This document shows positions 1 through 64,000 of a stretch of 64,000 bases of DNA, piece after piece. The DNA is from Strigamia acuminata (Eukaryota; Arthropoda; Chilopoda; Geophilomorpha; Linotaeniidae): assembly GCA_949358305.1 (NCBI GenBank), contig OX442315.1:434001-498000 (forward strand). Direction: 5' to 3'. Both the position numbers and the translations under genes were made by a program. The notes beneath the pieces were generated by a model that did not search any database, was not told the DNA's origin, and saw nothing but the letters and a program-made list of their open reading frames with translations. The number at the start of each line of letters is the position of its first letter. Position 1 is the first letter of the stretch.

Positions 1-2499
1 GGTGCCGCAATTATCAACGAGGCTGCCCGCGCAGACCAAGCAAGAACAGTCGCGTTAGAGAAGAAGAAAAACGAATTGATGGAAGATTTAGCCAGAGAGC
101 ATCGCGAGAAATTAGCTGCCATGGAACAGAGCTTGGCACAAGAACACCAAGCTAAGCAAATGGCACTGGAGCGCGAGCTGGCTCGAGAATTGCTCGCGAA
201 GCAGAAAATAATCGAACGAGAAATGGCAAAGGACTGCCAGATCCGGCCACCAAGCAACGGGTTAAGCCAGCATTCGGAGCCAAACTCCGTACAGAGCTCC
301 CCGGAACGGTCTCACACAGCCAAGGAGCTGGTAGCCAAAGCAATAGAAGTAACTCGAGTAGCTTGCGCACACGGCATCGAGATCGACCAGGACAAGGATC
401 CCTACGCAGAGCTAAGCCGGGTAATCGACCTAGTAAATCAGAGGACTGAAAAACGATCGGCAGATAACACGGCCAGACGCGGAGAGAAACGACGTCGGGT
501 CGGAGCGGATCGACAACAGTCCGAGACCGGCGGCGAAGTAACGTCAGACAGTGAAAGTATCGACTCTCAAGCATCTCACGGCAGTATCCGAGTCAACGGA
601 CTAGATAGCATCTTGAACGAATCGGACGAAGTGAAAGGAGAACTGTACGAGGCGTTTATACAGGATAGGAGGAATAATCAGGGCGCACAATCATGGGCAA
701 TAAAAAACTCATTCGCGGTGAAAACTGGCCAAACCAGTAATAACAACCCAGGCGACCCTAACGCAGAACTAATCAGATGTATAAATCAGAAGAACCAGAT
801 ACGCAACGAAGCAGGTCGAAATAAACTGGCCATGCCGACACTCGAGGAGATTAACGCAGTTAAAAATCACCTCGAAAAGAAGCACGCCGCCGAAGCATAT
901 GCTGGGAGAGATTCCTACGTTTTTATCAAAAAAACGAACGAAGGCCTCACGGGGACCCGACTGGACGATCTGATACCGCCCGGAACAATGTTGAGCCAAA
1001 CCTCCGCTCCAAAGAAAGCGAACCCCGATAACTCAACCATAGCGCAAGACCTCGCGAATAACCCGAACACCGCGGGATCATCAGGACAAACGTCGTTCCA
1101 ACACAATCAGTTCGGACTGACGGGCAACGGTACGCATTACCCAAGCCTCCCTTCCGACAATCCACGATCATCACCGCTGCTTAGCGAGACTGACTCGCTA
1201 AGCAACCAACTACGGACGATGAAAGACGAACTCCTTCGGGCCATGGACCAAAAACTCCAACAAAGCCGTGGCCAAGAGATCGAAGAAGACGATCGAAGCG
1301 AAGGATTGTTGAAACGTTACTCCGCGGACCGATGGCTGTATTCTCGCAAGGATAACAACATCAAGTGGACGACCCTGAGACTAATTAAGTTCGACGGATC
1401 CTGGAACGCCGGCAACTTGTTTTTGGACGAAGTCGCCCTGACGATTAATCGTTTGGGAGCGGAACCCGACGAAATGGTTTCACGCGGGATACCAGAAATG
1501 CTGATAAATCGAGCCCGAAACTGGTACGCCGATGTCCAACCCCGAAACTGGGAAGACTTCGTCATAAAGTTCCACAACCAATATGGCGAGACGAGCCAGG
1601 AAATCCAGAAAAGAGTAAGCTCTATGAAGCAAGCTCCCGGGGAAACTCTGAGAGAGTACGTACAACGAGCCGACAGCCTGTTCCGTGAAATGGACAAACC
1701 ATTTGACCAACACGCTCAGAAAGCTCTCTTCGAACAAGGACTAAACGAAACCGCAACCAAAGTCCTACGAGAAATGAACGCTCCTAAAGGAGATAATTTC
1801 AAAGCCATCCTAGCTTTCGTCGAGAAGAAACACACCGAAGTAAATGCTCGGTATAACGAAAATCTGACAAAAGAAGAACGAGCTCTAGGAGTGGCTCGAC
1901 AGCAACGAATACAGGAGCGCAGCATAGACTCCACTAAGCTGCTCCAATCGCGAAATTATCTAAACGGAAGTATAGAGCCACTCCCCTCAAAGAAAAACCA
2001 ACAAGCTTCCAACCCGTTACCACCTCCAAATAAGGCTTATCGCACGCAAACTAACGCCGCCGAGGAGAAGTCGGAAGACGAAGTAAGCGAAGATTCTGAG
2101 CAATTCTCGGAAAGCGACGAGGCCGACGAAGGTATCAACGAGGTTGTACATGCAAACATGGGGAAGGAACTGGCACCCAGCTACCGACCTCAGATGAAGT
2201 CCAGAAAATCGGAACACCACAACCCGAAAACCGAGGCGATTTCTGAGAAGAAGGACTACCCCAAAAAACCTTTTGTGCGGGAGGGAAAGAAGAAAAGCCC
2301 TTGCAACTTCTGTAACGAAGACGGCCACTGGCGTCAGACCTGCCCAAAATGGGCAAAGAAAAAAGCCGACGACAAGGCCGCCGAGAGAGAAGAGCTAGTG
2401 AAATTGCTCGCTAAGGAGCAAGAAAAAGTCTTGAAGGAACTCACCGCCAAATTCGACAGTATGACAAAAAACTGGAACTCGCGGGCGGAACCAAAATAA
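1..2499 (+). CDS. Gag polyprotein of the gypsy-type element (5' partial)
   Basis: The frame is open from base 1, so the true start is to the left; 832 residues are visible. The N-terminal part is a charged heptad-like coiled coil (bases about 50-230) rich in Glu, Lys, Leu and Ala. A retrotransposon-gag-type helical region follows at about 1370-1740 (FDGSWNAGNLFLDEV, then NWYADV and ETLREYVQRADSLFREM). An acidic Ser/Glu tract lies at 2060-2140, and a single CCHC zinc knuckle (CX2CX4HX4C) at 2302-2343 near the C-terminus is the expected nucleocapsid RNA-binding motif. It ends in TAA 32 bp before the pol ATG, in a different frame, so pol is not a simple readthrough product. Its role is to form the intracellular particle that packages element RNA. 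Confidence 0.88.
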   Translation, partial: GAAIINEAARADQARTVALEKKKNELMEDLAREHREKLAAMEQSLAQEHQAKQMALERELARELLAKQKIIEREMAKDCQIRPPSNGLSQHSEPNSVQSSPERSHTAKELVAKAIEVTRVACAHGIEIDQDKDPYAELSRVIDLVNQRTEKRSADNTARRGEKRRRVGADRQQSETGGEVTSDSESIDSQASHGSIRVNGLDSILNESDEVKGELYEAFIQDRRNNQGAQSWAIKNSFAVKTGQTSNNNPGDPNAELIRCINQKNQIRNEAGRNKLAMPTLEEINAVKNHLEKKHAAEAYAGRDSYVFIKKTNEGLTGTRLDDLIPPGTMLSQTSAPKKANPDNSTIAQDLANNPNTAGSSGQTSFQHNQFGLTGNGTHYPSLPSDNPRSSPLLSETDSLSNQLRTMKDELLRAMDQKLQQSRGQEIEEDDRSEGLLKRYSADRWLYSRKDNNIKWTTLRLIKFDGSWNAGNLFLDEVALTINRLGAEPDEMVSRGIPEMLINRARNWYADVQPRNWEDFVIKFHNQYGETSQEIQKRVSSMKQAPGETLREYVQRADSLFREMDKPFDQHAQKALFEQGLNETATKVLREMNAPKGDNFKAILAFVEKKHTEVNARYNENLTKEERALGVARQQRIQERSIDSTKLLQSRNYLNGSIEPLPSKKNQQASNPLPPPNKAYRTQTNAAEEKSEDEVSEDSEQFSESDEADEGINEVVHANMGKELAPSYRPQMKSRKSEHHNPKTEAISEKKDYPKKPFVREGKKKSPCNFCNEDGHWRQTCPKWAKKKADDKAAEREELVKLLAKEQEKVLKELTAKFDSMTKNWNSRAEPK

Positions 2500-2531
2500 T
2501 TCCACATCCGCTCGCGATAACTTCGAAAACG

Positions 2532-5500
2532 ATGGACCTTACACTAGTGGAAAAACAAATTAAAGAAATGAAAAAATTGTTGGAATTTTTCGAGGAAGCT
2601 GCCAACGAGGAAGTCACAACTCCAACCAAAAAACGGAAATTCGAAATTAGAGACGAAGACGGTATAGCCAACGCTTTCATGACTTTGCCGCTTGACCAAG
2701 GGGCCAATCCTCTTAAAAAGCGAATACTTCGTTGCAACCTATCAACAGAAGCGAAGAGCGTACTGGCTAAAATACCAGTCTCTTTCGGCAAAAAGGTGTT
2801 AATGGGACTACTCGACTCGGGAGCGGATCAGTCGTTTATCTCCACCGACTTATTCGAATCACTCGAAGAAAAAATACAGAAGAAATTACGGGGAATGAAC
2901 GAGAATATTCGAGTCCTTACGGCAGCGGGAGAAGTTAGAGCAGTGGGGACGTTATCAACCGACTTTGTATGGGAAGGAGGCACGATTAAGCATTTCTTCA
3001 TCGTGTTACCAACCCGAGACACAATCCTGCTGATAGGAATGGATTTGATGGAACGGATGAACATCCAGCCCAACCCCGTCACACGTTCGTGGAATTACAT
3101 CGACAACCACGAGGACCCACGACTACCCATAATACCTCCGGAACTCCTAGACAAAGCTAAGGACGACGAGGAATGGGGAGGAGGCGAAATTAAGAAGTTC
3201 ATCCAAGACTATAATTTTAAGTCGTTTAATACTATCCTCCAAGAGGAGAATTTAATACATAATCTGGCCATGGACGCCAATCTTGGAGAAGAACAAACGA
3301 AACTCCTCGAGGAAATGCTCAAGAAGCACTCGAAGAACTTAAATAAAGATCCAGGGAAGACTAGTTACGTAATGCACGAGATCGAATTGGTTACGGGAAA
3401 ACCGGTGCGAGTACCTTTTAAAACTATGAATCCCCAAAAGAGACATATCGTAAGGACGATGTGCAACGAGTTGCTCGAAAAAGGGATCGTGTCGCACGCC
3501 ATCGGAGAATATGGAATGAGGATTGTCCTCGTCATGCGACCAGGCTCCGAACCGCGCCTCTGCATCGATTATAGACCTTTAAACGCCATAACCGTCATCG
3601 ACCCCATCCAAATGCCGTCAATAGAAGCGATTCTACGGGAGCTCGCCCCATTTAACTGGGTCACGACCATGGACTTGTCCAAGGGTTACTGGCAGGTTGA
3701 ATTGCGGGAAGAGGATAAAGAGAAAACAGCTTTTTGGGCACCACAGGGTCGACTGATGTTTAATGTAATGCCCTTCGGGTTAGTAAACGCACCCGCCACC
3801 TTTCAAAAACTAATAGAAAAAGTTCTCGGCGATGCCTTACACAAATACGCATGGGCTTACCTCGATGATATAGTCATAGTCTCCCAAACTTTTGAAGACC
3901 ACCTGATACACGTGAATGACGTCATGGAGCGACTCACAAAAGCCGGTCTAAACATTCATCCAGGGAAAAGTAAATTTTGCCGCAAAGAATTGGCATTCCT
4001 GGGTTACACAGTCGGAACAGGTGGCCTATCCATCGACCCGAAAAAGACCCAGGCCATTAGCCAGTTCCCCGCCCCGGAAGATGTAAAAGGAGTCCAACGT
4101 TTCATGGGCATGGTGAATTTCTTCAATCGATTGCTCCCAAATTTGGCAGACGTCGCGGCGCCCATCACAGATCTGTTACGCAACGATAAAGATTTCGAGT
4201 GGACTGACCACTGCGAAACATCGTTTAACAAGATAAAACAAATGCTGATCGATGTAAAACGGATTCCTCTGCCGGACCTTAATCGAGAATTCACTCTCCA
4301 CACCGACGCCAGTCGAATTGGCCTAGGTGCTGCGTTGCTTCAAAAGCATGACATCGACGGAGTAGTATTAGAGGTCCCGACGATGTTCATCAGCCGGAAA
4401 TTACAAGCAGCCGAAAAGAATTATAATGCGACAGAGTTAGAATGTCTAGCGGTCGTCTGGGCAATCCGAAAATTCAGACCATACCTGGAATTTACCAAGT
4501 TCAACGTACAAACCGACCACGAAGCACTAAAATGGTTAATGGCGTTGAAGGAACCGTCCGGAAGAATGGCTCGCTGGCAGCTAGAATTAATGGCTTGTGA
4601 CTTAATCATTGAATACCGACCCGGAAAATTCAACGTCGTGGCAGACGCCCTCTCACGAGCCCCAGCTTCAGACCCCGAAGACGAGACCGACTGCGGAGAG
4701 GACGACTCACGCCTCTTCTACTGTCCGAACCCCGTCCGAAAATGGGAATTTAAAAAGCTAAACGAATTACCCAAGGAGAAACTCGAGTCAGGAGACCAAA
4801 ATTATTACAATTATTGGCTCCGAGCATACCAGTCTGTCAAGGACGCTCACCCAAATTACGAGCTAACGATAGAACCTCGAATCTCCGACAAGTACGTTCG
4901 AGCATTCGTCGCCCACGTAAGCAAGGGGACGAATAGTAAGCCGCCCACCAGGGACGAATTAATAGCCGCCCAGATGACAGACGACTTCTGTAAAACTTAT
5001 CGAAACTTCATCACAGATAAAAAATTTCCCGACGAGAATTTCGACGAAATCCAACGCGAAGAATTCGAAAGAGAAGCCTCCACGTACTTAATCGAGGATG
5101 GACTTCTACTAAAACACCACCCGAATTTCCGCGATGATCTGACGGAGACGGGAACTTTGATGAAAGTCGTTATACCCAGGAGTCTGCTGACAAGGTTTCT
5201 GTGGATGGTCCACGGACACCCGCTCGCCGGACATTCTGGAGTGGCCAGAACGATCTACCGAGCAAATCAACTTTATTTCTGGCCAAAAATGACCCGAGAT
5301 ATTGTTCGTTTTATTCATCACTGCCCCAGATGCCAAGCGTGCAAGCCGAGGACGCCCAAGAACTACGAGAGAATCTCACTTGGCCCTTTCGCACCCTTCG
5401 ATTGCTGGAGCGTGGATTTAATGGGCCCAAAACCCACGTCATCCAATAAAAACAAATATATATTAGTAATCATGGATGTCGCGACTGGATGGCCCGAACT

Positions 5501-6545
5501 CTTTCCAATGGAGAGACCAACTAAGCAAAAAATCATTCGATGTTTGTACGAAGTGGCGCTTCATTTTGGATTCCCTCGAAAATTAATCTCCGATAATGGA
5601 CCACAATTCGCGTCAAATTTGTATAAAGACTTCTGTAAAAAATTCGACATCGAGACATCATATACATCAACCTATAATCCACGGGCCAATCCCGTCGAAA
5701 GGTTAAATCGCGATATAAAATATGCACTAGCAATTTTCACCGATGTTCACTCCAGCTGGGACGAATATCTTCGTGAAATTGCCTTCAGCATCCGCACAAC
5801 GATCTCAAGGAACCGCAAATTTTCTCCCGCGTTTCTAAACTTCGCTCGGGAACTCAGAGTACCCTGGGACCCACGAATACCGGAGGAAATACTGGAAATT
5901 GATCCTGAGAAGCCTCATATTTATGTCGACAGACTGGAGCAAATAATTTCGGCCACTTATCAGCACATGATGTCACACATATTCGACATGAGAGATCGTA
6001 TTAGCATTGCTGGAAAGGATCGGCCCTTCTGCAATTTTAAAGTCAATGACCTCGTCTGGAAAGACACACATATTCAGTCCAGCGCCGATAAGGGGGTCCA
6101 CGCAGGCTTAGCAGACAAACGCGACGGCCCGTACGTCATACTCGAAGCCCACGGCGGAAACGCTTTCAAGCTAAAAAGATTGGCAGACAACGTTAATTTT
6201 AGATCGATCCACGCCCGAGAATTAACTCCATACTTACCTGAGTTTCCTCAAGAGGCTTGGACGGAATATCAGACGAAACCAGCGCAAAATCCAATTATTC
6301 GCGACATGTTTTTAGATGAACAAACTGGCCCAACCAATTTAGTTCAAGATGAGTTACACGAAGCGGCCGACGCCCCGGATGAGATTTCGGAGAGGGAGGA
6401 AATAGTCGAAGAATCTCCTAAAAAAGGAAAGCAATCAAACAAAAATAAGACTACAAGAATCCTCAAACCTGATAAAATATACGGTATGCGTCGACACAAG
6501 CCAAACCCGTTCATAAAAGACGGGAAACTCGTTGGAAAACAATAA
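2532..6545 (+). CDS. Pol polyprotein of the gypsy-type element (protease-RT-RNase H-integrase)
   Basis: An intact 1,337-residue ORF. In order: an aspartic protease with LLDSGADQS near residue 95; reverse transcriptase with CIDYRPLN near 343, MPFGLVNAPATFQ, and the catalytic YLDD near 443; RNase H with HTDASRIGLGAALLQ near 590; an integrase HHCC zinc finger around 890-935 (HPLAGHSG to CPRCQAC); and the DDE core with SVDLMGP near 961, ISDNGPQF near 1019 and NPVERLNRD near 1055. RNase H before integrase is the Ty3/gypsy order. No chromodomain is visible; the C-terminus is Lys/Glu-rich. It starts with its own ATG 32 bp after the gag stop and in another frame, so either re-initiation or frameshifting would be needed from a shared RNA. 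Confidence 0.93.
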   Translation: MDLTLVEKQIKEMKKLLEFFEEAANEEVTTPTKKRKFEIRDEDGIANAFMTLPLDQGANPLKKRILRCNLSTEAKSVLAKIPVSFGKKVLMGLLDSGADQSFISTDLFESLEEKIQKKLRGMNENIRVLTAAGEVRAVGTLSTDFVWEGGTIKHFFIVLPTRDTILLIGMDLMERMNIQPNPVTRSWNYIDNHEDPRLPIIPPELLDKAKDDEEWGGGEIKKFIQDYNFKSFNTILQEENLIHNLAMDANLGEEQTKLLEEMLKKHSKNLNKDPGKTSYVMHEIELVTGKPVRVPFKTMNPQKRHIVRTMCNELLEKGIVSHAIGEYGMRIVLVMRPGSEPRLCIDYRPLNAITVIDPIQMPSIEAILRELAPFNWVTTMDLSKGYWQVELREEDKEKTAFWAPQGRLMFNVMPFGLVNAPATFQKLIEKVLGDALHKYAWAYLDDIVIVSQTFEDHLIHVNDVMERLTKAGLNIHPGKSKFCRKELAFLGYTVGTGGLSIDPKKTQAISQFPAPEDVKGVQRFMGMVNFFNRLLPNLADVAAPITDLLRNDKDFEWTDHCETSFNKIKQMLIDVKRIPLPDLNREFTLHTDASRIGLGAALLQKHDIDGVVLEVPTMFISRKLQAAEKNYNATELECLAVVWAIRKFRPYLEFTKFNVQTDHEALKWLMALKEPSGRMARWQLELMACDLIIEYRPGKFNVVADALSRAPASDPEDETDCGEDDSRLFYCPNPVRKWEFKKLNELPKEKLESGDQNYYNYWLRAYQSVKDAHPNYELTIEPRISDKYVRAFVAHVSKGTNSKPPTRDELIAAQMTDDFCKTYRNFITDKKFPDENFDEIQREEFEREASTYLIEDGLLLKHHPNFRDDLTETGTLMKVVIPRSLLTRFLWMVHGHPLAGHSGVARTIYRANQLYFWPKMTRDIVRFIHHCPRCQACKPRTPKNYERISLGPFAPFDCWSVDLMGPKPTSSNKNKYILVIMDVATGWPELFPMERPTKQKIIRCLYEVALHFGFPRKLISDNGPQFASNLYKDFCKKFDIETSYTSTYNPRANPVERLNRDIKYALAIFTDVHSSWDEYLREIAFSIRTTISRNRKFSPAFLNFARELRVPWDPRIPEEILEIDPEKPHIYVDRLEQIISATYQHMMSHIFDMRDRISIAGKDRPFCNFKVNDLVWKDTHIQSSADKGVHAGLADKRDGPYVILEAHGGNAFKLKRLADNVNFRSIHARELTPYLPEFPQEAWTEYQTKPAQNPIIRDMFLDEQTGPTNLVQDELHEAADAPDEISEREEIVEESPKKGKQSNKNKTTRILKPDKIYGMRRHKPNPFIKDGKLVGKQ

Positions 6546-6587
6546 ACAACTCCGGCCATTGTCTCAAACAATCGATAAAAACAACCA

Positions 6588-6612
6588 CAGGGGGGACACC
6601 TGTTACGTCCCA
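6588..6612 (+). promoter_or_regulatory. Polypurine tract and TGTTACGTCC motif after pol
   Basis: A G-rich purine run (6591-6598) is followed by TGTTACGTCCCAC. This arrangement, 45-55 bp after the pol stop, looks like the polypurine tract and first bases of a gypsy 3' LTR. No matching LTR end was found downstream, and a second, better bounded LTR occurs at 17084. It may be an internal second polypurine tract or a relic. Confidence 0.4.
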
Positions 6613-6763
6613 CAATGCGTCTTAATTGGCCAAACCAATCAAAGACGACATGAGACTAATAGTTAACCTCTAACCCGACCCACACTTATCACTGTCATCT
6701 CCGACGAAGCGACGATCACCTCGAGGCAGCCGTAAATCAAAGTATCAAATTAATTTCCGAAAA

Positions 6764-9700
6764 ATGAGAAATGATTGGAAGAAAGAAATTGAACGGGCCG
6801 TAAACAACGCTTCCGAAGATGACGATGAAGATCAAGTGGATTTGTTACAAATCATTGTAAACAACGAAGAGGGAAATTGGGACGAACCCAATGAACCCGA
6901 TGTCCAACCCGACGTAAGTAAAAAAATAGAAAAAATTCAATTATCGATAATCAAAAATACGAAATAAGTTCGTGGACTGACCACAAACGAAGAAATAATT
7001 TAACTTTAAGTGACAAATTGTCAAAATTAATCAAATACCGAAAGAAAAATTAACTTCAAGACACGTGGTCGAAAAGCACATGGCCGACCATGACGCCATC
7101 TTGTGTTAGACGAAAGAATCTCTACAAAAATATGACAAATTAATCAACGATCCTAATATATTTATTAATATTCTAATATTTAGGACGGATATCGCACTAC
7201 GTGGGGGCAAATCGACCCGAAAAGAGTTTCCGCAGGCAGCTTATGGCGCGAAGTAATCCCCATACTGTTCCGACAAGCGCTCGAAGAAGCGGTCGACTTT
7301 GAACCATGGAAAATTCGCCTTTTATTGTCCCGTGCGATCAGCCGCTACTGGTCCAGCCAGCAAACGTTGATCCACTACATGCCGCGCCAATATCAAGCAG
7401 CATTACGGGCAGTTATCTCGAGAAATATGGACCCGCCAGCGCCAATCCCGAATCCACTAATCCGAGCCGCCTTTCCTGACGACCAGCGAGGATGGGACGT
7501 TTACGAACAATGGCGCGACGCTGAAACAGATGAAGAAAAACACCAGATTCATATGGCGTATTACGAGGAAGTGAGGCGGACCGCTCATGACGAAGTTTTC
7601 GAGTATCTGCAACCGGACGGTTACTCAACCGAGGAAATTAAGATTTGGCTCCAACAAATCCGAGACGATCGACCCGACCGCCCAGATTGGAGGCCCAGAC
7701 ACGGTTTTATTTCCTCACAGCGAGCAATGCACCAATTGCATTTTTTAGGTTTCTTTGGTCGCAAACGCCAGAAGGCCGAGAAGCGTCTCTCCAACGAGCA
7801 CGACGAAGGAGGCTGCTCAGCGAAGAAACAATGCCTGGACAAGCCAAGCACTTCCAGCAGCACACAGAGTAAGAAACTCGTGACAAAGAAACGCCTGGCC
7901 AAACCAAGCGCTTTCTCTCGCTTAGGAAGAACGGAGGCCCCACAAACATCGCGATTTCAATCCAGGGACGCCCCGTCAACCAGCCGAAGAAGAGAAAATG
8001 TGCGCGAACGCCCCGACCGTCGAGAGGATCAACGCAGACGCGATAGGAACCAAGAAAATTGGGACGATTATCGAAGGAGCTACTTCCGACGGCGAGAGGA
8101 GAACAAAGAAGCATGGGACAGACATCGAGAGGAGTTCCTACGCGAACGTGATGAGAAAGCCCGACGTGAACGAGAGAACCTCCGGTTACAGGACAAACGA
8201 AGAAGGAGAGGATCGGAGAGTCGCGCACGTTCATGGAAAGCGTATCGCGAAGAGGAATTACGACAGCGAGATAGGAGACGCTGTGAAGACATCAAATCGA
8301 TTCGGGACAGTCCCGAACCGATGAAGATTGACGACGAAGTGATTATCGACGAGGTCCCCGAGCAGAAGAAGATGTATACTCAGGCGGATCTCCTCGCGGT
8401 GGTTATGAAATACCAACAAATGCAGCCGAAACCAATCTACCGCCCGACTCCCTCGACCGCCTCGAGTCTAGAGACGGCACCAAGTGCTTTCATCAAGCCA
8501 GAACTCTCGCAGACGGGAAGCGTAACATCCAGCGTCAGCCTCCCGAGCGCTTTTCGCAAGAAAGTAATAATCGGCGCACCGACACTGAGTTCTGAAGAAC
8601 AACTCAAACATCGAGAAGCTCGCTTTGGACCAGCCAAAATCGAACCTCTCCCAACTATCCCCGAAGCTTCAACTTCAACGAGAACTCCAATAGTTTGGGA
8701 CAAGCCCGAACCGGAAAAATCGAGACGGCTAGTCAGATCTGTGCCTCAGCCAACGACGTCCACGGAACCAAATTCGACGTTGCCAGCTCCAGCAGTCGTC
8801 CAAGCCTCGACTCCAATCAACCCTTCGGAAGTGACGCTGCAACAATTCTTGGACGTAACTAAAGCGATTTCCTGGCCAAAACATCGGTTAGAAAGGAGTT
8901 GACGAGTGTCTAAACAGGTGCGCGACACCGACATGCGTGCGCCATGTTTAATATCACATAAAAGTGTACACGCTTCGAGGCTAACAACTGCACTCGGAAA
9001 AATAGGATAAATCATTGTTGGATTTCAATGATTTGTCCTTTACATTATAAAATAAAAGCAATGACATTCATAATCGATAACTAAGCAATAATAACAATAC
9101 AGGACTCGCTCTTTTGAGCAGACGATGTTATCAGCGCATGCTGCTAAATGGAAACGTTCAACCGCGGTACAGAACCAGCATTAATAAAAATCGAGATCGA
9201 TTGAACGCGACATCGAGACATTAAATAGCAGCACATTCATTACACATATCCGGAAAGTGTGTAATGTAAATATTCACAAACTATACAATATGGCGACAAA
9301 CAACCAAACACACAATATTTCCACCACAACTCAATATATCCCCCTTTGTTTGGTTATTTGCGCCTTACAAATAAATGCTCACACAAGGTGTTAAGTCTGG
9401 GCTTGGGTAACCATTTGGTCATCACATCGGCGACATTCAGGGCCCCTGGAATATGCTTAATAGCAAACGTTCCGCGCTCAAACCAGTCCCTGAGGAAATG
9501 AAGCTTTACGTCGATATGTTTATTCGCCCTATTCTCTATTCGGTTTTTGGCGTATTGTATCGCGGGCATACTGTCCGCGTACACGCATGGGGTGTTCCGA
9601 TTGATGCTGAACATGATGTCGGCATCGTAAAGCCTCTCTAGCCATATAATCTCCTTTACGCCATCGACCACGGCCAGAAATTCACTCTCCATGATCGATA

Positions 9701-12700
9701 ACGCAGTCATTGACTGCTTATGGCAGTTCCACATGATCGGAACGCCACCCAAATAGACTATGTGACCCCCGAAGCTTCTCCTTTTGTCTGCATCGAGGGC
9801 AAACGACGCGTCGGTATACACAGTTAGATTATCATTTCGGCAATTGGAAAGATTAATCATATAATCCGACGTATTTGCCAGATATCGCAAAATTTGCAAT
9901 AACATACTAATGTGACGCGTCGAATGTTTCTCATTGTATTGTGAGAGGACAATGACCGAGAACAGGATGTCTGGCCTTGTCCTGCTCGCCAAGAACAAGA
10001 GACTTCCCACTAAGTTGCGATAGGGGAAAGTGGAATCAACCCGCTCCTTTTCCGTCACGCCCTGAATAATCGTTCCTGGCGTCCCAGGTACTCTAATCCG
10101 AAGGCATGAGTCGACCCCATACAACTTACAAAGTTTTTCTATGTATGCCCTTTGATGGATCCTAATTTGGCCCCCAGACCTATCAAAGGCTATGCCTAAC
10201 AAGAGGGTCACGGGACCCAAATCAACCGTGTCAAAGGATTCCCTAATCCATCGAACAACGCATTCCTCGACGTAGTCATCCTTGGAGAAGAGAACTATGT
10301 CGTCCACGTAAAAGATAAGAATTGCGTCGTTGTCTAACGCATAAACACAGTTAAGACCCAACAAGGGCACAAATCCCAGTTGGAGTAGACGGTCGTGGAG
10401 GGCTTGGTACCACATCCGTCCACTCTGATGTAGTCCATATAATGACTTCAACAGCATCCAACACTTATGTTGGTTTTCGGCTGTTCTGTAGCCCTTGGGA
10501 ATCTCCATGAATTGGACCTTATCAAGGTCCCCGTACAAGTACGCGGCCTTGATGTCAAGGTGGACATCTCTCCAACCTTTCAGTATCACCAAGGTACAGA
10601 AAAACACTATAACGAGGACGAAATTGACTACGGGGGAAAATACCTCCGTAAAGTCAATGCCCGGCCTCTGCTTGAAGCCTTGTGCTACCAAGCGAGCCCG
10701 GTAGCGCGCGACTGCACCCGACTGGTCCCTTTTCATTTTATAAATCCATTTTGATCCCAAAAGCAACTCTCCTTCGGGCTTATCAATTTCTTTATAGACA
10801 GTTCGATCGTCGAAGATATCTGTCTCTTCTTTCATCGCCTTTTCCCAGTCCCGTTTGTTGGTGTGCCTCATTGCCTCCTCGTAGGTATCAGGCTCTACGG
10901 CACAGAAACCGGCAAAAGGGAGTTCGGGTTCTTCACCCTCTAAGGTTTTGAAGTCAAAAAGATCTGGGTCGTAGTGGTAACCCTCTGCGTCGCACCATCG
11001 CGCAACGTCAGTCCGACTTCTAAGTTTGTCTTCATTGGGCGAGAAATAAACCACATCAATTTTCCCAGCCGTTGCCCCGGCTTTCCGGACAGACTGGACC
11101 CGTCTCCACTTAGTCATATCCAGCGGCAGCGACAAAGGATCTTTGACCTTCTTTCCCTTTTTGCCCGAACCACGACGAGCTTGTATCGTAGGAGGAAGAT
11201 CAACCTCCTCATCGTCGTCAGGATAAACATTGAAGTAATTCTCGCCATCGCCGTTATCCCCCTTCGCCCCACCAATTTCTTCAACTGGATTATCCCCAGC
11301 ACCAGCATCCCCAACCAAGTCACCTTCAACAGTTTCTATCGCAGGCTGTTGTATCGCTTGTTTTACAAGCGGCCTCAATTCAGGTCTGAAAACAGGCTTT
11401 GGGGTTGTGGGTAAAGGAGGCTTCTCCTTCGGAACCGGGGGTTCAACAGGGGGCGGAATAGGAGGTGGTAGTGCCTCTTGCACTTCCTCAACAATTTCAG
11501 GGATAGGGGCAACGGAATCATCATCATCTCCCTCGGTGTCCGAGGAAGAATCCCCAAAATGTTTGAATTGGCCACCCTGCGGTTGCTTGATGGGCTGTTG
11601 TAGCCGTTTGCCAATCTCATACCAATATGAGTCTTCGAAAATTCGGACATGTTTGGACGCAAAAACTTGATTCCGTACAGGATCCCAAACCCTGTAGCCC
11701 CTAGTTGATATTGCGTATCCAATGAGTGCTCCCGCCCAAGCCCTTCCTTCCAGTTTGCCCTTTCTGACCTGGGACGGGATATGTACAAATGTCTTCGACC
11801 CAATACACCTGATGTGTCGCAAAGACAATTTCTTGCCGAAAAACACGGTATAGGGCACTTTTCCTCCAAGCCCTTCATGGGGGAATCGGTTCTTTAAGTA
11901 AACTATGGTCGTCGCTAATTCAGCCCAAAGGGGATAGGGGAAATCATTTTCCAACATTAAAGCTCTGACGCCACCGACAATGGTACGGTTTGCACGTTCT
12001 GCAACAGAATTCATTTCCGGGCTATATGTATTCGTACGAATACATTTCAAACCAATTTTGGATGCATAATCATCCCAATTCCGCGAAATAAATTCTCCTC
12101 CATTATCAGTTTTAATGCATTTCACTTTCCGTGATGTCGTTCTTTCGACTTCCGTCAACCAACGTTTAAAATGGCCCAAAACTTCCCCTTTGGTCTTCAT
12201 CGTTATGATCCACATATAACGTGAATAATCATCAACCAATATAAAGTAAAAATTAGCCCCACCCAAGGAAGTAGCTTGTGATGCCCCCCAAACATCCATG
12301 TGCACTAAATCTAATACTCCCTTAGTGGAAATGGTAATTATCGGGGGAAAACTCGCCCTAGTGCTCTTAGCACGGGCACATGCGTCACAAGTGGATAATT
12401 CTTTGTTAGACAAATTGATCCCAAAAACGTCCTCGGATTCGGTTAATTTAATAATGCCTTTAGCATTATGGTGGCCCATTCTGGAATGCCACGTGTCCAT
12501 ACTCTGGGATATTTCTTTCTTTCTCATTTTGATCCCAGTATCCCCGCTTTTGTTAACTTTCGCAGTCGCATTAGCTTCGGGAACAATAGCAGGAGGTGTC
12601 TGAACCTCATTCACTGTTTTCTGTAAATTAATCGCCGCAGGCGCATTCGCTTTGGTTGGCTCGCTTACTTGCGTACTCAAATTAGATGCGGATTTTCCCA

Positions 12701-15700
12701 TATCCGGCTTACAGAAACTTTTTAGTAAAGCTGACTTAAAATCTAAAATGGTTAGTAGCGGTTGTACAAATTTTTCATCCTTCACGGATGATTTGATTAA
12801 ATCGAGGACAGCAGCTGTATCCTGTTGCGCAGTTAATGCAGCTGTGTTTACAGAATTAACCTCGACCCGGCAGTTGACTTTGTACAGCCTGTCGCTAGTC
12901 CGAACTGCCGAAATCAATGGTTCCTCGATTTTATCTTTGAAAATACTCATCTTCCCATCTTTAACAATTGTGCACAACCCAGCCTCATCGGTGCGCCCGA
13001 GCGAAATAAGGTTTTTCCGAAAATTCGGTGCGAAGAATACATTCGTCAAAGTTATTTTCCTCGTTCTTTGTCCATAGAGCGAAGTGAGGACGATGTTGCC
13101 CACACCTTCAATCTTCGATTTTCCTTCTCCTTGTAGAACGCTGAAGTTAGACAACGGTTTGAAGTTTGAAAACCAATTCCGGTTGAAGGAAAAGTGGTCG
13201 GTCGCTCCCGTGTCCACGTACCACTGTGAATCGTAGTTTCCGTGCGACACAAGAGATAAGGGCACTGTGGGCTTCTCTTCCGACACCGCAGAATACAAAG
13301 TGTAGGGCTCATCTGTATAGGGGTCCAGTTGTGTGAGATTTGCTCTCTGTGGACCCCCTCTGCCTCGTCCTTTGCCACGGGTGCCTCCACGATTCAATTG
13401 GGCTGGCGAGCCAGCGCTGGCGGGGAAAGTCCCTTGCTGTTTCGGCGGCGATGGGCACTCCCTGGCGAAGTGTCCCGACCCACCGCAAGTAAAACATGTT
13501 CCACGCGAAGTTCCGGGGGAATTTGGGGTTTTTCCACGAGGTTTCCATTTCCCTTTAGTATAGAAAGCGGTAGTATTGTCTGCCAATACAGGTGGGACGC
13601 CAAATTCATTGGTCTGTTCATAAAGGCGATTGTACTCGCCAAGTAAACGTTCTTTAACGTTTTTCGCTGTGAATTCCGTATCCGACCAGTGATACGCGGT
13701 CTGTTTCACAGCCTCGTATTGTGGGGGCAGAAGATCTAAATATTGGAATGCCTGGAATTCATCGGTGACCTCAATTTTAACGTCCTTCAGTTCGACGATT
13801 TTGCGGTCGACCCGCCCGGTGAAAACTAGCATTTCCTCATTATCTCGAAGTTTCATGTTGAGGAATTCACGTCGCAACCGAGCACGACGTGCCCTCGTCG
13901 TCGGTTGATAAGCGTCCTTTAGGGCTTCCCAAACTTTCGCAGCGGTGGGGCAGGCAACAGCTATCACTTGCTGCGGCTCAGCGCAACTCATGCAGATAGT
14001 GGACATTGCCTTGTCCTCTCGAGCGTTAAACTCTCGCTTCTCTTTTGCAGTGGCTGTTGCAGCCAGTGGTGGCTCAGAGCCACTAACATGTCCCCAAACG
14101 CCGTTGTATTTGAGCAATAACTGGACCTGCACGGACCAGGTGGCATAGTTCGTGCCATCGAGCTTTTTAATATCCTTGTAATCGTCGTGCTTTGAAGCCA
14201 TCACGACGACACCAGGAAAATGCACAATAATAATTGGTTATGCACAGAAAGAACACAATTTCGGAATTTATTCCGCACACACACTTCACAGGAGCACTTA
14301 ATCACACAATGCACAATTGTCTCTAGTCCCAAAAACCAAAAAGGAAGGCGAAAATACAGTTTCAACCCGGGGAATCTCAATAAGTGAGATTGGAAAACCT
14401 TGACTGGCAATCCACCAACTCTTCCGTCCGACCTCCTGGGGTCGCGGGATGGTTGGGGGCCCTGGATAAGCCCAGCCAAGAATACAGTGCTACGTGCCCG
14501 ACTGGACGTAGGGTAGCACCGAATCTAACAAGGGACCAACAACAAAAACTTAAAACTATACAGAGTTTCACGAAAGTATGCAAATAAATCAAAACAGTCT
14601 AGATGTGAAGTTGGCCAATTACGGGATCCTTGCGCCGTAATCGGTTCCCACGGTGTGTTCAACGTCGGCTTCACGTGTCGAATTAACTCACACGCACGCC
14701 GGGGTGCTAATGTGAGGAGAAACCCTCTCAACTGGTGCACCCTGCGTGCAAAACCAGGGTTTCCTCTTGAAATCGTCGTTGCGCACGTCCGCGCCTTCGT
14801 AATTCCACGTCGGGTGTAAATCACGGCTCTTCGTGCTAAATATGGCTGTGTACGTGGACTTACACGTAAACACAGCTCCAAAACGAATATTCACCGTCGA
14901 TGGCGATGAAAAACGATCAAAATGGTCGCCACAGAACAAATCTTCGTCCTCGACGATCCTACGACAAATATCGGTCGTTTTGCGTCGAAACTCCGTCGTG
15001 TCGACGTGAATGGGCGTCGTCTCGCTGGCAATACTGATTGCCTCGGCAAAATAACGTCGTGTTGGCGTGTATCGGTTCAGATGCACGTCTGGGCTGCGAT
15101 TCGCTTCACGGCCGAATCCAAAATGGCCGCCGCAGGAGAATTTCACAACGACGTCGGAAAAAGTGCTTATTTCGCACAGAAAAATTTCGAAATAAAGCTG
15201 CTTACACACTAAAATGTCCGTAGTAATGTCCGCACACGTTGCCGATCGTTTCCAATCGATTTGGCGAAGAAAATCCGTCTGCGTCGGTCGGTTCGCGTTT
15301 GCGGCGAAGTCGGGCGACGTCTTGGCTTCGTCTCGCGTCCAAAAAGGTCGGAAATCCTTTACAAACTGGTCAGGCCGTCGAGAACCATCCTCTGCTACCA
15401 TATAAAGCGATTTCCTGGCCAAAACATCGGTTAGAAAGGAGTTGACGAGTGTCTAAACAGGTGCGCGACACCGACATGCGTGCGCCATGTTTAATATCAC
15501 ATAAAAGTGTACACGCTTCGAGGCTAACAACTGCACTCGGAAAAATAGGATAAATCATTGTTGGATTTCAATGATTTGTCCTTTACATTATAAAATAAAA
15601 GCAATGACATTCATAATCGATAACTAAGCAATAATAACAATACAGGACTCGCTCTTTTGAGCAGACGATGTTATCAGCGCATGCTGCTAAATGGAAACGT

Positions 15701-16890
15701 TCAACCGCGGTACAGAACCAGCATTAATAAAAATCGAGATCGATTGAACGCGACATCGAGACATTAAATAGCAGCACATTCATTACACATATCCGGAAAG
15801 TGTGTAATGTAAATATTCACAAACTATACAATATGGCGACAAACAACCAAACACACAATATTTCCACCACAACTCAATAGTAACGACCGTGGAACAAGCC
15901 AGGGCACTTTTATGCGAAATGGACTCGTACCAACAAAACGTGATCCAGAACGTCATCTCGAACCTTCAGCGAATTTCGATCGAATATACGCAAAACAAGA
16001 ATCGGAATCACCCGAATTGGAACACGAGGATCGTGGTTGCCATTACCGATTTAATGTCGATTTTGCTGGCGGCCGCCACCTTCCGAAACGCGCGTGTCGC
16101 AGTGGCTGCCTGGATCGTGGTGGCCCACGAAGGTTTCCAAGTCCCGCCAGCCCTCGTAGACAGTTGGGCACGCCTAGTGCCCTCGGCGGCCGTGATTCGA
16201 GCCCAAATGGTAGCCCAGGACCCGGATCCAGAGGCCTCCTACCAGAACGTGCGAGCGGCCATTCAACACCCGCTCCCGCCACCTTCGACGGCAGAGGAGA
16301 CTCCGGCTCCCAGGGATCCGTCGCCTCCTCCTCCGCCTCCACCAACGGAGAAAAGACCTTCTGAGCCACTGGCCGAACCAGTCTCGCTCAAGAAGAAGGA
16401 AGTAAAAAGAAAAATGCTCCGCCCGAAGTCGAGCATAAAGGTTTCGAAGACGATCGAACCTCAGATCGCCGCCAGACTCAGAATGTATTTCCCGGGTTTG
16501 TCCTTGACAAAGGACACGGAGGCGAAACTACTCCAATCCCCAGACCGCGGTTATTCTCTTTATGTCTGGATGAAAAACGCTATCGAAGCCGGTGCCGGAG
16601 GCGAACGCTTCATCCAACATCAACGACTCCTCCGAGCCCATCGTGCGCCAACCAGCATCGCCGAGGCACAAAGAATTCACCACACCAATCAAGGTATGTC
16701 GGCCTTCTTGCCGCCGATTTGGGCTCACGAACGAACGGGGAATCCGCTGGAAGCGCCAGGTCACTTACGTTTCTACTTGAACGAGAGCGAAGACCCCTCG
16801 GACTACTCTTCAAAATTGACCACATCTCCCAACCTGGACGAACCAAGTTCGGAAGATAAGCCAAGTTACGCCGATAACTTGAAGAAATAA
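6764..16890 (+). CDS. Third ORF of the gypsy-type element, spliced, interrupted by the copia insertion
   Basis: Exon 1 is 6764-6913 (ATG; 50 codons, acidic). The donor GTAAGT at 6914 and acceptor TTTAG at 7183 bound a 270-bp phase-0 intron. Exon 2 runs 7184-8859, is broken by the copia element, and continues at 15885-16890 in the same frame once the insertion and one target-site copy are discounted; total about 943 residues. Visible composition: a Trp/Arg-rich N-terminal region, a very charged Arg/Glu/Asp stretch (about 7980-8300), a Ser/Thr/Pro-rich linker, a hydrophobic stretch (about 16030-16130) and a Pro run near 16,320. I see no signal peptide, zinc finger or enzyme motif, and no similarity to a known family that I recognise. 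Its position after pol is where envelope-like genes occur, but it does not look like an envelope protein. Function unknown. Confidence 0.65.
8860..9336 (-). repeat. Copia 3' LTR
   Basis: This 477-bp copy matches 15403-15879. Its ends as read on the element strand are TATTG at the start and CTTTA at the finish, unlike the usual TG...CA. It is bordered on the outer side by target duplication GTAAC (8855-8859). Confidence 0.95.
9337..9350 (-). promoter_or_regulatory. Copia polypurine tract
   Basis: On the minus strand this reads CAAAGGGGGATA directly before the 3' LTR, the expected site for plus-strand DNA priming. It overlaps the end of the gag-pol ORF, which stops at 9354. Confidence 0.85.
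9354..14201 (-). CDS. Copia gag-pol polyprotein
   Basis: An intact single ORF of about 1,615 residues. The start chosen is the ATG at 14201 (MASKHDDYKDIKKLDG), because gag homology begins there; an in-frame ATG at 14225 adds eight residues. Domains in order: a gag region with LDGTNYATW; a CCHC knuckle (CFTCGGSGHFAREC) near residue 235; aspartic protease WYVDTGATDHF near 330; an integrase zinc-binding segment (WHSRMGHHNAKG to CDACARAK) near 590-630 followed by the DDE core (VHMDVWG, TDNGGEF, EMNSVAERANRT); reverse transcriptase with YVDDIVLF near 1,300; and RNase H (ADSMPAIQYAKN, ANKHIDVKLHFLRD) near the C-terminus. Integrase preceding reverse transcriptase identifies Ty1/copia. No stops or frameshifts are seen, so the copy could be autonomous. 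Confidence 0.95.
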   Translation of the reverse strand: MASKHDDYKDIKKLDGTNYATWSVQVQLLLKYNGVWGHVSGSEPPLAATATAKEKREFNAREDKAMSTICMSCAEPQQVIAVACPTAAKVWEALKDAYQPTTRARRARLRREFLNMKLRDNEEMLVFTGRVDRKIVELKDVKIEVTDEFQAFQYLDLLPPQYEAVKQTAYHWSDTEFTAKNVKERLLGEYNRLYEQTNEFGVPPVLADNTTAFYTKGKWKPRGKTPNSPGTSRGTCFTCGGSGHFARECPSPPKQQGTFPASAGSPAQLNRGGTRGKGRGRGGPQRANLTQLDPYTDEPYTLYSAVSEEKPTVPLSLVSHGNYDSQWYVDTGATDHFSFNRNWFSNFKPLSNFSVLQGEGKSKIEGVGNIVLTSLYGQRTRKITLTNVFFAPNFRKNLISLGRTDEAGLCTIVKDGKMSIFKDKIEEPLISAVRTSDRLYKVNCRVEVNSVNTAALTAQQDTAAVLDLIKSSVKDEKFVQPLLTILDFKSALLKSFCKPDMGKSASNLSTQVSEPTKANAPAAINLQKTVNEVQTPPAIVPEANATAKVNKSGDTGIKMRKKEISQSMDTWHSRMGHHNAKGIIKLTESEDVFGINLSNKELSTCDACARAKSTRASFPPIITISTKGVLDLVHMDVWGASQATSLGGANFYFILVDDYSRYMWIITMKTKGEVLGHFKRWLTEVERTTSRKVKCIKTDNGGEFISRNWDDYASKIGLKCIRTNTYSPEMNSVAERANRTIVGGVRALMLENDFPYPLWAELATTIVYLKNRFPHEGLGGKVPYTVFFGKKLSLRHIRCIGSKTFVHIPSQVRKGKLEGRAWAGALIGYAISTRGYRVWDPVRNQVFASKHVRIFEDSYWYEIGKRLQQPIKQPQGGQFKHFGDSSSDTEGDDDDSVAPIPEIVEEVQEALPPPIPPPVEPPVPKEKPPLPTTPKPVFRPELRPLVKQAIQQPAIETVEGDLVGDAGAGDNPVEEIGGAKGDNGDGENYFNVYPDDDEEVDLPPTIQARRGSGKKGKKVKDPLSLPLDMTKWRRVQSVRKAGATAGKIDVVYFSPNEDKLRSRTDVARWCDAEGYHYDPDLFDFKTLEGEEPELPFAGFCAVEPDTYEEAMRHTNKRDWEKAMKEETDIFDDRTVYKEIDKPEGELLLGSKWIYKMKRDQSGAVARYRARLVAQGFKQRPGIDFTEVFSPVVNFVLVIVFFCTLVILKGWRDVHLDIKAAYLYGDLDKVQFMEIPKGYRTAENQHKCWMLLKSLYGLHQSGRMWYQALHDRLLQLGFVPLLGLNCVYALDNDAILIFYVDDIVLFSKDDYVEECVVRWIRESFDTVDLGPVTLLLGIAFDRSGGQIRIHQRAYIEKLCKLYGVDSCLRIRVPGTPGTIIQGVTEKERVDSTFPYRNLVGSLLFLASRTRPDILFSVIVLSQYNEKHSTRHISMLLQILRYLANTSDYMINLSNCRNDNLTVYTDASFALDADKRRSFGGHIVYLGGVPIMWNCHKQSMTALSIMESEFLAVVDGVKEIIWLERLYDADIMFSINRNTPCVYADSMPAIQYAKNRIENRANKHIDVKLHFLRDWFERGTFAIKHIPGALNVADVMTKWLPKPRLNTLCEHLFVRRK
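14202..15382 (-). other. Copia 5' leader, about 1.2 kb
   Basis: This long stretch between the primer binding site and gag-pol is higher in G+C than the flanking host DNA. A minus-strand frame at 14688-15422 stays open for 244 codons, beginning near the primer binding site; its product has no recognisable motif. The rest holds no gene I can support. Packaging or translation-control structure is expected for such a leader but is not proven here. Confidence 0.6.
15383..15400 (-). promoter_or_regulatory. Copia primer binding site (initiator-Met tRNA)
   Basis: On the minus strand this reads TGGTAGCAGAGGATGGTT, complementary over 18 bases to the 3' end of the animal initiator methionine tRNA including CCA. 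It lies two bases from the 5' LTR, as expected for minus-strand DNA priming. Confidence 0.9.
15403..15879 (-). repeat. Copia 5' LTR
   Basis: 477 bp, matching 8860-9336 by eye throughout. The outer flank carries GTAAC at 15880-15884, the second copy of the target duplication. Confidence 0.95.
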
Positions 16891-17083
16891 TTAATTACAT
16901 ATTCATAACGAGAAGACTGTCTTCTCTAAAAAACCCTGAAATTATTTATGTATCAATTTCAAGAATGTAAAATATTTTGTTCATCATTCATCATTATTTA
17001 ATAAAAAGATTATTTATGATTAAAGATACTGTTCCACCTTTATTTAAAGGGGGGCCCCGATGATTTATTCTCGGGGAGGGACG

Positions 17084-17714
17084 TGTGGTGATTCAGCATC
17101 ACCTGAAGAAGTAATTAGCGGTGATTATTGTGTTACTAATACTCGCCACTAGAGCGCGCCAGAAATACCGACTAGACTGACTAGTCTCGTGTTTCTGCGA
17201 ACCTGCATAATCAGAAGGATTTGCATATGACGTCATTTCCGGTTAATATATATAGCCAATGCTTGACCGGAAACGACACTACAGTTACCACATTTCAGCA
17301 AGAGCACCATTTACCTCACCTTTCAGGCCGTTTCACGGATTGATCGAGGACCGGTGCCCGCTGATCATTTCAACTGTACAACAGCCACATTTATTTAGCG
17401 TAGCCAATCTACGCTAGAATAAATATCCGAACGACATTCGTTTAATTCGCACGAGAAAGCGAATTCTCGCGTGTTCATAATAACACGTGGAAATACCCTA
17501 GACAACAAACACAGACCACGCGTAGGACTAAACAATTGGATCCGCCATTGTTTAGCGGCAACTCGTATTCGCAGCCGAATCCGAGGACCATCACAGGAAA
17601 CATCTTGACTTATATTTGTATTAGTAAGCATATTATAATAAAGCAGTATTTGAAGTATATTGTATTCCCGAGTGTATTATTTATTATCTTTAACCACAAA
17701 GTCGAATCACGACA
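17084..17714 (+). repeat. Right LTR of the gypsy-type element
   Basis: The 631-bp segment begins TGTGGTGATTC and ends GAATCACGACA, an 11-bp imperfect terminal inverted repeat with TG...CA ends. It is preceded by a purine tract (CTCGGGGAGGGACG, 17070-17083). It holds a TATA-like AATATATATAG near 17247-17257 and AATAAA-type signals near 17420 and 17637. The partner LTR is outside the window, so pairing is unproven. Confidence 0.75.
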
Positions 17715-18772
17715 GACTCGACCACTTTGTTTGAATATGTTGATGGACGAATAATTCACTCGATCGATTTTAGTGTAGTTCTTGATTTCATCGCTACAGA
17801 TGATATGCTATTGCGTAATTAGAGAGGGAGAAAGAAATTAAAAAGGGTAAACACATTAATTAGCGCAAGGGTTCCCAAACTTTTTGGCATCACGCCCCAC
17901 TTTTTCAGCAAAGCGATCTTCTGCGCCCCACTTCCTCTACCAGTGCATTAAATTTTTAAAAAATATACTACTAAAAAGAAAAAAAGAAATTTTTATATAA
18001 TTTTGCATAAAACTTTGTATAATTTTTTATATAATTTTATATAATTTTGCTTAAAAATTTACAAAAGTTTGCAAAATAAGCTTGTTTTATTTAGGCATGT
18101 ATGATGGGTGCGTCCCACCAATAATCAGCTCGCACCTCACCGTTTGGGAAACCCTGATTAGCGTATTGCTAGATTTGCAACTTACGAATATAAGTATATT
18201 AGGGGTAGGCGAGCTAAGCTTAAATTAAATTAAATTAAATGTGTGCAAAACAAACGATAGATTCTCATTTTCAACTTTCATGTAAATCGATGAGCACGTT
18301 TTAAATTTAAATTTCTCTTACGTCGATTTTTTTTTTAAAACGAGCTTTTTAGCTTCATAATTGAACTACTTTAAAAAAAATTGATTTTTGTCTGCAGAAA
18401 TATGAATATTTATGTTCAAAAATGGCAATTTTGTTTTGGCCAAAAAGGACGGTTTAGTTAGCTGGATTGATCTGATGTGATGATGTTAATACAGCATCAT
18501 CGCTTTACGCGTCCTCGGGTGGCAGTTTACCGTACCATTCAAACTCAACTGTCCGTCGGGTCTGGGCTCGCGATGGTGTACTTTTTATTAAGGAACCGAT
18601 TAAATGAGTGAAAAACAAAACTTCTTTCGAAATTTTGTACAAATCAATTCGCGACTTTTAAAGTTTAAACAGATATTTAGATTTCTCCGGAATGCCTTTT
18701 TTTTCTTTTCGGGTGTTTCGGGTTTTCAGAGTTTCCATGTTGTCTTCACGTTTTAGCTTCACTCGCGCAATC
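17715..18772. other. AT-rich intergenic region between gypsy element and UXT
   Basis: No gene is visible. It contains one hAT-like miniature element (17866-18156), a short (TTAAA)n run near 18222-18240 and homopolymer-rich sequence. The last 100 bp before 18773 probably include the UXT 5' UTR. Confidence 0.6.
17866..18156. mobile_element. hAT-like miniature inverted-repeat element
   Basis: Begins CAAGGGTTCCCAAAC and ends GTTTGGGAAACCCTG, an imperfect terminal inverted repeat of the CAGNGGTTCYCAAAC type known from hAT elements. The sequence ATTAGCG occurs immediately outside both ends, consistent with a 7-8 bp target duplication. No transposase is present. A related fragment lies at 38349-38440. 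Confidence 0.75.
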
Positions 18773-19937
18773 ATGGCGGGCGACATACACAAGTTGAACG
18801 AAAAAATCTTGAAATACGAAGAATTTCTCAACGAAACTTTGAGATCGGACTTGAGGTGAGTATTTTAGTTTAATTTCCAATGTTTACGGCAAATTTTAAA
18901 AAACTAAAACATTGGTTTCCTTTCAGCCGAATCGTCGCGAGTCGAGATGAAGTGTGCAAACAAATCTCCGAATACTTACAATTAAGAAACATAGTGGAAA
19001 GTCTACAGGTAAATCGATGGCACGAGAGGTCAAATTTAGCAGAAAAATTCTGGAATAACATAATAAACCTAACGAAACCTTCGTGACAAACCAAGTTGTG
19101 GTCAAAAGTGCATTTTTGTGTGTAAATTTACATAATTTCTGCTCAAAATGCATTTTCTAACCTGAAAAGTTCAATTTTTATGCTCAAAAAAGTGGTCTGT
19201 TTGTATAAATTGACTTTATTTTGCAGATCACCGACCAAATCGACAAACCAATGAAAACCTTGATGAATTTAGGAAGCGACTTCTACGTCCAAGCATTCGT
19301 GTAATTAGAAAACAGAAAAAAATTAGAGGAATTGTTTGAAAACAAAATAAAACAATTTCATTTCTTTTTCTTAGCCCCGACACGAGCAAAATCTGCGTCA
19401 ACATTGGGTTGGGATATTACACGGAACTAACTGCCGAAGAAGCCCTCACCTTCATAGAAAGACGAGTGAATTCACTCAAAGAAATCAGCAACAAGTTCAC
19501 GCAGGAATCGGTTAAAATCAAAGCGCACATTCGCATGGTGCTCGAGGTTCGCTCAATGGATGTACTACATTTTAGCGATTTTATTTTAGCGATTTCATTT
19601 TAGCGACACACCATGTTACACAAAACGGCACTAATATATAACACTAATTCCTAAGAAGGGCTAACAACGCCCCCCCTTGACCCCCCGCGAACCTAACCTT
19701 GCTGGTTTTTGATGCAAACCACGTTTTTGAGCAGGCTTGTCGCGGTAAATCGTGTCGCTAAAACGTGATCGCTAAAATGGGACTTTTTTGGTAAAAATCG
19801 CTAAAATGAGCGTCGCTAAAATGACTATAACCGTCGCTCAATTACATTTATTTCTATTTTTATTTTTTTATTTTATATTTTTTAATTCCTTTCAGGGTTT
19901 GCGCGAACTCCAGTTAATCGACAACGAGCCCACCTGA
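18773..19937 (+). CDS. UXT: UXT prefoldin-like protein
   Basis: Five exons join in frame: 18773-18855, 18927-19008, 19227-19300, 19375-19546 and 19896-19937, giving 150 residues (vertebrate UXT about 157). Diagnostic segments are YLQLRNIVESLQ, PDTSKICVNIG, YTELTAEEAL, and KIKAHIRMVLEGLRELQ at the C-terminus. UXT is an alpha-type prefoldin: a beta-strand core between two coiled-coil arms, found in the R2TP/URI prefoldin-like complex and as a transcription cofactor. The start ATG (MAGDIHKLNEK) is the first in frame and gives the family-typical short N-terminus. All introns are GT-AG; intron 4 carries an inverted-repeat element. The gene converges with MARVEL gene A, with only 99 bp between stop codons. 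Confidence 0.95.
19563..19834. repeat. Inverted-repeat element in UXT intron 4
   Basis: Multiple TTTTAGCGA units on the left face CGCTAAAAT units on the right, so the segment can fold back. Its centre (19670-19703) contains CCCCCCTTGACCCCCCGCG, which also occurs inverted in RAB23 intron 2 near 49570-49590. Probably a nonautonomous transposon; boundaries are approximate. Confidence 0.5.
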
Positions 19938-20036
19938 ACATTTTGGTCTGTAAATAACAATTTTGAATAAACCCGAGAAGGAAATTGTAAAATTTATCAA
20001 ATTTAGAATTTTCTTTCTTCAAAATTGTGTAAAAAT

Positions 20037-20695
20037 TCAATCACGACTTTTTAAAAGAAGAAAACCATCGACAAAATGGATCACACCCAATACAACATAC
20101 ATTGCCTGCAAAACAAATCAATTTAGTTTAATTTAATTTAATTTAATTTAAAAAAAACTCACGGCCGATGCTGCCATACCGGCTTTGAGGTCCCCACCTC
20201 GCAACCACAATCTGCCAAACACTTTAACGTCAATTTGTGCAATATTCTCACGGATTAAAACACTGACGACGATGGCGCCAACGAGCAGATTCAAAAGACA
20301 TTGAAAAATACTAAAAAGTATCTCCTGCAATGATAAATAAATTTAAAAATTAAAAACTAAAAATTGAAAAATTGTTTTTTTACAGTTGTGGAATGTTTGC
20401 CGGGAGTGCTGTCGTCGCAGAAATACGAAATGAACAAGTGGAGAAGAACCAAACAACTCGTGGGTGCGAGCACGTTGCAAAAAGTGCACATTTGCGCGGA
20501 ATTGGTGAAAAACAAGCCCAATGGGTGCACGTATCTGTGGTAGAGTGAAACACAAATCAGGCTGGTCATCTAAATGCATTGAAAAAATGAATGAATTGAT
20601 CATCACTAATAATTGTGAATAATCTGACTTACAAATTCGATTATTTTGACAATTCCGTTGCGAGTTTGCACCCAATCCAGCTTGAGTCGAAGCAT
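20037..20695 (-). CDS. MARVEL-type four-helix membrane protein (cluster gene A)
   Basis: Exons on the minus strand: 20633-20695, 20384-20569, 20163-20324 and 20037-20105, all joined in phase 0, giving about 159 residues. The N-terminus (MLRLKLDWVQTRNGIVKIIEF) leads into helix 1. Helix 2 is around CLVLLHLFISYFC, helix 3 around FSIFQCLLNLLVGAIVV and helix 4 around MYVVLGVIHFVDGFLLL. The pattern of four helices with short ends and the LDW...GIVKI entry fits the MARVEL fold (MAL, CMTM and plasmolipin relatives; vesicle traffic and membrane organisation). I recognise the family, not the ortholog. It shares exon plan with genes C, D and J. A minisatellite separates it from divergent gene B. Confidence 0.8.
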
Positions 20696-20854
20696 TTTAA
20701 TTGTGCCGTAACGTTTCACCGAAACAGCTAGGAAGGTCAAAGATGGAAAATATTTATTTCCTTTACCTTTCTTTTCCAAGAAATACATCAATAACTGACC
20801 GATTGGTTGGTTATATCTAAAATTATCATTATCGCAGCAAAAAATGCAGTTGTC

Positions 20855-21450
20855 CATCTAAAAACAATCATTTTTGTACAAAAAATGCAGTTTTTTATCT
20901 AAAAACAATCATTTATCATCTAAAAACAATCATTTTTGTACAAAAAATGCAGTTGTCCATCTAAAAACAATCATTTTTGTACAAAAAATGCAGTTTATCA
21001 TCCATATAACAATCATTTTTGTACAAAAAATGCAGTTGTCCATCTAAAAACAATCATTTTTGTACAAAAAATGCAGTTTTTTATCTAAAAATAATCATTT
21101 TTGTACAAAAAATGCAGTTTTTTATCTAAAAACAATCATTTTTGTACAAAAAATGCAGTTTTTTATCTAAAAACAATCATTTTTGTACAAAAAATGCAGT
21201 TTTTCATCTAAAAACAATCATTTTTGTACAAAAAATGCAGTTTTTTATCTAAAAACAATCATTTTTGTACAAAAAATGCAGTTTTTCATCTAAAAACAAT
21301 CATTTTTGTACAAAAAATGCAGTTTTTCATCTAAAAACAATCATTTTTGTACAAAAAATGCAGTTGTCCATCTAAAAACAATCATTTTTGTACAAAAAAA
21401 TGCAATTTTTCATCTAAAAACAATCATTTTTGGACAAAAAATGCTTTTTT
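20855..21450. repeat. Minisatellite, about 41-bp unit, between genes A and B
   Basis: About 14 tandem copies of a unit containing ATCATTTTTGTACAAAAAAT and a TGCAGTT motif, with variants in the T-run. It fills the divergent intergenic space of genes A and B, so their promoters must be inside or at its edges. Confidence 0.9.
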
Positions 21451-21514
21451 TCGTATTCAATTATTAACTTTGCACTTTTCTGTCATACAGAAACGAAATG
21501 AGAAGCACGTTTTG

Positions 21515-21547
21515 CACGAACGTCAACCAGCTTTATTAAGCCAACAA
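21515..21547 (+). promoter_or_regulatory. Conserved upstream block shared by cluster genes B, F and H
   Basis: The sequence CACGAACGTCAAC, three bases, then CTTTATTAAGCCAACAAT occurs here and at 25697-25730 and 28343-28376, 48-76 bp before the ATG of genes B, F and H respectively. Either a shared promoter element or 5' UTR motif retained after duplication. Confidence 0.6.
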
Positions 21548-21622
21548 TAAGCTAATCGCTGCAGCGGTAACAGCGCCATCACAGCATTTCCGAACAAAAA
21601 TAGAACAACTTAATTCTCACAG

Positions 21623-22193
21623 ATGGGTGAAAACGTGAAACTCAGCTTCGATTGGATCAAAAAACCAATTGGAATTATATTCCTCATAGCTTGGGTACTT
21701 AAATTAAACAACACGTGCATTTATTGTCATTAATTGCGTTCGTTCTCGTTCCAGATATTCAGCATCGTCGTCTTGGCGCTATTTTACAGCCGTGGCTCCC
21801 AGTACTACAATTTCTTGAATGTCACAGTGGCCAGCACTTTCTTTATCCTCCTTTTTTTAGTTATTGCTTTTTTCTTAGGAGAAACAAAATCCGACAAGTT
21901 TTCAATCACGGTAATGAATGAATCAATGAATCAATATATTTAAATTAAATTAAATTAATTTCAGGCGATGATTTTTTTACTACTTCACGGTATTTTGAAC
22001 GTGTGTGCCGGAGCCTTATTGCTGACTCATCATGCTTACGGCTTAACCATCGCCACGGGAGTGAGTTCACTTTATTTGTATGAAAAGAAAATTAAAGTTA
22101 TTATTATTATTTTTTTTTTTGCAGGTATTTTGCATTCTGATCTTCATCCTGCTTTTCGTCAACGCCTTTTTCATTTTCCAGAAACGTCAATAA
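21623..22193 (+). CDS. MARVEL-type four-helix membrane protein (cluster gene B)
   Basis: Exons 21623-21694, 21755-21910, 21965-22060 and 22125-22193, all phase 0, give 130 residues. Helix 1 spans the exon 1/2 junction (GIIFLIAW to IFSIVVLALFY), helix 2 is STFFILLFLVIAFFL, helix 3 is MIFLLLHGILNVCAGALLL, and helix 4 is VFCILIFILLFVNAFFIF, followed by a short basic tail. The loop between helices 3 and 4 is only about ten residues (THHAYGLTIATG), far shorter than in its close paralogs F and H. It converges with gene C, with 65 bp between stops. Probably a vesicle or plasma membrane protein by family; specific role unknown. Confidence 0.82.
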
Positions 22194-22258
22194 GTTTTTG
22201 CATCATGTAAACACGTTTTCGCATTCGATTTATTGTATTTAAACGATTTATAAAGATA

Positions 22259-23167
22259 TTAATTGACACTGCCGCGGCATTTAATCAGGAGAAATCCGTC
22301 AAACAGATGAATCACAGCCAAAACGACGTACAAAGCCTGGAAAATTAATTTCAGGCAAATTCAAATTTCTCAAACCGACAGTCACTTACTCCGACCGCTT
22401 TAAGTCGGACTTCGAGCTGCGTGTATTGCTTGACAAAATAATTATCGACTGCGGCGTTGATTATGATGCAGCCGGCGATTAGATTCAAGAGCGCTTGGAA
22501 AACATTAAAAAACACTTCCTAGAATTATAGATTTATAGAATCAACTAAAGATAATTTATCGTGATAATACCGTGACGAAATGCTGGCCCGGTTTGCTTTC
22601 GTCGCTCATGTACGAAATGAAAAAGTAGAGGAGAATGAAACTACTCGTGGGCACAATTATTCGGCAGAATTCCCACGCGAACACGGACACTCCCACGTAC
22701 ATATTTGTTGTAAATCTGTGATAGAGCGTCATTGCAATCACGCCGGTGATCTTCGCGAGAAAGAAATAAAGAAATATTATTATAAAACACGAAAATCGTA
22801 AAATTAACACAAAAATCGTAAAATTAACACGAAAATCGTAAAATCAAACACGAAAATCGTAAAATTAACACGAAAATCGTAAAATTAAACACGAAAATCG
22901 TAAAATTAAACACGAAAATCGTAAAATTAAACACGAAAATCGTAAAATTAAACACGAAAATCGTAAAATTAAACACGAAAATCGTAAAATTAAACACGAA
23001 AATCGTAAAATTAAACACGAAAATCGTAAAATTAAACACGAAAATCGTAAAATTAAACACGAAAATCGTAAAATTAAACACGAAAATTGTAAAATTAAAC
23101 TTACAAATGCTAATATTTTGCTTCTTCCGCTGCCAGTTGTTGCCCAGTCCAGCTTAATAGACGCCAT
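22259..23167 (-). CDS. MARVEL-type four-helix membrane protein (cluster gene C)
   Basis: Minus-strand exons: 23105-23167, 22571-22750, 22390-22518 and 22259-22336, all phase 0, about 149 residues. Start MASIKLDWATTGSGRSKILAF; helix 2 near SSFILLYFFISYM; helix 3 EVFFNVFQALLNLIAGCIII; helix 4 ALYVVLAVIHLFDGFLLIK. It aligns exon by exon with A and D, notably the PGQH motif before the second intron and the final YVVLxVIHxxDGFLL helix. Intron 1 contains a private 21-bp minisatellite. Tandem with gene D (173 bp between the D stop and C start). Confidence 0.82.
22797..23097. repeat. 21-bp minisatellite in gene C intron 1
   Basis: About 13 copies of a unit containing ACACGAAAATCGTAAAATT. Because 21 is a multiple of three it stays open in several frames, giving misleading low-complexity reading frames on the minus strand. 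Confidence 0.95.
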
Positions 23168-23340
23168 TTTACCATTTGTGATAATTCGGACAAACACTCG
23201 TAGGAAATGCCCATATCTTTAGTCAGAGAATTTCCTTCCGCTTCAAATGTCAAATTAAAAGGTTAACTAATTTTATTTCAACAACAACCGAAGAAAAAAA
23301 ATAATATTACACAATTTTTCGAAATAAAATAAAACGAAAC

Positions 23341-24202
23341 CTATTTCGATGCATTTTCGTGTCCAAAATCAAAAATGACGTGTTTGCTCCGATGATATTT
23401 CAATAGGATCAAACTATCACCGAGATGAACGAGTGCCAATAAAACATACGCCGCCTGTACCGTACCATTAACACTAACTTATCACTCTTAATTTATAATC
23501 CAAGCTCACTCACCCCTGTTGCTGTAGTACCAACTTGGATCTCCAAATCGCCCAACCACTCGTTATTCCTCGATTTACCAACCACAGTGACTCCTACAAT
23601 TAAATTCAAGCAAGTCTGCAGAAAATTAAAAAATATTTCTTGCAAACAAAATTAAAAATACGAAACGAATGAATTGCGCGTACAAAACTACGAAATGAAT
23701 GAATTGCGCGTACAAAACTACGAAATGAATTAATTGCGCGTACAAAACTACGAAATGAATGAATTGCGCGTTTAAAACTACGAAATGAATGAATTGCGCG
23801 TACAAAACTACGAAATGAATGAATTGCGCGTACAAAACTACGAAATGAATTAATTGCGCGTACAAAACTAGAAATGCTCTCGTTTACCGTACTGAAATTG
23901 CGTCCTGGCTCGTTCTCACCACTCGTGTACGAAGCGAACAAGTAGAGGAGACCGAAACAACTCGTCGGTGCGATTATACTGCACAAGTGCCACGAATAGT
24001 TGGAATAAGCGGCTATAAACAACGCGAGCGAATTTGCATATCGGTGGAAAAGCGCCAACGCAACCACGCTGGTCACCTGCCGCAATTTAAAATATCTTTG
24101 TCAAACAACATTGAACGTAAGATGGACACTTACAAATGCTAGTATTTTGGTCATTCCACTGGCAGTCGACATCCAATCCAACTTGGGCTTAATTCGAGCC
24201 AT
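23341..24202 (-). CDS. MARVEL-type four-helix membrane protein (cluster gene D), altered exon-3 acceptor
   Basis: Minus-strand exons: 24134-24202, 23888-24076, 23514-23615 (if the downstream acceptor is used) and 23341-23454; about 157 residues. Start MARIKPKLDWMSTASGMTKILAF; helix 2 region PTSCFGLLYLFASY; helix 3 LNLIVGVTVVG; helix 4 AAYVLLALVHLGDSLILLK. Paralogs A and C have AG|GAG or AG|GAA at exon 3; here the aligned position reads CAAGAA, which would shift the frame. An in-frame CTGCAG acceptor 24 bases further in, after a T-rich tract, restores the frame but removes eight residues of helix 3. Either a shortened functional protein or an early pseudogene. Confidence 0.65.
23660..23875. 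repeat. 30-bp minisatellite in gene D intron 2
   Basis: Seven copies of a 30-bp unit containing GAATTGCGCGTACAAAACTA. It lies directly upstream of the altered exon-3 acceptor of gene D. Confidence 0.95.
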
Positions 24203-24650
24203 TTTGCTGGCAAATGCTAATCTTGAATTCATTTCTATTTCCTTTCGCTAAAAAAATTATCCGAACCGAACGGAGGAAATGTTAAACTGATAAAAACTTC
24301 GAATAACAAAATGCGGAAAAAAGTTTCCCATGTTTCCTGTGCGAAAAGCGAATTTTTGAAGTGCAAATTGTGCAAATTGTGTAATTTGTAATTTGTAATA
24401 CCAAAAATGCCAAAAAAAACTGTAATTTTTATTTGTTCTTATTAATAAACAAAAATATGCATCTGTAAGTGTAAAAATGATAAAATAAAGCAAAAAAGTG
24501 ATATTTTAGCTGCTAAAATGAAACTATTGAGCATGAAATTCCGTTGTGGACATGGAAATTGTACGATTGTTACTAATAACTGAACGCAGCACGCAGTACA
24601 CGTCATTCTTGCGAAAGATCAGAATAAAGATCATTCATTCGAGAGGAAAA

Positions 24651-25584
24651 ATGGCGGATTTTGGCAAAATCAAATTCGAATGGGTGAAACAACCCCATGG
24701 CATTATCCGAATACTCGGTTTTGTAAGGGAATCGCAACAGCTAATTCTCATGCACATTTTCCCTTCCCTTCCTTCTTTCTTTCTTCCCTTTCCCGCAGTT
24801 GTTGAGCATCGTTATCTTAGCACTCGTTTACGCTTACGATATCTGCGTGGACGGGGCCATGGCCCAGACCTACGTGAGCAATATTGGCGCGGGAAACCTT
24901 TTTGCCATTTTTTACTTCGTCTTTAGCTATATATTCGGAGACGAGGAGGTGGCCAAACGCAAAATAACGGTATTTATTTTTCCCATTACATAATTTGACT
25001 CGTTAGTACTCCATTTGCAATTTTTTTTTCTTTTCTAGGAAATTGGTCTCGACGGTGTGCTCGCTATTTTAAATTTAGTCGCCGGCGCCTTAGTGTTGCA
25101 CGGTTACGGCTCAGCTCCCACGATGTTGCAGACCACCAGTGACCATAATGGAACGTTGGCTGTCGGAGTAAGCCGAATAATCAGCCGAATAATCCCGGCT
25201 AATCTAAGTTTTCACTTAATTGTGAAAACAAGTGCAGAAATTACAATTTTAGACCCAAAATGGATTAATTTATGCAAAAACTAAACTTTTACAGCGAAAA
25301 ATAGATTTATTTATGCCAAAATGAAACTTTTACAGCGAAAAATCGATTTCTTGATGCAAAAAAGAAGCTTTAACGGCGAAAAATAATGTATTTATGCAAA
25401 AATGAAACTTTAACGGCGAAAAATGGATTTATTTATGCACAAATTAAATTTATAGCAAAAAATGCATTGTTAGTGAGGCCCATCAACTCAAAAATAAAAA
25501 TGTGCAATTTTTCAGATAATTTTTATCGTCGTAACCGTCGCCATGATCGCCGATGTTGTTCTTTTCGTGTTGAAAAAAGGATAA
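24651..25584 (+). CDS. MARVEL-type four-helix membrane protein (cluster gene E)
   Basis: Exons 24651-24722, 24799-24969, 25039-25167 and 25516-25584, all phase 0, 146 residues. Start MADFGKIKFEWVKQPHGIIR; helix 1 LLSIVILALVYAY; helix 2 NLFAIFYFVFSYIFG; helix 3 DGVLAILNLVAGALVL; helix 4 IIFIVVTVAMIADVVLFVL with a KKG tail. The loop between helices 3 and 4 (about 25 residues, HGYGSAPTMLQTTSDHNGT) is intermediate in length. It is divergent from gene D (448 bp between starts) and tandem with gene F. A decayed partial copy lies at 27973-28078. Confidence 0.82.
25225..25470. repeat. Minisatellite, about 42-bp unit, in gene E intron 3
   Basis: Four to five degenerate copies containing AACTTTTACAGCGAAAAAT and ATTTATTTATGC. 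Confidence 0.8.
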
Positions 25585-25777
25585 ACGTGGAAACAACCGA
25601 AAAATGTACTCGACTTTAATATTAATGAATAAAATAAAGAGAGTTTTGTCACTCCACTTGTTATTCTTGCACAACAAAAGAATGCCATTATTTCTGCACG
25701 AACGTCAACGCCCTTTATTAAGCCAACAATGCTCACCAGTAGGAGCAGCGACGACATTATAAATCCAGTTTGTTCTG

Positions 25778-27292
25778 ATGGGAGACGTGAATATCAACGC
25801 CGATTGGGTCAAAAAGCCAATTGGAATTCTATTCCTCATAGCTTGGGTATCTGAAGAACATTTAATGTCATTATAGTCAAACTAATTGCGTTCGTTCCGT
25901 TCCAGATATTCAGCATCGTCGGACTTGCATTGTTTTACAGCCATGGCCACGTATACCTTGATTTCTTGAACGTCACAGTGGCCAGCACTTTCTTTGTCCT
26001 CTTTTTTTTACTTCTGGGTTTTGTCTTCGGAGACATAAAGTCCGAACAGTTCACAATCTGCGTAATTAATTAATTAATTTGATTTAATTTAATTTTGGTT
26101 TTATATGTTGGATTATATTGTGCCAGCCTCTGACAGTGCCAGCCTACTATTTGCCAGCCTTTTATTTTTCAGCCTTTTTTAATATTCAAAAATAAAATAA
26201 AATAAAGTAATTAATAAAGTGATTATTTAGGGTCGGGGCTTTGCCAGCGTCGAAATTCGCCAGCTTCTCGTGTTTTAGCGTTAGTTTATTATTATTTTTA
26301 TTATTATTTTCAATAATACTTTGCCAGCTTCTGATGTTGCCAGCGTTTATTGTTGCCAGCGTCAACAGGTTTTAGTGTATATTAAATTAAATAATTATAA
26401 AAATAAAAAGTAATAAAAAAAATATTAAATTTTATCTATCTGGGGCGGTGGTACACGAATCAACTTCAAGGCACACCTCCCTTCATTGTGGTGAGACGAT
26501 ACGCCGCCTCCTTTAGAAACTGTATAATCAAGGAACTCGTCAATCGCAATGGCTTCTGGAAATCGGTCCTTCACTGAAGCCCACTCCGCTTTGACGATGG
26601 CAAAACCCTTCGGAATCAGATCGACCTTCAATAACGACAACGCCATCACCATGTGGATTATCATCCATATGTTAATGCGACGTTCGTGGCGTTTCCAAAA
26701 GAGGCTAGAAAATAAAGGGCCGGCAAACATAAGACTGGCAAATTAAAGGGCCGGCAAATATAAGGCTGGCAAACTAAAGGGTTGGTAAGTGTAAGGCTGG
26801 CAAACAAATAGGCAGGCAACTTCTGAATATCTTATTTATTTAATTAATATTAAAAAAGGCCAAACACAAAGAGGCTGAATTAGAAGTTAGGAAATACAAA
26901 CATCGAAAAGGCTAGAAGCTATAAGGCTGGCAACGCTGTGCACCGATTTAATTTAATCTAATTTAATTTAATGATTTTCTTAATACTTCACGGTCTTCTG
27001 AATGTCATTGCTGGAGTCACGTTGTTGGCATATCACGGCCCAGGTGATCTTCACTCACATTATCACGGCCCACGTCGTCACTCTGATGATAATTCTGATT
27101 ATGGTAATTACGATGACAATGGCCATGAGTCCGGGCGCACCGACGGCAGAGTCTTTGCCGCAGGAGTGAGTTGTATTGAATTAACAAGTAAGTTAAGCCT
27201 TTAGCCGATTTTGTGTGTTTCTCTAGGCATTTTGCATTCTTATCTTCATCCTGCTTATCGTCAACGCCTTTTTGATCTTCAAGAAACGTTAA
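25778..27292 (+). pseudogene. MARVEL-type gene F, exon-3 splice acceptor lost
   Basis: Exons 1 (25778-25846) and 2 (25906-26061) are intact and closely match gene H. Exon 3 (from about 26971 to 27165) and exon 4 (27227-27292) are also open and phase 0. Intron 2 carries an insertion of about 840 bp, and the bases that should hold the exon-3 acceptor have been lost: no AG lies between the in-frame TAA upstream and the ATGATT that begins the helix-3 segment. Normal splicing into exon 3 therefore seems impossible; exon 2 to exon 4 skipping stays in frame but removes helix 3. The helix 3-4 loop is a long His/Asp/Asn/Arg-rich tract (LHSHYHGPRRHSDDNSDYG and onward). Either a young pseudogene or one with an unusual transcript. 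Confidence 0.7.
26125..26950. mobile_element. Foldback-like insertion with GCCAGC / GCTGGC arrays in gene F intron 2
   Basis: The left part has many copies of TGCCAGC on the + strand (26135-26370); the right part has the complement as GGCTGGCAA or GGCCGGCAA (26715-26935). A core of about 300 bp lies between, with a 101-codon minus frame (26425-26730) that I do not recognise. The short sequence GATTTAATTTAAT flanks both sides, possibly a target duplication. Superfamily unknown. Confidence 0.55.
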
Positions 27293-27439
27293 CAAGTGTT
27301 AACGTTAACGTTGCATCGTGTAAACGAGTTTTGCTGTTGATTTGTTGTATTTAACCGATCATGAAAGCATTAATTGACTTTAAAAACGACACAAAATGTC
27401 GAATGACACGTTTGAACTGCAATCATTACAAATTTACTT

Positions 27440-27535
27440 TCTAATGAATGAATCTTGTTCGGAATCCAATCATTTTAAAATAAATAAATAAATATATAAA
27501 TAAATAAATAAATAAATAAATAAATGACAGCTAAT
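27440..27535. repeat. AAAT microsatellite
   Basis: Interrupted (AAAT)n run between gene F and remnant G. The surrounding 27293-27950 has no supported gene; a (GTTC)n run occurs near 27707-27727. Confidence 0.8.
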
Positions 27536-27972
27536 TCTAGTGCTAACAAGAAACGATTCAAGTGTTTGTAGCACTGAATGTGTGACAACTCACATTCCTT
27601 AGATATTACCTGACCAAATTGCACCCCAAAAGTGAAAACGCAATTTCTGGAATGATGTCTGGCTGCCCCTTGGCTCCTCCGCACTGCACAAGTGCAAATT
27701 GCGTGTTCGTTCGTTCGTTCGTTCGTTTCTCTTTCAACACTTTTCCCTCGCAAATCAAACTAAACTCTTTTTGAAAAACGGCAAAATTAGCGTTCTCGGC
27801 ATAAACAAGAATTTAATTTATCCAAAATTTTGAAACTAAGATATCTGTGTATGTGCAAAAGCGATGTTTTTACAATTTGTTCTAACAAACAATTTGCATG
27901 TCCACAACGCTACACGTACACGGCATTATTGCATGCCGAAGAAACAACATTCCAAAGAAAAATTACAAAACC

Positions 27973-28078
27973 TAAGCGAGTCAAAGTCGCCTGGTTGAAA
28001 CAACCGCACGACACTGCAATTTTCAATGAATTGCCGCCAACTTTTATCGACAACCATCACGGAACTTTGGCGATCGGA
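27973..28078 (+). pseudogene. Remnant of a gene E-like copy (remnant G)
   Basis: The segment encodes a fragment resembling E exon 1 (VAWLKQPHD versus FEWVKQPHG) followed at once by a fragment of E exon 3 (NHHGTLAIG versus DHNGTLAVG) and a matching GTAAGCC donor region. Exon 2 and helix 3 are deleted. The downstream sequence also parallels the region after gene E, so G is the decayed first half of a duplicated E-F unit. Confidence 0.75.
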
Positions 28079-28440
28079 GTAAGCCAAATAATCTCGCCCG
28101 TCCCGCCCCCGCCTCCAAGTTCTACGAGGCCAGAAATTGTGAAATTGTCAACAATTGCTTACTTCTAGACAAGAAAAGACTAAAAATCTAGAAATGACGA
28201 CATTTATTCGCGCAGAAATGACACTTTTACACTTGTAGACCCAAAAAACGAATTAAAATGCATTTTTAATGAATAAAATCAAGAGAATTTTGTCACTCCA
28301 CTCGTTATTCTTGCATCACGGGAAGAAAAAACAAAAGAATGCCACGAACGTCAACGCCCTTTATTAAGCCAACAATGCTCACCAGTAGGAACAGCGACGA
28401 CATTATAAATCCAATTCGTTATTAACTGACTAACTGTCTG

Positions 28441-29128
28441 ATGGGATCCGTGGATATCAACGCCGATTGGATCAAAAAGCCGATTGGAATTATATTCCTC
28501 ATAGCTTGGGTATATGAAGAACATTTAATGATATAGTCAAACTAATTGCGTTCGTTAATTCCGTTCCAGATATTCAGCATCGTCGGGCTTGCAATGTTTT
28601 ACAGCCATGGCTCCGAATACCACAATTTCTTGCACGTCACAGTGGCCAGCACTTTCTTTGTCCTCTTTTTCTTACTTCTAGGGTTTATCTTCGAAGACAT
28701 AAAATCCGAAAAGTTTACAATCACCGTAATTAATTAATTTGATCTAACTTAATGTAATTTAATTTAATTTAATTGTTTTCAGAAAATTATTTTCTTAATA
28801 CTCCACGGTCTTCTGAATGCCATTGCTGGAGCCATGATGTTGGCTTATGACAGCGGACGTGGTCGTCGTCAGCACGAAGACACCCCAGATGATCGCCGTG
28901 CAGGTCGTCGTCAGACAGATGATCATAATTCTGATAGTAATTATGGTTATTACGGGCGCACCGACGGCAGAGTCATCACCGCAGGAGTGAATTGAATTGA
29001 ATTGAAAGCAAAAGCAGCAATTCAGTTAAGCCTTTAGCCTATTTTGTGTGTTTCTTCTCTAGGTATTTTGCATTCTGATCTTCATCCTGCTCATCGTCAA
29101 CGCCGTTTTGATTTTCAAGAAACGTTAA
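28441..29128 (+). CDS. MARVEL-type four-helix membrane protein (cluster gene H)
   Basis: Exons 28441-28509, 28570-28725, 28783-28986 and 29063-29128, all phase 0, 164 residues. Start MGSVDINADWIKKPIGI; helix 1 IIFLIAW to IFSIVGLAMFY; helix 2 STFFVLFFLLLGFIF; helix 3 IIFLILHGLLNAIAGAMML; helix 4 VFCILIFILLIVNAVLIF with a KKR tail. The helix 3-4 loop is about 45 residues, dominated by Arg, Asp, Gln, His and Asn (RGRRQHEDTPDDRRAGRRQ and onward). It is near-identical to F in exons 1, 2 and 4 but quite different within the loop. Splice sites are all standard, so H is the intact partner of broken F. Confidence 0.83.
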
Positions 29129-29395
29129 CAAGTGTTGTAACCTGTAAACGAGTTTTGCTGTTGATTTGTTGTATTTTAAACGATTATAAAAGCATTAGTT
29201 GAGTTTAAAAAGTTTAAAAACGACACAAAATGACGAATGGCACGTTTTTGACGTTTCTACTTAAAGAAATCGTTTCAAATTTACTTTCTAATGAATGAAT
29301 CTTGTTTGCAATCCAACGGAATCTCTAGATCAACAATTAGGCCTCGCACTAAAACCTCTAAACAAATGCACCTTGTTCAAAATCCATTCATTTTC

Positions 29396-29398
29396 AAA

Positions 29399-29437
<39 letters not shown>

Positions 29438-29441
29438 ATAG
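29396..29441. repeat. AAAT microsatellite upstream of remnant I
   Basis: About 11 AAAT units. It lies where exon 1 and most of exon 2 of remnant I would be expected. Confidence 0.9.
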
Positions 29442-29498
29442 AATTAAGTGAAAAGAAATTTGTCGTATTGTCGAATTGTTGACCAATAATAGGCATAA

Positions 29499-30386
29499 TA
29501 AGAGTCGGAGCCCGGGCGGATCCCCATGACGGTAAATTAATGTACCACATTTTGTGCGATTTTCTCCTTCTTCACCCATTTTTCCATTGCAGGAGCTCAT
29601 ATTTGACATTGTTCAGAGCAGTTTGAGCATAACCTCTGGTAGTCTTGCAATGATAAATCATAAGTATTCCAATCAAGTTTTAGTTTATGGCGTAAGTTTC
29701 ATTTGCAATTGATAGAGACAAATCACTAGAGATGGGATTTTTGCGGACTTAAAACAGTGAAATTGCGGGTGGAAAGCGGCATTAAAAAACGACATTTTGC
29801 GGACTTATTGCGGACTTATTCCGGGAAGTTTTTGACCAAAATTTCAAGGTTTTATACGAAATTTGAAGTTTTTGACCAAAATTTCAAGGTTTTATACGAA
29901 ATTTGAAGTTTTCAAACGAAATTTGAAGTTTTCAAACGAAATTTGAAGTTTTTAAACGAAATTATTACGTGATATATCACGCAATACGCACGTTCACTCG
30001 ATTTTCGTAAGAAACCTCCCAAAATTGGCAAATTGCGGATTATCCGCAAAATTTGCGGTATAACGATCGGATTGCGGCAATTGCGGACTTAAAAGTACCT
30101 CCAATTACAAAAATTATGCTTTAAAAATGCTCCATTTGCATTATCCACAACTAAGAAAACATTTTGGAGGACTTTTATTTTCCGCAAACAAACAAACAGT
30201 CTGTGACTTGATCTCGAAATGTTCGCTCTAAATACACATTTATACACCTAAAAACACATTTTCTTTTTTTAGAGTGTATTCTTGTGCTACAATTAATAAT
30301 TTCTGTTAAAACAGATTTTCACACTTATCGTTGCAGTGCTTCTACTTGTTGACGCAGCCTTTACTCTCAAAACTTTATTGAATTAA
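29499..30386 (+). pseudogene. 5'-truncated MARVEL-type gene (remnant I)
   Basis: The end of an exon 2 survives (29499-29531, in-frame ESEPGRIPMT just before a GT donor, comparable to ENEPGRNFST in gene D) but is preceded by an in-frame TAA. Exon 3 (29593-29691, ELIFDIVQSSLSITSGSLAM) and exon 4 (30315-30386, IFTLIVAVLLLVDAAFTL) are open with good splice sites and phase 0. Exon 1 and most of exon 2 are missing. Intron 3 carries inverted GCGGACTT-rich sequence (29729-30105), likely a miniature element. Most likely a 5'-truncated duplicate. Confidence 0.7.
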
Positions 30387-30601
30387 TATTAAAGCGATCC
30401 ATGATGTAGCTATTATTTATGAATAAAAAACAAACATCCAACTCACATTTATACGTAACACTGCAAAAAAAGTGAGATTTCCTGTATGGAAATCTGTATG
30501 AAGAACTGTTTTCCACATCGACTTTCCATAATATTTCCATACTGTTTAATGTAATATTTCTATTAGATTTCCACACTCTTTCCATACTGTTTAAATGTAA
30601 T

Positions 30602-30874
30602 ACCGTATTTTATCGTTTAAGAGCCGCGGCTCTTATTCAAAACTGCCATTTTTGTCAGCAATTACAATTTCGGTTTTTTGTTTGTTACATTTGTTTAATG
30701 TAACAAACGAAGTCTGAACGTCATGAACGAAGCGTACGTTCATCGTTCGTGAGGTTAAATACAGAAACAATACCGTACTTTTGCAAAAATACGGTATTCT
30801 TGGTGTCTCAGCCGCGGCTACTATTCGAAAGCGGCTACTATTCGAGGGCGACTCTTAATCGGTAAAATACGGTA
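30602..30874. repeat. Miniature inverted-repeat element with ACCGTATTTT ends
   Basis: ACCGTATTTTATCG near 30602 faces CGGTAAAATACGGT near 30860; a palindromic AGAGCCGCGGCTCT lies inside the left arm. The flanking 30450-30600 and 30880-30950 hold repeated TTTCCATACTGTTTAA / TTCCACAC units, suggesting insertion into another repeat. Confidence 0.55.
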
Positions 30875-31103
30875 TTTCTATTACATTTCCACACCATTTC
30901 CACACTGTATTGTGTTAAATTTCCATCATCGTTCCACACTCGAAATATGAAATTTATAAGCAATTTTTTTTACTTTCTTTTTCACTTTTTATTTAGTTTT
31001 TGTTACTTTTAAAAAAAGAATTTACAAATGTATAATTTCTTAAAATTGTGTGTATTATAATACACACAATTCTTTCTCTCTCGTTTCTTTTAATTCAATC
31101 ATT

Positions 31104-31772
31104 TCATTTCCAGACAACGAGATTCTTCTGAGCAAATCTGCGGATTGCAGCTGGTGACGGCACTCTGTCTTTGTAAGGCAACGACACGTCCACTAAGTAC
31201 ACAATTGATGCCATGATGGCTATCACCTGCAATAATACAATACATCAACATTAGATACAAACTTATGACTCCCTACTTTACTCTTTATTTACCCCATATG
31301 CGATTCCCGCCGCTTCAAACTTGGGCGCTGTTGTAAAAATACTGTAATAATAAATGCTGCAACATCCAGAAAGCAAGTAGAGTAAAACAGCCAACAAATC
31401 AAACATTACTTCCTACAACAACAACAACAACAAGAAAGCAAATAAACAACTAACTTGTACGTCAAACAACGAATTACTCAACTGCCAACGGTGGTTTGAG
31501 ATGATCCTCCACCAACTTAGTGATCAACAAAACGCTCGTGATGAGAATATACGCGGAAGGAGTAAAAAAGGACAAAAGGAACCAATCGGGACGCCCTCCC
31601 ATCAGCACAACTCCTCGAGTCACTCCCAAACATATCAAACCTAGAACCTACAACGATCGTTTACAATTTAAAGCGAAATCTACGAGCAACTACTCACGAT
31701 TTCGGCCACTTTGAGCCACTCGCGCGGCTCCCGCAGCAACACGCCGATCCAGACTCGCGCCGTCGCCGCCAT
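31104..31772 (-). CDS. MARVEL-type four-helix membrane protein (cluster gene J)
   Basis: Minus-strand exons 31698-31772, 31483-31647, 31293-31412 and 31104-31226, all phase 0, 160 residues. Start MAATARVWIGVLLREPREWLK; helix 1 VLGLICLGVTRGVVL; helix 2 SAYILITSVLLITKL; helix 3 EVMFDLLAVLLYLLSGCCSIYYY; helix 4 VIAIMASIVYLVDVSL with a basic tail. The exon 3 donor and acceptor positions match the other cluster genes. It is the most divergent intact member and closest in appearance to standard CMTM/MAL-type proteins. The exon 2 donor (GTTGAG) is weak but fits the conserved phase. Confidence 0.8.
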
Positions 31773-32229
31773 TGGAGAATAAACGTCAAAATTGTGTTTG
31801 TGTCTGTCAAACGGATTAAATGTTTATCACGTTGGCTCAATCATGGTGCGAGTGTTTGTGAGCGTGTGTGAGTGTGAGATAAACACAACGGACTGTTTGT
31901 TTTCGAGTTATTTTTAGGGTGGAACGAACGAACGAGGCCGAGGCTAGGGCTAGGATGAATCACTTTTGAAATATTTCTTGGGTAAACTTCCCGTCCCGTC
32001 TCGCTCGCTGCAGGAAATCAAACATCCTTTGCGTTTGTGCACCAAAACCTTTGATCTTTTGCTCTTTTGCTCTTTTCTTTCGACGAAATCCAGAGAAATC
32101 TTGACGGATTGAAAAATATTACAAGAAAATTTCGGCAATTCTGTAAATCCTTGTAAATGCAAGTGAGTTCAAGTTTCACTTTAAACATCTATTGAAAATC
32201 TGAGATTCATTCTGAAAACGAGGAAAATG

Positions 32230-32880
32230 TTTGGAAATTTATGCAATTTTTTCAAAATTCTTGAAAATCTTTAGAAATCCCTAGAAATCCCTTGAAATCC
32301 TTGAAAATCTTTAAAAATCCCTTAAAAACCCTAGAAAATCTTTAGAAATCTCTTAAAATTCTTAAAAATCTTTAGAAATCCCTATAAATCTTTAGAAATC
32401 CCTATAAATCTTTAGAAATCCCTATAAATCTTTAGAAATCCCTAGAAATCTTTAGAAATCCCTATAAATCTTTAGAAATCCCTAGAAATCTTTAGAAATC
32501 CCTATAAATCTTTAGAAATCCCTAGAAATCCCTTAAAAATCTTTAGAAATCCTTAGAAATCCCATGAAAATCTTTAGAAATCCTTTGAAATCCTTGAAAA
32601 TATTTACAAATCATTAGAAATCCATGAAAATATTTTTAAATCATAAGAAATCCTTGAAAATATTTATAAATCTCTAAAAATCCTTGAAAAACTTTATCAA
32701 TCCCTATAAATCTTTGAAAACCTTCATAAATCATAGAAATCGTTAAAAATATTTATAAATCTATTCAAATCCAATCAAATCCACACAAATCTTTAAAAAT
32801 CCATTCAAATCCACACAAATCTTAAACATCCATTCAAATCCACACAAGTCCTTAAAAATCTTTATAAATCCACACAAATT
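32230..32880. repeat. Minisatellite, 20-bp core unit AATCTTTAGAAATCCCTATA
   Basis: Regular 20-bp units at 32350-32530, decaying on both sides into related AAATCCTTGAAAAT and CCACACAAATC variants. A similar GAAATCTTGGAAATC array lies at 59215-59345. Confidence 0.9.
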
Positions 32881-34193
32881 CACACAAATCCTTGAAAATG
32901 CATCGATTTCTTGCAACTCTAAAATAAAATTTTCATCCAAATTATTGAAGAAAGATTTAAAATTAAACAACTGCACGCTTTATAACGTTCAAGTTTTAAT
33001 GCAACAACTAATAAACATCTTCTAAGTACAAATGTCTGGTGCACAACAGACAAAACCATCAAAAATTGCAAGTAATCCATCCATCCAAACCTGCAGTTCG
33101 TCTAGCTCGAGCTCAATGTCCATGACCTCTCCTGCCATCTGTGAACCACCAACCAAACCTATTAAAACTAAAGCACAAAAACATTAACTCGTAAGTAAAC
33201 AACCACTTTTTTTCCTTCCATTCACTTTCCTTTTTTCATACATAACTTAAATCAATAAAACGATCCAACATAAATTTAATTTAAACAACGAAAAAAAAAT
33301 AAAATATATAATTCCAAATGCGAAAAAAATGAAAATTGTTATCGTTTATCGCCAAAACAAATTCACTACCGTATCTGATATGCCACACGTATCAATTAAT
33401 CAACACTTGAATCAATAACAAAAAAAAAACACCAATTACTTTCTCCCCAATAGATAAATCCAGTGATATCCTAACGAGACAACAGATGGCGCCACTCGAG
33501 CGTTACAAAGTATCACCAGGAAGCGAGAGAAATAGAAACCAAAAATTAAAAACGAATAGACACAACTCAAAGATCAATTTTTTTCTCCATTTTCACCCTC
33601 GAGTTTCCATCTAATTTGACTCAAATTGCACAGAAATTAATCATTTAATATCTAAATGAAACCTTTTCAAATAGTAAAATGTTTTGACAGAAAAATTGTG
33701 TAATTTCCATCGATAAGGAACAAGGACACGAGATAAGCACCTTCCAAAGTTCTCGTAGGGTTTACAAAACGAGACGACACGTGTTGTTTTTGCAACTTGC
33801 AAATGTCACTGCGCTGTTCCCAAAACGAGACATTTATTTATGCCTCGGCCGTGATGTTATAAATAGGAAACAATCTTCCTTCCTCCAGCATTCCGCATAC
33901 TTTATCCTCATCTCCCATTACTATAAAAATAGAAATTAAAAAAATCAAAATTATGATTCCCGTCCTTTTCCCGATTACTGTTCGACGTCGTCCTTCGTTC
34001 GATCGACCCCGAAGAAAAGTGAAACCGCGAAAAGCTCATTAAATCAGTTATGGTTCCTTGGATCGTAAAAATACTAGCAACAGCAAATATAAAATTTGTC
34101 TCTACTTTAGTTTATTCCTTAAAAATCTAAACAAATTTCACCAGTAAAAATTACTACTTGCATAAATGCACTACTGTCAGATTTAAAAGACTA

Positions 34194-34622
34194 GGTGCAT
34201 TCCAAAACGCAGTGTTAGGCGTTTTACGCGTTTCCGTTCCATGTCGTTTTATGGTCGTTTTAGGCCTGTTTAGGAACGTCAAAACGAAAAATTTTTTTGC
34301 CCTCGTTTTAGCAATTTCGTTTTATGAAATATTTATACAATATTTAAAAATCTTTATAAAATGTTCAAATACTGACTAATTTTATTTATTTGTGGATGGA
34401 AAATGGCTAAGTTTATAACAGCCGACAAATTCACATCAACAATCGCGCCAATATCCAAGCACCATCGACGGCAGCCCTAACACCCAAATCGTGTCTGCTA
34501 AAACGTGTTTTTATACGTGTTTTCGTTTCAGCCGTGTTAGTGCCACAGACACGAAATTCTTCCGGATGTGACGTCATAACTGATAACACGACACGGCTGA
34601 AACGGGAGTTTTGGAATACACC
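34194..34622. mobile_element. Miniature inverted-repeat element with TA target duplication
   Basis: Ends GGTGCATTCCAAAAC and GTTTTGGAATACACC form a 15-bp imperfect terminal inverted repeat; TA flanks both ends (34192-34193, 34623-34624). Internal sequence repeats CGTTTTA motifs on the left and their inverse on the right. No transposase; the TA target suggests Tc1/mariner-type mobilisation. Confidence 0.65.
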
Positions 34623-35244
34623 TACTTTGTTTTGTCGCTTGGCGCCACACAATCAGTAGTCTATAACCACACCTGATTTTATCTCAATCAATGACTTGAT
34701 GGGATCCTATCCTGGCAGTGCAAAGAAAGAAAAGAACAAATTTGTCGAAACCTTAAAATGACTTAATGCTAATTTCTACGCGTTGCAGTTACTCGTCCTT
34801 CATTTTGTTGATCCAAAACAAGGTGAAACCGCAAATTGCTCATTAAATCAGTTCTGTTTCCTTAGATAAATAGGATGACGCCATTTGTCTCAACCATTTT
34901 TTTTTATTATTTCAGATTCAAAAAAAATCAATTTCTTTTTAAAAATTAAACTCCACACAAAGATTAACATTCAATGAAACTTGATTAATACAAAGACAAC
35001 TTTATTTTGATTTATATATGTTTTTTTTTTCTCACGCTTCAAACCACTTGAGCTCTTTCAAACATTAAACTACCCAAAAAACCTCATCTTTATTTTCGTC
35101 CACCGATTTTCTAAAAAAACAAAAAACAAATAGAATCGGATGATTTACTATGACTGCCACAAAAACCCAAACTCTAGACTAGAAATGAAATGCGCCATAT
35201 TGGAATGTGAGTTGGCGAGGATGAGCACTCGCCTCTTCGGTGCG

Positions 35245-40589
<5,345 letters not shown>

Positions 40590-41161
40590 GCTGACGCTAA
40601 GTACTGTACGATGTTCGTTTGACAGGTGCGCGCGCGCCTGACACGCGGGCCCAAGCCGCCACGTGACTGGCGCCGAACGGCAATCAAATACGGCTGCCAG
40701 GCCACCGGAGGCCGTTCGCAATCTCGCACTTCACCCGCCACCGCAGCGGCGCGGCGCCACCGTCTATGCGACATACGTCGATTGTGTTTCGAAGCGCGCC
40801 TTCTGGTGCCGAGAGCGCCAACTGCGCGAACAAATTTATTTGAATCGTGGCCTTGACGGAACACGTGTTAAAACATCATTGCTCTCTTTTTCTCACTCGA
40901 AACCAAAGGATTATATTATGCACACCCCCCGCGAGTGAGAACGTATCGCGTGACATTTACTTTTCAATTTTTTACACCCGATCTAAAAATAGGCCCGTGA
41001 CCTATATTCGGTCCGTTACTGTCATTACGACTCGTCCCGCGCATGCGTACAACCAATACAACCAATAAATTCATAAATCCAGACTCGGTTAACACATTTT
41101 TTATTTCCAATTCTTTATTTTACACACTAGACGAACACAAACTACTCGAAATGCTAATTTC

Positions 41162-41578
41162 CTAACGTTGGTGCCGCGGATAACTGTCCCATTTCGGGGG
41201 CGCCGCGTAATAATTGCGCCAGTCTCGTTCCCCGTCCTTGTACTGACGTAATCGTTCCGCTTTCATCAGCTCGATTCGTTCGGCCTGAAATAAGCAAGTT
41301 TTAATCCTTCAGAATTTCGCCGTCAGAGTGCGCCAGGCGGCGCGACGGAACTGGCGGCTGCATGGTGCCGAGTGCAATTTTACCTGTTTTCTGTGCGAAA
41401 GACATTCGAGAAAATCCTCGTAATAATCGTCGCACTTCTTCCATCCTTTGGGTATGCCGTACGCTTCCATACACTCGTAGAAATGCAATTCGAAATCGCG
41501 GCAGCGGCCGTGGTTCTGGTTCGTGAAGAAACGACCGAAAACGTCCGTCAGCGGAGTACGAACAGTCGGAGCCGCCAT
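41162..41578 (-). CDS. NDUFS5: NADH dehydrogenase (complex I) subunit NDUFS5
   Basis: Two minus-strand exons, 41384-41578 and 41162-41284, joined phase 0, 105 residues (human 106). The diagnostic twin CX9C motif is CRDFELHFYEC and CDDYYEDFLEC, forming the disulfide-locked helical hairpin of this accessory subunit on the intermembrane-space side of mitochondrial complex I. The C-terminal AERIELMKAERLRQYKDGE and the PPKW-like end fit the family. No cleaved presequence is expected; import would be by the Mia40 route. The gene is divergent from TRNAU1AP, with about 390 bp between starts, probably a bidirectional promoter. Confidence 0.93.
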
Positions 41579-41968
41579 CTAAATATCGAAATAAAACATT
41601 TTATAAATTCTTCATTTTTTCGTATTTCAATTTCTTGCACTCACATTCGGGTGTTGATAAAATCAATCGGTTTGTTTACAGCAACGGACAAACCAAAACA
41701 CAAAATGGCCGTTGCTAAAGAACGATCCCAGACGTTCCAAAATGACGTCATCCAATCTCGTTAAAGCCAAACAATCGTGATATTATCGACATATATATCG
41801 ACCAATCAAACGAGCTCTAGGTCAAAACCCGCTCGTTCGTATTTAATGGCGGATAGTTGTGTCTGTCTTGCTGACTAACTTTCTAATTCGTCTCGAAATA
41901 ATAACGCTAAAACGTCGTATACATTGAGTGCAGATGCGTTGGCTGAGAGACGGGCAGGCTCCCTATGG

Positions 41969-43247
41969 ATGGGAGACGTAAGTTGAATTAAAATAATATA
42001 AAAAAAACACACAAATAATGCTAAAAATTTGAAATTTGTCAGCTGGAGCCGTACATGGACGAAACGTTTTTACGAAATGGCTTCAACCAAATGGGCGAAA
42101 ACTTCCGCAATGTGAAAATAATGAAAAATAAGTATACTGGGTAAGTTATTGACACATTAACGCAATTTATTCGATCGATTAAATTTTTGTTTTCTTCGCA
42201 GGGCATTCATGGGATATTGCTTTTTGGAATTCGAAAACGAAGAAACGGCGCTCCGCGTTCTACACAAACTAAACGGACGAGTTTTGCCAAACAGTTCTCC
42301 TGTAAATTTCACCAATTCTATTTTTTTTTTATATTTAATTTTAATTCTTTTACAGCCCAAACGCTTCAAGCTGAACCACGCGAATTACGGCAAGGATCAC
42401 GCGTATAACCGCGAATTTTCCTTGTTTGTCGGAGATCTTAGCCTCGATGTGGATGATTTGGCGCTGTATAAAGCCTTTGGTTCTCGATATCCGTCCGTAC
42501 GTGCAGCAAAAGGTATGAAAAATGGTTCTAAACACGTAAAAAATTATTATTTACTATTTATTTTCTATTTTCTAGTTGTTCTGGACGCGTCGGGGAGAAG
42601 CAAGGGTTTTGGCTTCATTCGGTTCGCGGACGAATACGAGCAGCAGCAAGCCTTAATCCAGATGCAAGGTTACACAGGTCTCGGCAGCAAACCGTTACGC
42701 GTCAGCCCAGCGACTCAGAAACGCCCGACCACGGCGACAACTACCGCAACTACACCGCCGACCGACTACACCCGCTACTACCAGCAGTACGAGCAGTACC
42801 AGAATTACTATTCCGCCTGGCAGGATTATTCGCAGCAATATTATAATTACGCCTATAATTATAACTATTACAATTACGATTACCAACAGCAGCAGCAACA
42901 ACAACAAACCCAAGTAAAATTACAAAAATTGAATACCGTACTGCCTTGAACAATGGCCCGGGCGTTTATTCAAAACCAGGCGATTATTCAAGCCAGGCCT
43001 CTATCTATTCCGATTGGTTTCTTATTAAATTTTGTTTTCGCAGGTCGGTTACGACGCGAGTGGCGGCGCAGGTGCAGCAGTTGTCTACGACACGAGCGAC
43101 ATCACGGTGGAGGAGCACGACACGGTGCTGGACACGAACCGGGAGAACTACGAGTTCATGGCGCGCAGCGAGGACTTATATTCAGCTATGGAAGAGTCGC
43201 GTTGGATTCCACACGAATATCTGAAACCTTGCGTCGACACGAAATAA
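41969..43247 (+). CDS. TRNAU1AP: tRNA selenocysteine 1-associated protein (SECp43)
   Basis: Exons 41969-41977, 42043-42140, 42202-42301, 42356-42512, 42576-42913 and 43044-43247, 301 residues. RRM1 covers MGDLEPYMDETFLRNGF to GYCFLEF (RNP1); RRM2 covers SLFVGDL (RNP2) to SKGFGFIRF (RNP1). Next is LGSKPLRVSPA, then a Tyr/Gln/Asn-rich tract with a polyGln end, and the conserved acidic C-terminus (NRENYEFMARSEDLYSAM...SRWIP). SECp43 binds tRNA-Sec and is implicated in its modification and selenoprotein synthesis. The nominal start at 41969 gives MGD directly; related proteins have a few residues (SLW) before it, which are present here without an upstream in-frame ATG. The 3' end is 61 bp from the USP14 stop (convergent). 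Confidence 0.93.
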
Positions 43248-43308
43248 ATAAATAAATAAGTGTAAAACGCGCGAATTGGAAATAAAGCCTTTTTATTTGC
43301 TGTCAAAG

Positions 43309-46300
43309 TTAGTTGTCTTGCACTTCCAGTACTCGCGGCCCGTAGAGTAACACATAGGCGCAGTGCCAGTCGCCGCCGCCCGACAGTTTGAGGACGTCCT
43401 CGGCCGCGATTAACGAAACCTTGTCGTCGTCGCACTTGATCCATTCCTCTGAAACAAATTTCTTTATATTTCCATTTAGGGTTGCACCGAATATTCGGTT
43501 TATATTCGGTTATTCGGCCTATTCGGCCAAAAAACCGAATATCAACCTAATATTCGGCCGAATACATAATAATTAGAAAATTAGAATTACTTGCACATTT
43601 CAATGAAAAGTTTCGCCTTTTTATGACAAATACTGATTATGTTATGTTTCTACTATATAAATTGCATTTCATCAGAAAACTTTAATTTTTTCGATGAAAA
43701 AATGCAATTTTGACAAAATAATTTTAATTTTGGTTTTACAAAGTCATTATATGGGAAAAAAAAGTCATTTTTACGGTGAAAAAGTGACGTTTTTACGTTT
43801 AAAATGACGTTTTTACATTTAAAATGACGTTTTTACATTTAAAATGACGTTTTTACATTTAAAATGTCATTTTTACATAAAAATTGCGATTTTTACATTT
43901 AAAAAGCCATTTTTACATTAAAATTTGCGATTTTAACTAATTTTTTATAGCAAATTTGACTTTTTAAACATAACAAGGACATAAAATGGCTTTTTTCTAC
44001 AATGAAAAAACACTTTTCCACAAGAAACTAACTTCTCCCACCATAAAATAACTTTTTTTACCGCAAATGTGTATTATTTTTTAGTATTCGGTTATTCGGC
44101 TTTTTTAATATTCGGTGCAACCCTATTTCCATTTATTTCAATTATTTCAATCTTTACCCTTGTTTTTGCGCGACCAGCCGACGTAGTGTCCGCTCGAACT
44201 CGATCGTCCCTGGTGAGTGAGCACAGCTTGCAGCTCGTAGTACCCACTGTTGTTCGATCCTACGTCTAAATACGAGAAAAATTAAAAAATTCGAAAAACA
44301 CAAAATTCAATTTTTTCAATTACCATTTGCTAACCAATAAGGATGAACTTTAGTATTTTTATCTCCCTTCACCACCTTTTTCTCATCAGTATTAGTCTGT
44401 CCCTAGAAAAAACACCCAAATCACGAAATTAATTTTCTTTTTCAATTTCTTTCTTGTCTTTGTCTTTCAACCTTTTGAGCCTCCTCCACTTTCTTATCCT
44501 CGATGTCTTTGAACTTGGTTCTCATCGGCACTAATTTCTGTTGCAACTCGGTCGAACACAAGTCGAACACGTCCAAACTCAGAGTGAATTTCACGTCCTG
44601 AAATCAAAAATCCAAATTTCAAAATTCAAAAATTCAAAATTCAAAAATCAAAAATTCAAAAATTCAAAAATTCAATTTTCTCGCCTTTAAAATTTTGGCG
44701 TTGATGGACTCTTTCTCTTTGTAGAAAAACCGTACAAATTGTATCGTAAGGTATGCCGGCAAACGGTTGATTTTCGACGTCTTTGTGTACGTCGCATCGC
44801 GATCCAACACCGGCGAATGTTTCGTTATCGATTCGTGCATTCGCTATTACAAAACAGTCAATTCAATTAAACAATTTCAAACCCATTACATTCTCTCTCA
44901 AATGACGTTTCCTAACATCATTTGCAGCTAAAACTGCATTTTGGGTGTAAAAATGCATTGTTTGTGCATTTACAGGTGCTAAAACTGCATTTTGGGTGTA
45001 AAAATGCATTGTTTGTGCATTTACAGATGCTAAAACTGCATTTACAGGTGCTAAAACGGCATTTTGGGTGTAAAAATGCATTGTTTGTGCATTTACAGGT
45101 GCTAAAACTGCATTTTGGGTGTAAAAATGCATTGTTTGTGCATTTACAGGTGCTAAAACTGCATTTTGGGTGTAAAAATGCATTGTTTGTGCATTTACAG
45201 GTGCTAAAACTGCATTTGGGTGTAAAAATGCATTTTTTGTGCATTTACAGGTGCTAAAACTGCATTTTGGGTGTAAAAATGCATTGTTTGTGCATTTACA
45301 GGTGCTAAAACAGCATTTTGGGTCTAGGAATCGCCATTTGAGCTTATTCCGCTCATTTTTCTACCATTTTTAAACCGGAATGCAAATATTTCACTTCCGG
45401 GGTAATAAAACAACTAAGTTGCAAGAAACTCTCGATCGCGTGCGTTTCCGGTTCGCTCTCTGACTCATTGCACTTAAATCTGATTGAAAAAAAACAATAA
45501 AACAATTCAATAAAAATGTCAATATTAATTGTTTCTCTCGCATTACGTGACATCAAATGTCCCGCCAAAAAACTGATCAACAAAATTCGAAGTTGACGAT
45601 TCAATTTCTTGGCCTTCTTCGTTCGTGTTTGGATTCGGAACCAGTTTCTGTTGCAACATTCGCACTAATTCGGTCCAGCATTCGTTCGCGTCCTGAAATT
45701 CGATCAAATCGAATAAAAATCGAATAAAAAATGCAAGAATTTGCGCGTTAATACTTGTTGCACGAATCCACCGTGTTCAGATTTCTCCGCAAATCGTGGA
45801 AACGCCAAGTGCAGCACTTGAAGCAATAAAATCGGCGGAATAGTCGACGAAGTTTTGTCCATCGCATCGTACAGATCGCGCAAAGCGGCCGTAATCGATT
45901 GTGGGGGAACCATGGTGCCGGCTAACGTCATTCCACCGGAAAATCTACACAAATCAAGTCGGAAAAATTCATTTTTACCAGAAAAAAATGCTAATCTCTC
46001 GAGAAAATGCATAAAAATTAGGGTTTCGGTACTGGGAAACCGGGGTACCGATTTCCCGGGAATCCCGGTGAGAAATCACGGTACCGGGAACCGGGAAATT
46101 GGAGAAAAACCGGTTCCGTCAAAAATTCGTTGCTGAAACATCATTTTCGTCGGTCAAACGTTAAATTTTGTAATGTTTCACTGATGAAAATGGCTATTTT
46201 TAACGAAAAATGGCTAAAAATGGCCATTTTGAACGAAGAATGGCTAAAAAATGGCCATTTTGAACGAAGAATGGCTAAAAAATGGCCATTTTGAACGAAA

Positions 46301-47282
46301 AATGCCTATTTTTGACGAAAAACGGCCATTCTTGATGAAAAACGGCCATTCTTGACGAAAAACGGCCACTTTTGATGGAAAACGGCCATTTATACCATGA
46401 AAAATGGCTCAAAATTGCTAAAAATGGCTATTTTTGACAAAAAACGGCCATATTTTGTCATTTTTCGTCGCCTCTCGCCTGACGTTTTGGCCATTTTGGT
46501 ACCGGGAACCGGGAATTTTAAAAAGGCGAGAAAACAGAAACCCTAATATAAATAAATTTTCACGTGCAGAAATAATACTTAATTCAATTTCAATCCACAA
46601 CAAACCGTTTTAACGCCTCCCGTAACTCCGGAACCGTTCGTAAACATTGCACAGTGGCATTCATATAGCACGTATTCCCTAAATTACTCAACCCGGCCGG
46701 AAGTTCCATCTAGAAAAAGAAAACAACATAAAATCCCTATTCAAAAAAAGCAAATTTTTTCAATCTTTACAGCCGTTGCCAACTCGGATTCGGATAAATC
46801 CTCAACAAACGTCACTTTTTCCACCGATTCCAGCTTAAGGTGATCCTCCTCCTTGCTTCCCATCATCAATATCATAACTCCCTGCAAAACGGACCAAAAT
46901 ATACTCCAAAAACGCACAAAAATGCATAAAAATCCAAAGAATTGATACGAATTCTCACATCTTTGAGTTTAATGCTTCCCCAGTCGTCGTCCTGTGTTAA
47001 AATAAATCATTTTTAGTACTTTGTACACGTGCTAATCGGTCGAATAAACCTTTAAAGTGGCTCCTTTGATCATAACCTTCTGTCGATCGGGCTGGACTCC
47101 GGTGAGCGCGTACAGTTGGGCTTTGAACAACATCGGTTCTTCGTCGCTGTTTACTTCTACGTTGTCGAATAAATCTTTGCCCCATTTCACTTTTACTGCA
47201 AAATCGAGAAAATTCGAACGATCCGTTTATTTTTCATTCATTTTATTCGTTAGAAACGGGAAAAACCTTTGTACAGCGGCAT
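43309..47282 (-). CDS. USP14: Ubiquitin carboxyl-terminal hydrolase 14 (proteasome-associated deubiquitinase)
   Basis: Thirteen minus-strand exons: 47267-47282, 47050-47195, 46959-46991, 46771-46881, 46606-46709, 45755-45944, 45547-45692, 45365-45479, 44685-44843, 44472-44597, 44324-44402, 44158-44265, 43309-43448; 490 residues (human 494). The N-terminal ubiquitin-like domain is [15 protein letters not shown] to [11 protein letters not shown]. The catalytic Cys box is [17 protein letters not shown] (Cys about 116), the His box [13 protein letters not shown], and the Asp box [10 protein letters not shown]. The end [16 protein letters not shown] matches the family. USP14 trims ubiquitin chains on the 19S proteasome through RPN1. 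The exon 9 donor is GC rather than GT. Introns 5, 8 and 12 contain transposons or minisatellite. Confidence 0.97.
43477..44125. mobile_element. hAT-like miniature element in USP14 intron 12
   Basis: Ends TAGGGTTGCACCGAATATT and AATATTCGGTGCAACCCTA are near-perfect inverted repeats; exact 8-bp duplication TTTCCATT at 43469-43476 and 44126-44133. The interior has ATTCGG repeats at the ends and a ~21-bp tandem (AAAATGACGTTTTTACATTT) in the middle. No transposase frame. Confidence 0.9.
44920..45325. repeat. 51-bp minisatellite in USP14 intron 8
   Basis: About seven copies of a 51-bp unit containing GGTGCTAAAACTGCATTTTG and GTGTAAAAATGCATTGTTTG; one truncated copy near 45030. Because 51 is divisible by three the array is open in several frames on both strands. 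Confidence 0.95.
46019..46545. mobile_element. hAT-like miniature element in USP14 intron 5
   Basis: Ends TAGGGTTTCGGTACTGGGAA and GAAACCCTA are inverted, with inner CCGGGAACCGGGAA near both ends; flanks ATAAAAAT and ATATAAAT match at 7 of 8 positions. The centre is a degenerate tandem of AATGGCTAAAAATGGCCATT-like units (46190-46455). Confidence 0.75.
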
Positions 47283-48637
47283 GTTGCGGGTTGAAAAATC
47301 GCTGATTCGGCTTCAATGGGAAATTGATTCGTGAGCAGAACCGTGCGCACGGACAACGCAAATACGGAAGGTCGTAGAAACTCGTCTAAATAATCAATTT
47401 CTGACGATTTATAAATAACTGAACAACTAAACAACACATCAAACAATAATACCTTTATTTTCAATCCTTACATCGATTCAAGACTATAATTAACGACTAA
47501 AACATAAAAACTAATAAATTTTAATGTTGGTTCTAAGCTACCGTAATTCCTTTCAAAAAAAGATCGGATGATTCTCAAAATTCTTATTACAAATTAATTA
47601 AAATAAATTTAGAAATGAATAAAATAAATTTAAAAAAATAAATAAATAAAATAAATAAATATAAATAAAACCAACTTTAAAAACAAATAAAAACCAGTAA
47701 TTTGTTTCTTTGTCACAGCGTGGCGCCACTCACCCATCCCCCAATCACCGCCTTGATCTAGATCTTGACTCCTTTCTTCCCACCGTGCTGTGCCCATTCC
47801 TCGGCCCATTCTCCGCTCGCCACCGCACAACGCACAATGGATACCCGCAATGCCCCGAACTAACCAAACCGGATGCTAAGCACACGGATCATCTATCGGT
47901 GAGTAAACAAAACCGATTCCTTTGCACCCACCGCGAAAAACACCAAAACTCAACCTGTTGAATACGAACAATATAGATCATTGACACCAGGGCTTTTGAC
48001 ATGCAGGTGCTGGTCTCGCTCGAGTCATTATATGGATTGCAATTAATGAACAAAAAACACAAATTCCAACGTCCACATCTACTCACACCGAACGGAAACA
48101 ATAACAAACGGATTTAAATTTAAATTCCAAAGCAATAAACCCATTTTTTAATCTAACAAAGCGCCGCCGCGCGACAAAATCGAGAACGAGTCATTAAAAC
48201 TACAAAACCACATCAAAATTGTAAAAATCGTTTTTAAAAATAAAATAAAAAAAAATTAATTACTTATGACGTGTGAACTACGTTTGACATCATTCCGTAC
48301 CTGTTTGTGTTGATTCTGGTGAATACAAATCGATCGATCACAAGCAACAGGACGAAACCTGTTAAAATTGTCGAAAAACTTGTTGAATGACTTGTCCAAT
48401 TATAATAAATTATAAGGAAAAAACGATGTGACCCGTTTGGTTTTCATTTGTGCCGGTTACCCCAGGATCAGCTGACCACTAGTTCCCATGACAACCAAGC
48501 AGAACCTTGGGAAAAAGAAAGAAAAGCCAGTGGGAACATATTTCTTGCAGTGGACACACCTTGGAAATATCAAACAAACCACTCAAATTGTTGTTTATTC
48601 AATAGGTGAAATTGACCATGGACAAACACCAGTGAAC
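47283..48637. other. Divergent intergenic region between USP14 and RAB23
   Basis: Presumably holds both promoters and 5' UTRs. An AAAT-type run lies at 47630-47675. An in-frame extension upstream of RAB23 (from 48488) is open but unlike known RAB23 N-termini. Nothing else supportable. Confidence 0.5.
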
Positions 48638-51600
48638 ATGAGGGAAGAGGAAATCGAGACGGCCATTAAGGTAACGAAACACAATACAAAACAGTTGAAT
48701 TAACGCCGCAAATTTGACGTTTAACTGCGCGATTAAGTCGTGCGTGCAGCCGCGTCTGGCTACCTTCGAACCTCCAACTTTCGTTCTTGATTAATGAAAA
48801 TCGTTCCGGGGAAACGAATCTATCGTCGTTTTTTTATTACGGGAAGGTTAAAATACTCGAAAAGGGTTTACGATTTGGGTTTACGAATGTTTCGGGCAAT
48901 TTGGTTGCAAATTAGTGCATAAGTGGCAGGTTTGCTTTTCTCAAGGCTAATTTCTAGGTGTCAGCCTAACGTTAACCTAGAAAAATTGTGTAATTTAAAC
49001 TTCAATTTAATTTGATTATTATTATTTTTTTTTAATAAAAATTTCCAGGTGGTGATAGTTGGAAATGGTGCAGTGGGTAAATCCAGTATGATTCAAAGAT
49101 ACTGTAAAGGAATTTTCACCAAAGACTACAAAAAGACGATCGGAGTTGATTTTCTCGAAAGACAAATCCAGTAAGTTTATAATTATTTTTATTTCATCAC
49201 AAAAACTAAGGCCGCCCGGATGCGGCGGCCGCCATTTTGCTAATTAATCAAAATCCTCTTTCCTCCGTCTAAAAAAGAAAGAAAAGACAACCGGGTCAAA
49301 AACTGAATTCATGAATACATGATTAAATGATTTTTTTAAAAAAAAATCAACACGACTAACATGTGTTTATTTTTCGTCGCCAGAGGGCGCAAAACTCACG
49401 TCACTCGTCTTAATTTATTAATAGACCCCGGATAAATGCATAAATGCATGCTTCATATACCTATTGGGCAGAATGACGGTTTACGGGCGACCCGAAAATC
49501 AAGTTTATTAAATTCAGTTCAAATGCCCAATTCCCTTCACATTAATAAAACCAGTTAAGGTGAGGTTCGCGGGGGGTCAAGCCCCCCCTTGTTAAGAAAA
49601 AAAAGAAGAAAAAACCCGTCATTATCATTAAGATTTTCGGGTCGCCCGTAAACCGTCATTTTACCGTATATTGCATATACAGCTGAAATTGGCTTATATT
49701 GCATATTTTCCGAAAATCGGAAAATAAATGCATATATTGCCATTTTTCCTGGAAAAAACGGCGATGTATGTCTCTTTTTAACGATACGTAACATGTACGC
49801 ATCAATTTTTGTCTTTTTTTTAAGACACGTATCATGTACGTATGCTTACGTTCGGAAAACCGAGGATTTCGCCAAAAACAGACACTAGGGGAAGTCACTA
49901 AATTAGTGTCTGAATAAATTTTTTTATTTTGAATATTTCAATTTTTTTTTTGCATATATTCGAATTTTTGGTGCACATTATATGCGCATATAATGAAACT
50001 TATTTTGCATATATATCCGGGGTCTATTTATTAATTTATTTTGTTTCTTATTTGACAGGCTTCACGGTGAAGATGTTCGATTGATGTTGTGGGACACGGC
50101 GGGTCAAGAGGAATTCGACGCCATTACGAAAGCTTATTACCGAGGTTAAAAAAAGAAATGGAAAATCGATTTTTATTCTATTTGTTTTATCGATTTTGTC
50201 GTTGTTTAGGAGCCCAGGCGTGCGTGCTCGCTTTCTCGACCGTGGACCGGTCGTCGTTTTTAGCGGTCGAGTCGTGGAAGAAGAAAGTGGAGGACGAATG
50301 CGGAGCCATCCCGATGGTTTTGGTGCAGAATAAAATCGATTTGATGGACCACGCCACTCTAGCGCCGTGAGAAGTCGATTTCGAGGAATTTCTGAGGAAT
50401 TTATCGATTTTTTGTTTTTTTATTTGTTTTTCAAGGGAGGAAGCGGAGCATTTGGCGCGCAAACTACGCGTTCGGTTTTACCGCGCGTCGGTCAAGGAAG
50501 ATCTGAACGTGAATGAGATTTTCCGGTATTTGGTCGACCGCTATTTTGCTCAGAGCCACAGTCTGGGCGACGAAGAAATGATACCGCAAAAATCTCTCGG
50601 TCCGAGTAAGAATTAAACGGGAAAAAAACAAAAAGCGAATAAAACGGGGAAAAAAATCGAATAAAACGGGGAAAAATCAAATAGAACGGTATAAAAATCG
50701 AATAAAACGGGGAAAAATCGAATAAAACGGACAAAAATCACATAAAACCGTATAAAAATCGAATAAAACTGGGAAAAATCGAATAAAACGATATAAAAAT
50801 CGAATAAAACGGGGAAAAATCGAATAAAACGGACAAAAATCACATAAAACCGTATAAAAATCGTATAAAACTGGGAAAAATCGAATAAAACTGGGAAAAA
50901 TTGAATAAAACGATATAAAAATCGAATAAAACGGGAAAAAATAGAATAAAACTGGGAAAAATCGAATAAAACGAATCGAATAAAACGGACAAAAAATCAC
51001 ATAAAACTGGGAAAAAATCAAATAAAACCGTATAAAAATCGAATAAAACTGTATAAAAAGCGAATAAAACGGGGAAAAATCGAATAAAACGGACAAAAAT
51101 CACAAAAAACTGGGAAAAAATCAAATAAAACGGTATAAAAAGCGAATAAAACGGGAAAAAATCACATAAAACCGTATAAAAATCGAATAAAACTGGGAAA
51201 AAAATCAAATAAAACTGTATAAAAATCGAATAAAACTGGGAAAAAATCAAATAAAACGGGGAAAATTCGAATAAAACGGACAAAAATCACATAAAACCGT
51301 ATAAAATCGAATAAAACGGTATAAAAAGCGAATAAAACGAGGAAAAATCACATAAAATCGAATAAAACGGGAAAAAATCACATAAAACCGTATAAAAATC
51401 GAATAAAACGGGAAAAAATCACATAAAACCGTATAAAAATCGAATAAAACTGGGAAAAAATCAAATAAAACGGTATAAAAAGCGAATAAAACTGGGAAAA
51501 ATCGAATAAAACTGACAAAAATCACATAAAACCGTATAAAAAGCGAATTAAACGGGGAAAAATAGAATAAAACGGGGGAAAATCACAAAATCGTCTAAAA

Positions 51601-52770
51601 ATCGAATAAAACGGACAAAAATCAAATAAAACGGTATATAAATCGAATAAAACGGGGAAAGATCGAATAAAACGGACTAAAATCACATAAAACGGGGAAA
51701 AAATTGAATAAAACGGACAAAAATCAAATAAAACGGGGGAAAAAATCACATAAAACCGTATAAAAATCGAATAAAACTGGGAAAAAATCAAATAAAACGG
51801 TATAAAAATCAAATAAAACGGTAAAAAAAGGCGAATAAAACGGTATAAAAAGCGAATAAAACTGGGAAAAATCGAATAAAACTGACAAAAATCACATAAA
51901 ACCGTATAAAAAGCGAATTAAACGGGGAAAAATAGAATAAAACGGGGGAAAATCACAAAATCGTCTAAAAATCGAATAAAACGGACAAAAATCAAATAAA
52001 ACGGTATATAAATCGAATAAAACGGGGAAAGATCGAATAAAACGGACTAAAATCACATAAAACGGGGAAAAAATTGAATAAAACTGACAAAAATCAAATA
52101 AAACGGGGGAAAAAATCACATAAAACCGTATAAAAATCGAATAAAACTGGGAAAAAATCAAACAAAACGGTATAAAAATCAAATAAAACGGTATAAAAAG
52201 CGAATAAAACTGGGAAAAATCGAATAAAACTGACAAAAATCACATAAAACCGTATAAAAAGCGAATTAAACGGGGAAAAATAGAATAAAACGGGGGAAAA
52301 TCACAAAATCGTCTAAAAATCGAATAAAACGGACAAAAATCAAATAAAACGGTATATAAATCGAATAAAACGGGGAAAGATCGAATAAAACGGACTAAAA
52401 TCACATAAAACGGGGAAAAAATTGAATAAAACGGACAAAAATCAAATAAAACGGGGGAAAAAATCACATAAAACCGTATAAAAATCGAATAAAACGGAGA
52501 AAAAATGGAATAATTTGGGGTAAAACTGGAATAAAACTTGAAAAATGTAAGAAAATATTTGTTTTTTGCGCAATTTTCCCGGAAAACATGTGAACACGAG
52601 ATGAAAAGTAATAAAAACGTGAATAATTTGTAGGTTTGTTCACCACCTCGCCCGTGCCACATCACAATTTGAAGAAGAACCACGGCACGCGAGGCACCAT
52701 CAGTCTGCAGCCGAGTCGACGCCGGACTGTCGGCAAGAAAAACGTGATGCGAAACTGTTCACTTTTATAA
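48638..52770 (+). CDS. RAB23: RAB23 small GTPase
   Basis: Exons 48638-48670, 49049-49170, 50059-50144, 50210-50366, 50436-50605 and 52634-52770, 234 residues (human 237). G1 is [13 protein letters not shown], switch I contains [15 protein letters not shown]3 is [20 protein letters not shown]4 is QNKIDL and [16 protein letters not shown] matches RAB23 in the G5 region. RAB23 is a Rab of the cilium/endosome that antagonises Hedgehog signalling. The C-terminus is CSLL, a CAAX-type box whose final Leu predicts geranylgeranylation. The start [11 protein letters not shown] fits the short family N-terminus; 50 more in-frame codons upstream are possible but not conserved. Intron 5 (2 kb) is almost entirely minisatellite and intron 2 contains a hAT-like element. 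Confidence 0.96.
49422..50026. mobile_element. hAT-like miniature element in RAB23 intron 2, with a nested inverted repeat
   Basis: Ends TAGACCCCGGATA and TATCCGGGGTCTA are perfect 13-bp inverted repeats; exact 8-bp duplication TTTATTAA at 49414-49421 and 50027-50034. Same family as 36416-36906. Inside, ATGACGGTTTACGGGCGACC (49473 on) and its inverse (ending near 49660) form a second, nested foldback of about 190 bp. Confidence 0.9.
50615..52510. repeat. Minisatellite with higher-order repeats filling RAB23 intron 5
   Basis: Roughly 90 units of 20-22 bp related to AAAAATCGAATAAAACGGGG, with variants (ACTGGG, ACGGACA, ACCGTAT). Near-identical multi-unit blocks of about 350-370 bp recur starting near 51529, 51899 and 52247, showing higher-order amplification. 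Minus-strand reading frames here are artefacts. Confidence 0.95.
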
Positions 52771-54955
52771 TTTAGAAAAACGTAGAGAAATAATGCCTTA
52801 TAAAATTTAACATGGAGTATTCGAGTGGTGGTGGTGTTGTTGTTATTGCAGCTTAATTTTCCGTCCATTTTTCACGTCCCATGACACAATGTGCGATACG
52901 AATGCGAGTTGAGTTCACCCCTAACAACATTCAATATTATATTCATTTCATTTGTTGAGCGGTCACAATTTTAATGCTTTTCTATTATTTTTATTACTGT
53001 TTTTGTATGTACGATGTGTGGAAAACAAATTAAGTGTTAATAAATTTCTATTTTGCTAATTGGAATTTGTTTTAACTCCGCTGGATTCATTACATTTGGA
53101 TCAACAGTCGATAAACGTCAAACCGCCATTGAATTTTATAGTTATCGTAATTCCAGCACAGTTGTTACCATTATACGCATTCACAACTTTACTGGAATTT
53201 ATATAAATTCAAAATTTTGATATAACGTTAATTTTAAGAATAAATCGCCCGTTTATTTGATTTAATTTCAGCAATAAAAGTGTTCGCTTCCCTTCCATCT
53301 TGGTCGAAACAAAATTGAGGCAAAATAAACTCCGACGGCGGAGATGTAACCCTCGTCCAAGATGTTACCAACAACCGATACGCGATTGTCATGGAAACGT
53401 AATCAATGTAGGCCTACGTTCGAGCGAAGTTACTAGTGGAGGTGTGCTTTTCTCCCTCGTATTTGATTTCGACTTGAAGCTGTATAAACTATTGCTGAAT
53501 TGCTGCATCGATTCAACGATCAATACGAATAAATAAATTGAGTTTGAAATTAAATAAACCAAAAAAACAACAACATCCAGTACAGTTGTGAATGGCACTT
53601 ATCTGAAATACTCACACACAAGTGTACTGGAATTAAGAAATTCCAAATTTAACCATTTTATGTTCAAAATCAGCATTTGGTTTTGCTCCCATCGATCAAA
53701 TTCAATCACAAAAGAGTTTTACACATTTGTTAATTTTAATATTAAAATAAAATGAATTCAGCATCTCGTGCAAGCGATGCGGTGAAGTTTAATGGGGGCG
53801 CTTTCGCTTTTGGTATAAACGATTGTAAACGAAATTATAAGATTATTTTTAATATTGTTCCAGACATTTTTCATCAGTTTCTTCGTAAATAATTGTGTTT
53901 TAAAGAATTTAATGAAACATAAAAGATTAAAAGGGCATTTGAATTGAATAACTTTTATTCTTCAATAAAAGATGTAGAAGTGGCGCCACTACTGCTGCAG
54001 CGGCAAATTCCTGCAATAATGGCTACAGTTCGCCAGTCAATTGTTTAATTAATTTTAATTAATTATTCTTCTCATTATATATTAAACTCGAAATTGAAAT
54101 TTTCCAGGAAACAATGGGAACGTTGAATTAAAATCACACATAAATTATTAGTCCAAATATTTGATATTTATATCGAATTTAATCAAGTCGCATTTTGACG
54201 AGTAAACATTTTCTCTTTTTCATTCCGCTATTCCTTAATCAAGAGTTGAATTTATTATTATGACCCTCGCCGAGCAGAAAATAGGCGAGATCCGAAATTC
54301 AAATCAATACGAGGGAAAAGAAAAACACACCTACGCGGCCACACGCACGACGTCACTCGCGCATAGGCCTATTCTGTATTGATCACGTTGCCATGGCGAT
54401 CGCACTGAGCTGCGCAACGGTTGGTGACATCTCGAACGGGTCCAGCCTCGCTCGGCGCGTGGCCGAGGTGAGGCCACAGGTGAGTTGAATTTTTTTCCCA
54501 CTAAATTTCAATTTAATAAACGAGGAAACATCCATTAATGCCGCTTAAATTCAAACGAAACGGCGATTTGTTAAAATAGGCGGTTGCCATGGCGACGCGG
54601 TTGTTGATGTAAGAGAAGACGTTGATTACGCGACATGTCTGGCGGATGTTTTTTTATTGGCTATAAATTCGCCGCCACTTAAATTCTCGTTTATTTTGTC
54701 AGTTTTGTAGCAGAAATGTCGAAATTTACATTTTTTAGTTATTTTTTGATTCAATTCGATAAATATTATCAAATTATCAACAACGTTTCGTTTTGTTTGA
54801 GTTGTTTTTTTAAGTTTCGGTTCGGTAATTTAATGTAGCGAATGGGAGTGCGCATGCTCGGTTCGGGGTGTGGTCAAAGTGATATTTAATGAAATAGAAT
54901 AAACAAGTGGAAGTTTATCTCATCTCATCTCGTCGTTTGATGGTTTGCAGTTGTG
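52771..54955. other. Intergenic region between RAB23 and the neurensin-like gene
   Basis: The first part is probably RAB23 3' UTR (AATAAA-type signal near 53039). An imperfect inverted repeat with AATTCCAGCACAGTTGTTA facing ACAACTTTACTGGAATT lies at 53149-53203, and a related sequence at 53577-53635. A 5' UTR exon of the next gene may end at 54480 (donor GTGAGT), spliced to the acceptor at 54950. No other gene seen; the 78-codon frame at 53300 has no support. Confidence 0.5.
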
Positions 54956-55766
54956 ATGGCGGAAGAGACGGAAAAGGAACAAAAACGGAAAGAAAATGGC
55001 GCCGATGACGACGAAGATGACTATTTCGATGCCGAGAGTGAACAAATCTTTTTAAAGGTGAGATTGTTTATAATTATTTATTTATTTATTTATTTATTTT
55101 ATTTTAAAAAACAAAATGTTGTGGGTTTTAAATAAATTGATCAAATCCGAATAGGGATCGCAAAAACGTTTACGAAAATCGCCACGGGATGCGCAGGGGA
55201 ATGCGGGATTGGCCGAAGAGAAACCGAACGACGCATGCCCGGACTACTTCGGCGTGCGGTCTTATCTCCACCACTTCTACGGCGACCGATCGTTGTCGAC
55301 GGACTCGAATCTGTACGAACCGGTCGTGGAAGACGATTTCCGCTATTTGGTCAGTCCGAAGAAACAGTATTGCGAAGTTGTGACGTCATTTTGGTGGAAA
55401 TTGGCGGTGTGGGGCGGGATCAATTTCGTCGTTCTGGGGCTGATCGCCATTTTAGTCGGCTATGTCATCCCGAAGCGTGACGTAATCATCGGACAACAAG
55501 ACGATCTCGAGATCGTCGATCGAAGCGCCGTCAAATTCAACGCGAGTTTAGATTTATGTAAATTAGTGGGTTTGATAATTTTTTGCGTCGGCGGCGCTCT
55601 GGTAATGGCCGCGCTGCTCTTCCCGGGAGCCTCGTTTCCGACCCGGGATCGTGATGACGTCAGTTTTGGCTTAAGAATGGGGAAGTTGGATCCGCGCGAT
55701 CCGACCGATATGAAAATACCCATCACGGAACAAGTGTTGGAAATTCAGCCTCGAACCGATCAATAA
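54956..55766 (+). CDS. Neurensin-like two-helix vesicle membrane protein
   Basis: Exons 54956-55057 and 55155-55766, phase 0, 237 residues. The first exon encodes a highly acidic N-terminus (ADDDEDDYFDAESEQ). The family signature YFGVRSYLHHFYGDRS lies near residue 64. Helix 1 (GGINFVVLGLIAILVGYVIP) is near 118-138 and helix 2 (LCKLVGLIIFCVGGALVMAALLF) near 167-190; between them is VDRSAVKFNASLDLCKL, matching the conserved linker of neurensins. Vertebrate neurensins (NRSN1/2) are small-vesicle proteins of neurons. It ends with an extended acidic tail containing PITEQVLEIQP. Assignment to the neurensin family is good; orthology to NRSN1 or NRSN2 cannot be decided. Confidence 0.85.
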
Positions 55767-56375
55767 AACAAATAAAATCGTAGAAATAAACGTTGATATT
55801 TAATTTATTTAGAAATAATTAAATGACAAATAAAAGTTGTTTGTTCGGTTGGTATAAAAGGTGGGGAAAGATGGCCGTCGGTTGTTATAAAAGGCGAAGA
55901 AAAATGGCGGGCGATGGTTGTTGTTGTTGTGTGCATTTTATTTCGTCCGTGGGATCAAAAATGGCCGATTATCATGTCTATTATTGAATGGGCTTCCATT
56001 ATCAATTAAATTCATCAATAAATTATTATTCTCATTTGAAATCGATCAGTTATTTTGGAAGTTTTACGTTTTCATTGTGATAAATTATATACAATATATA
56101 TATATGTTAAGAAAAATGAGAAATATTTAAAAAGGTATATTATGTATCTGTTGAATCTGTAATTAAAGAAACTCTGTGCCGTGTTGAAATATTATTTTCC
56201 GTTTTTATTCAAAAACCCACGGAACCAGCGAGGAAAGTTTTTGCCTAAACTTGTTATCGCCGCACTCCCTACTTATCCCATCACTTCTGAGAATTCATGA
56301 CGTCACAATATTTGAAAACCACCGTTGAAGAAACACGTTAAACTGCGTCACACTATTAACTTTGAAATGCGCGAT
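55767..56375. other. Intergenic region between neurensin-like gene and RRM2
   Basis: Contains two short repeats around GGTATAAAAGG and GTTATAAAAGG with ATGGCSG-like sequence (55850-55915), then AT-rich sequence. No gene visible. Confidence 0.5.
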
Positions 56376-56379
56376 TTTG

Positions 56380-56428
56380 ATTGGTTGTAATTGGCGCAAA
56401 AACTGCAAAGGAAAATCGAGCGCCAAAC
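56380..56428 (+). promoter_or_regulatory. CCAAT and paired E2F-like sites upstream of RRM2
   Basis: ATTGGTTG (inverted CCAAT) at 56380 is followed by TTGGCGCAAAA (56391-56401) and GCGCCAAA (56420-56427), two E2F-like sites in opposite orientation, 64-112 bp before the RRM2 start. This combination fits S-phase control of the ribonucleotide reductase small subunit; inferred from sequence only. Confidence 0.6.
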
Positions 56429-56491
56429 TACAACTGCTCATTTCTCTCTCGACGTCGACTGTAGCGGCCGTGTTCAAAATTCTCCGCAAAA

Positions 56492-58190
56492 ATGACGACA
56501 AAGACAACTCCCCGCAAAGCTTTGAAGGAATTAGAGAACCTCAAGATATCCGACAACAAGGAGAACTTGGTAAATTGAAAACTCAACTCAACTCAACCCA
56601 AATTCATATCGATTTTAACCAAAATTTACATTTTTTCAGGACAAACTAAAACCCGAGACGAAAGCCAAAAAGCAGGTAAATATTAAACGAAACACGAATA
56701 AATATCAGAAACCAAAATTTAAAACAAAAACGTGTATTTTTAGATCCTAAAATCGAGCGACGAAAAGAAAACAAAAACGAACAAAAACGAGGTGCGTAGA
56801 AAATAAAAATCGATTTAAAATAGCGAAACTTAAAAAAATATCCACCAGGTGGACAAACACGAAGAAGAGGAGCCGCTTTTGAAGGAAAACCCGCACAGAT
56901 TCGTCATTTTCCCGATCCAGTACCACGACGTGTGGAAAATGTACAAAAAGGCCGAAGCGTCATTCTGGACCGTCGAGGAAGTCGATTTATCCAAAGTAAA
57001 TCGATTTTAACCAAATTCAACGATATTTATTCATTTATTTCATTTCTCAGGACGTCGAAGACTGGGTGAAGCTAAAAGACGAAGAACGCGAATTTATTTC
57101 TCACATTTTGGCTTTTTTCGCCGCCAGTGACGGAATAGTGAACGAAAATTTGGTAATTTTGATCAAATCGATTATTTACACGTTTAAAATTGATTGAATC
57201 GATTATTTACACGTTTAAAATTGATTGAATCGATAATTTACACGTTTAAAATTGATTAAATCGATTATTTACACGTTTAAAATTGATTAAATTGATTATT
57301 TACACGTTTAAAATTGATTGCGTTGTTCAGGTGGAACGGTTCAGCCAGGAAGTGCAGATCCCCGAAGCGCGTTGTTTTTACGGATTCCAGATCGCCATCG
57401 AGAACATCCACTCGGAAATGTACAGTCTCCTCATCAACACGTACATCCAGGACTCGACGCAGAGAGAACACTTATTCAACGCTATCGAAACGATGCCGTG
57501 CGTGCGCAAGAAGGCGTTGTGGGCCCTCAACTGGATCGGCAACAAGACGGCCACGTTCGGCGAGCGAATCATCGCTTTCGCCGCCGTCGAAGGCATTTTC
57601 TTCTCCGGATCGTTCGCCTCGATTTTTTGGATGAAAAAACGCGGCCTAATGCCCGGATTGACGTTCAGCAACGAGTTGATCAGCAGAGACGAAGTATTTT
57701 CTTATAAAACGACGAATTAATTTAGGTTTTAATGCATTTTTGTTGGTTTTTAGGGTTTGCATTGCGATTTTGCGTGTTTGATGTTCCGGCATTTGAGGAA
57801 TAAACCGAGCGAGAAGACGATCCGGAGAATTATTTGCGACGCTGTGAGGATCGAGCAGGAGTTTCTGACCGACGCGTTACCGGTGGCGATGATCGGGATG
57901 AATTGCGGGCTCATGCGGACGTATATCGAGTTTGTCGCCGATCGTTTGTTGCTCGATTTGCAGTGCGAAAAAGTATTGCTTTTATTTTGCTTGTTTTTTT
58001 TGTTTTTTCATCGATTTTTTAATGTTTTTTTCAGGTTTATAATGTTGAGAATCCGTTTGATTTCATGGAGAATATTTCTCTGGAGGGGAAGACGAATTTT
58101 TTTGAGAAGAAGGTCGGCGAATACGCGAAATGCGGAGTCATGAATCGAACTGGTGATCAGCATGTTTTTACTCTCGACGCCTCTTTTTAA
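56492..58190 (+). CDS. RRM2: Ribonucleoside-diphosphate reductase small subunit (R2)
   Basis: Exons 56492-56569, 56640-56675, 56744-56791, 56849-56995, 57051-57152, 57331-57693, 57754-57972 and 58035-58190, all phase 0, 382 residues. Diiron ligands and the tyrosyl-radical environment are visible: [57 protein letters not shown] and [12 protein letters not shown]2 supplies the radical for dNTP synthesis by the R1/R2 complex in the cytosol. A variable, Lys-rich N-terminus is split over small exons 1-3. The C-terminal heptapeptide that docks into R1 reads FTLDASF, where FTLDADF is usual in animals. A KEN-like NKEN element in exon 1 (DNKENL) could mark APC/Cdh1-dependent turnover. Confidence 0.97.
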
Positions 58191-59480
58191 GGATCTCTTA
58201 AGGGATGATAATTGTACATTTTATTTAATTTTTCACATTAAAAAATATTTTATCGAATAAAAATTTTAAACACGAAAAAAAAGGCTTATGTATATTTCCG
58301 TGATAAGGGAGCCATTTTGTGCCGATTCTAGTATGCTTGTGAATGACATTGCAACGTAGCAGAAGTGTACTGGAACGTGTGTATTTTCTGACATTTAGTT
58401 TATTTAATTCAGCACAATAAAAAATATTTTATGGAATAAAAATTTTAAACACGAAAAAAGGTTTATTTATATTTCCGTGATAGGGGAGTCATTTTGTTGC
58501 GATTCTAGTATGCTTGTGAATGACATTGCAACGTAGCAGAAGTGTACTGGAACGTGTATATTTTCTGACATTTAGTTTATTTATTCAACTGTACTTTTAA
58601 ATAAACAAAAAAAACGTTTTCATATGAATATCAAGATGATAAATTTAGAAATAACAATGTTTTCATCGTATAATAGTATGTTTCCAGGTTGTTAATTACG
58701 ATAATACGATTCCAGTGAAGTTGTTAATGGCGTTAGTGCGATTCCAATGAAGTTGTTAATGGCGGTAGTGCGATTCCAGTGAAGTTGTTAATCGCACGCT
58801 CACGGTGTCTTAACTGTACTGAAATGTAGTTTTACCAAGAACTCGGCAGTCGTGTAATTTGTTTATTTTGTTTAATCCAACTTTTTATGAAATATCGTGA
58901 AATAATAAATAACAAATTCGAAGGATTCCGTAAAACTGCAGTAAACAAAACCTTGGAATTAATTTGAAGTGGACAAATAATGAAATCCCAGGTAAAAAAA
59001 ATCTGCAGAATTCTGCAGAAAGTTTGCCAGCAGAAAAAATTCTGCAGAAAATCTTTTTTTTTTCTGCAGAATTCTGCAGAAAAAATGCCAGCCGAAAAAA
59101 TTTGCCAGAAAATCTTTTTTCTTTGCAGAATTGTGCAGAATAATTGTACGCCAAACGAAAGGGTAGCCAATGCTGGAAATCTCGTACAGGCAAAGATTTT
59201 GGATTTCAAAATCCTTGAAATCTCATGAAATCTTGGAAATCTTGGAAATCTTTAAAATTTCATGAAATCTTTAAAATTTCATGAAATCTTGGAAATCTTA
59301 GAAATCCTGGAAATCCTGGAAATCCTAGAAATCCTGGAAATCTTATAAATTGTCTTGCTATTTGGTGTAAATTAAACTTTATTTATTTAAACTTTTTATT
59401 TAAATCTGAGACTTTGAAAATTTAAAACCATTTCGGAAAAAGTAACTATATAAGAGAAGTTATGCATCCAAATAGTATAA
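58191..59480. other. Repeat-bearing region downstream of RRM2
   Basis: A segment of about 190 bp containing GAATGACATTGCAACGTAGC is duplicated in tandem (58240-58420 and 58425-58600). A ~40-bp unit GCGATTCCAGTGAAGTTGTTAA is repeated three times at 58695-58790. Inverted TTCTGCAGAA-rich palindromes lie at 58990-59120 and a GAAATCTTGGAAATC array at 59215-59345. No gene seen. Confidence 0.7.
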
Positions 59481-59482
59481 GC

Positions 59483-59697
59483 TATACAAGCCGAGTGGAT
59501 AGAGCACTGGTCTTTAGAACAATGGTGTTGCAGGCACCACAGGAATTGATAGTGGTGTGGTAAAAACGTGTCTGAGTACTCTCATCCTGCTGGTCAGGCC
59601 TAACCTGTGGTATATGGTGGGAAAAGGTTGAAAGCTCCACATCCGGAACACATCTGAAGCCGCCCTCGGGGGGAGGGAGTGAGTTTGGGTGCTCTAC
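59483..59697 (+). repeat. tRNA-derived-SINE-like sequence
   Basis: AGCCGAGTGGATAGAGCACTGG resembles a tRNA A-box region; the following sequence is tRNA-like but has a degenerate B box, then an unrelated body (GCCGCCCTCGGGGGGAGGG). Split by the foldback element at 59698; its continuation may be 61491-61690. Low copy evidence within the window. Confidence 0.4.
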
Positions 59698-61490
59698 TAT
59701 GGTGGCCCTGATGCGCCACCTACAATTTGAAAATTGAATTCTGAGATTCGTGGCCCTGAGCCGCCACCAGGAAAATGAAATTTGAATTTGAAGTTTCAAT
59801 TTTCAATTTTCAAAATTAAAATTGAAAAACTACAAATAAAATTCAAATTCAAAAACTAAAAATAAAATTCAAATTCAAAAACTAAAAATAAAATTCAAAT
59901 TCAAAAACTAAAAATGAAATTCAAATTCAAAAACTAAAAATGAAATTCAAATTCAAAAACTAAAAATGAAATTCAAATTCAAAAACTAAAAATGAAATTC
60001 AAATTCAAAAACTAAAAATGAAATTCAAATTCAAAAACTAAAAATAAAGTTCAAATTCAAAAATTAAAAATAAAATTCCAAAATTGAAATTAGAATTGAA
60101 ATTGATGGCCCTGACCCGCCACCAACAAATTGAAAATTGAATTCAGAGATTCATGGCCCTGACCCGCCACCAGGAAATGGCCCTGATGTATGGGGTGTCG
60201 TTTGGGCCAAAAATAAGTCCGAGAAAGTATATTATTGCAAAATTGAAATATATGGTGTTTTCTTTTATGATATATAATAAGCTTTTTGTGTATGAGATAA
60301 AGTTTTTGGAGATGGAATCAAGTTTTTGCATGGGATATAGTTTTTGGGGATGGAATAAAGTTTTTGGATATAGGAAAAATCGGATATCGGATATAGGAAA
60401 AATCGGATATCGGATATAGGAAAAATCGGATATTGGATCTAGAAAAAAATCGGATTTCGATGCCATCTGTTGTTGGGTTTACGAACCCAAAAGTTAACTT
60501 AGACATTTTTTAATGGCTACCCTTGTCCTCCCGTGAATTAGCACTGAATTTTACCACCTACAGTCAGCGCACGGTACCTTGATGCTAAATTCGTACTGCG
60601 CATCTCATTCTGCGCAGACGATTTTCTAATTCCACTTGTTATTTAGCAGTATTAAACCTAATATTAGGCCTATAATGCTAAAATAAAGTAAATAAACAAC
60701 AATAAACTCATCATTAAAAGTAATTCACACCGTATGACCAAAATATTGTTGTTTATTTACTTTACATCCCATACACAAAAACTTTATTCCATCTCCAAAA
60801 ACTTTATCTCATACACAAAAAGCTTATTATATATCATAAAAGAAAACACCATATATTTCAATTTTGCAATAATATACTTTCTCGGACTTATTTTTGGCCC
60901 AAACGGCACCCCATACATCAGGGCCATTTCCTGGTGGCGGGTCAGGGCCATGAATCTCTGAATTCAATTTTCAATTTGTTGGTGGCGGGTCAGGGCCATC
61001 AATTTCAATTCTAATTTCAATTTTGGAATTTTATTTTTAATTTTTGAATTTGAACTTTATTTTTAGTTTTTGAATTTGAATTTCATTTTTAGTTTTTGAA
61101 TTTGAATTTCATTTTTAGTTTTTGAATTTGAATTTCATTTTTAGTTTTTGAATTTGAATTTCATTTTTAGTTTTTGAATTTGAATTTGAATTTCATTTTT
61201 AGTTTTTGAATTTGAATTTCATTTTTAGTTTTTGAATTTGAATTTCATTTTTAGTTTTTGAATTTGAATTTCATTTTTAGTTTTTGAATTTGAATTTCAT
61301 TTTTAGTTTTTGAATTTGAATTTTATTTTTAGTTTTTGAATTTGAATTTTATTTGTAGTTTTTCAATTTTAATTTTGAAAATTGAAAATTGAAACTTCAA
61401 ATTCAAATTTCATTTTCCTGGTGGCGGCTCAGGCCCACGAATCTCAGAATTCAATTTTCAATTTGTAGGTGGCGCATCAGGGCCACCATA
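59698..61490. mobile_element. Large foldback element with 6-bp target duplication
   Basis: The left arm (59698 to about 60322) and right arm (about 60767 to 61490) are long near-identical inverted repeats beginning TATGGTGGCCCTGATGCGCC. CTCTAC flanks both sides (59692-59697 and 61491-61496). Each arm contains a ~26-bp tandem (TTCAAATTCAAAAACTAAAA), more units on the right. The repeated phrase GGCCCTGACCCGCCACC punctuates the arms. The loop (about 445 bp) has ATCGGATATCGGATATAGG repeats and no ORF of note. Confidence 0.85.
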
Positions 61491-61496
61491 CTCTAC

Positions 61497-61848
61497 TCAC
61501 TGGCCATCATGGTGCAGTGAATGTGAAGAGATATTTCAGAGCGAGGGAAAAAACACGACCATTTATTCCTCTGAAATCATAACAAGAACTACTTACAATG
61601 CAGCCAAACTCATAACAATAAAAAGCAGCAAGTACAATCACAGCTGCATTGTGTTAGTACATCAGCACTTATGAAACTACGGAGGTCTCCAAGGAATTGC
61701 AAGGAGTAAAAAGCATGAATGTTACAATTAAATCACCGTAGTGTCGAATACATTTGTAAACTTAAGCCTAACAGTTGAAAATTCATCTTAAAAGCAATAA
61801 ATGAACACTTTTGACAATTCCGGATTAAACACTCATTACAAAGTAAAT
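61497..61848. other. Sequence between foldback element and LTR
   Basis: No gene. May include the remainder of the SINE-like sequence split by the foldback element; the rest is unremarkable AT-rich DNA. Confidence 0.4.
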
Positions 61849-62925
61849 TGTCATGAACCGGTTGTTTATAATGGTGAAACCGCGGTTGAAAAGCGCGCCG
61901 GTTACGATACAAGGAGAGCCTGGTCCCGAATAAGGGCCCGGGCAATGATTAGCAGCCTGGAGGGTGGCGGCAAGCTAATCCCCTTACTCGATCAATTCAC
62001 AAATTTTGCCGGGTCTGTTGAAATCGTAAAATGGAAGAGAGAATGCTCACGAGTGGACTTAACTACACTAACGTGGCTTATGCTAAGTTTGGTTGGGGCC
62101 CCTAATGGCGGAGCGACCAAACCGAGCAAACGCGCGCTAAACGCGCACAAAAGACAAAATAATAACTCTCGATCAACTGAATCATATCTCCAATCCTTCG
62201 GCACGTGTCAGCGGCATAAAATCGCAAGGAAAACAAAAGATCAACGAAAGGAAAGGAATTCAAAGATGACACGCGGAATCAAACACGCGATATGACAATG
62301 AATGTACTCAACATGCGTAAGTCAATGGCATGGATATGCTCAACATGCGTAAGTCAATGGCATGGATATGCTCAACATGCGTAAATCAATGGCATGGAGT
62401 CAATACTGTGAGCTAACACAGGAGAAAGGATGCCAAATGCTCCGGCCAGTTAAGGCTCTTACTAAGCTCATGGTCTTGTACCTTCTGATTGAATCTGGCT
62501 TGAAACAGCTCTGAAGTGAACTTGGGCCAGATCCAATACAGAATTAGAGGTAAAGCCAATGAGGTAATCAAACCTGAGCCAATCAAACGCGCTGGTGAAT
62601 AATTAACGCGATGACTAACTCGCGTGTGATTCAACATTTAAATTAGGATGGCTAAACTAAAGGAAATCAGGAGGGGTAACAGTAAATAATACACAACTTA
62701 GACCAGTCTGATGTGGCAGAATTGAGCCACTCCAGACTGAGTCAAGGGATAAACATGAATATTAAATGAGGAAACAAGGTAGGAAAACTCAGATTTAGGT
62801 TTAGGATTTAATAGAAATCAAACAAAACAATGATTGGAAACAATAGCTAGGAACACACGGATAACGCGTACAAACTCAACAATTAGGTGAGGAAAAACAG
62901 AGCGCGTAAATGCCGGGCCGTGACA
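61849..62925 (-). repeat. Candidate 3' LTR of a second gypsy-type element
   Basis: On the minus strand it would begin TGTCACGGCCC (after purine tract GTCCCAGGGGCG at 62926-62938) and end GGTTCATGACA, an imperfect 11-bp terminal inverted repeat. A ~35-bp tandem (CAACATGCGTAAGTCAATGG) occurs three times at 62303-62398. The right boundary is good; the left boundary is a guess because the partner LTR is outside the window. Confidence 0.45.
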
Positions 62926-63461
62926 CGCCCCTGGGACCAGAGTGTTTTTATTCTCTGTCTAAGATCTGAAATCAAAAGATAATAAAAATGCGATACAAAA
63001 AATCAAATGACAATATTGGAATGAAATGAAAATTAAACTACAACTGTGAGGCGCGAGACACTTATCGCGTGGACTCAACAACACAAGCGGGCGTTAAGCG
63101 CCGAAAACAAAACTACTAGCCCGAGCGCCAGGCACAAATGCACTAATTGCATCAATCACTTTAAAAAAGATCTCAACGCTCGCGACTACTACTCACTACA
63201 AACAAAACAAACACTATAAATAACAAAATTTAAAGTCGCGTCTTCACCTCGACTGGAAAAGAAAAGAGTTTTAACCCCGCATTTCCCTTCGAAATGTCGA
63301 CTAACAACAACAATCAGTGAAAAATACATCAAAAAACCAACGAACACACTCATTCCAAAGTAAACAAATTTACAAACACCAAAACTCAGCTAAAAGTTCA
63401 AACAATGCTAAAAATGAATTAATACTCGAAAAAACACTTTAAAAACATAAAAAAAAGGTGT
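62926..63461 (-). other. 3' untranslated part of the second gypsy-type element
   Basis: Lies between the pol stop and the candidate LTR on the minus strand. No ORF; it includes the polypurine tract next to 62925. Confidence 0.5.
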
Positions 63462-64000
63462 TCATGACGAACTTTCTCCCTGCTCACAATTCTTTAACCG
63501 AACTCTGTTCTCGATATAAAACTTTGCGCAAATTTCGCGTGCTTTCGCGCTGAATTTGTCCACTCTGGTGTGTATATCGTCCAAATCCACTCTGGAAATA
63601 AAACTGGCGTCGCAATCGTCCTCAGCGTCACTCAGCACTTCCGGAAGGTTCGACACGTCCGCCAACACCTTCGTACTGTCGTCAGGCTCGCTGTACCAGT
63701 GTCTCAAATCGACGATGTGATATGGCTGCGTTACGCTGCCATCCTCCTTCATTAACAGCACGGTGTTCGGCCCGATGATCCGGTGGATGATATAAATCCC
63801 CTCCGTCCGCTGCTGAAATCCTGCTGAGACTTGCTTGTCCGCCGACGACAAGATCCTGCTCTTCAGCGTGACCCAGTCGCCAGGCTTGAAGTCACGGGAC
63901 CCCCTCTTCCGGTCGTACCATCGTTTATGTTGTAAATTCGCGATTTCCAAGTTCTTTCGCGCCTCGGCTCCGACGCGTAGCATGTAACGATGTAAATATT
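63462..64000 (-). CDS. C-terminal part of Pol (integrase tail) of a second gypsy-type element, partial
   Basis: A minus-strand frame is open from the window edge to 63462. It contains HKRWYDRKRGSRDFKPGDWV, the basic segment and GDxV motif that follows the DDE core in gypsy-type integrases, then IIHRIIGPNTVLL and a strongly acidic tail. No chromodomain motif is apparent. The catalytic part and 5' end are beyond the window. It is distinct in sequence from the pol at 2532-6545. Confidence 0.8.
   Translation of the reverse strand, partial: YLHRYMLRVGAEARKNLEIANLQHKRWYDRKRGSRDFKPGDWVTLKSRILSSADKQVSAGFQQRTEGIYIIHRIIGPNTVLLMKEDGSVTQPYHIVDLRHWYSEPDDSTKVLADVSNLPEVLSDAEDDCDASFISRVDLDDIHTRVDKFSAKAREICAKFYIENRVRLKNCEQGESSS

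Follow-up and report, generated by a model that had tools for sequence, protein, structure and literature searches.

The question raised by this centipede locus is whether a dense cluster of genes for putative four-helix membrane proteins arose by expansion of one gene in place, is the remainder of a dying locus, or represents one site of a family distributed more widely in the genome. On chromosome 2 of Strigamia acuminata (OX442315.1), ten MARVEL-type loci are located between positions 20,037 and 31,772 of the window, i.e. the whole stretch of 64,000 nucleotides that was analysed. Exon coordinates agreed with the gene order, strands and close spacing claimed in an earlier note on this DNA (A-, B+, C-, D-, E+, F+, G+, H+, I+, J-; 65 to 927 bp between adjacent genes). 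A, B, C, E, H and J are complete four-exon models with intact frames and GT-AG introns, D and F are genes with a damaged exon 3 acceptor, and G and I are remnants. The features are as follows:

Gene A, 20037..20695, minus strand: exons 20633-20695, 20384-20569, 20163-20324 and 20037-20105; 159 aa.
Gene B, 21623..22193, plus strand: exons 21623-21694, 21755-21910, 21965-22060 and 22125-22193; 130 aa.
Gene C, 22259..23167, minus strand: exons 23105-23167, 22571-22750, 22390-22518 and 22259-22336; 149 aa.
Gene D, 23341..24202, minus strand: exons 24134-24202, 23888-24076, 23514-23639 and 23341-23454.
Gene E, 24651..25584, plus strand: exons 24651-24722, 24799-24969, 25039-25167 and 25516-25584; 146 aa.
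Gene F, 25778..27292, plus strand: exons 25778-25846, 25906-26061, 26971-27165 and 27227-27292; probable pseudogene.
Remnant G with flanks, 27557..28272, plus strand: coding traces at 27980-28078.
H-carrying block, 28266..29440, plus strand: aligned part up to 29316; right end approximate.
Gene H, 28441..29128, plus strand: exons 28441-28509, 28570-28725, 28783-28986 and 29063-29128; 164 aa.
Remnant I, 29500..30416, plus strand: end of exon 2, exon 3 (29593-29691) and exon 4 (30315-30386).
Gene J, 31104..31772, minus strand: exons 31698-31772, 31483-31647, 31293-31412 and 31104-31226; 160 aa; assigned to a separate lineage.

A KN homeobox gene, an RRM gene, neurensin and ribonucleotide reductase are among the neighbours of the cluster. 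The window gave no matches when scanned with Rfam and for tRNAs.

The exon plan was determined for 14 models, eight from the window (A to F, H and J) and six from elsewhere in the genome. All 14, D and F included, demonstrated the claimed arrangement of four exons separated by three phase-0 introns, with median exon lengths of 23, 57, 42 and 22.5 aa. GT-AG borders were present in 40 of the 42 introns; the other two, one in D and one in F, deviate at the acceptor of exon 3. The position given for intron 1, after the N-terminal segment, had to be corrected, as this intron interrupts hydrophobic helix 1 in every model where that helix was called (13 models). The plan had also been taken as specific to the locus, which it is not: paralogues on three chromosomes have it too, and it matches that of human MAL as described in PMC8145151 (section 11.1).

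D and F have the four-exon layout under which they had been described as genes, but the ancestral exon 3 acceptor is lost in both. In D the site now reads gcaa; an in-frame acceptor is present at 23615, 24 nt downstream, and its use would drop 8 residues. In F, whose intron 2 is enlarged to about 900 bp, the acceptor that is kept in H (TTTTCAG) and B (TTTCAG) is missing. Because of this loss, and because an in-frame substitute was sought and none was seen, splicing of F according to the present model is improbable. Minisatellites of 21 bp and 30 bp are contained in intron 1 of C and intron 2 of D, respectively.

Spliced models were compared with the Pfam MARVEL profile (PF01284) at its curated cut-off. 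The outcome of this check, which had been proposed in the earlier note, was divided. E (3.1e-10), H (6.3e-9) and F (3.7e-8, obtained by reading across the missing exon 3 acceptor) passed, i.e. three of the eight window models; J (9.9e-7), A (6.6e-4) and B (9.9e-4) matched below the cut-off, and the C and D models did not match the profile. Among the six paralogues from elsewhere in the genome, the E-type gene on chromosome 1 exceeded the cut-off, the genes at 17.0 Mb, 381 kb, 387 kb and 660 kb scored below it, and the I-type gene on chromosome 1 gave no match. Homology to the 17.0 Mb paralogue was demonstrated by BLASTP for both C (4.9e-52; 48% identical) and D (3.4e-49), and it is on this sequence relationship that C and D are counted as members of the family.

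With a simple hydropathy threshold, four hydrophobic segments were detected in 13 of the 14 models and three in C, in line with the four-helix products that had been predicted. Protein length was 130-168 aa in 13 of the 14 models; the 660 kb gene encodes 243 aa, with an exon 2 of 137 aa and a greatly enlarged first loop. A long polar loop joins helices 3 and 4 in H, and the loop at this place is rich in His, Asp and Arg in both F and H. The missing MARVEL matches of C, D and the chromosome 1 I-type gene would be expected if these four-helix proteins had no relationship to MARVEL and were similar to it in composition only, and hydrophobic proteins do attract weak unrelated matches, some of which were drawn from Pfam here as well. 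We nevertheless consider such a chance resemblance highly improbable: the scores above the cut-off of E, F, H and the chromosome 1 E-type gene extend across most of the domain, pairwise homology links the remaining genes to these four, and the exon plan is that of MAL.

Genome searches identified at least 22 family loci, a number that is a lower bound because it is based on searches with single proteins. Ten are in the window, seven on C3 (four at 381-399 kb, two at 659-671 kb and one at 17.0 Mb), two on C1 and three on C8; two further positions, C5:9.718 Mb and C3:30.434 Mb, matched weakly and are not included. The C8:13.71 Mb locus is a fragment only. Two loci gave partial models: exons 1-3 for K4 (C3:399 kb) and exons 1-2 alone for K2 (C3:383 kb), the latter being omitted from the tree.

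On the view of local expansion put forward in the earlier note, A to J would form one local clade, a single ancestral gene with a cluster-specific exon plan having expanded in place. Tight spacing agrees with such an origin, as do a B/F/H clade (support 100/100) and the grouping of A, C and D (86/86), and these two groups do bear out local duplication. However, a single local clade of A-F and H, the seven rows of the constraint test with J, G and I outside the tested group, was rejected under the model used (p-AU 0.00026). Paralogues from outside the window fall among the window genes, the 17.0 Mb gene grouping with A/C/D and E joining the chromosome 1 and 660 kb genes, and the exon plan is found in genes elsewhere as well as in the account of human MAL. 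The branch that separates J from the other genes is 2.5 changes per column long, and J is a separate lineage. On the tree, the label 'window' showed only weak clustering: 4 changes were needed, and 43 of 500 shuffles gave a value as low. Expansion of one gene in place is thus very unlikely as the origin of the whole cluster.

The duplication structure was demonstrated by alignment. Window positions 27557-31916 are colinear with C1:42,013,826-42,015,956 in coding and noncoding sequence alike, in eight pieces of 68 to 92% identity. Remnant G corresponds in this alignment to a complete gene at C1:42,014,110-42,014,910, and remnant I to a complete gene at C1:42,015,046-42,015,782. The window and chromosome 1 have a G-I-J segment in common, in which the G- and I-types are complete on chromosome 1 and the body of J is deleted there. 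In the window, G is reduced to most of exon 1, fused directly to the last part of exon 3. All coding sequence between these two pieces is absent (the end of exon 1, the whole of exon 2 and most of exon 3); exon 4, the last exon, is missing as well, and the H-carrying block occupies the place expected for it. I lacks exon 1 and most of exon 2. Both had been reported as remnants and both are broken, but I retains the end of exon 2 besides exons 3 and 4. The F-carrying block (25622-27469) and the H-carrying block are paralogous, with two main pieces that are 74 and 83% identical. Birth and death of genes at this locus, as previously claimed, are evident from the duplicated F/H blocks, the damaged F, G and I, and the complete G- and I-type genes on chromosome 1.

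Coding constraint was assessed from dN/dS by a simple counting method, with dS above 1 for the A/C/D/C1 pairs. Nonsynonymous changes per site were fewer than synonymous ones in A/C, A/C1, C/C1 and D/C1 (Fisher p 1e-7 to 3e-6), and likewise in E/E1 (p 0.01), B/H (p 0.006) and B/F (p 0.008). The older gene pairs are under coding constraint. F/H and I/I1 showed no departure from neutrality in the same test (p 0.48 and 0.26). Taken with the damage in F, G and I and the lost ancestral acceptor of D, the latter values would fit an old MARVEL locus that has mostly become a graveyard, with nearly all copies dead and J as the sole working gene. Yet A, B, C, E and H keep complete frames with GT-AG introns, and the older pairs are constrained; we regard this reading as unlikely.

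The cluster probably belongs to a family of small tetraspan MARVEL proteins (MAL/CMTM type) that occupies several sites in the genome, has the MAL exon plan and is both duplicating and decaying. Whole genes with their flanks would multiply by duplication at the DNA level, locally and between chromosomes, and some copies would then decay. Copying, the direction of which we infer, would account for the G-I-J segment shared with chromosome 1, where the body of J would have been deleted; in the window, the H-carrying block would have replaced the last exon of G, and the start of I would have been lost to a separate small deletion. The encoded proteins are most likely proteolipids with four helices and two ends predicted to be cytosolic, and the loops between the helices may be their fast-changing part. 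They would occupy specialised membranes and aid the sorting or docking of vesicle cargo, a putative MAL-like role in membrane or vesicle sorting. A bolder version, to which we give little credence, is that MAL-type tetraspans of geophilomorph centipedes are radiating rapidly, with loops such as those of F, H and the 660 kb gene diversifying to serve a secretory or barrier tissue peculiar to the lineage, while genes are copied to another chromosome and the source copies die. In this compact locus, the duplication of membrane protein genes, their loss and their copying from one chromosome to another can be followed at the level of single bases.

Relatives were also sought outside the genome. Alignment A2 (seven window proteins) searched against 5.8 billion proteins yielded nothing at E ≤0.01 among 5,969 candidates; this is not evidence of novelty, because the collection may contain few animals. 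For J one relative was found, JGI metagenome protein P0001 (62% identical), which is 118 aa long and lacks the first helix. A Protein Data Bank search with A1 returned two matches, both at chance level; one was synaptogyrin-1 (E 0.23). Among the matches listed in the open-licence PMC literature searched, there was no arthropod MARVEL cluster.

A further S. acuminata gene, at C6:12.626 Mb, scores with MARVEL and is presumably synaptogyrin-like. It was not among the matches to J or the family proteins in the genome searches, and the cluster differs from the synaptogyrin/physin type in that this gene lies outside its family. Drosophila singles bar (sing), a four-helix MARVEL protein required for myoblast fusion (PMC8834112), is by description a similar arthropod protein; a difference is that the passage on sing in that article mentions no cluster. 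Similar in gene structure is human MAL, with exons of 31, 56, 42 and 24 aa spliced between codons (PMC8145151, section 11.1), compared by lengths and phases with four exons of median 23, 57, 42 and 22.5 aa and phase-0 junctions in the centipede. MAL has 153 aa and four membrane segments (PMC8145151), and is thus similar in protein length and segment number. Common descent of this exon plan, if real, would date the MAL gene structure to the vertebrate-arthropod split or earlier. According to PMC8145151, MAL, a single gene at 2q11.1, is one of seven members of the human family, whereas the centipede has many clustered paralogues with variable loops. Clustering as such has a human counterpart in CMTM1-4 and CMTM6-8, described in PMC7476098 as two MARVEL gene clusters, and the earlier statement that the locus has no described equivalent is too strong for this reason. 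The centipede family differs from the CMTM genes in containing damaged copies and in being spread over several sites, and is a good example, albeit one with precedent, of a family in which genes are still being gained and lost.

Reading frames in the region yielded eight four-exon models (genes A to F, H and J) and two remnants (G and I), with exon junctions between codons throughout, and thus bore out the proposed cluster of about ten genes sharing a four-exon plan with phase-0 junctions. Exon 3 of gene A ends at 20163 with the donor gtgagt, and the second donor of J is a weak GTTGAG. The exon 3 acceptor was lost in both D and F. In D, an alternative acceptor 24 nt downstream, at 23615, lies behind a pyrimidine-rich stretch and keeps the frame, with the loss of eight residues from the start of helix 3. 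In F, a stop is located in the needed frame just upstream of exon 3, and the first 90 nt of this exon offer no in-frame substitute acceptor, the two AG sites there both being out of frame; an F transcript could at best skip exon 3. Intron 2 of F (26062-26970) contains short tgccagc-type repeats and measures approximately 900 bp, compared to some 55 bp for the same intron of B and H. Minisatellites whose repeat units span about 20 to 41 bp occur at 20838-21452, 22785-23100 (inside an intron of gene C), 23654-23876 (inside an intron of gene D) and 50630-52537.

Features of the window outside the cluster
2415-6545 (+) and 9354-14237 (-), long open frames whose translations, inspected by eye, resemble LTR retrotransposon polyproteins
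35245-35616 and 38925-39263 (-), KN homeobox parts beside the cluster (Homeobox_KN; the first under cut-off)
42161-42949 (+), RRM protein (Pfam)
50071-50370 (+), Ras-family fragment (Pfam)
55155-55766 (+), neurensin (Pfam)
57256-58143 (+), ribonucleotide reductase small chain, two adjoining open stretches (Pfam)

The KN homeobox stretches are presumably TGIF-like. Long open frames at 7184-8902 and 15808-16890 (+) gave no Pfam match at E 0.01.

Relatives in the genome were located by single-protein genome searches and by tblastn over fetched stretches, positions 498,001-655,000 of the window's contig (C3) being covered through the former only. At least 22 family loci are present, ten of them in the window.

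Family loci outside the window (genome searches; C1, chromosome 1 contig; C8, a further contig)
C3:380.7-399.5 kb, four loci
C3:659-671 kb, two loci, the second interrupted
C3:17.005 Mb, one locus
C1:42.014 Mb, two loci
C8:9.56, 10.77 and 13.71 Mb, three loci

The first 6 kb of C1 consist of a TTAGG telomere array, a repeat that fits an arthropod.

MARVEL membership as claimed earlier was upheld by profile for E, F and H, which scored over the Pfam cut-off in a scan of the eight window models, but not for J, A and B (under cut-off) or for C and D (no MARVEL match). Among seven further proteins, that of the E-type gene on chromosome 1 (E1) was over the cut-off (1.1e-10), five were under it (the 17.0 Mb, 381 kb, 387 kb and 660 kb genes and P0001, a metagenome relative of J), and the I-type gene on chromosome 1 (I1) gave no MARVEL match. 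Pairwise comparison links the predicted members of the family; identity was 69% for F/H and 56% for E/E1, and D, C and A were 49%, 48% and 43% identical to the 17.0 Mb gene. J is far from the other members, its best pairwise match being I1 (3.0e-6). The sole match in its search was P0001, a JGI metagenome protein (62% identity over 116 residues), and a single-protein genome search with J did not find a second copy.

A tree of 18 rows and 152 columns grouped A, C and D with the 17.0 Mb gene (support 99/98), E with the genes at C1:42.0 Mb and 660 kb (99/96), and B, F and H with each other (100/100). Members of the B/F/H subfamily outside the window were not found by single-protein genome searches or tblastn. 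J and P0001 are set apart by a branch of 2.5 changes per column; the C8:10.77 Mb row has a long branch and an unsure placement, the 399 kb row is incomplete, and both C8 rows were put together by eye. Forcing A to F and H into one clade, as expansion of one ancestral gene in place would imply, cost 106.6 log-likelihood units and was rejected (p-AU 0.00026). The window label required four changes on the tree, and as few were seen in 43 of 500 shuffles. The three groupings together with the rejected clade argue that the cluster consists of several subfamilies side by side, most of them with members elsewhere.

By a simple counting method, dN/dS was 0.31 to 0.36 for A/C, C/D and the pairs of A, C and D with the 17.0 Mb gene, in which dS exceeds 1. 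Values for other pairs were 0.55 (E/E1), 0.47 (B/H), 0.51 (B/F), 0.81 (F/H) and 0.59 (I/I1, exons 3-4 only). Fisher tests rejected equality in seven of the nine pairs tested (C/D lies outside the nine), the exceptions being F/H (p 0.48) and I/I1 (p 0.26). These results speak for coding function in the older genes, and agree with F being recently dead or relaxed.

Window positions 27557-28272, 29500-30416, 31058-31132 and 31858-31916 are colinear with C1:42,013,826-42,015,956 at 68 to 92% identity, upstream and intron sequence included. On C1, the E-type gene (counterpart of remnant G) and the I-type gene are both complete, and J lacks its body, the 3' end of the gene lying next to its 5' flank. 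As the window has J in complete form and C1 retains a relic of it, we infer that the chromosome 1 segment was copied from the window; copying in the opposite direction is possible. An H-carrying block, paralogous to the F-carrying block 25622-27469 (74 and 83% identity), sits between the G and I alignments. Given a short match of 29442-29472 to C1:42,014,943-42,014,973 (E 2e-6), the H block occupies the place of the last exon of G, and I lost its exon 1 and the greater part of exon 2 through a distinct deletion, about 350 bp net. Further, a second copy of the 660 kb gene (C3:663,751-670,934) is 88-96% identical in pieces and interrupted by several kb.

Length varies most in the loops. Exon 3 encodes 65 residues in F and 68 in H versus 32 in B, and exon 2 encodes 137 in the 660 kb gene (C3:658,177-660,250), where the first loop is much enlarged, versus a median of 57. 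In view of published accounts of two relatives, MAL, described as a component of specialised membranes and in a model of apical transport (PMC8145151), and Singles bar, described as acting in myoblast fusion (PMC8834112), these proteins would most likely serve to organise membrane domains or vesicle cargo.

Among the literature matches listed, none described a MARVEL cluster from a centipede or any other arthropod; a MARVEL family appears in a table of a tardigrade genome paper (PMC5531438). The earlier note recognised no described equivalent of the cluster, yet human MARVEL gene clusters are known, as CMTM1-4 and CMTM6-8 (PMC7476098). Median exon lengths were 23, 57, 42 and 22.5 residues (14 models), and the same plan recurs on C3 at 381 kb, 387 kb, 660 kb (exon 4 chosen by hydropathy scan) and 17.0 Mb, and at C1:42.01 Mb; translations inspected by eye show it at C8:9.56 and 10.77 Mb too. 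According to section 11.1 of PMC8145151, human MAL exons encode 31, 56, 42 and 24 residues and splicing is always between codons, a likeness to the centipede genes that concerns lengths and phases alone. The exon plan is therefore a trait of the family and not a mark of the cluster, and is probably older than arthropods.
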